A stretch of DNA of 25,767 nucleotides from a virus. The notes beneath the pieces were generated by a model that saw only the letters and a list, made by a program, of their open reading frames with translations, was not told the DNA's origin and did not search any database. The DNA is taken from IMG/VR virus record IMGVR_UViG_3300009182_004041, positions 1 through 25,767 of that record; one strand, written 5' to 3'. Below are positions 1 to 25,767 of the stretch, piece after piece; the first letter of the stretch is position 1; every line of letters begins with the position of its first letter. The translations under genes were made by a program, and so were the position numbers.

Positions 1-1436
1 ATTTCTTAGATTTATATAAAACTCCAAATCCTAAGGTTGAAAAATCATATATATACGCAAGTATACAATCTACCCCTATATCAAAATATGTTAACACAGC
101 ATATTTTAATAATCAACATAAGTTAGTAAAAATTGATAGTCAGTATGTTTATTTTGATATTGATGGTTTTACAAAGCGATTTCCTGAATCCGGAACTTTA
201 TCTGGTGATTCAATGAGCCAAATTTATTTCTTTAATTCAACATCAGAACTAGCACACTTTAATACTTTGCTGCAATTAAAGTTCTCTGATTATAAATTTA
301 CATCCAAAATATTAGATCAGCAAGGGCTAACTGAATCATCTGCTAAAATTCTTATAACAAAAAAATCTGATAATAAGTTAAAATTCAGCCGTGATAAGCT
401 AGATAGTCTATTAAATGATCTATGCGAAAAAGTCATCAAGGGGCAAGAAGAAGCACCTGAATTTTATGGCATGGTAGCTGCTGCCGTAATTGATCCTACC
501 GGAAGATTAGCCACAGGTGTAAACTATCTATACGGCAATGAGCGAATACATGCTGAACGAGTCGCTATAGATAACTATGAAAAGAAATATGGTGAATTGC
601 CACCTGACTGTATTGTGGTTACTACTTTAAGTCCGTGTAACCAAGATACCGGTGATATAAAAGAAATAACCTGCACCGAAGTACTTAATAATAAACAGGT
701 AAAAATAGCCTATTGCGGATATAAAGATCCAACGCAGCATCGTGATAATAATGATTTTAAAATTCTTATTACAAAGAATAAAAAATTAGAGCAAAGGTGT
801 AAGGAACTGGCTGATACTTTCTTGAAAAATCAGATTGATGAAAATACTCAACATCGGCATACTGAAATTTTCAAATATGAGCATAATGGTTGGATAATTT
901 ATCAAAATGATCACGCTGCTATCAGAGCAGCAACCAGGCAGATAGGTCCCATAATGCAAAATGGGCTACTAGAAGCAACCTCTAATATTCATAGACTTGC
1001 CGATAAAATCCCTGTTGGTGGAGATTTTTGGGTACAAGACATAAAAACAAATAGTAGTTTATATTTTAAAAGATTGGATATTCCATCAGAGCCACAAGCA
1101 TTACGCTGGGAAACAGCAGTCAAGGATGTGCCTAGAGCATCAAGTAAAACTCCTGTATTCAAAGTAAACGCATATACTCAACCAGAAAGTCCAGAAGATA
1201 TAGCATTTATGAAAAAGCTAAAGTTTGCTGCTCGTTTTACAGGAGTAGATGCATTGGCTGCTAACCTAACACAACGGGCACAAAAACATAAAAGTAACCC
1301 TGATCAAATTATCAGTGACCCAGAGAAACAGGATAGTGATAGATATAATCGCGCATTCAAGCAGACTGCCCAGGTAAAGAAGACTGGTGTGGCAGAGGTA
1401 AAGGGCATAGGCATTAATACATATCCCGCAGAATAA
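1..1436 (+). CDS. Deaminase-domain protein, 5' end outside window
   Basis: The frame is open from the first bases (first full codon at 3), so this is the 3' part of a longer gene; 477 residues are visible. The ATG at 213 lies inside the open frame and has no good ribosome-binding site, so it is probably internal. The middle carries a cytidine/nucleotide-deaminase signature: H183-A184-E185 (visible numbering, nt 549-557) and P211-C212 (nt 633-638), with a second cysteine at residue 224 (nt 672-674). In the family the His and two Cys bind zinc and the Glu shuttles the proton. The usual PCxxC is stretched here to eleven residues between cysteines. The C-terminal ~240 residues match nothing I recognise and end in a GVAEVKG stretch reminiscent of the processing sites in the protein at 3106. 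It sits upstream of the virion-like run, so a packaged enzyme is possible. The deaminase fold is fairly likely; the substrate is unknown. Confidence 0.6.
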   Translation, partial: FLDLYKTPNPKVEKSYIYASIQSTPISKYVNTAYFNNQHKLVKIDSQYVYFDIDGFTKRFPESGTLSGDSMSQIYFFNSTSELAHFNTLLQLKFSDYKFTSKILDQQGLTESSAKILITKKSDNKLKFSRDKLDSLLNDLCEKVIKGQEEAPEFYGMVAAAVIDPTGRLATGVNYLYGNERIHAERVAIDNYEKKYGELPPDCIVVTTLSPCNQDTGDIKEITCTEVLNNKQVKIAYCGYKDPTQHRDNNDFKILITKNKKLEQRCKELADTFLKNQIDENTQHRHTEIFKYEHNGWIIYQNDHAAIRAATRQIGPIMQNGLLEATSNIHRLADKIPVGGDFWVQDIKTNSSLYFKRLDIPSEPQALRWETAVKDVPRASSKTPVFKVNAYTQPESPEDIAFMKKLKFAARFTGVDALAANLTQRAQKHKSNPDQIISDPEKQDSDRYNRAFKQTAQVKKTGVAEVKGIGINTYPAE

Positions 1437-1454
1437 CCGTTAATTAATAATCCA

Positions 1455-1461
1455 CTAAATA
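1455..1461 (+). promoter_or_regulatory. Weak late-promoter-like box CTAAATA
   Basis: CTAAATA matches six of the last seven bases of the T4 late box TATAAATA and sits four bases before the ATG at 1466, at the head of the coupled run 1466-5899. T4 late transcripts start about six bases after the box, so a transcript from here would be essentially leaderless. A seven-base AT-rich match in an AT-rich genome is weak evidence; position is the main argument. Confidence 0.3.
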
Positions 1462-1465
1462 CAGT

Positions 1466-1750
1466 ATGGCTAAACAATTTGTCCGCATACTGAGTAATAT
1501 TGACTGTGAATGGGAAGGATTAAGCCCTATTTACCGATTGTATGTCAATGATGAACTGTTTAGTGAAAGAACTTGGATCTGGACCGATAGTACTCTAGAA
1601 GAGAATTTACAAATAGAAGCGGAACCAGGTAATTATAAGCTATATTATGAGTTATTGTCACCTAATTTAGCCAAATTAAAAGTAGGTAGTTTAATTGTGA
1701 AATATGGTCCAGCTGAAGTTATAGATAACACGCATTTTAGGATAGTATAA
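1466..1750 (+). CDS. Small beta-rich protein, unknown
   Basis: A 94-residue protein without a signal peptide or membrane segment. It is rich in alternating hydrophobic, aromatic and charged residues (for example YRLYVNDELF, then RTWIW), which suggests a compact beta-sandwich. Similar short proteins occur in T4-like marine phages as hypothetical proteins. I infer this from memory of the pattern, not from a search. The stop and the next start share one base (TAATG at 1748-1752), so translation is probably coupled to the next gene. It is the first full gene of the run leading to the Dps-like and polyprotein genes, so a virion or assembly role is possible but unproven. Confidence 0.65.
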   Translation: MAKQFVRILSNIDCEWEGLSPIYRLYVNDELFSERTWIWTDSTLEENLQIEAEPGNYKLYYELLSPNLAKLKVGSLIVKYGPAEVIDNTHFRIV

Positions 1751-1956
1751 TGACATTTTATAAGCCGGTAGATCTTAAAGAAGAAGCATCATCTGGTTCT
1801 ACCAGTTCGGGTAGTATTGCCACTGTATCTGCTGCGCTAGGTGCTGTCCAGAAAAGAATTCCTGGAGATAGTTTGTTTTTCACTAAATATACTAATAATG
1901 AGAATCCAACGCCTAATACGCCGGATGCTTATAAAACATATAAACGGAACAAGTGA
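1750..1956 (+). CDS. Short Ser/Gly-rich protein, unknown
   Basis: A 68-residue protein. The first third is low-complexity (Ser, Gly, Thr and Ala, residues ~13-30), followed by a polar, Asn/Thr/Lys-rich tail that looks disordered. No domain is recognised. It is held in frame by one-base overlaps on both sides: TAATG with the upstream gene and TGATG (1954-1958) with the Dps-like gene. That conserved-style packing supports it as a real gene despite its composition. Function unknown; the neighbours suggest a virion-associated or assembly role. Confidence 0.6.
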   Translation: MTFYKPVDLKEEASSGSTSSGSIATVSAALGAVQKRIPGDSLFFTKYTNNENPTPNTPDAYKTYKRNK

Positions 1957-2396
1957 TGCTATCAGACTTAATGAAAACTTTATTAGCCAGTGACTTCAGT
2001 TATTATTTGAAGGCTCACTATTTCCATTGGAATGTGGAGGGAAAAGACTTCTATCAATACCACAAGTTTCTGCAAAAAGTTTACGAAGATGCATATGAAG
2101 CTGTGGATGCTATAGCTGAAATGATCAGAACCCTAGATGAATACGCACCTGGTAGCCTTACACGTTATAATGAATTATCACGTATACCAGACCAAACTAA
2201 GATCCCACGTGCTGAATTGATGCTAAAAGAATTATTGCATGATTCCCACACTATGATTGAACTTCTTAATGAATGTTTTGCTGCTGCTACACAAGAAAAT
2301 AAGCAAGACATAGCAAATTTTATCGCTGAAAGATTAACTGCCACAAACAAGTTTATCTGGATGATATCAAGTTTTTTGAAGGAATCTAGGGCATAA
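1956..2396 (+). CDS. dps: Dps/ferritin-like protein
   Basis: A 146-residue four-helix protein of the Dps family. Dps assembles as a 12-subunit shell that oxidises iron with peroxide and shields DNA. The ferroxidase pattern of E. coli Dps (H51, H63, D67, D78, E82) is reproduced with exact spacing: H24 in HWNV, H36, position 40, D51 and E55. Position 40, normally Asp or Glu, is Gln. The N-terminus is short (24 residues before the first ligand, against 51 in E. coli), so the lysine-rich DNA-binding tail is absent. I chose the ATG at 1956, which overlaps the upstream stop as TGATG, over the GTG at 1953. In a phage it could be packaged or protect replicating DNA in a stressed cell. The family call is firm; activity is uncertain because of the Gln. 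Confidence 0.85.
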   Translation: MLSDLMKTLLASDFSYYLKAHYFHWNVEGKDFYQYHKFLQKVYEDAYEAVDAIAEMIRTLDEYAPGSLTRYNELSRIPDQTKIPRAELMLKELLHDSHTMIELLNECFAAATQENKQDIANFIAERLTATNKFIWMISSFLKESRA

Positions 2397-3106
2397 TGAC
2401 AAATGACATGTACAGTATAATCGAACGGTTAGCTATCCTAGAAGGGCGTATTGCTCCAAAGGATAGTAAACCTATTACAGAAACTAAGCAAAAGAAACCT
2501 GTGCTTTTTAATAATTTAAGAAAAGTTAGTGAAGATGTTACACCTATGGTAGGTGGCGTTGAATTTGCCGAAGATACGATGGAAGAAGATGTACTGTCAA
2601 AAGTTAAGTCAAGTTTAGCTGACTATCTACACTCTGCTGAAGCTGATCTGGCACAAGATAGGGATTTGCTTGCTAAAAAGAAACAAGATTTAGATCTTAA
2701 GAAAAAAGAATTAAGAGATTTAGCATTACAATCTAAGCCTAATACTCGTCTTAAAAACATGAAAACGCAAGATATAGAAGAAGATCCAACACAGGAACCA
2801 GCTGCTGGTGAAGCACCAGCTATGTTAACAGATCCAACATTACCAGAAAGCATGAAGTCAGCACCCGTTAAAACAGTACATGTGCCCGTTGATGAAGAAG
2901 TTGGACTTAGTGGTGGTGGCGGTGCTGTATTAATTGAAATACATGGTGATGAGCGTGTCGGGTTTCGTATTCGTCGTGCCGGAAAAGAATTACCTAGACG
3001 ATTTAAAAGTCTAGCAGAATGTGAAATGGCATTGGAAATGTACATGGCTCGTCGCAAAGCACAAAAAGTTGCTGATGAGTCTGCTGATTATATTGAGGAA
3101 GCATAA
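2396..3106 (+). CDS. Coiled-coil protein, possible virion/assembly factor
   Basis: A 236-residue protein, joined by TAATG overlaps to the Dps-like gene and to the polyprotein. Residues ~68-112 form a highly charged Lys/Asp/Glu/Leu coiled coil. Residues ~113-170 are Pro/Glu/Ala-rich and probably disordered. A glycine run at 172-176 leads into a small folded C-terminal part (~178-224) with alternating hydrophobic and Arg residues. The N-terminal RLAILEG contains I-L-E|G, which fits the T4 gp21 prohead-protease pattern ([LI]xE followed by a small residue), and the protein ends in IEEA. N-termini of this kind occur in structural or core-like proteins of marine T4-like phages, as far as I recall. 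A scaffold, core or internal head role is a reasonable guess, not shown. Confidence 0.6.
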   Translation: MTNDMYSIIERLAILEGRIAPKDSKPITETKQKKPVLFNNLRKVSEDVTPMVGGVEFAEDTMEEDVLSKVKSSLADYLHSAEADLAQDRDLLAKKKQDLDLKKKELRDLALQSKPNTRLKNMKTQDIEEDPTQEPAAGEAPAMLTDPTLPESMKSAPVKTVHVPVDEEVGLSGGGGAVLIEIHGDERVGFRIRRAGKELPRRFKSLAECEMALEMYMARRKAQKVADESADYIEEA

Positions 3107-5802
3107 TGAATTTGTTTGATCTATTTGAAAGTAATCGTAAAGATGTTGATGAAGGATATACAGTTGTTCCTAGCATCAATCGTGAACGGTATACTGACCT
3201 AAGTCATGAAGGTCTTGAAGGTCCGATTAGATTAAAATCTGGCAAAGTTGTTTATTATGATCCTAAAGTAGGTCAATATTACGACCGTGATAGTGATTTC
3301 TATATGTCACATGAAGAACACGCAGCTCATGAGATTGATGAAAAATCAAATAAGTTAGGCTTTAAATTAAGTCCTACTTTAGTAAACAGACGGCAAGCAC
3401 ATGCTCTTACAACTGGGTTTAAGAAAAGTAAGTTTAACTTTGAAGAATATGAAGCAGAATCTCTTGATGATGAATTAGCTAATTTCAGAAGTAATAGAGC
3501 AGGAGCTGTTCGTGCCCAAAATCCATTTGCTAGTGCTAAATCAAAACGCACTAGTGAAATTCCAAGTAAACCACAAATCTCATCCGCCGAAGAACAACAA
3601 AGAACTAGTCAGTTAAATCGCTGCAAACAATTACTTGATATCGTTAATTCCACTAAACGTACAGATGCAACACTATCACGCATAGGCAACTATATAGATA
3701 AAATAGATGTTAATCGCTTTGAACCAGGACAATTAGACAACATAGAAAAAGTTTTATCCAGCTATGTAGCCGGTGCGGTAGCTAAAAAACCACGCAAGGC
3801 TAGCAAGCATGGAAAAGTAACAATGATTAATCCAGATGATGTCATGGCTGAAGGTATAGGCCCTGACATGGATGATCCATATGAACAAGGTTGGTATGCT
3901 GGTTTTAAACAAGTATCAAATCCGTACCAAAGAGGTACATCAGAACACGAAAGATGGGCTGATGGTTATGCAGATCGTATGGATCAACCCAATCACTATG
4001 ATGAAAGTATAGAGGAAGGCAAAACTGGACCTGGTTTGTGGGCTAATATACATGCTAAGCAAAATCGTATCAAGCATGGCAGTAAAGAACACATGCGTAA
4101 GCCAGGTAGCAAAGGTGCTCCTACCGCAGCTAATCTTAAGGCAGCAGCTAAGACTGAGGGAGTAGATGAAGCCACGGGCGATCCAAAGTTTGACAAGATG
4201 CTTAAGGGTATCACTGGTAAAAAAGTAGTTGCCAAGCAAAAAAAAGCTGATACCAAGCAGCAATCTCGTGATGCTTTTAGTAATATGTTTGGCGGTGGAA
4301 ATCCTACTGATGTTCTCAGCATTAGAAAGAAAGGTGTGGCGGAAGGCTCAGACAAAAAAACTATGAGTCGTGCTGCTAAGGGCAATGAAAAATATGGCAA
4401 AGATGGTATGAAAGCATTAGCCAAAGCTGGACGAGAAGGCAAAGACTTAGATAAAGTCAGAGACAAGTATAACAAGTATGACGAAAGTGTAGAAGAAGGT
4501 GCTAAATTTGGTGGATACTATAAGGGCACACAAAAAGGTGCTCCACGACCAGGACAAAGTTTTGGTTCTATGGAAGAGTCTATTAGCTTAAACACTACTG
4601 TTAAGGCTATTGCCAATGACATAGGTGAACCAATCACTAGTCTATATGCCACATTAAAGAAGATGGCTAAAAGTTACTATGACAACAATGGTGATCTAAA
4701 ACGTTTTGGTTTAGTAGCTGCTGGAGTTGGCAGTCGTTGGTTTCAAACATACTATGTTAATAAAATGCAAACGGACTTGTATGACTTAACTAGACAAAGT
4801 CCTGCACATGCTGCTGAATTGAAACAATTCCTTCGTGGCAAAATGGTAAAAGATAATCTTGTCATGCCTAAGAGTTTTAGTGAACTTAACAAGGATCTTC
4901 CTGAAATTCTTGCTAGAATGGGTACCAAAATGGGTGCTGAAGCACTAGCAAAGAATGCTAAGGCCTGGGTTTATAATAAGCACGATTACGAAGATTTCAT
5001 TAATAAGTTACTTAATGGCAAAGGCGACGATGACGATGATGGCGACGGTTACGGCGCTCCTGCTACGGTAGATGCTCCTAGCAAAGATGCCTTATTAGGA
5101 AAACAACGAAATCACGCAGAAGAAATCGTTAATGATGTATTAAGAAAACTGCCGTCAAATGTAGCAGGTGATATTCGTAATGCTATTGCTCGTGCTCCTA
5201 ATAAATTACAAGCACTTCAGCAAGAGTTACAAAAACGTAAAATTGCTCCTCCTATGGAAGAAGGAATTGCAGGCAATATGAAAGTACGATCAGATCCATT
5301 GACTAATCTGAAACAACACACAGACATAACAATGAAAAAACCTGATCCTTTTAAGGGTATGTCTAATCATAATAATTTGGCAAGTGCTAAAGCAAGAAAT
5401 TTAGTTGCTAAAGGTGCTCAGACAGCAGGCCCAGGCACTGGATCTCACAAAAATAAAGCGTTAGATGTTAAGAAAGGATTAACTCGCAATCTCAAACACA
5501 AAGGTAAATTTGATTTTTCAGAATCATCTAATTTCTTGACCTGGGCAGTTTCATCTGGATATAATGTTATTACTAATCCAGCTGTATATGAAAATGCAAA
5601 GCGAGTATACAATCGCCTGTTAACTGAAAGCAAAGGTGACTTAAAGCCCGGGCAATATTACATCTGGACCGTTCATTTTGATAGTGGTGATACTAGTCGT
5701 ATTAAGATCAAAGATGAAAAATTTGATGTTAAAGCATATTACAAACAGCAAAATAAATCTGTTGTAAATATCGATTATAATTGGGAACCACATAATGGAT
5801 AA
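3106..5802 (+). CDS. Modular polyprotein with prohead-protease-like sites
   Basis: An 898-residue protein, basic overall and built of short modules separated by recurring [V/I/M]-x-E followed by G, A or S. The Glu positions are 16, 249, 304, 355, 413, 464, 491 and 719. This resembles the T4 gp21 prohead-protease site. Cutting at all eight would give fragments 17-249, 250-304, 305-355, 356-413, 414-464, 465-491, 492-719 and 720-898. Fragments 305-355 and 414-464 are each 51 residues and Lys/Gly-rich, with different sequences (GPGLWANIHAK; MSRAAKGNEKYGK). Residues ~495-640 look helical and globular; ~644-656 is an Asp/Gly run. There is no signal peptide or catalytic motif. Basic, protease-released peptides suggest internal head proteins that enter with or condense DNA, as T4 internal proteins do. 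That is inference. It follows the coiled-coil gene by TAATG. Confidence 0.7.
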   Translation: MNLFDLFESNRKDVDEGYTVVPSINRERYTDLSHEGLEGPIRLKSGKVVYYDPKVGQYYDRDSDFYMSHEEHAAHEIDEKSNKLGFKLSPTLVNRRQAHALTTGFKKSKFNFEEYEAESLDDELANFRSNRAGAVRAQNPFASAKSKRTSEIPSKPQISSAEEQQRTSQLNRCKQLLDIVNSTKRTDATLSRIGNYIDKIDVNRFEPGQLDNIEKVLSSYVAGAVAKKPRKASKHGKVTMINPDDVMAEGIGPDMDDPYEQGWYAGFKQVSNPYQRGTSEHERWADGYADRMDQPNHYDESIEEGKTGPGLWANIHAKQNRIKHGSKEHMRKPGSKGAPTAANLKAAAKTEGVDEATGDPKFDKMLKGITGKKVVAKQKKADTKQQSRDAFSNMFGGGNPTDVLSIRKKGVAEGSDKKTMSRAAKGNEKYGKDGMKALAKAGREGKDLDKVRDKYNKYDESVEEGAKFGGYYKGTQKGAPRPGQSFGSMEESISLNTTVKAIANDIGEPITSLYATLKKMAKSYYDNNGDLKRFGLVAAGVGSRWFQTYYVNKMQTDLYDLTRQSPAHAAELKQFLRGKMVKDNLVMPKSFSELNKDLPEILARMGTKMGAEALAKNAKAWVYNKHDYEDFINKLLNGKGDDDDDGDGYGAPATVDAPSKDALLGKQRNHAEEIVNDVLRKLPSNVAGDIRNAIARAPNKLQALQQELQKRKIAPPMEEGIAGNMKVRSDPLTNLKQHTDITMKKPDPFKGMSNHNNLASAKARNLVAKGAQTAGPGTGSHKNKALDVKKGLTRNLKHKGKFDFSESSNFLTWAVSSGYNVITNPAVYENAKRVYNRLLTESKGDLKPGQYYIWTVHFDSGDTSRIKIKDEKFDVKAYYKQQNKSVVNIDYNWEPHNG

Positions 5803-5899
5803 TTACCCAGTATACCCTGAACAAGAAGAAGGCGATGATAGTGATTACAAACGTAATCCCTATGCACCTACTATAGAATCCACCTTAGGATCCGTTTGA
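5795..5899 (+). CDS. Possible 34-residue acidic/Tyr-rich protein
   Basis: An ATG overlaps the end of the polyprotein gene by eight bases and opens 34 codons to a TGA at 5897-5899. The peptide (MDNYPVYPEQEEGDDSDYKR and onward) is acidic and Tyr/Pro-rich. Translation could be coupled to the upstream stop, as with the other genes in this run. Its last codons run into the hairpin region that starts near 5892. It is too short for composition to prove coding, so it is a candidate only. Confidence 0.35.
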   Translation: MDNYPVYPEQEEGDDSDYKRNPYAPTIESTLGSV

Positions 5900-5970
5900 C
5901 GAAACGGTATAGGCGTCCGCGCAATTGAACTGCTCCGCGTAGTGGGCCGAGGGATAAAGTAACCCTCACT
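5892..5970 (+). ncRNA. GC-rich structured segment, candidate RNA or 3' processing site
   Basis: By hand count 5911-5950 is 65% G+C and 5891-5970 is 55%, in a window that is otherwise clearly AT-rich. CCGTTT-GACG-AAACGG (5892-5907) is a perfect six-pair stem with a tetraloop. GAGGG (5949-5953) pairs with CCCTC (5963-5967) around a nine-base loop, and AGT/ACT can extend it across a bulge. CGCG at 5918-5921 can pair with 5936-5939. It has no tRNA T-loop and no hammerhead core. The tract after the last hairpin (CACCATTTTCT) is a poor terminator. In AT-rich genomes, GC-rich non-coding islands often mark structured RNA. Options are a small phage RNA, an mRNA 3' stabiliser, or the end of the virion-gene transcript. 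Confidence 0.4.
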
Positions 5971-5983
5971 TCACCATTTTCTA

Positions 5984-6011
5984 TTGTATAAAGTAATAAT
6001 TAGTTTATAAT
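5984..6011 (+). promoter_or_regulatory. Sigma70-type promoter for dsbA-polymerase
   Basis: A perfect -10 TATAAT lies at 6006-6011, with TTGTAT at 5984-5989 as -35 (spacer 16). A start near 6018 would give a short leader containing the ribosome-binding site AGGAGA (6025-6030) before the ATG at 6036. Confidence 0.65.
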
Positions 6012-6035
6012 AGTTACTTACAACAGGAGAATTAC

Positions 6036-6296
6036 ATGTCAGATAGAACATTTTCAGGCGAACAAACCAAAAAGTTAGAAGCAATGATTAACGAAGGTAT
6101 GCAAGTTATGATGGAAATTGAAACACTTACTGGTGGATTAAACGACACTATTAAGGCTGTGGCAGAAGAGCTTGATATCAAGCCAGGTATTCTTAAAAAA
6201 GCAATTCGCTTAGCACACAAAGCTGAGTTTGGCAAAGAACAGCAGGATCATAGTTTGTTAGAAACTATTTTAACACAAACAGGAAAAACTCTGTAA
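6036..6296 (+). CDS. dsbA: DsbA-like small DNA-binding protein
   Basis: An 86-residue helical protein, the same size as T4 DsbA (89 residues), a dsDNA-binding protein linked to late transcription. The shared pattern, from memory, is an N-terminal helix, then N-D/E-x-I-K near the middle, an acidic helix ending in an E-L-D/G turn, then a basic helix ending in HK and an acidic C-terminal stretch. Here these are LNDTIK, EELDIKPG and AHKAEFG. It is preceded by a clear promoter and an AGGAGA ribosome-binding site, and its stop abuts the polymerase start, so the two are co-transcribed. The identification is by pattern and context only; another small nucleic-acid-binding phage protein is possible. 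Confidence 0.5.
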   Translation: MSDRTFSGEQTKKLEAMINEGMQVMMEIETLTGGLNDTIKAVAEELDIKPGILKKAIRLAHKAEFGKEQQDHSLLETILTQTGKTL

Positions 6297-8954
6297 GTGA
6301 GTTACGTAGACGCATTATATTCGCGGGATTCAGATCGTATCCACGTAGTAGAACGAGTTGATGGCAAAAGAGTTTATAAAGAATATCCTGCCAGTTATAT
6401 CTACTATTATGACGATCCCAGAGGTAAGTTTCAATCAATCTATGGAACTCCGGTAGCCCGTTTCTCTACACGAAACTCAAAAGAATTTCGCAAAGAAGTA
6501 GCTATGCACCAAGGCAAGCAACTGTACGAATCAGATATCAACCCCGTATTTCGTTGTCTTGAAGAAAACTATAAAAATAAAGATGCACCCATATTACATG
6601 CAGCGTTTTTTGATATTGAGGTAGACTTTCATAAAGAAAAAGGATACTCACCTACATCAGATCCATTCAATGCTATTACCGCTATTTCTGTTTATCTACA
6701 ATGGATGGAGCAGTTAGTTACATTGGTAATACCACCTAAGCACATGAGCATGGAAACAGCAATAGAAATTGCTGCTGACTTTGAAAATACTATTGTATTT
6801 GACAAAGAAGAAGACATGCTCAAGACATTCTTAGACTTGATTGAAGATGCCGATGTATTGTCAGGATGGAACAGTGAGGGATACGATATTCCATATACGG
6901 TAAATCGTATTACTCGTGTACTGAGCAAAGATGATACTCGTAGATTTTGTTTATGGGACCAACATCCGAAGGCTCGTGACTTTGAACGTTACGGCGCTAC
7001 CAGCACAACATATGACTTAGTTGGTCGTATTCATATGGACTATATGCAATTGTATCGCAAATATACATACGAAGAAAGACATAGCTATAGTTTAGATGCT
7101 ATTGCTGAGTATGAGCTTGGTGAACACAAAACACAATATGAAGGTACATTAGATCAGCTGTATAATCAAAACTTTAAAAAGTTCATTGAATATAACAGAC
7201 AAGATACAATGATTCTACATAAGCTTGATAGTAAGTTAAAATTGATGGACCTGGCAAATGAACTTGCCCATGCAAATACTGTACTAATACCTACTACTAT
7301 GGGTGCTGTTGCAGTAACTGAGCAAGCTATTATCAATGAAGCACATGAACGTGGACTAGTTGTACCTAATCGTAAAGCAAAATCAACTCAAGAGGACACC
7401 GCAGCAGCTGGTGCTTATGTAGCATTTCCAAAGAAAGGCATGCATCCTTGGATTGGAGCTGTTGATATTAACAGTCTGTATCCATCTGCAATTCGTGCGT
7501 TGAATATGGGAATGGAAACTGTTATAGGTCAGTTAAGACCAATAATGACAGACAAGTACATCAACGATATTATAGATCAAGGCAAAACATCAACAGTAGC
7601 ATGGGAAGGTCTATTTGCTTCGTTAGAATATACTGCCGTGATGGAACAAAATCGTGGCATAGAAATTACTATTGACTGGCAAGATGGAGATAAATCAACT
7701 CACTCTGCTGCTGAAATTTGGAATATGATATTCAATAGTAATCAACCGTGGATGTTAACAGCAAACGGTACTATTGTTACATATGAGCGCAAGGGTGTAG
7801 TTCCAGGACTGCTGGAACGATGGTACTCTGAGCGAAAAGACCTTCAAGCTAAGAAAAAAGCAGCGACAGATCCAAAAGAAATTGCATTCTGGGACAAACG
7901 ACAGTTAGTTAAGAAAATTAATCTTAATAGTTTATATGGTGCTATTTTGAATCCTCATTGTCGATTCTTTGATAAGCGCATTGGACAGTCAACTACCTTA
8001 TCTGGCAGAAGCATTGCCAAGCATATGGCAGGATACATTAATGAGTGTATTTTAGGTAAAAAAGATCACTTAGGTGATTCTATCATATACGGCGATACAG
8101 ATTCATGCTACTTCACGGCATGGCCTGCTATCAAGGATGAAGTTGCCAAGGGCACTATGGAATGGAACAAAGAAATTTGTATTCAGTTGTATGACAATAT
8201 CGCTGATCAAGTTAACGAATCATTTCCTGCATTCATGGAACAGGCGTTTCATTGCCCACGCGAAGCAGGCGAATTAATTAGAGCAGGTCGTGAATTAGTA
8301 GCATCAAACAGTTTGTTCATTACTAAGAAACGTTATGCCGTATTAATTTATGACTTAGAAGGCAATCGATTAGATCTAGATGGCAAACCTGGCAAATTAA
8401 AAGCCATTGGATTAGATTTAAAACGCAGTGATACTCCAAAGGTTGTTCAAGAGTTCTTGTACGAAATTCTCCAGAAGGTTCTTACTGGCACTGAACGTGC
8501 AGAGATTATTGAACGTATCCTTGAGTTTAAACTTGAATTCAAAGATCGTCCGGCATGGGAAAAAGGAACACCTAAGCGTGTGAATAATTTAACATCATAC
8601 ACCAAGAAAGAAGAAGCTGCCGGCAAAGCTAATCTTCCTGGACACGTTCGTGCAGCATTGAACTGGAATAATTTGCGTAAGATGAATGGTGATAATTATA
8701 GTATGGCAGTAGTTGATGGTATGAAAACTATCGTATGTAAATTGAAAACAAATCCGTTAGGATGGATTAGTATTGGTTATCCCACGGATGAACAACGATT
8801 GCCACAATGGTTCAAAGAATTGCCGTTTGATGATAGTTTAATGGAATCAACTATTGTTGATCAAAAAATTGATAATCTATTAAGCGTTCTAAACTGGGAT
8901 TTAGCAAGTGCCACTAATACAGAAAACACATTTCAATCATTATTTGAGTTTTAA
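6297..8954 (+). CDS. 43: Family B DNA polymerase, T4 gp43-like
   Basis: This is the replicative DNA polymerase: 885 residues, against 898 for T4 gp43. The 3'-5' exonuclease motifs are FFDIE (D106, E108), SGWNSEGYDIPY and YNRQD. The polymerase motifs are A, DINSLYPS (D390); B, KKINLNSLYG; and C, YGDTDS (D600, D602). All catalytic acids are present, so both activities should be intact. The start is GTG at 6297, immediately after the TAA of the DsbA-like gene, with AGGA about 12 bases upstream; no in-frame ATG would keep the N-terminal YVDALYSRD region. It would work with the sliding clamp encoded at 11872. It is followed with no gap by the gene at 8955, so one transcript probably covers 6036-9881. 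Confidence 0.97.
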   Translation: MSYVDALYSRDSDRIHVVERVDGKRVYKEYPASYIYYYDDPRGKFQSIYGTPVARFSTRNSKEFRKEVAMHQGKQLYESDINPVFRCLEENYKNKDAPILHAAFFDIEVDFHKEKGYSPTSDPFNAITAISVYLQWMEQLVTLVIPPKHMSMETAIEIAADFENTIVFDKEEDMLKTFLDLIEDADVLSGWNSEGYDIPYTVNRITRVLSKDDTRRFCLWDQHPKARDFERYGATSTTYDLVGRIHMDYMQLYRKYTYEERHSYSLDAIAEYELGEHKTQYEGTLDQLYNQNFKKFIEYNRQDTMILHKLDSKLKLMDLANELAHANTVLIPTTMGAVAVTEQAIINEAHERGLVVPNRKAKSTQEDTAAAGAYVAFPKKGMHPWIGAVDINSLYPSAIRALNMGMETVIGQLRPIMTDKYINDIIDQGKTSTVAWEGLFASLEYTAVMEQNRGIEITIDWQDGDKSTHSAAEIWNMIFNSNQPWMLTANGTIVTYERKGVVPGLLERWYSERKDLQAKKKAATDPKEIAFWDKRQLVKKINLNSLYGAILNPHCRFFDKRIGQSTTLSGRSIAKHMAGYINECILGKKDHLGDSIIYGDTDSCYFTAWPAIKDEVAKGTMEWNKEICIQLYDNIADQVNESFPAFMEQAFHCPREAGELIRAGRELVASNSLFITKKRYAVLIYDLEGNRLDLDGKPGKLKAIGLDLKRSDTPKVVQEFLYEILQKVLTGTERAEIIERILEFKLEFKDRPAWEKGTPKRVNNLTSYTKKEEAAGKANLPGHVRAALNWNNLRKMNGDNYSMAVVDGMKTIVCKLKTNPLGWISIGYPTDEQRLPQWFKELPFDDSLMESTIVDQKIDNLLSVLNWDLASATNTENTFQSLFEF

Positions 8955-9881
8955 ATGACAGTAACCGATTTAGTATTTTTCAAAAATCAACTAGACAAAT
9001 TATCAGTGTTTCCTATATATCAAGAGGCAAATGCGTCACTAGATAAATTTTTATATTTGATTGATAATCATTCATCTGAAAATCTTAATAAGTTTGTGAA
9101 TAAACATTATAGTATAAAAGCAGCATTTGATTCTTTTGATAATGAAGTGGCATCACTTAGGGCAAACCTAAAACAAGATATTGAAACAGCAGAAAAAGTA
9201 CTATTTCAGCAAAGTTATAGTTCATATCATGATGAAAGTATATATGATGCTTTTCATATTCTAGGTAGAAGATGGCAACCAGACATTAATCTTAATTTGT
9301 TTTATGCCAGGGTTAAACGAAATGTAGACTGGCATTATCCTGCTATGATTTTGCGACCTGGCTTTGAAAAATTTGTTGATGAATTGGTAGGGTATGATCC
9401 ATTATATCTAGTTGATATTAGTCATAAATTTATTGAGCCGGTATTAAGTAAATTCAATGAGCAATATCAACAAAGATTGCGTTTATATACAATTAAAGAA
9501 GATTCAGATCAAGAAATATTAGTAAAAATTCCTAATAATCAATTTGGTATGATAATTGGATGTCATTTTTTTAATTTTAGGCCGCTTGAAGTAATTAAAC
9601 GATATCTTGAAGAAATTTACACTAAACTACGACCAGGTGGAGTGTTTATGATGACATTCAACGATTGTGATCGATGGAGTGCGGTAAAATTGGTGGAAGA
9701 GAAGAAAGATGGCTCCTATACACCGGGCAGCTTAATCTTTGAATTAGCCAAAACGTTAGGTTATGAAATTGATTATTGTTGGCATGATGAAGGGCCACAA
9801 ACCTGGCTAGAATTACGTAAGCCAGGTGCATTAACTTCATTACGCGGTGGGCAAACACTGGCTCGGATATTACCAAAATAA
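8955..9881 (+). CDS. Methyltransferase-like protein, degenerate
   Basis: A 308-residue protein whose second half looks like a class I SAM-dependent methyltransferase. It has an acidic-loop-like segment YLVDISHKF (about residue 150), a hydrophobic strand MIIGCHFF, and LRPGG at 225-229 followed by the strand VFMMTFND, which is the usual post-motif turn and strand. The glycine-rich SAM-binding motif I is not recognisable, so catalysis is in doubt. The first ~100 residues are helical and unassigned. The ATG directly follows the polymerase TAA, so expression is tied to replication. It could be a nucleic-acid modifier or a non-catalytic Rossmann protein. Relatives in marine T4-like phages are, as I recall, annotated only as hypothetical. 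Confidence 0.5.
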   Translation: MTVTDLVFFKNQLDKLSVFPIYQEANASLDKFLYLIDNHSSENLNKFVNKHYSIKAAFDSFDNEVASLRANLKQDIETAEKVLFQQSYSSYHDESIYDAFHILGRRWQPDINLNLFYARVKRNVDWHYPAMILRPGFEKFVDELVGYDPLYLVDISHKFIEPVLSKFNEQYQQRLRLYTIKEDSDQEILVKIPNNQFGMIIGCHFFNFRPLEVIKRYLEEIYTKLRPGGVFMMTFNDCDRWSAVKLVEEKKDGSYTPGSLIFELAKTLGYEIDYCWHDEGPQTWLELRKPGALTSLRGGQTLARILPK

Positions 9882-9910
9882 TTGTGTATACTAAGTAAAA
9901 CCACTATAAT
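9882..9910 (+). promoter_or_regulatory. Sigma70-type promoter for nuclease-methyltransferase pair
   Basis: TTGTGT at 9882-9887 and a perfect TATAAT at 9905-9910 are separated by 17 bases. AGAGG at 9918-9922 is a ribosome-binding site for the ATG at 9929. The pair therefore has its own promoter just after the polymerase transcript. Confidence 0.65.
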
Positions 9911-9928
9911 ATCATATAGAGGAAATAT

Positions 9929-10501
9929 ATGAGTAAGTATTTAGAATTTGAAAAGGTAAAAGAATTAAACGAATATCGTCGTAAGATATATGCCCTACGA
10001 GAAGAGGCATACAATAAGACCGGTATCGATGTGTTAGATACTGATACGCTAAGCTCCTTAAGCATTCACGAAGTAGTACATCAATACGATTCAGAATACA
10101 ATATTAACTTTGCTCGCACAGGCGAAGACGGTAAATCCGGTGATGTCCTAATTGAACAGAAAGCTACCCAACTTAAAAAGAAAAAGCGTTCTGGTTTATA
10201 TGGCAGTGCTAGCTTTCAATTTCATGCTATGGGTGATATTGTCAATGACCGATACATTTTTGCCACTAGAGATAAAGCTACGCTAGATCTAATCCGCATT
10301 TACGATATTAGTAGTAGCAATAACAAATCCATCATTCAACAACATCTATTTGGTGAACGACAGCAGTGGGAAGACAAAAATAAAGAGCTAGGACATACAC
10401 AAAAAAGAGATGTTATTTTATTACCAGAGCATATTTTAAGTAATAGTCTTCTTAATAAAACAGTAGAAGTAATTAATAACTGTGAAGTTGTTAGGGCATA
10501 A
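9929..10501 (+). CDS. Putative PD-(D/E)XK restriction-like nuclease
   Basis: A 190-residue protein with no membrane segment. The key stretch is R63-T-G-E-D-G-K-S-G-D72-V-L-I-E76-Q-K78: a Gly/Asp-rich turn into a hydrophobic strand ending in E-x-K, the typical core of PD-(D/E)XK endonucleases. The acid at 67 or 72 could be the metal ligand, with E76 and K78 completing the site. Next come a Lys-rich patch (KKKKR) and SFQFHAMGD, consistent with DNA contact. It is followed at once by a DNA methyltransferase gene, and that context is half of the argument for a restriction-modification pair. The nuclease call is moderate: the D-to-E spacing is short and no family match could be run. A host-DNA-degrading or Vsr-like repair nuclease is the alternative. 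Confidence 0.5.
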   Translation: MSKYLEFEKVKELNEYRRKIYALREEAYNKTGIDVLDTDTLSSLSIHEVVHQYDSEYNINFARTGEDGKSGDVLIEQKATQLKKKKRSGLYGSASFQFHAMGDIVNDRYIFATRDKATLDLIRIYDISSSNNKSIIQQHLFGERQQWEDKNKELGHTQKRDVILLPEHILSNSLLNKTVEVINNCEVVRA

Positions 10502-10511
10502 ATACGTGACT

Positions 10512-11792
10512 ATGAAAAAACTACTTTTTGCAGATCAGGATTTTTTATCTCTGTTTACCTTACCCAAGCCGACATTTGAAGATTTTTGTAATAAAATTCA
10601 AATTTTAGATATCTCTGATAAATCAGGCACATTCAAAGTAAAACAAGACCTAGATAGTTTTATCGCTAGAGTGGGAAAGAAAGATAACCGAGCTGACCGC
10701 TTACCATTGTATAAGGAAAAATTATACCAATTGTTAGTGATAGACGCAGAAAAAACTCTCATGGCATGGTTTAAAACCCAAGGCACATTACCAGAAAATG
10801 TTGACTTTTATTTCAACATACCCAATGATAATATTTTATTCAATGATACCTTTACTGGTCGAACCAACGCAAAGTATGGAAAAATATGTAAGAACATCAA
10901 TTTCTTGAATTATTACAATACAAAGAAATGGTATCAGAATGATAGTGAGTATGTATTCGGTTTGCTCAAGGTTATGATGGAAGAGTTCAAACTAAGAAAT
11001 AGTTTAGCCTGTCCAGCATTCTTTGATCAAATTTGCCAGTACACAGGCGATAGTAAAATTTTCTGGCAAGCTTTTATGATAGGAGCAAACCGCCCAAGTA
11101 CATTTAATCCGGCTACTTATAAAGGTATACTTGACAACTTGTTTACAGGTGATACATTGTTTGCTCCGGTAATGGGATGGAATGCGTACCAAACTGCGTT
11201 CTATAGTAGTAAATTTAAAAACTTTATTGCCACTGATGTAATACCAGATGTAATAGAAAATGGAAATTTACTACATGTTGAATATTTAAAATATAAAACA
11301 GCAGAGAAAGATTCTGTTTTTAATAACATTTACGATGATGAAGTATTACCCAGTAAAACAGTGGATCTTTACTTGTGCCCCAGTGAACAGCTAGTTACCA
11401 GATATAATTTTGATAGGAAATACAAAAATCAAGTTGATGCGGTGCTGTTTAGTCCTCCTTATTTTGATTTAGAAATATATGATAGCAATGAACAAAGTAT
11501 AACCAATTTTCCCAATTACGACGATTGGCTGATAGGTTACTGGGAGGCAACGATTTTGCTATGCAAAGAAGTTATGAAAACTGGTGCTAAGTTTGGGTTT
11601 GTTATTAGTAATTATAGAAATGCTGCCAAAGAAGTAACAACTATCAGCGAAGATATGAGAGATGTAGCAGCAAAACACCTAACTCTGGTAAAGCATTACA
11701 GAGTGCAGTGGAGTGCGATGGGTGGAAGTAGACAAGCTAAAAAAACTAGAAATGGAAATTTTGAAGACTTGTGGCTGTTTGAAAAGCAATAA
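10512..11792 (+). CDS. DNA methyltransferase, N4-cytosine/N6-adenine type
   Basis: A 426-residue protein. The C-terminal half carries catalytic motif IV as S314-P-P-Y317 after a hydrophobic strand (DAVLF), typical of amino-methyltransferases acting on the exocyclic N4 of cytosine or N6 of adenine. An upstream VMGWNAYQTAFYSS segment followed by IATDV (about residues 220-245) fits a modified motif I and its acidic loop. After motif IV come FGFVISNYR and, at the end, GNFEDLWLF, common closing strands in this group. The first ~200 residues are probably target recognition. I start at ATG 10512; GTG codons at 10506 and 10482 are also in frame, the latter overlapping the nuclease gene. The product may protect phage DNA from the neighbouring nuclease or from host enzymes. 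Confidence 0.75.
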   Translation: MKKLLFADQDFLSLFTLPKPTFEDFCNKIQILDISDKSGTFKVKQDLDSFIARVGKKDNRADRLPLYKEKLYQLLVIDAEKTLMAWFKTQGTLPENVDFYFNIPNDNILFNDTFTGRTNAKYGKICKNINFLNYYNTKKWYQNDSEYVFGLLKVMMEEFKLRNSLACPAFFDQICQYTGDSKIFWQAFMIGANRPSTFNPATYKGILDNLFTGDTLFAPVMGWNAYQTAFYSSKFKNFIATDVIPDVIENGNLLHVEYLKYKTAEKDSVFNNIYDDEVLPSKTVDLYLCPSEQLVTRYNFDRKYKNQVDAVLFSPPYFDLEIYDSNEQSITNFPNYDDWLIGYWEATILLCKEVMKTGAKFGFVISNYRNAAKEVTTISEDMRDVAAKHLTLVKHYRVQWSAMGGSRQAKKTRNGNFEDLWLFEKQ

Positions 11793-11817
11793 TTCAAACA
11801 CCATTATGCCAAAATAC

Positions 11818-11846
11818 TTTAAGTATAAGAAGTATTACGCTATAAT
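11818..11846 (+). promoter_or_regulatory. Sigma70-type promoter for sliding clamp
   Basis: A perfect TATAAT lies at 11841-11846, with a weak -35, TTTAAG, at 11818-11823 (spacer 17). AAAGGAAA follows as ribosome-binding site before the ATG at 11872. Confidence 0.55.
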
Positions 11847-11871
11847 AAACTTAATAACAAAGGAAATATAA

Positions 11872-12594
11872 ATGCATGATCAACTCTTAGATTTAGTCAG
11901 CCACACAAATGGCTTAGGATCTATTAATCAAATTCGGGTAGTAGGAACCGATACAGAAACAAATTTCAACGGTATCGCTGAAGATCGTTCAGTAGTATTA
12001 GAAGGTGGATTGATTAATCCAATGCCTGAGTTTGTTGGTACATTTGGTATGCCAAATTTAGAAAAACTTAAAATTCTTTTGAATTTACAAGAATATAAGC
12101 AAGATGCTAAATTGTCAATTAGTCGCAAAGCAGCAGGCGAACCTGATCAAATGAACTTTGAAAACAAAGCAGGTGACTTTAAAAATAGCTATCGTTTCAT
12201 GGCATCTGAACTTGCCAATGAAAAAATCAAATCACCTAAATTCAAAGGTGTTAAGTGGAACGTTGAGTTTGAACCAACCGCATCTGCTATTGTTCGTCTA
12301 AAGATGCAAGCGACCGCAAACGCAGAACAAACCACATTCCAGGCTAAAGTTGAAGATGGACATTTAAAGTTTTTCTTTGGTGATCACAGCACACATGCTG
12401 GTAGTTTCATATTTCAACATGACATAGTTGGTGATATTAAAAGAGCATGGCCATGGCCAATCAAAACTGTTATCGCTATCTTAGATTTGACAGGTGACAA
12501 AGTTATGCGTATTAGTGACGAAGGTGCTGCCCAGATTATTGTTAACTCGGGCTTAGCAGTTTACACTTATACTATTCCAGCACAAAACAAATAA
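11872..12594 (+). CDS. 45: Sliding clamp, T4 gp45-like
   Basis: A 240-residue protein, close to the 228 of T4 gp45, the ring-shaped processivity factor that tethers DNA polymerase and also activates late transcription. The sequence alternates short beta strands and helices through two similar halves. The segment FVGTFGMPNLEKLKILLN resembles the first-domain helix and loop, and the C-terminal part (GHLKFFFGDH, then VNSGLAVYTYTIPA) resembles the last clamp strands with a terminal tyrosine-rich strand. No catalytic motif is expected. It has its own promoter and leads a short operon with the membrane protein at 12596. T4-like clamps diverge strongly, so the call rests on size, pattern and the gp43 and late-promoter context. 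Confidence 0.7.
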   Translation: MHDQLLDLVSHTNGLGSINQIRVVGTDTETNFNGIAEDRSVVLEGGLINPMPEFVGTFGMPNLEKLKILLNLQEYKQDAKLSISRKAAGEPDQMNFENKAGDFKNSYRFMASELANEKIKSPKFKGVKWNVEFEPTASAIVRLKMQATANAEQTTFQAKVEDGHLKFFFGDHSTHAGSFIFQHDIVGDIKRAWPWPIKTVIAILDLTGDKVMRISDEGAAQIIVNSGLAVYTYTIPAQNK

Positions 12595-12595
12595 T

Positions 12596-12850
12596 ATGTT
12601 TAAATTTAAAGAAAGAATTCCTCGTAGTTTAGTCAAGGTTATTACCTGGCGTATAGCGGTAACCATTACCAACTTCCTAGGAGGCTGGATTGCCAGTGGT
12701 AATCCTTGGGTTGGGCTTGGCGTAGTTAGTTTTGCGTTAGTAGTAAATAGTATTCTTTACTTCTTTCATGAACGAGCGTGGAATGCTAGTAATTATGGCA
12801 GGACTGTCTTAGATGCAGATTCATCTAATAACATTAACAATAGTAATTAA
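12596..12850 (+). CDS. DUF2061-family small membrane protein
   Basis: An 84-residue protein with two predicted membrane helices (about residues 21-36 and 40-57). It bears the DUF2061 hallmarks: an N-terminal RSLVKVITWR, a glycine-rich middle, and ILYFFHERAW at the end of the second helix. The family is found in bacteria and phages and its biochemical role is unknown. The ATG is one base after the clamp stop, so the two are co-transcribed. The C-terminal tail is short, polar and Asn/Ser-rich. Family assignment is confident, function is not. Confidence 0.8.
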   Translation: MFKFKERIPRSLVKVITWRIAVTITNFLGGWIASGNPWVGLGVVSFALVVNSILYFFHERAWNASNYGRTVLDADSSNNINNSN

Positions 12851-12862
12851 AAGGAATTAAAA

Positions 12863-13084
12863 ATGGGTAAATTGTCTTTCAAACCTAACGAACGTGCTAA
12901 CCAAACACTAGAGGATCTAAGTACATTCTTAGAATTTTGTAGGGAGTATGGTTATCGCTTTAACGAAAACGATTTGTATAACTTTAGAAGTTATGCGTGG
13001 CAACAATACAACAAATTTGTTCAGGGCAAGAATGTCAAGAATATGTGGGTTGAAGATGCTAGACGATTTGATAAATCAAATTAA
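12863..13084 (+). CDS. Small soluble protein, unknown
   Basis: A 73-residue, mainly helical protein with many aromatic residues (FLEFCREYGYRF, then YNFRSYAWQQY). An AAAGGAATTAAAA ribosome-binding region precedes the ATG. It is the last gene of the clamp operon; a hairpin with a T-run lies at 13110-13135 just after its stop. I do not recognise a domain. Its size and position suggest a small early or middle phage protein. Confidence 0.6.
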   Translation: MGKLSFKPNERANQTLEDLSTFLEFCREYGYRFNENDLYNFRSYAWQQYNKFVQGKNVKNMWVEDARRFDKSN

Positions 13085-13098
13085 AAGTATCGCCACAC

Positions 13099-13106
13099 TA
13101 TAAATA
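13099..13106 (+). promoter_or_regulatory. T4-type late promoter TATAAATA
   Basis: An exact match to the T4 late box TATAAATA in a non-coding gap upstream of the SGNH-like gene. By the T4 rule (box at -13 to -6) transcription would start at about 13112, inside the hairpin described next. The exact match, gap location and T4-like gene set support it. Confidence 0.65.
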
Positions 13107-13109
13107 ACA

Positions 13110-13135
13110 GTGGAGATTAATTTCTCCACGTTTTT
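13110..13135 (+). terminator. Hairpin with T-run, likely Rho-independent terminator
   Basis: GTGGAG (13110-13115) pairs perfectly with CTCCAC (13124-13129) around an eight-base AT loop and is followed by GTTTTT. It would end the clamp-operon transcript. A late transcript starting near 13112 would keep a shortened GGAG/CTCC stem at its extreme 5' end. Confidence 0.65.
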
Positions 13136-13154
13136 GTCAAAGTAATTTATTATA

Positions 13155-13859
13155 ATGAAAATTTTAGTATGTGGTAGTTCTGTAGTAATGCCTGATCTTT
13201 CAAAGTCGTGGACACAACGAACTTGGATTTATCATCTACAGCAAAAATTAAATTGCGAAGTTGTAAATATATCACGATCAGGTTGTGGCAATCAATACAT
13301 GCATGATGCGGTTATTGCAGAGGTCACAGAAAGACCCTACGATTTAGTTTTGGTATCTTGGAATATAGCAGACCGTATACAATTTAGAACACAATATAAT
13401 CTTAGATTATTTGATTGGGATAGAAATGGAGGAAATCCTCATGAGCAATATATGCAAAAAGATTGGATTTTTCCGCATACTCCTGATGAAATAATGCCAT
13501 TTATTGATACTATTGGTTATAAAAATAAAATTTTTGAACAGTATTTCTGTGTCATGCCAAAGTATGAAACTAATCATCAGATAATGCTAACTAATGTATT
13601 ATCATTACAGTCTACTCTTAAGTCATATGGTATACCATATACATTTGTTTGGTATAGAACGTTACTACAACTTAAACAGTTTAAAAACTATTACAATAAA
13701 ATTGATTGGAATTATGTACACCCCAGAAGCCTTTTTAGGCAAGCTAAAAATATGAACATGTGGGATGAAAAAACATTACATCCAACTGATGCAGCATATC
13801 GTTGGTATGCTGATGAGATATATAAGTTTCTTAGTGACAGAAATCTAATAAAGCCCTAG
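13155..13859 (+). CDS. SGNH/GDSL-hydrolase-like protein
   Basis: A 234-residue protein with the block layout of SGNH hydrolases, esterases or deacylases active on acylated sugars and lipids. Block I is ILVCGSS with S8 as the candidate nucleophile; block II is the Gly-containing SRSGCGNQY; block III is VSWNIAD with the Asn; block V is DEKTLHPTDAAY with the D-x-x-x-H-like pair. There is no signal peptide, so it acts in the cytoplasm or on the virion. Its 3' end overlaps the oppositely oriented adenylating-enzyme gene by 29 bases. An exact late box lies 49 bases upstream. Pairing with an acyl-activating enzyme hints at acyl-group chemistry, for example acylating or deacylating a sugar. Fold likely; reaction unknown. 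Confidence 0.65.
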   Translation: MKILVCGSSVVMPDLSKSWTQRTWIYHLQQKLNCEVVNISRSGCGNQYMHDAVIAEVTERPYDLVLVSWNIADRIQFRTQYNLRLFDWDRNGGNPHEQYMQKDWIFPHTPDEIMPFIDTIGYKNKIFEQYFCVMPKYETNHQIMLTNVLSLQSTLKSYGIPYTFVWYRTLLQLKQFKNYYNKIDWNYVHPRSLFRQAKNMNMWDEKTLHPTDAAYRWYADEIYKFLSDRNLIKP

Positions 13860-14910
13860 ATATTTTTCCAGCTGGACTAAGTGGAATTGTATCTACTGAT
13901 TTAAGTACAACTGGTTTACAATGTTTACCTAAACTTATTAAGAAGTTCTTAATACTATTTTCATCACATGCACCAACGTATAAACACTTAACCCTGTCAG
14001 TTCCAAATACAACACATTCTTTCATTCCGGAAATATTTTGTAATAGTTGTCGTTCTATACTTACAGGATTGATTTTAGAACCTTTGACATTAATTTGATC
14101 TCTACTACGGCCTAATATACGATAGTAGCCCATTTCATCTTGCTCAGCTAGGTCTCCTGTATCATACCAATCACCATGGCAAATATTAAAACCCTTGATC
14201 ATTAAATTACCATTTTCAATCTTAGCTTCTATGCCATCAGGCAGTCCTACTGTACCAACTCGTTGTGGACCAGCAAGTGGATTAGTGAAACAGTGACTCA
14301 TTGCCTCTGTCATGCCAAACGCTTCTACAATAGGCACATTAAACTTTGAGTTTAACTTGTGATACAAATCGGATGGCATAGGAGCACTGGCAGAGCGTAT
14401 AAATCTTAAATTGTCAAAATCTAATTCAGCAATAACCCTTAGTACATCAGGAATGGCCGTTATAAAAGTTGGCTTAGTGGATGGAAAGGTTTTAATATCT
14501 TTCATAGTAATGTAGGTAGTCTCACATCCTGCTAACTGTGTTGCCCAGTAAAAACCCTGTCCATGGGCATGCCATAGACTCATGATGCTGGTATATCTAT
14601 CGTTAGCTGTCAAATTGTATGAGCTAACGATGGTAGCAGCCATGTTGTTTAGCTGTGCTTGTGTGAAACTGCAAAACTTACTATCTCCTGTGGTACCTGA
14701 TGTATACCAAAGTACTCTTTCGTTAGGATAATCGTTGCCGTTTCTAACTTTTTCTTGATCTTTAGTAATGTATAAACTCCAGTCAGCGTTGTCTAAAAGA
14801 TATCTATTCCTAGCTTCAGGGGCATTAGGATTTATAATCATGATAGAATGATCTGTTAACTGAGGGATAAAGTGTTGTGGATTGTCAACACATAAGACGG
14901 CACGTTTCAT
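13831..14910 (-). CDS. Compact ANL-type adenylate-forming enzyme
   Basis: A 359-residue AMP-dependent synthetase/ligase, the only minus-strand gene here. Such enzymes activate a carboxylate with ATP as an acyl-adenylate, usually then passing it to CoA or a carrier. Motifs are complete: P-loop YTSGTTGDSK (69-78), HAHG (114-117), EAFGMTEA (196-203), YDTGD (249-253), GRSRDQINVKG hinge (267-277) and the C-terminal lysine in LSPAGK (K349). It is much shorter than the usual 500-550 residues: the P-loop is near residue 70 instead of ~160-190, so much of the N-terminal subdomain is missing. The ATG (14908-14910) follows a minus-strand late box by five bases, which predicts a leaderless late mRNA. No CoA-transfer partner or carrier protein is visible; the SGNH gene is the closest functional neighbour. 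Confidence 0.9.
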   Translation of the reverse strand: MKRAVLCVDNPQHFIPQLTDHSIMIINPNAPEARNRYLLDNADWSLYITKDQEKVRNGNDYPNERVLWYTSGTTGDSKFCSFTQAQLNNMAATIVSSYNLTANDRYTSIMSLWHAHGQGFYWATQLAGCETTYITMKDIKTFPSTKPTFITAIPDVLRVIAELDFDNLRFIRSASAPMPSDLYHKLNSKFNVPIVEAFGMTEAMSHCFTNPLAGPQRVGTVGLPDGIEAKIENGNLMIKGFNICHGDWYDTGDLAEQDEMGYYRILGRSRDQINVKGSKINPVSIERQLLQNISGMKECVVFGTDRVKCLYVGACDENSIKNFLISLGKHCKPVVLKSVDTIPLSPAGKISRALLDFCH

Positions 14911-14915
14911 AGGAA

Positions 14916-14923
14916 TATTTATA
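14916..14923 (-). promoter_or_regulatory. T4-type late promoter on minus strand
   Basis: On the minus strand this reads TATAAATA followed by TTCCT and then the ATG of the adenylating enzyme. Under the T4 rule the first transcribed base would be the A of that ATG. Together with the exact box, this is strong placement evidence. Confidence 0.7.
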
Positions 14924-14934
14924 TACCAAAATGC

Positions 14935-14963
14935 TTGTCACATTCTTTTTGTTATAGTACAAT
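14935..14963 (+). promoter_or_regulatory. Sigma70-type promoter, probably leaderless
   Basis: TTGTCA (14935-14940) and TACAAT (14958-14963) are separated by 17 bases. The ATG at 14969 begins six bases after the -10, where transcription is expected to start, and there is no ribosome-binding site between. It diverges from the minus-strand late promoter. Confidence 0.6.
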
Positions 14964-14968
14964 ACATT

Positions 14969-15430
14969 ATGACTAAATCCATTAACCAACTAATAGTAGT
15001 AACAGGAACCGACGATTATATGCCAACTCTACATGAAATTTTTGAACGACGGACGACAACTCAAGAAGAATATGATAGTCTTTATAACTCTGACAATCTA
15101 TACATTGCCTGGGCAAAGAAAAAAGATGATGCTCAATTAAGTGATTTTGTCAATGCTATTGACGCAGAGTATTACTTGTGGACTAATACTTTGACTGGCA
15201 CTAGTAAAAGTACATCTAAACTTAAAAATGATTCAGTAAATGGATCAATTCAGGGTCACATCTTTAGTGTCACAGCAAAGCAGATGGATCTATTTGAAAA
15301 AGTAGCACTAATGCCATCCATGAAATATGGATATCGCTTTGACAAACATGATATCAATGACCTTAAAGAAAAAGAAAAGCAAGCAATGATTGATGCTCTT
15401 AGCCGTCCAGATGAGGATAGTGATGATTGA
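14969..15430 (+). CDS. Hypothetical protein, first of a small-gene run
   Basis: A 153-residue soluble protein, likely alpha/beta, with an acidic C-terminus (RPDEDSDD). No domain is recognised. I start at ATG 14969 because the promoter -10 lies just upstream; the frame is open further upstream but that would put the promoter inside the gene. Its 3' end overlaps the next gene by eight bases. It opens a set of five closely packed small genes to 16622. Those starts overlap by 4 or 8 bases, so they are probably translated as a unit. Confidence 0.65.
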   Translation: MTKSINQLIVVTGTDDYMPTLHEIFERRTTTQEEYDSLYNSDNLYIAWAKKKDDAQLSDFVNAIDAEYYLWTNTLTGTSKSTSKLKNDSVNGSIQGHIFSVTAKQMDLFEKVALMPSMKYGYRFDKHDINDLKEKEKQAMIDALSRPDEDSDD

Positions 15431-15779
15431 TCATATTAAAGTAGGAGGACCATGGATAGAAATTTCAACTGTCAGTGGTAGCATACCATATATGCCACCT
15501 AGCTCTAACCCCATGCATGGTGCGGTTAGAGTTTCAAATGGACAACAAGAGTTTTGGAATGGCACTTCTTGGATGGTCATGTGCGGTGGGGGTGTAACAA
15601 TTGCGTTAACTAAACGTGCAGAAGCAATAATGGATTGGGCCGATAAGAAAATGGCACAAGAACATAGGGCAGAAGAATTGGCCAAAACTAAACCTGCAGT
15701 AGCAGATGCCCTTGCTGCTGCCAAACACGCACAAGAGCAACTTGATATTATATTACTATTAACTGAGGAAAATAAATGA
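15423..15779 (+). CDS. Hypothetical protein with aromatic N-domain and helical tail
   Basis: A 118-residue protein. Residues 1-60 are beta-prone with a FWNGTSWMVM motif; short motifs like this recur in phage structural or fibre-associated proteins, but the link is weak. Residues ~62-115 form one long Ala/Lys/Glu-rich helix, probably a coiled coil. I start at ATG 15423, eight bases inside the upstream gene, with AGGA-like bases in the preceding coding sequence; a longer N-terminal extension in the same frame is unlikely. The stop overlaps the next ATG (ATGA). Function unknown. Confidence 0.6.
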   Translation: MIDHIKVGGPWIEISTVSGSIPYMPPSSNPMHGAVRVSNGQQEFWNGTSWMVMCGGGVTIALTKRAEAIMDWADKKMAQEHRAEELAKTKPAVADALAAAKHAQEQLDIILLLTEENK

Positions 15780-15937
15780 GCACTCAAGAACTATTGAACG
15801 AAGCTATTAATCAATATGCCGATAAGGTTTGGAAAGAAAAACCAGGTAAGATGACACTTGAAAGAAGGCCATATGAACCAATTTGGAATGAAATCTGGCG
15901 GCTGTCTGGTATTATTATTAACGGAGAAGGTAAATGA
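15776..15937 (+). CDS. 53-residue hypothetical protein
   Basis: A short gene overlapped by ATGA junctions at both ends (15776-15779 and 15934-15937), the typical sign of a real gene in a coupled run. GAGGAAA lies just upstream as ribosome-binding site. The peptide is amphipathic with several Trp residues (VWKEK, IWNEIWRL) and a hydrophobic end (GIIING). No domain is recognised; function unknown. Confidence 0.65.
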   Translation: MSTQELLNEAINQYADKVWKEKPGKMTLERRPYEPIWNEIWRLSGIIINGEGK

Positions 15938-16317
15938 CACCAATGGTTAAAAACTTTGCTAAGTGTGGATGTGGTCGTACCAGAGATCTGGAAGGCTATT
16001 GCGATAGCAGTCACGCACTATCGGAAGAAGAATACGCAGCATTACAAGATATTGAAGAAATTGATTGGGGCGACGATGACGATGAAGAAATCAACTCAAT
16101 CAAAGTTGTTTTTGCGCCAGGATGTTTTGATAACTTTGATGGTACGCAAGAAGAACTTGAAAAACTCATTACAGACATTCAAGCAAAGTTTGCGGGTAAA
16201 ACTGGGGATGAAATCGAGAATATGGCAGATGTAGTAAATCTAGAAGATTTGATGCAAGAAGATCCAGAATTTGCCAAACATCTAATGAATCTTGATAATG
16301 AAAGGAAATTACAATGA
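15934..16317 (+). CDS. CDGSH-like iron-sulfur protein with acidic tail
   Basis: A 127-residue protein. Near the N-terminus C11-G-C13-G-R-T-R-D-L-E-G-Y-C23-D-S-S-H27 resembles the CDGSH motif CxCx2[ST]x3PxCDGSH, whose three Cys and one His hold a redox-active 2Fe-2S cluster. It differs by one extra residue between the cysteine pairs, no proline, and Ser in place of the CDGSH glycine. The rest is very acidic (WGDDDDEE at ~50) with predicted helices. The first step of the motif and the SHALSEEEY that follows agree with small CDGSH proteins I recall in phages. A zinc-binding knuckle is the alternative. It overlaps both neighbours by ATGA. Confidence 0.55.
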   Translation: MTPMVKNFAKCGCGRTRDLEGYCDSSHALSEEEYAALQDIEEIDWGDDDDEEINSIKVVFAPGCFDNFDGTQEELEKLITDIQAKFAGKTGDEIENMADVVNLEDLMQEDPEFAKHLMNLDNERKLQ

Positions 16318-16622
16318 AATGGGCTAAAAAATTACTGCTTAAATGGGTAGCAGACGCCCAACGTGAGCAGTACAATGAACCACACGTTGTGGAAGAAACA
16401 GATATGAAGTTGGCAAGTAATCAGGTGGATGATCATGAAATTAATATGGACAAGGCTGTTAAATTTTCCATGTTGCCCGCTCGTGGTGGATGTGTCCTAG
16501 AAATTAAATCATGGGATAAAAAAGAGCGTGAGTGGGATATCGTAGCTCATGTTATTCCAGAAGGTGAGGACATTGCTCATGCAGTAGGACAGTTGGTGTC
16601 AATGGAAATGCTTCGACGGTAA
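16314..16622 (+). CDS. Hypothetical protein, small soluble
   Basis: A 102-residue protein starting inside the stop of the CDGSH-like gene (ATGA), preceded by AAAGGAAA. A basic N-terminal helix (KWAKKLLLKW) is followed by an acidic linker and a beta-rich half (CVLEIKSWDKKEREWDIVAHVIPEG) ending in a helix. I recognise no family. It is the last gene before the gap containing the TAAATA boxes that precedes the sugar cassette. Confidence 0.6.
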   Translation: MKWAKKLLLKWVADAQREQYNEPHVVEETDMKLASNQVDDHEINMDKAVKFSMLPARGGCVLEIKSWDKKEREWDIVAHVIPEGEDIAHAVGQLVSMEMLRR

Positions 16623-16668
16623 CATCTTATACAGTAGTAAATAAAATTATTAACTACTAACATTATTC

Positions 16669-16676
16669 AGTAAATA
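16669..16676 (+). promoter_or_regulatory. Weak late-promoter-like box AGTAAATA
   Basis: AGTAAATA, followed by ACTC, matches six of eight bases of TATAAATA and lies 22 bases before the glycosyltransferase ATG; AAAGGAT (16687-16693) is the ribosome-binding site. A second TAAATA is at 16638-16643. These are the only promoter-like elements seen ahead of the sugar cassette, and both are imperfect. Confidence 0.35.
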
Positions 16677-16698
16677 ACTCAACTGTAAAAGGATAGAG

Positions 16699-17526
16699 AT
16701 GACCAGCACCACAAACGAATACAAAATAGCAGTATTATTACCAACTAGGGCTAGGACAACAGCATTAAAATTTAGTATTATCAGTGTCTTCAATCGCGCA
16801 CTTGATGTAGATTCAGTACAACTAGTGCTGGGATTTGACAATGATGACGAAGTGGGATTAAAATATTTTTCCACTGACATCCAACCTTGGTTAGAAGATA
16901 AAGGTGTAGCATATAGCGTAGTAGTATTTGAACCTATGGGCTATAATGGTTTGAATCGTTATTATAACGGTCTAGCAGTTCAAGCAAATGCCGATTGGTT
17001 ATTCGTATGGAATGATGATGCGCTTATGGAAACTACAGGCTGGGACAGAATTGTAACTAATCATGCCGGTCAATTCAAGTTGCTTAAGATTCATGTTCAC
17101 CGCGAACATCCTTATTCAATTTTTCCTATATATCCCAAGGAATGGTATGATTTATTTGGATTTGTATCTCGACACCAAATGACTGACGCTGAACTCAGCC
17201 AGATTGCTTATATGCTAGACATTATGGAAATTGTAGAAATTTATGCTACGCATGACAGACATGATTTAACTGGCAATAATAATGACACAACTTATCAAAA
17301 ACGTGATATACTAGAAGGGAATCCTAATAACCCACTAGACTTCCATCACTTTTCGTATGGCAATGGCAGAGTAGCAGATACTAATGTTATTGCTGCCTAT
17401 TTAGAATCTAAAAATGTAGACATTACATTTTGGAATAATGTTAAAGCAGGAAAACAAGATCCCTGGGAAAAACTCAGGGCCAATGATATCAACAAACAAA
17501 TGACACAAACAACGGTAAAAAGATAA
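16699..17526 (+). CDS. GT2-like glycosyltransferase
   Basis: A 275-residue protein with a GT-A fold signature. IAVLLPTRAR at the N-terminus is the usual nucleotide-binding strand of family 2 enzymes. LVLGFDNDDEVG lies at ~42-53, and N105-D106-D107 after the strand WLFVW is the DxD-type metal and donor-sugar site. It has no membrane helix, so the acceptor is cytoplasmic: DNA, protein, nucleotide or a lipid at the membrane. The C-terminal ~100 residues (SRHQMTDAELSQI and onward) are probably acceptor-specific. It is the first gene of the sugar cassette, joined to the next by TAATG at 17524-17528. Likely late-expressed. Fold confident; donor inferred from the cassette and acceptor unknown. Confidence 0.75.
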   Translation: MTSTTNEYKIAVLLPTRARTTALKFSIISVFNRALDVDSVQLVLGFDNDDEVGLKYFSTDIQPWLEDKGVAYSVVVFEPMGYNGLNRYYNGLAVQANADWLFVWNDDALMETTGWDRIVTNHAGQFKLLKIHVHREHPYSIFPIYPKEWYDLFGFVSRHQMTDAELSQIAYMLDIMEIVEIYATHDRHDLTGNNNDTTYQKRDILEGNPNNPLDFHHFSYGNGRVADTNVIAAYLESKNVDITFWNNVKAGKQDPWEKLRANDINKQMTQTTVKR

Positions 17527-18755
17527 TGAGTAAAATCACAGAAAGTAAACATTTATGGCAATGTGTAATCAGCAATGCTCCAGTGACCAAGATTTTAGAT
17601 TTTGGGCAACATGCATACGCTGATACATTCATTGCTGAAAATCAATTAAATTTATCTGAGCCTGTATTCCCGCTCCAGTTATATTTAAGTTCGGAATCAG
17701 GTGGCATTCAACTGGGTTATGCCAGTGATGCCAAGGATCGCTATAACTTGTATAGTTATAGTTATACCAGTTCCAATTCTAAGACAGCAAGAGATCACTG
17801 GGACGAATATGCCACTACCATCAAGAATAAATTTAATCCTAGGGGATTAGTTGTAGAGATTGGTAGCAATGACGGATATCTAATCAAACAATTCCAAGAA
17901 GATGGTGTCACTGCCCTAGGTGTTGACTCATCCAAAGACATGTGTAAAATTGCCAAGGCAGCAGGAGTTAACACAGTTAAAGGATTGTTTAACATTGAAT
18001 TAGCTGATAAGCTAGAATACAAACATGGAAGAGCAAATTTGATCATGGCTAATAATGTATTCAATCATGCCAATGATCCTATTGAGTTTGCAGTAGGTAT
18101 TACACATTTGCTAGACAAAGAAGGTTTGTTTGTCTTTGAAGTACCATACTGGGCCAGCATGGTTGAAAGCGGTCGTTTTATGGACATGGTGTACCACGAA
18201 CATATTTCTTACTTTACGGTTAAGAGTGTTTGGAATTTGCTACAGCAAGTTGGAATGACAATTGTAGATTATGATGTGGTTGATTACCACGGTGGAAGTC
18301 TGCGTGTTATTGCTAAAATGGATACCGGTAATGGAATGCCAGTTCTAGTACAAAGTGCAATTGAAAAAGAAACAGCAATGGGTTTGTTTAGTTATAAATT
18401 TTATAACAAGCTACAGACAAAATTTGAACAACAGCGCAATGAGTGGCTTCGCAAATTTTACCAAATTCTAGCTGATGAGCCAGATGCCGTTATTATTGGC
18501 GTGGGCGCAGCCGCAAAGGCAAATACCTGGCTCAACTGGCACAAACTAGATAAGACTCTCCTACATTGTATTACTGATTCTAGTGAATTTAAACAGGGTA
18601 AATATACTCCACTATCACGAATTCCTATTAAGGGTGACGAAGAATTTGCGCTACATGAAAAACCATATGCGTTAGTATTAAGCTGGAACATCGGCGAACC
18701 ACTAAAGCAAGCGTTACTAAAAATTAATCCAAATACAAGGTTTCTATCACAATGA
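17526..18755 (+). CDS. Nucleotide-sugar C-methyltransferase-like protein (TylC3/TcaB9 type)
   Basis: A 409-residue protein with the three-part plan of sugar C-methyltransferases that make branched-chain deoxysugars. The SAM-binding motif is VVEIGSNDG (109-117). Y223-H-E-H226 is the catalytic cluster; TcaB9 uses a Tyr/Glu/His set at nearly the same positions. HGGSLR and a C-terminal Rossmann-like half (VIIGVGAAAKANTW) are also conserved. The N-terminal zinc-binding part has decayed: where relatives carry two CxxC pairs, this one has C-V-I-S near residue 13 and no Cys in the second pair (LYLSSESGG). The catalytic core looks intact. Substrate would be a 4-keto NDP-sugar, with methylation normally at C3. 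It overlaps both neighbours, so translation is coupled within the cassette. Confidence 0.85.
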   Translation: MSKITESKHLWQCVISNAPVTKILDFGQHAYADTFIAENQLNLSEPVFPLQLYLSSESGGIQLGYASDAKDRYNLYSYSYTSSNSKTARDHWDEYATTIKNKFNPRGLVVEIGSNDGYLIKQFQEDGVTALGVDSSKDMCKIAKAAGVNTVKGLFNIELADKLEYKHGRANLIMANNVFNHANDPIEFAVGITHLLDKEGLFVFEVPYWASMVESGRFMDMVYHEHISYFTVKSVWNLLQQVGMTIVDYDVVDYHGGSLRVIAKMDTGNGMPVLVQSAIEKETAMGLFSYKFYNKLQTKFEQQRNEWLRKFYQILADEPDAVIIGVGAAAKANTWLNWHKLDKTLLHCITDSSEFKQGKYTPLSRIPIKGDEEFALHEKPYALVLSWNIGEPLKQALLKINPNTRFLSQ

Positions 18756-19159
18756 AATGTTACAACGTTGCTATCAACACAGAACCAGGCCTAGGCTCAT
18801 TCGATGATGAGCGTGGATCTATCGTAGATATCTTTTACAAGAAATCTATTAATCACGGCTGTATCATTAGTAATAATCCAGGTGCGGTGCGTGGTAACCA
18901 TTATCACAACCATACAATTCAATATACGTATGTTCTAGCAGGTGGATTAACTTATTACTCTCAGCCCGTAGATAAATCAGAACCAGTTTCAGCTTATGAA
19001 GCTGTTCCTGGAGATTTTATCATCAGTGATCCAAAAGAAATTCATGCTATGAAATCTGGTGAGCATGGATGTGTTTTTATAGCCTTTGCTGAAGGTCCCC
19101 GTGGTGGCGAAGATTACGAAACAGATACAGTAAGAGTTGATTCTATTATTCCAGAATGA
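18752..19159 (+). CDS. Cupin-fold sugar-isomerase-like protein
   Basis: A 135-residue single-domain cupin. Motif 1 is RGNHYHNHTIQYTYVLAGG, with His ligands in the HYH stretch; motif 2 is GDFIISDPKEIHAM. DERGSIVDIF near the N-terminus resembles the opening of dTDP-4-keto-sugar 3,5-epimerases (RmlC) and FdtA/QdtA-type 3,4-ketoisomerases and WbmH/CapF-type cupins. Between a sugar C-methyltransferase and an SDR, epimerising or isomerising a keto-sugar is the natural role. It has a 4-base ATGA overlap at each end. Which of the related reactions it performs cannot be told by eye. Confidence 0.75.
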   Translation: MKCYNVAINTEPGLGSFDDERGSIVDIFYKKSINHGCIISNNPGAVRGNHYHNHTIQYTYVLAGGLTYYSQPVDKSEPVSAYEAVPGDFIISDPKEIHAMKSGEHGCVFIAFAEGPRGGEDYETDTVRVDSIIPE

Positions 19160-19749
19160 AAGTAGTTATATTTGGTGGTAAAGGTGGTATAGGTAGTGCT
19201 ACTTGTGCTGCATTTGATGCAGCTGGATATACGGTATATTCTATTAGTAGTAAACAAATTGACTTTGAATGGATACAAAGTCAGCCTCAAGTAGATGAGT
19301 TATTAAGAAAAATTATGCCTGACGTGGTTGTTAACTGTGTCGGGCATTTTGACGATACCAATAAAGAAACTCATTTTAAAACTATGAACATTAATGTTGG
19401 CTCTAACTGGAGCATTATCAAACATTACATGGAAAATAAAAGCACCAAACCAGTAAAAATTATTATGGTAGGATCTAGTTCCTATAACTCAGTAAGAAAG
19501 AGCTATATTTTATACGCTGCCAGTAAAACCGCACTATATAATGTATGGCAAGGAGCTTGCGAGTATTTTTTAGGATCTAATATAACATTAGGGCTAATTA
19601 ATCCTGTAAGAACTCGTACACCAATGATAGATATGTCAACTAAAGCTATTTGCCTAGAGCCAGATGAAGTAGCGCAAGCAATTTTAAACATGACATCAAC
19701 TGAAGGTAATGAATTAGTTGATATGAAGTATCCAGAGGAAATAAAATGA
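19156..19749 (+). CDS. Short-chain dehydrogenase/reductase (SDR)
   Basis: A 197-residue classical SDR. The cofactor-binding motif is GGKGGIG near residues 8-14, then VNCVG and the active-site serines in GSSSY, then Y120-A-A-S-K124 as the catalytic YxxxK. NPVRTRTPM follows, typical after the active site. It is slightly shorter than the usual ~250, lacking the C-terminal segment that shapes substrate specificity. In this cassette it probably reduces a keto-sugar intermediate with NAD(P)H. It is embedded between the cupin and the dehydrogenase by 4-base overlaps. Confidence 0.85.
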   Translation: MKVVIFGGKGGIGSATCAAFDAAGYTVYSISSKQIDFEWIQSQPQVDELLRKIMPDVVVNCVGHFDDTNKETHFKTMNINVGSNWSIIKHYMENKSTKPVKIIMVGSSSYNSVRKSYILYAASKTALYNVWQGACEYFLGSNITLGLINPVRTRTPMIDMSTKAICLEPDEVAQAILNMTSTEGNELVDMKYPEEIK

Positions 19750-20522
19750 AAATTGGAATTATAGGCAAGGGAACGGTAGGCAAGGCAGTATACGAAGGTC
19801 TTAATCATCTAGGACATGAAATGAGTTTTTTTGATCCAGCATATGATGGATCAACAATCAATGATATCTTAGGCACAGATTGTGTGTTTATCAGTGTACC
19901 AACTAATCAAGCTGCAAATGGAGATTGTGATACTAGTATTGTAGAAAGTGTTATATCAGCATTACACGCAGCTGAATATAAGGGTCTAGTTAGTATTAAA
20001 AGTACAGTAGTACCTGGCACATGTGATCGCTTATCAGCAGAATATCCTAAACTACGTATTTGCTCAGTGCCAGAATTTCTTCGTGCAAAGACAGCATTAG
20101 CTGATTTTATGTACAATCATGATCTTCTAATTATCGGCAGTACTCGTGATGAAGATTATGTCATGATGAAAGCAATACACGGTAACTTGCCAAAGAATGT
20201 TGCATGTGTTAAACCAGCAGAGGCAGAAGTTGTAAAATATTTTAACAATGTAAATCATGCTACCCAAATTATATTTGCCAACATTGCATATGAAGTATGT
20301 AAAAAACTAGGTGTAGATTACAACAATGTATATAACGCTATCATTCAACGTGATAGTATCAACCCTGCTTATCTAATGTGTAATGAGAACCTTCGTGGTT
20401 TCGGCGGACATTGTTTGCCAAAAGATACAAGTGCATGGAACAATCTTGTTAAAAGTTTAGGACTAGAGTTTTCAATGATTCAAGCTCTTATTGATGATAA
20501 CGCAAAGGTGAATAATGAGTAA
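19746..20522 (+). CDS. Short UDP-glucose/GDP-mannose dehydrogenase-like enzyme
   Basis: A 258-residue member of the nucleotide-sugar 6-dehydrogenase family, which oxidises the C6 hydroxyl of UDP-glucose or similar to a carboxylate using two NAD+. The N-terminal GxGxVG is IGKGTVG; VPTN, KSTVVPGT and PEFLR follow. The central helix has VKYFNNVNHA and the catalytic cysteine is C223 in GFGGHCLPKD. Usual members are 390-450 residues; the C-terminal nucleotide-sugar-binding domain is absent here. The stop is clean and the next gene starts eight bases before it, so this is the gene's design and not a recent break. Probable product: a UDP-uronic acid feeding the next enzyme. Confidence 0.85.
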   Translation: MKIGIIGKGTVGKAVYEGLNHLGHEMSFFDPAYDGSTINDILGTDCVFISVPTNQAANGDCDTSIVESVISALHAAEYKGLVSIKSTVVPGTCDRLSAEYPKLRICSVPEFLRAKTALADFMYNHDLLIIGSTRDEDYVMMKAIHGNLPKNVACVKPAEAEVVKYFNNVNHATQIIFANIAYEVCKKLGVDYNNVYNAIIQRDSINPAYLMCNENLRGFGGHCLPKDTSAWNNLVKSLGLEFSMIQALIDDNAKVNNE

Positions 20523-21414
20523 AATCTTAGTAACAGGTGCCAGTGGATTATTAGGCACAGAATTTTGCCACCAGCTTAAAGCGACAGGTAACGAAGTCTG
20601 GGCGGTTGATAATCATAGTCGCAGTGAAACTATTCCTCCTTGTGATGAATGGTATAAAATGGATTTGTTGGCAAATGATAGATTTATTGGACTATCATCA
20701 TTACCCCGTGATTTTGATTACATTTACCATTATAGTGCTATTAACGGCACCACTAACTTTTATAAAATGCCAAATAAGGTATTGGAAAACAACTTTATCA
20801 GTGATATCAATATATTCAATTTTGCCGCCAAGTGTAAAAATCTTAAGCGGTTAGTATATGCATCAAGCTCTGAAGTTGTCGCTGATGATCCTGTTAGTCC
20901 TGTTACCGAAAACTCAGATGTATTCATTAAAGATATACATAACGCACGCTGGAGTTATCGTTTAGCTAAGATTACCAGTGAAAACTTTCTGGCTAATTCT
21001 GAATTGCCTTATGTTATGCTGCGGTACTTCAATGTATATGGCGAGAATTCAAAACAAGGGCACTTTCTTGGTGATCAAATTAATAAGATTAAGAATGGTG
21101 TATTCTCAGTCATTGGTTCCCATGAAACACGATCATTCTGTCATGTAAGTGATGCTATTCGTGCCAGTATCTATGTCACCGAAAATGCCAATCGTGTACT
21201 AGTAAATGTTGGAAATGATCGTGAAATATCAATTGGTGATGCTGTTCGTGTTATCGCAAATGAACTGGGTCACCCTGATGCTGTATTTGAAGAGCTACCC
21301 AGTATGCCAGGATCTGTGGCTAATCGTCGTCCTGATCTTACTAAGCTGCGTGAAATTATGCCTGATTACAATCCTTTGAGTTTTGAAGAGGGTATTCGGC
21401 AAATTTTAAATTGA
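20515..21414 (+). CDS. NAD-dependent epimerase/dehydratase, extended SDR
   Basis: A 299-residue extended SDR of the nucleotide-sugar epimerase/dehydratase/decarboxylase group. TGASGLLG (7-14) binds NAD, ASSSEV contains the active-site serine, and Y148-R-L-A-K152 is the catalytic YxxxK; RYFNVYGE and FCHVSDAI are the usual later motifs. Its position after a UDP-sugar dehydrogenase suggests a UDP-glucuronate decarboxylase or 4-epimerase (to UDP-xylose, UDP-galacturonate or a keto-sugar), but specificity cannot be read from the sequence. It starts inside the dehydrogenase gene (overlap 20515-20522) and closes the cassette. Its stop overlaps the -35 of the following promoter. Confidence 0.85.
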   Translation: MSKILVTGASGLLGTEFCHQLKATGNEVWAVDNHSRSETIPPCDEWYKMDLLANDRFIGLSSLPRDFDYIYHYSAINGTTNFYKMPNKVLENNFISDINIFNFAAKCKNLKRLVYASSSEVVADDPVSPVTENSDVFIKDIHNARWSYRLAKITSENFLANSELPYVMLRYFNVYGENSKQGHFLGDQINKIKNGVFSVIGSHETRSFCHVSDAIRASIYVTENANRVLVNVGNDREISIGDAVRVIANELGHPDAVFEELPSMPGSVANRRPDLTKLREIMPDYNPLSFEEGIRQILN

Positions 21415-21461
21415 CAAATTCCTATAGATCGTGTATAATTTAACTTTACTCAATCTATAGG
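21411..21461 (+). promoter_or_regulatory. Consensus sigma70 promoter with 9-bp inverted repeat
   Basis: TTGACA (21411-21416) and TATAAT (21434-21439), 17 bases apart, are perfect consensus. Around the -10 lie CCTATAGAT (21421-21429) and its exact reverse complement ATCTATAGG (21453-21461), with centres 32 bp apart. The left arm is in the promoter spacer, so it is not transcribed; the right arm overlaps the ribosome-binding site TAGGA. This suggests an operator for a regulator acting on the phosphoribosyltransferase gene. Confidence 0.75.
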
Positions 21462-21468
21462 ATTTACA

Positions 21469-21987
21469 ATGAAAAAAGTAACTGTAACTTGGCAAGATGT
21501 TGAAGGCATGTGTCAGGACATTATACGACAAATTTATCTAGATAATTGGAAACCTGACTATGTAGTTGGGCTTACTCATGGTGGTCTTGTTCCTGCTACA
21601 TTGATTAGTCAATATTTAAATGTTCCGATGGAAACTCTACAGGTTCGTTTGCAGATTGATAATAACGACACTGAATGTGAATCTAACTTATGGATGGCTG
21701 AAGAAGCATATGGCTATTTAGATTCCCCAAAGCAAATTCTCATCGTTAACGATATCAATTACACAGGCGATAAATTTGATTGGATTAAACAGGATTGGGA
21801 AGACGGCTGTTTGGGACATGATGAACGTTGGGATTATGTATGGGGAAAGAGTACTCGTATAGCTACCTTATACGATAACGAAGTGAGCAAATCAGAGCTT
21901 GCTATTAACTATAGCTCTGTTACAATTAATAAGTTTACCGAAGATTGCCAGGTTGAATTCCCATGGGAAAACTGGTGGAATAAATGA
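21469..21987 (+). CDS. Phosphoribosyltransferase, purine-salvage-like
   Basis: A 172-residue type I phosphoribosyltransferase. YVVGLTHGG is the first PRPP-binding loop (~32-40), and IVNDINYTG (92-100) is the PRPP motif, with Asn in place of the first of two acids. The length and C-terminal EFPWENWW match small xanthine/hypoxanthine-type enzymes carried by some T4-like phages. Role: reaction of a base with PRPP to give a nucleotide for DNA synthesis. The Asn might weaken metal-PRPP binding, though the following Asp is kept. It has its own consensus promoter with an operator-like dyad. Base specificity unknown. Confidence 0.85.
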   Translation: MKKVTVTWQDVEGMCQDIIRQIYLDNWKPDYVVGLTHGGLVPATLISQYLNVPMETLQVRLQIDNNDTECESNLWMAEEAYGYLDSPKQILIVNDINYTGDKFDWIKQDWEDGCLGHDERWDYVWGKSTRIATLYDNEVSKSELAINYSSVTINKFTEDCQVEFPWENWWNK

Positions 21988-22008
21988 TTTTTAAAATAGG
22001 AGATTATT

Positions 22009-22713
22009 ATGTTTAATACAAATCAGATAGACACCGATACAGTAGAATTAAGTTATCGGTCAGCAGAAGAAGTCAATAGCGCAATGAGCCGCGTCTATGG
22101 GTATATGAGTTTAGCAGTAATCGTATCAATGTTAGTCAGTTACTTTGTTGGAACTAGTCCTGAATTGTTAAAATTCTTTTTCACAGGAATTTTAAAGTGG
22201 ATTGTAATTTTTGCTCCACTAGCAGCAGTGTTTGGTGTTGCTATGATATTGGCACGTAGCCCAGGCAAAAGTACTGCTCTATTATGTTTATATGGATTTG
22301 CGGCACTAATGGGATTGAGCTTTGCTACAATCTTTGCCATATTTACAATGGGATCAATTGTTAGCGCATTTATGGGTGCTGCTGTATTATTTGGCACTAT
22401 GAGTTTTTATGGTTATTTTACTAAACAGAGTTTAGATAGTCTTGGTAAGTTTATGTTTATTGGTTTAATCGCCATTGTTATTGCCAGTATCGTTAATATC
22501 TTTATCGGTAGTACTGTAATGCAAATGGTTATTAGTGCGTTAGCTATTATTATCTTTCTTGGATTGACAGCATACGATACGCAACAAATTCGTGAAATGG
22601 TTAGTGTTGACTCTAGTTCAGCAGTTGAAGTAACAGGTGCGTTGACATTATATCTTGACTTTATTAACATCTTCCTTAATTTGTTACAATTGTTTGGCGA
22701 TAAAAACGACTAA
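22009..22713 (+). CDS. Bax inhibitor-1/YccA-like membrane protein
   Basis: A 234-residue protein with about seven membrane helices and a short cytoplasmic N-terminus containing Arg and Ser near the first helix. GLTAYDTQQIRE near residue 185 and ALTLYLDFINIFLNLLQLFG at the end are the signature loops of the BI-1/YccA/YbhL family. In bacteria YccA binds and slows the FtsH protease. A strong TAGGAGAT ribosome-binding site precedes the ATG. It is co-oriented with the phosphoribosyltransferase and probably under the same promoter. In a phage it could protect phage membrane or regulatory proteins from FtsH. Family sure, role inferred. Confidence 0.9.
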   Translation: MFNTNQIDTDTVELSYRSAEEVNSAMSRVYGYMSLAVIVSMLVSYFVGTSPELLKFFFTGILKWIVIFAPLAAVFGVAMILARSPGKSTALLCLYGFAALMGLSFATIFAIFTMGSIVSAFMGAAVLFGTMSFYGYFTKQSLDSLGKFMFIGLIAIVIASIVNIFIGSTVMQMVISALAIIIFLGLTAYDTQQIREMVSVDSSSAVEVTGALTLYLDFINIFLNLLQLFGDKND

Positions 22714-22714
22714 C

Positions 22715-23077
22715 ATGCATTTTACAATTGACGAATCAAAACCGTTTGATGTATCTATACGCTCTGTACGTAGTTATCTAGAGAATCCAGAGAATCCTAC
22801 CGCAAACGATTTGATTAAGATTTTAAAAGGCACTCACCAGTTTACCTCAATTAGAAATGACGATAGCCCTGAGTTCAAAGCACTACGCAATAAACTAGAG
22901 TCAGAAGGTTATATTACATGTGAACGTGGCTGGTGGAATGGAGATCGTGTATTAAAACCATTTACTTTAAATGGAGTTAAATTTAGAGTAGACAGTAAGT
23001 TCTGCTGCGGTGGAGCAATGAATAGTCATTTAAAATGGGAAAGAGAATATGAAAACGAGAGAACAAATCATAACTAG
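22715..23077 (+). CDS. Hypothetical protein
   Basis: A 120-residue soluble protein starting at ATG 22715, just after the BI-1 stop; the open frame continues upstream but that would overlap the membrane protein gene by 60 bases. DDSPEFKALRNKLESEGYI reads as a helical segment in the middle and the C-terminal half has two cysteines (SKFCCGGAMN, residues ~99-106). A GYITCERGWWNG turn resembles winged-helix or zinc-ribbon-like pieces but no family is certain. It overlaps the next gene by 29 bases. Confidence 0.55.
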   Translation: MHFTIDESKPFDVSIRSVRSYLENPENPTANDLIKILKGTHQFTSIRNDDSPEFKALRNKLESEGYITCERGWWNGDRVLKPFTLNGVKFRVDSKFCCGGAMNSHLKWEREYENERTNHN

Positions 23078-23354
23078 TATGTGCTACACCTGGCGTCATG
23101 ATTATGGACTAGACAAGCCTGAGGGTGATGACTTTGCCAGTAAAATATCGTCAGGCACAACACAAGCTGAGCGTGAGTTTCTATGGAAGCAAATGGCACA
23201 GATATTTGACAATGATATTGCTCCACATATGAAGTTTGTTAGGCCTCGTCTAACTAAAGAAGAAAGAATAGCAAAGCGAGAAGATCGCCGTGAACTAAAT
23301 AGACATCTTGGGTACAGTCGCATAGGGGCAGATGCCTTTCGGCGTGGCAGGTAA
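23049..23354 (+). CDS. Hypothetical protein, basic C-terminus
   Basis: A 101-residue protein. An N-terminal helix and loop MCYTWRHDYGLDK is followed by TQAEREFLWKQMAQIF and then a very basic tail rich in Arg and Lys (~70-101), which may bind nucleic acid. Its start lies 29 bases inside the upstream gene (AAGAGAAT is a plausible ribosome-binding site) and its stop abuts the next ATG. No family recognised. Confidence 0.6.
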   Translation: MKTREQIITSMCYTWRHDYGLDKPEGDDFASKISSGTTQAEREFLWKQMAQIFDNDIAPHMKFVRPRLTKEERIAKREDRRELNRHLGYSRIGADAFRRGR

Positions 23355-23765
23355 ATGTTAACACCAGACGCAGCATTAGGAATAATAGATATGTTTAAAA
23401 TGATTAAAAGATGGTTTACAAAGAAACCAGTGGAAAAAGCAGCACCTACCTCACCAGTTAAGACAGCTAAAGAGTTAGCCACTGATCGTGGTGAAGCCTA
23501 TGTTAATATTGTTAGCATGGATGTTGATCCAAATGGTATGGGCATGGGTTCTTTTGAATTAGACTGGAATGCAAAGTTTATTGCTGATCTAGTCAGGCAT
23601 GGTTACATGATGGATCAGAATGATACTGATGCTGACATTGTGGATCGTTGGTTTACTAATGTATGCAGAAATGTAGTATTGGAAACATATGAACAATATG
23701 AAGCTATGAGCAATCGTGTTGTAAAAACACGAGATATGGGTGATGGTCGAAGCGAGGTCAGCTAG
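23355..23765 (+). CDS. Hypothetical protein, conserved-looking core
   Basis: A 136-residue protein starting with ATG immediately after the upstream stop (TAAATG); ATG codons at 23391 and 23400 are possible later starts. After a Lys/Pro-rich segment (residues ~18-36), a compact acidic core follows (AKELATDRGEAYVNIVSMDV, then GSFELDWNAKFIADLVRHGY). I recall similar proteins in cyanophages and other marine T4-like phages, annotated as hypothetical. It ends with TAG overlapping the GTG start of the radical SAM gene by one base (TAGTG). Confidence 0.6.
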   Translation: MLTPDAALGIIDMFKMIKRWFTKKPVEKAAPTSPVKTAKELATDRGEAYVNIVSMDVDPNGMGMGSFELDWNAKFIADLVRHGYMMDQNDTDADIVDRWFTNVCRNVVLETYEQYEAMSNRVVKTRDMGDGRSEVS

Positions 23766-24895
23766 TGTCTGAAAACAAATCACTGTGTTCGTATCCATGG
23801 CGTGGTGCTTGCATATATCCAACTGGAATAGTAAAACCATGCTGCTACTGGCTTTCTGCTAATGGAAATATAAATAAGACCAATAGCAATACTACAAATG
23901 ATGCCAGAAATTCTATTGAATGGAATAACATCAGAGAAGACATGCTAGCAGGTAATCCAGTAAAGGGTTGCGAAAAATGTTACGAAATGGAATCTGTTGG
24001 CACTCATAGTGGCAGACTTAGTAGTTTACAATATCTTGTGCCTACTGAAAATAAATTAGCTCCACTAGAAGATCTTGAAGTTTCATTTAGTAATCTATGT
24101 AACTTGGCATGTGTTGGATGTGGTGATTTTAATTCCACTAAATGGAGCACTGAAAATATTAAAGCAGGTCGTCGTGGTATGAAACTTATTGATAATAAGT
24201 TTGATTGGACACAATGGGATTTGTCAAAATTAAAAACTCTTAAGATACTTGGTGGCGAGCCATTTATGGAATCAGACAGATTTTGTGATCTATTAGAATC
24301 GGTGAATCTATCTGGAGTTGAGTTGGTTGTTAATACTAATGGTACCATTCTACCTAATCCACGATTAAAAGCATTGATAGAAAAATGTAAAAAAGTTAAG
24401 TTTCTGGTTAGTATAGATGGAATGGAACTAGTTAATGACTGGAATCGTTGGCCAGGTAAATTTGAAAATATAGTAGAAACCATGCGAGTGTATGAAACAT
24501 GGTGGAAACATTTTGATAATATTATACTTAAAACACATAGTGTAGTAAATATTTTCAATATATTTACCATGGAAGATTTTATAAATTTCATGAAAAAAGA
24601 TTTTCCAAACTGGACTGCTGATTTCATGTGGGTTAATAGCCCAAGATGGCAATCTGTTCAAACACTACCAAAAGAAGTAAAGACTAGATTAATAACTGAA
24701 TTTAGTAGTAAAAACGTTGGTGACTTGAAAACTTCTAGAGAAGATTTCTATAAATTATCAATTGGTTATTTAAAAATGGATAGCTCTGTTGATTGGAATG
24801 ATGTCAAGCGCCAGATAGCCTCACTCGCAGCCGAGCGTAATTTAAATACGGAAGTTATGATACCAGATTTACAAAAGGTAATGAATGATTTTTAA
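23765..24895 (+). CDS. Radical SAM protein with N-terminal auxiliary cluster region
   Basis: A 376-residue radical SAM enzyme. The 4Fe-4S motif is C112-N-L-A-C116-V-G-C119 (Cx3Cx2C) and G163-G-E-P follows, so the core that cleaves SAM is intact. Before it, the first 72 residues hold six more cysteines (C8, C16, C26, C27, C69, C72) in a CSYPW...PCCYW...GCEKC layout, like SPASM or twitch auxiliary-cluster segments, which normally follow the core. The start is GTG at 23765, sharing one base with the upstream stop. Such phage proteins are annotated as twitch-domain radical SAM proteins; their substrates are unknown, with peptide or protein modification typical for the wider group. Confidence 0.9.
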   Translation: MSENKSLCSYPWRGACIYPTGIVKPCCYWLSANGNINKTNSNTTNDARNSIEWNNIREDMLAGNPVKGCEKCYEMESVGTHSGRLSSLQYLVPTENKLAPLEDLEVSFSNLCNLACVGCGDFNSTKWSTENIKAGRRGMKLIDNKFDWTQWDLSKLKTLKILGGEPFMESDRFCDLLESVNLSGVELVVNTNGTILPNPRLKALIEKCKKVKFLVSIDGMELVNDWNRWPGKFENIVETMRVYETWWKHFDNIILKTHSVVNIFNIFTMEDFINFMKKDFPNWTADFMWVNSPRWQSVQTLPKEVKTRLITEFSSKNVGDLKTSREDFYKLSIGYLKMDSSVDWNDVKRQIASLAAERNLNTEVMIPDLQKVMNDF

Positions 24896-24942
24896 TTTTA
24901 GAATAAATTTTTACTAAATTACATAATCTCACACAATTTTAT

Positions 24943-24971
24943 TTGACATTATACTGTATATCTGTTACACT
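24943..24971 (+). promoter_or_regulatory. Sigma70-type promoter for exonuclease, leaderless
   Basis: A perfect -35 TTGACA (24943-24948) and TACACT (24966-24971) are 17 bases apart. The exonuclease ATG starts at 24978, seven bases after the -10, the expected transcription start. No ribosome-binding site fits between, so the mRNA is probably leaderless. Confidence 0.65.
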
Positions 24972-24977
24972 TAGCAT

Positions 24978-25767
24978 ATGAAATATATTCTTATAGATAC
25001 CGCAAATCTGTTCTTTCGTGCCAGGCATATAGCATCTCGTGCTTCTTCTTCAGAAGAAAAAGCAGCATTTTGTTTACATATCATTCTTTCTTCTGCCAAT
25101 AAAGTGGCAAGAATGGTAAATGCTGATCATGTAGTGTTTGCTCTTGAAGGGCGATCATGGCGCAAAGATTTTTACAAACCATACAAAGCCAATCGTGCAG
25201 AAGCTAAAAAAGCACTAACAGATCAACAGATAGAAGAAGACAAAATGTTCTGGGAGGCATATGAATCCTTGACTAAATATTTGTCTGAGAAAACAAACTG
25301 TAGTGTCATCCGATGTCCAATAGCAGAAGGTGATGATGTTATGGCTCGTTGGATCGCATTACATCCCTGTGATGAACATGTTGTTGTCAGTAGTGATACC
25401 GACATAGTTCAGCTAGTAGCACCAAATGTCAAACAATATAACGGTATAACCGACGAACTAATCACATTAGAAGGAACGTTCAATGATAAAGGAAAGATTG
25501 TCATCGATAAGAAAACTAAAGAACCTAAAGCGCCAGTTAATCCGGCATGGCTACTCTTCGAGAAGTGTATGCGCGGCGATTCATCGGATAACATCTTCTC
25601 AGCATACCCTGGGGTCAGGGTCAAAGGCACTAAAACGAAGGTTGGTCTTACGGAAGCTTTTGAAGACCGAGATAAAAAAGGATACGCATGGAACAACATG
25701 ATGTTGCAGCGTTGGACTGATCCAGAAGAAGTAGAACATCGTGTGTTAGATGATTATCAGCGTAATG
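24978..25767 (+). CDS. rnh: 5'-3' exonuclease / RNase H-like (FEN family), 3' end outside
   Basis: 263 full codons are visible and the frame is still open at the window end. The family removes RNA primers and 5' flaps during lagging-strand synthesis. Metal-binding acids and motifs appear in order: D7 in ILIDTANLFFR; ALEGRSWRKDFYKPYKANR, matching the T4 RNase H helical region; AEGDDVMARW; VVSSDTDIVQL; and KCMRGDSSDNI, the conserved GDxSDNI turn before the helix-three-turn DNA-binding motif. All key acids seem present. Only the C-terminal end is missing. It has its own strong promoter and probably no leader. Partner of the DNA polymerase encoded at 6297; the distance between them suggests separate control. 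Confidence 0.9.
   Translation, partial: MKYILIDTANLFFRARHIASRASSSEEKAAFCLHIILSSANKVARMVNADHVVFALEGRSWRKDFYKPYKANRAEAKKALTDQQIEEDKMFWEAYESLTKYLSEKTNCSVIRCPIAEGDDVMARWIALHPCDEHVVVSSDTDIVQLVAPNVKQYNGITDELITLEGTFNDKGKIVIDKKTKEPKAPVNPAWLLFEKCMRGDSSDNIFSAYPGVRVKGTKTKVGLTEAFEDRDKKGYAWNNMMLQRWTDPEEVEHRVLDDYQRN

Follow-up and report, generated by a model that had tools for sequence, protein, structure and literature searches.

The 25.8-kb window (the whole stretch of 25,767 nucleotides that was analysed) comes from a T4-related environmental phage. Its gene at positions 3106-5802 probably specifies a mosaic precursor, composed of exchangeable modules, that a gp21-type protease cuts in the prohead to give internal head (cargo) proteins. 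A probability of roughly 0.7 was assigned to this reading. Polyproteins with exchangeable modules are not known to us as a source of internal head proteins in tailed phages. A description of a modular prohead-protease polyprotein was not found in the open-access literature; subscription papers were mostly outside the search. The open reading frame was intact and the chain, together with the gene upstream of it, was divided into the following features (arrows mark predicted cuts).

2396..3106, plus strand: upstream gene of 236 aa; an ILE↓G site lies close to its start and an IEE↓A site at its end
3106..5802, plus strand: polyprotein gene, 898 aa, ten [VILM]xE↓[GAS] sites
3106..3153, plus strand: putative leader, residues 1-16, MNLFDLFE↓SNRKDVDE↓, like the capsid-targeting leader of T4 internal proteins
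3154..3852, plus strand: module 17-249, of which residues 24-74 match phrog_13298 and the stand-alone KVP40.0154; dN/dS 0.13-0.22
3853..4017, plus strand: module 250-304, acidic, weak likeness to ribosome modulation factor below the Pfam cut-off
4018..4170, plus strand: module 305-355, LWANIHAK..., basic, phrog_16028; stand-alone small genes in podoviruses
4171..4344, plus strand: module 356-413, ATGDPKFDK..., basic, with further copies in unrelated polyproteins
4345..4497, plus strand: module 414-464, MSRAAKGxEKYGK..., basic, the widest-spread module of the chain
4498..4578, plus strand: module 465-491, short, basic, identical in the sister genes L004 and L005
4579..5262, plus strand: module 492-719, 228 aa, absent from site to site in the sister gene L007; dN/dS 0.04-0.06
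5263..5799, plus strand: C-terminal part 720-898, possible further sites at 806 and 841; dN/dS 0.06-0.09

The initial annotation had reported [V/I/M]-x-E followed by G, A or S at eight glutamates, and an ORF scan with 5000 shuffles confirmed all of them. The strict pattern [VIM].E[GAS] occurred at Glu 16, 249, 304, 355, 413, 464, 491 and 719 only. These eight sites compared with a mean of 1.43 in the shuffled protein, and none of the 5000 shuffles reached eight. With other residues at P1, the same pattern was counted 0 (D), 0 (Q), 2 (N) and 5 (K) times. Other long ORFs of the window held at most two strict sites each. Allowing L at P3 raised the number to ten, through the LxE↓S-type sites at Glu 8 (LFE↓S) and Glu 841 (LTE↓S). 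Neither of these had been listed before, nor had FSE↓S at Glu 806. The modules between the sites did differ in composition as described, with a pI of 4.3 for residues 250-304 and of 10.2, 10.1 and 9.2 for the three that follow. Since module 250-304 is acidic, DNA binding or condensation cannot be the general role of the products. Fragments 305-355 and 414-464 both comprise 51 aa, as had been pointed out, but the equal length is a coincidence, because the fragments are unrelated in sequence and the lengths of their homologues vary.

Pfam and PHROGs scans of the chain returned no named family, and no enzymatic or peptidase domain was present in Pfam and NCBIfam scans. The ribosome modulation factor family PF04957 scored 15.1-15.3 bits with window module 250-304, below the cut-off of 27.9; the best match among relatives of this module had an E-value of 5e-4. 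No match was obtained between the chain and a defence library. Sequence searches of solved structures gave nothing meaningful (progesterone receptor, E 0.8). AlphaFold2 models of domain 492-719 and module 250-304 reached pLDDT values of 47 and 62, respectively, and were too poor for fold searches.

The modules recurred in other phages with their borders at the sites, and they were shuffled there, a point that the initial annotation had proposed to check. A scan of viral contigs with the window protein yielded 78 loci. Most of these had one module in common with it, mostly at 65-90% identity, in an ORF that was otherwise unrelated. The matched ranges 353-413, 416-462 and 300-350 stopped at or near sites. 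In a border test on 21 ORFs with little overlap, 27% of the ends of shared segments lay within 5 aa of [VILM]xE↓[GASCT], compared with a random mean of 9.9% (500 runs, maximum 16.4%). Controls with K or D at P1 were flat. Module 414-464 was not found in bacterial genomes, and tblastn searches of annotated phages with modules 356-413 and 414-464 gave no match, perhaps in part due to the BLAST low-complexity filter.

Whole modules were also gained and lost between sister genes. The sister gene L004 carried three such modules: one of 91 aa inserted at DV(E/D)E↓, one of 105 aa inserted between PPMEE↓ and ↓GIAG, and one of 71 aa that ends in MHE↓. L007 lacked the whole 492-719 domain, between MEE↓ and MEE↓, and kept the front modules. 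Of seven clean insertions and deletions between sister genes, at least five ran exactly from [VILM]xE to [VILM]xE, a number that 0 of 20,000 random placements reached; only clean events were counted, the global pairwise gap list of distant sisters being mostly alignment noise. Under a strict P1' rule, three of the same seven events remained. A sixth event, after SMTE↓ and before GVSE↓ATG, was exact too and was scored out by a one-residue offset. Two observations count against the precursor reading: the right end of one of the seven insertions had no site, and unusual P1' residues (D, R) occurred at some junctions.

At the junctions, Glu at P1 and V, I or M at P3 were kept. The sites are conserved in homologues, and the refuting condition of the initial annotation, a lack of conservation between modules, did not arise. 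P2 was D, E, A, S, T, R, K or H and the flanks varied. The codons differed from junction to junction. Together with the kept P3 and P1, this indicates a rule at the protein level. Recombination joints in the DNA were rejected as an explanation on account of the differing codons. These data also bear on the idea that the chain is an uncut modular protein, packaged and injected whole like polyvalent proteins, whose xEG stretches serve for flexible linkage or recombination. Such proteins of phages are multi-domain and mosaic and are sometimes transferred whole, for example the virion RNA polymerase of N4 (PMC5512222). However, the DNA at the junctions is not shared, synonymous codons differ between sites, and fixed P3 and P1 with a free P2 follow a protease rule. 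Signal-peptide-like starts directly behind the site and a matching protease in the sister genome, both described below, likewise speak against an uncut chain, which we regard as very improbable.

Codon comparisons with sister genes gave dN/dS values of 0.04 to 0.26 for every module of at least 50 aa, with 0.05-0.26 for the front modules. For module 356-413, 12 cross-family comparisons had a median pN of 0.12 and pS of 0.60. For module 414-464, 43 ORFs compared between phage groups had medians of 0.11 and 0.72, respectively. The modules are under purifying selection and are functional units. Some exist as genes of their own. Stretch 24-74 is present as a complete small gene, KVP40.0154, with 83 aa, and the LWANIHAK module (305-355), matched by 60 phage records, makes up a gene of 59 aa that comes just behind the portal region in a podovirus.

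Selection on the front modules is relevant to the possibility that only the C-terminal product or products, 492-719 and 720-898, are mature, with the variable front as a multiply cut, disposable propeptide as in SPN3US and phiKZ. The C-terminal part is indeed the most conserved, with 95-98% identity of module 492-719 to the sisters and residues 720-898 conserved in L002-L007 and L117, and the front varies. Propeptides of SPN3US, 111-254 aa in length, are cut several times (PMC10052503). Yet a disposable front is not expected to show the dN/dS values given above, nor to recur at 65-90% identity in unrelated chains and as stand-alone genes, and L007 dispenses with the 492-719 domain and not with the front modules. 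The propeptide explanation is therefore considered unlikely.

Several modules of sister and related polyproteins opened with a signal-peptide-like stretch, such as GWKSKLAGAALAGAAAFGGGAQA or GLKSKIAGAALAAANLLGSPAQA. Two DNA patterns, one for coding sequence of the GWK[ST]KLAG type and one for the GLK[ST]KIAGAA type, were used to scan viral contigs. They yielded 11 different contexts with a signal-peptide-like continuation, and in all of them this start followed directly after [VIM][DE]E↓ and the sequence further upstream differed; the 11 contexts are homologous modules and not 11 inventions. Examples were L113:2471-4498, L004:4362-8096 and L154-L157. In-frame pattern matches without a signal-peptide-like continuation had no site before them. 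One such match was the N-terminal region of a lysozyme-like protein, in which GLKSKIAGAALGG stands directly after a Met codon, possibly its start. The window chain contained no signal-peptide-like module; its sister L004 had one. A signal-peptide-like stretch needs a free N-terminus, and its fixed place behind the site therefore argues that the site is cut. The signal-peptide-like starts thus count as independent evidence for cleavage.

The chain starts with MNLFDLFE↓S, and MNLFDLFE was conserved in L004, L005, L007 and L118. In T4, MKTYQEFIAE↓A opens both IPII and IPIII, and IPI contains ...TITE↓A. Of 39 distinct N-termini of the family, 25 had a site within the first 28 aa, compared with 141 of 665 other ORFs (Fisher p 3e-8). 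By pattern and position, the N-terminal leader ending in a gp21-type site resembles a capsid-targeting leader.

The gp21-like protease invoked by the initial annotation had no match in the 25.8-kb window fragment and is known from relatives only, a point against the precursor reading. A full-length homologue of the polyprotein was located on a 177-kb contig (L005/G001; best segment 79% identity), and this sister genome encoded a gp21-type protease (PF03420, E 2e-25). Nine contigs were searched with the gp21 and gp23 of G001: the two with gp23 also had gp21, and the seven without gp21 were also without gp23. When 187 non-overlapping ORFs of the sister genome were ranked by their excess of strict motifs, gp22 came first (p 7e-6); in T4, gp21 degrades the counterpart of this protein. 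The polyprotein homologue was second (p 5e-3), a value not significant alone once corrected for 187 ORFs. The homologue of the 236-aa upstream gene and the gp67-like gene were in the top ten with two sites each, not significant alone. The interpretation in the initial annotation was supported in part: its core, a multi-module precursor cut at gp21-type sites, held in all tests run, through the protease of a relative, the conserved sites, the shuffled modules and the leader.

G001 also encoded gp20 and, in its head block, a gp67-like protein whose sites are VEE↓S and IEE↓G; a gp22-like gene lay between gp21 and gp23. The labels gp67-like and gp22-like rest on position and composition, and neither gene was found in this genome by phmmer with T4 proteins. 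LLE↓S and LLE↓G were present in the N-terminal part of G001 gp23, and the N-terminal gp23 sites were conserved in the relative G009. In cyanophage-like loci, a gene for the 414-464 module lay between gp20 and gp21, in the place of T4 gp67/68, and in many other myoviruses it lay just before or near gp17. The position beside gp20/gp21 or gp17 ties this module to head genes. In the lineage of the window, the polyprotein gene adjoined the DNA polymerase gene, far from the head block, which counts against the precursor reading.

The same loci bring into play a prohead core or scaffold role like that of T4 gp22, gp67 and gp68. The peptides cut by gp21 would then be mostly expelled, and the modules would serve assembly and not infection. 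The shared sites in gp22 and gp67 and the gp67/68-like place of the module gene in cyanophage-like loci favour this role. However, the sister genome already has gp67-like and gp22 genes in its head block, modules change freely between sisters, and signal-peptide-like modules have no obvious scaffold function. Modules also occur as single genes in podoviruses, which to our knowledge lack an S77 protease as a group. A purely scaffolding chain is accordingly a minority option, though the strongest competitor of the cargo precursor.

The surroundings of the gene were inspected as well. A Dps-like ferritin gene without cut sites (window 1953-2396; phrog_3636, Pfam Ferritin) was located near the polyprotein gene, and Dps-like relatives were present at the polyprotein loci L007, L101, L105, L108, L112, L113 and L118. 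In several of the phages L101, L105, L108 and L113, the slot had one and the same Dps-like gene nearby, together with a shared regulator gene of 86 aa, and the modules in that slot differed from phage to phage. The upstream gene at 2396-3106 corresponded to the C-terminal part of the polyprotein in these four. A 68-aa ORF at 1750-1956 (MTFYKPVDLKEE↓ASSGSTSSGSIATVSAALGAVQKRI...) was similar to residues 40-68 of G001 gp23 (52% over 29 aa, E 8e-4), about where the mature N-arm should start. It also resembled the start of the L112 polyprotein. From these similarities, it may be a capsid-lattice mimic or tether. A short ORF at 5796-5899 (MDNYPVYPEQEEGDDSDYKRNPYAPTIESTLGSV) overlapped the end of the polyprotein gene. 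The T4 late-promoter pattern had no site just upstream of the polyprotein gene, a further point against the precursor reading, and no excess in the window; scans for consensus promoters and terminators were at chance level. By eye, region 13831-21414 held genes resembling those for an acyl-CoA-synthetase-like enzyme (minus strand), a methyltransferase, sugar-nucleotide epimerase and dehydrogenase-type enzymes and glycosyltransferase-like proteins; this block may serve to modify DNA or the sugars of a surface. At 23765-24895, a radical-SAM-like protein was recognised by eye, its cysteines being in a CxxxCxxC-like arrangement.

Known systems share parts of this organisation. In T4, IPI, IPII, IPIII and Alt are targeted to the core of the prohead by a leader that ends in xE↓A and is cut off by gp21 (PMC3012670, PMC9958956). 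As in the window chain, a leader is combined with cargo that is highly variable between phages (PMC3012670, PMC9958956), but each T4 gene has one cargo and one leader cut, whereas the window chain has one leader and eight or more site-bordered modules. T4 gp22, gp67 and gp68 carry several gp21-type sites per chain and are cut into peptides (PMC9958956). They share the multiple sites with the window chain but are scaffold, and their peptides are mostly expelled. T4 therefore has both halves apart, a leader-bearing single cargo in the IPs and multi-cut core proteins in gp22 and gp67. We know of no exchangeable modules with relatives in other genes for gp22, gp67 and gp68. Head and ejection proteins of SPN3US, such as gp245, and of phiKZ undergo multiple AxE cuts by the prohead protease (PMC10052503). 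Apart from the protease's own, these cuts remove N-terminal propeptides and leave one mature protein (PMC10052503), unlike the window chain with sites throughout, between modules. Polyvalent proteins are mosaic and multi-domain, are predicted to be packaged and injected, and have domains that also occur alone (Iyer et al. 2017, PMC5512222). Their domains are mostly large and enzymatic, and processing, if any, is by a built-in metallopeptidase or a C-terminal assemblin-like peptidase (PMC5512222). In contrast, the window chain consists of small modules without a recognised built-in protease, and its sites fit a separate gp21.

In the cargo-precursor reading, the MNLFDLFE↓ leader would direct the chain to the core of the prohead. 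Once assembly is complete, the gp21-type protease would cut after [V/I/M/L]xE, remove the leader and free about 8 to 11 polypeptides. Some products would remain with the DNA and enter the host infected next; others may leave the head in the manner of T4 core peptides. We infer cleavage, packaging, ejection or injection, an equal copy number of the products and the role of each module from the sequence comparisons. Because the same protein-level cut site bounds every module, the gain or loss of a module, or its exchange between phages, would leave processing intact, and one gene slot would act as a changeable cargo rack. More tentatively, and with less confidence than an even chance, this may be a widespread strategy in which a mosaic polyprotein cut by the prohead protease delivers changeable effectors with the DNA, some of them Sec-exported to the periplasm. 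In some modules, a Sec signal peptide would become usable only once the cut has been made (xE↓GWKSKLAGAALAGAAAFGGGAQA); these modules would enter the cytoplasm by injection and, speculatively, be exported from there to the periplasm of the new host.

Altogether, the analysis suggests that phages make their head cargo in the form of mosaic polyproteins that are then cut up. If this holds, many environmental-phage genes annotated as hypothetical proteins could be read through the [V/I/M]xE↓ rule as lists of head peptides. The reading would also explain in a simple way how phages swap cargo and still package it, and would supply many small conserved phage-specific peptides with boundaries already marked by evolution.

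Follow-up and report, generated by a model that had tools for sequence, protein, structure and literature searches.

Can two adjacent genes of a phage, one for a putative nuclease and one for a putative methyltransferase, be a restriction-modification (R-M) system that the phage itself carries? R-M is usually taught as a bacterial defence against phages, and lytic phages appear to carry R-M themselves. The question is raised by the 25,767-base IMG/VR virus record IMGVR_UViG_3300009182_004041 (here called the window), in which an earlier note had recognized a nuclease-methyltransferase pair resembling a type II R-M system. That reading is supported by the predicted PvuII fold of the nuclease, the assignment of the methyltransferase, the conservation of the partners and their swapping, and with good confidence we regard the pair as a phage-borne type II R-M module. 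Lytic viruses with a type II R-M system are already known; less ordinary is that unrelated putative nucleases replace one another ahead of a phage methyltransferase which is itself conserved. A search of open-access papers found no earlier account of the pair.

The window encodes a T4-type DNA polymerase (phrog_262, E 2.5e-190 in the PHROGs profile search) as well as a phage exonuclease (phrog_107). Of the 17 records with related loci three contain the T4 portal family, two of these three being about 340 kb long, and none contains a tyrosine integrase. The gene content of these records, any of which may be incomplete, therefore agrees with an origin from lytic phages of the T4-like and jumbo kinds.

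The first gene of the pair (9929..10501, plus strand) encodes a protein of 190 aa, which is a putative PvuII-fold PD-(D/E)XK restriction endonuclease (R gene) according to AlphaFold2, Foldseek and a second aligner. Related nuclease genes were found at 44 loci in IMG/VR; the dereplicated set, from which near copies had been removed at 95% identity and which includes some loci reached via the methyltransferase, has 36 nuclease genes. The residues E76 and K78, which the earlier note had taken as the nuclease-like core, are indeed present and invariant in all 36 relatives, as are the other fixed residues of the catalytic core R63-x-G65-E66-D67-x8-E76-x-K78 (10115..10162, plus strand) and the pair F98-H99 (10220..10225, plus strand). 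Searches of Pfam, PHROGs, NCBIfam and PADLOC returned sub-threshold chance matches only, with none in Pfam at E 1, and a sequence-profile search of the PDB gave nothing relevant. The profile search that had been proposed as a check thus placed the protein in no non-nuclease family, and in fact in no family at all. Homologues were absent from about 50,000 deposited phage records, from the plasmids searched and from the bacterial and archaeal genomes searched. The nuclease family is compact, virus-only and without a match in the profile libraries searched; it appears to be undescribed and might yield new specificities.

The AlphaFold2 model of the nuclease, for which 36 relatives served as input, has a mean pLDDT of 93.6 and a pTM of 0.86. 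In the Foldseek search against the PDB, PvuII structures fill ranks 1-11 (best E 2e-3, probability up to 1.00), and a second aligner (VIA) superimposes model and PvuII with Z 9.9 over 138 residues at 3.4 A. Behind PvuII come NhoI and Eco15I, PvuII-like enzymes of the BisI family, at Z 8.3, after which the values drop to 5.9 among the folds listed in the structure search. In contrast, hhalign finds no similarity between the nuclease profile and PvuII (probability 0.1%). The kinship with PvuII is therefore one of fold and rests on the predicted model; the nuclease has the predicted fold of PvuII but not its sequence similarity and is not filed in the PvuII sequence family.

In a manual alignment made by eye, for which the PvuII sequence was checked against the PDB, the family consensus R-N-G-E-D-A...E-Q-K stands opposite R-E-G-N-D-A...E-L-K of PvuII. 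The core R63-x-G65-E66-D67-x8-E76-x-K78 is matched to R54-E55-G56-N57-D58-x9-E68-x-K70, in which D58, E68 and K70 are the known catalytic residues. By position F98-H99 lie near H83-H84 of PvuII, which contact bases, and from this alignment we infer an equivalence to H84. The two enzymes thus resemble each other in the predicted fold over nearly the whole nuclease chain, in the active-site pattern R-x-G-x-D ... E-x-K, and in the S-P-P motif of the partner methyltransferase, M.PvuII being an N4-cytosine methyltransferase with that motif. They differ in the region of N140/N141 of PvuII, which in the manual alignment reads K/N-R/H-D in the nuclease, so that the target site is likely to differ from that of PvuII. 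The phage pair is in addition one short operon of R and M, in which no C gene was recognized and which is carried by phages.

The second gene (10512..11792, plus strand) encodes a putative SPPY amino-methyltransferase of 426 aa (M gene), judged from PHROGs, from PF01555 in its relatives and from an AlphaFold2 model. The family alignment favours ATG 10512 as its start, 10 nt past the nuclease stop codon; GTG 10482 was considered as an alternative and is less likely by the same alignment. The nuclease gene lies directly before the methyltransferase gene on the same strand, as had been noted before, and the motif IV S314-P-P-Y317 (11451..11462, plus strand) is invariant in 19/19 relatives. The AdoMet-site motif I region L216-FAPVMGWNAYQ227 (11157..11192, plus strand) is conserved in the family alignment and degenerate, with A and N in place of the usual D and G. 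In PHROGs the protein matches phrog_12517 (5.4e-7) and phrog_498, a DNA methyltransferase (1.2e-4). PF01555 (N6_N4_Mtase) is matched by ten of the 19 relatives (best 8.2e-5, none shown over the curated cut-off), while the window enzyme itself does not match PF01555 in Pfam at E 1. With the phage DNA methyltransferases of these three families the window enzyme shares, by weak but repeated matches, a C-terminal methyltransferase domain with SPPY; it differs from them by motif I standing before motif IV, by the degeneracy of motif I and by a long N-terminal helical region. The model (pLDDT 83.1) shows a Rossmann AdoMet methyltransferase fold over residues ~200-426. SPPY is usual for N4-cytosine methyltransferases, and by analogy with M.PvuII it suggests N4-methylcytosine as the product. 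In bacterial and archaeal genomes a single distant, near-full-length methyltransferase was found (30% identity, L116). In one relative (L026, 7254-8198) a second, different methyltransferase with the motifs DPTAGWGGR and SPPY lies directly downstream of the window-type enzyme, and L087 likewise has two methyltransferases in tandem.

The pair had also been described as lying behind its own promoter, a claim that did not hold up. There is a promoter-like TTGTGT-17-TATAAT at 9882..9910 (plus strand), with a perfect TATAAT at 9905-9910, 17 nt past TTGTGT, but such sites are not above chance: CTATAATW is found six times in the window, where 4.8 occurrences are expected, and a scan of 8800-12700 with a sigma-70-like consensus gave 14 sites against 18.8 +/- 4.3 in shuffled sequences, none of them at the nuclease start. 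The gene directly upstream of the nuclease (8955-9881, plus strand) gives weak matches to Methyltransf_12/25/11 (E ~5e-4 to 1e-3) and a PADLOC match to mad2 (1.1e-5), and encodes an AdoMet methyltransferase-like protein.

Across relatives the adjacency of the pair goes far beyond chance. A methyltransferase gene lies directly downstream, and always on the same strand, in 32 of the 36 dereplicated nucleases; since some pair loci were reached via the methyltransferase, the fraction among nucleases found by nuclease queries alone is 26/30. The partner is a window-type methyltransferase in 28 of the 32, at a spacing of -32 to +62 nt, a PF01555-type enzyme in three (L043, L044, L054; E 1.5e-33), which replaces the window-type enzyme beside the nuclease, and another one in L036. 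Four nucleases (L007, L035, L041, L047) are non-adjacent. In L035, a contig of 159 kb, the same methyltransferase is encoded about 13 kb from the nuclease (E 6e-223), and no partner was found in the fragments of 11, 11.7 and 46 kb that carry L007, L041 and L047. No contig above 100 kb was seen with the nuclease but without a methyltransferase. Conversely, 13 of 54 methyltransferase clusters are without a recognized nuclease, which is expected for the harmless half of an R-M pair that is able to stay once the nuclease is lost. That complete R-M pairs are uncommon in lytic phages, as the earlier note had it, agrees with the missing homologues in the deposited phage records, but not with the 28 dereplicated pairs in IMG/VR contigs.

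Upstream of the methyltransferase three unrelated gene types occur: the PvuII-like nuclease, a D...S-x-K protein of 233-257 aa and an HNH-like protein of 232-233 aa with the pattern C-x2-C...H...C-x2-C. The D...S-x-K type comprises two mutually related subtypes, B and C (hhalign 97.4%). As hhalign finds no similarity between these and the PvuII-like nuclease, they are treated as unrelated by sequence. Neither the D...S-x-K nor the HNH-like proteins gave a significant Pfam match, so it is their motifs that suggest a nuclease nature; one C-type protein weakly matched MspI in Pfam (E 0.048), a match that was set aside.

The tree of 55 methyltransferases indicates at least seven changes among the three types. 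The clearest case is L058 (HNH-like) versus L061 (D...S-x-K), whose methyltransferases are 96% identical and whose flanks are 84-88% identical in DNA. The region between is mostly without similarity, which returns within six bases of the stop codon of the upstream gene; from these alignments the upstream gene is read as a cassette replaced up to its stop codon. In L011, which has the PvuII-like type, the methyltransferase is 91% identical to that of L061. Exchange occurs inside the PvuII-like type too, because the closest nucleases and the closest methyltransferases to those of the window belong to different loci: the nucleases most similar to the window's (65-68%) have methyltransferases that are 60-68% like the window's, whereas the closest paired methyltransferases (74-76%) accompany nucleases that are only 45% alike. 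The correlation between nuclease and methyltransferase identity is modest (Mantel r 0.33, 28 pairs), as expected if partners are exchanged.

In L058, L059, L061 and L072, and in L007 with the nuclease alone, the R-M slot immediately precedes the exonuclease gene and, where that flank is seen, follows downstream of a homologue of 23355-23765. In this part of the window (23355-24978) the corresponding gap is filled by a radical-SAM-like gene (23765-24895). The R-M slot has the appearance of an exchange hot spot. B-type D...S-x-K proteins are also encoded in many phage contigs without an adjacent methyltransferase (L130-L165 and similar), and for this reason the B type may also act alone. More distant B-type genes (L166, L171, L174, L179, L180, L186, L193) are directly followed by an SPPY, PF01555-like methyltransferase, in sequence an apparent further family of R-M pairs in phage contigs.

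Such turnover could also mean that the locus is merely an insertion hot spot, where a free-standing homing or exclusion endonuclease sits beside a solitary anti-restriction methyltransferase and the two have no common target. The changes of nuclease type on the methyltransferase tree, the frequent B/C-type genes without a methyltransferase and the loose partnering, with solitary methyltransferase clusters and four non-adjacent nucleases, would all fit, as would an HNH homing-like ORF seen by eye at the locus in some relatives (L061, 4096-5139) and the PD-(D/E)XK homing enzyme I-Ssp6803I among the fold matches (Z 5.9). PvuII scores well above that enzyme, however, and a homing enzyme would track its target locus and not methyltransferases of any family, whereas the PvuII-like gene precedes a methyltransferase in 32/36 clusters with three different methyltransferase families. 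A hot spot accounts for the swapping, but neither for L035, where the nuclease lies apart and the same genome still encodes the methyltransferase, nor for the association with other methyltransferases, and we consider it unlikely.

Still less probable is a modification-dependent (type IIM/IV-like) nuclease that cuts methylated host or rival DNA, next to a methyltransferase with an anti-restriction or unrelated job. This idea comes from the second-best fold matches, since NhoI and Eco15I need methylated cytosines (PMC11347163). The BisI enzymes cut modified and not unmodified DNA and have Q-x-K at their active site (PMC11347163), while E-x-K is found in 36/36 of the nucleases described here. 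At positions that may or may not be equivalent to the methyl-reading pair (H/R)(V/I/T/M), 35 of the 36 have H99-A100. A phage with a methylation-dependent cutter next to a methyltransferase would, moreover, put its own genome at risk. We give hardly any weight to the idea that the methyltransferase acts on tRNA or rRNA and is unrelated to the adjoining nuclease: its closest solved folds are the tRNA methyltransferases TrmN/Trm11 (Z up to 16), but the superfamily fold, here that of a model, does not by itself discriminate DNA from RNA substrates, whereas the PF01555 matches of ten relatives, the match to phrog_498 and the PF01555 enzymes that replace it beside the same nuclease all point to DNA.

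This pattern agrees with a type II R-M module whose nucleases are exchangeable and which has so far been found in viral contigs only: the genes are separate and linked, the nuclease has an invariant core (D67, E76, K78) in a predicted restriction enzyme fold, and the partner has the methyltransferase fold and SPPY. The upstream gene would encode a PvuII-fold, presumably dimeric, metal-dependent endonuclease cutting a short unmodified site, and the downstream gene an amino-methyltransferase modifying the same site in phage DNA. A shared target, to which the swapping of partners points only indirectly, cleavage and the use of the module are what we infer from this pattern. R-M logic, in which a toxic partner needs a protective match, would explain why the nuclease occurs with three methyltransferase families and the methyltransferase with three putative nuclease types. 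No control gene was recognized beside the pair; the order R before M may be safe all the same, because incoming phage DNA would already carry methylation from the last host, so that the nuclease could be made at once. It would then most likely attack host DNA and rival phages that lack the methylation.

Virus-borne R-M enzymes are known from chloroviruses, where host DNA is degraded, and from marseilleviruses, where rival viruses are cut but host DNA is not (PMC7253447, PMC7248222). These systems are likewise complete R and M pairs in lytic DNA viruses, but they belong to eukaryotic viruses and use other enzymes, whereas here bacteriophages carry predicted PvuII-fold, exchangeable nucleases. 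By analogy the target of the pair may be host DNA, rival phages or both, and the present data do not choose between them.

In relatives the DNA-marking enzyme is retained and the cutting enzyme exchanged for unrelated ones, so restriction seems to serve these phages as a weapon; the methyltransferase probably shields the phage's own DNA. A bolder and more doubtful proposal, to which we lean rather less than to its opposite, is that the conserved methyltransferase is a fixed 'password' of lytic T4-like and jumbo phages, before which isospecific PvuII-like, D...S-x-K and HNH-like nucleases are plugged in, so that phages sharing the password coexist while the host and passwordless phages are cut. 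If true, such phages would form an epigenetic compatibility group. That unrelated putative nucleases are swapped before one conserved methyltransferase predicts isospecific enzymes and allows a direct test of whether DNA marking divides phages into groups.

Genes of other kinds occur elsewhere in the window. A run of sugar-nucleotide genes (16699-21414, plus strand) encodes a C-methyltransferase (PF08484), a cupin isomerase-like protein, an SDR-like protein, a UDP-glucose dehydrogenase-like protein and an NAD epimerase, and by sequence looks like a phage-carried deoxysugar or surface-glycan pathway. The phage DNA further encodes a Ferritin/Dps-like protein (1953-2396, plus strand; PF00210, E 4e-20), a membrane protein of the Bax inhibitor-1 family (22009-22713, plus strand; PF01027, E 5e-53) and, on the opposite strand, an AMP-binding, acyl-CoA synthetase-like enzyme (13831-14910, minus strand; PF00501, E 1.7e-28).
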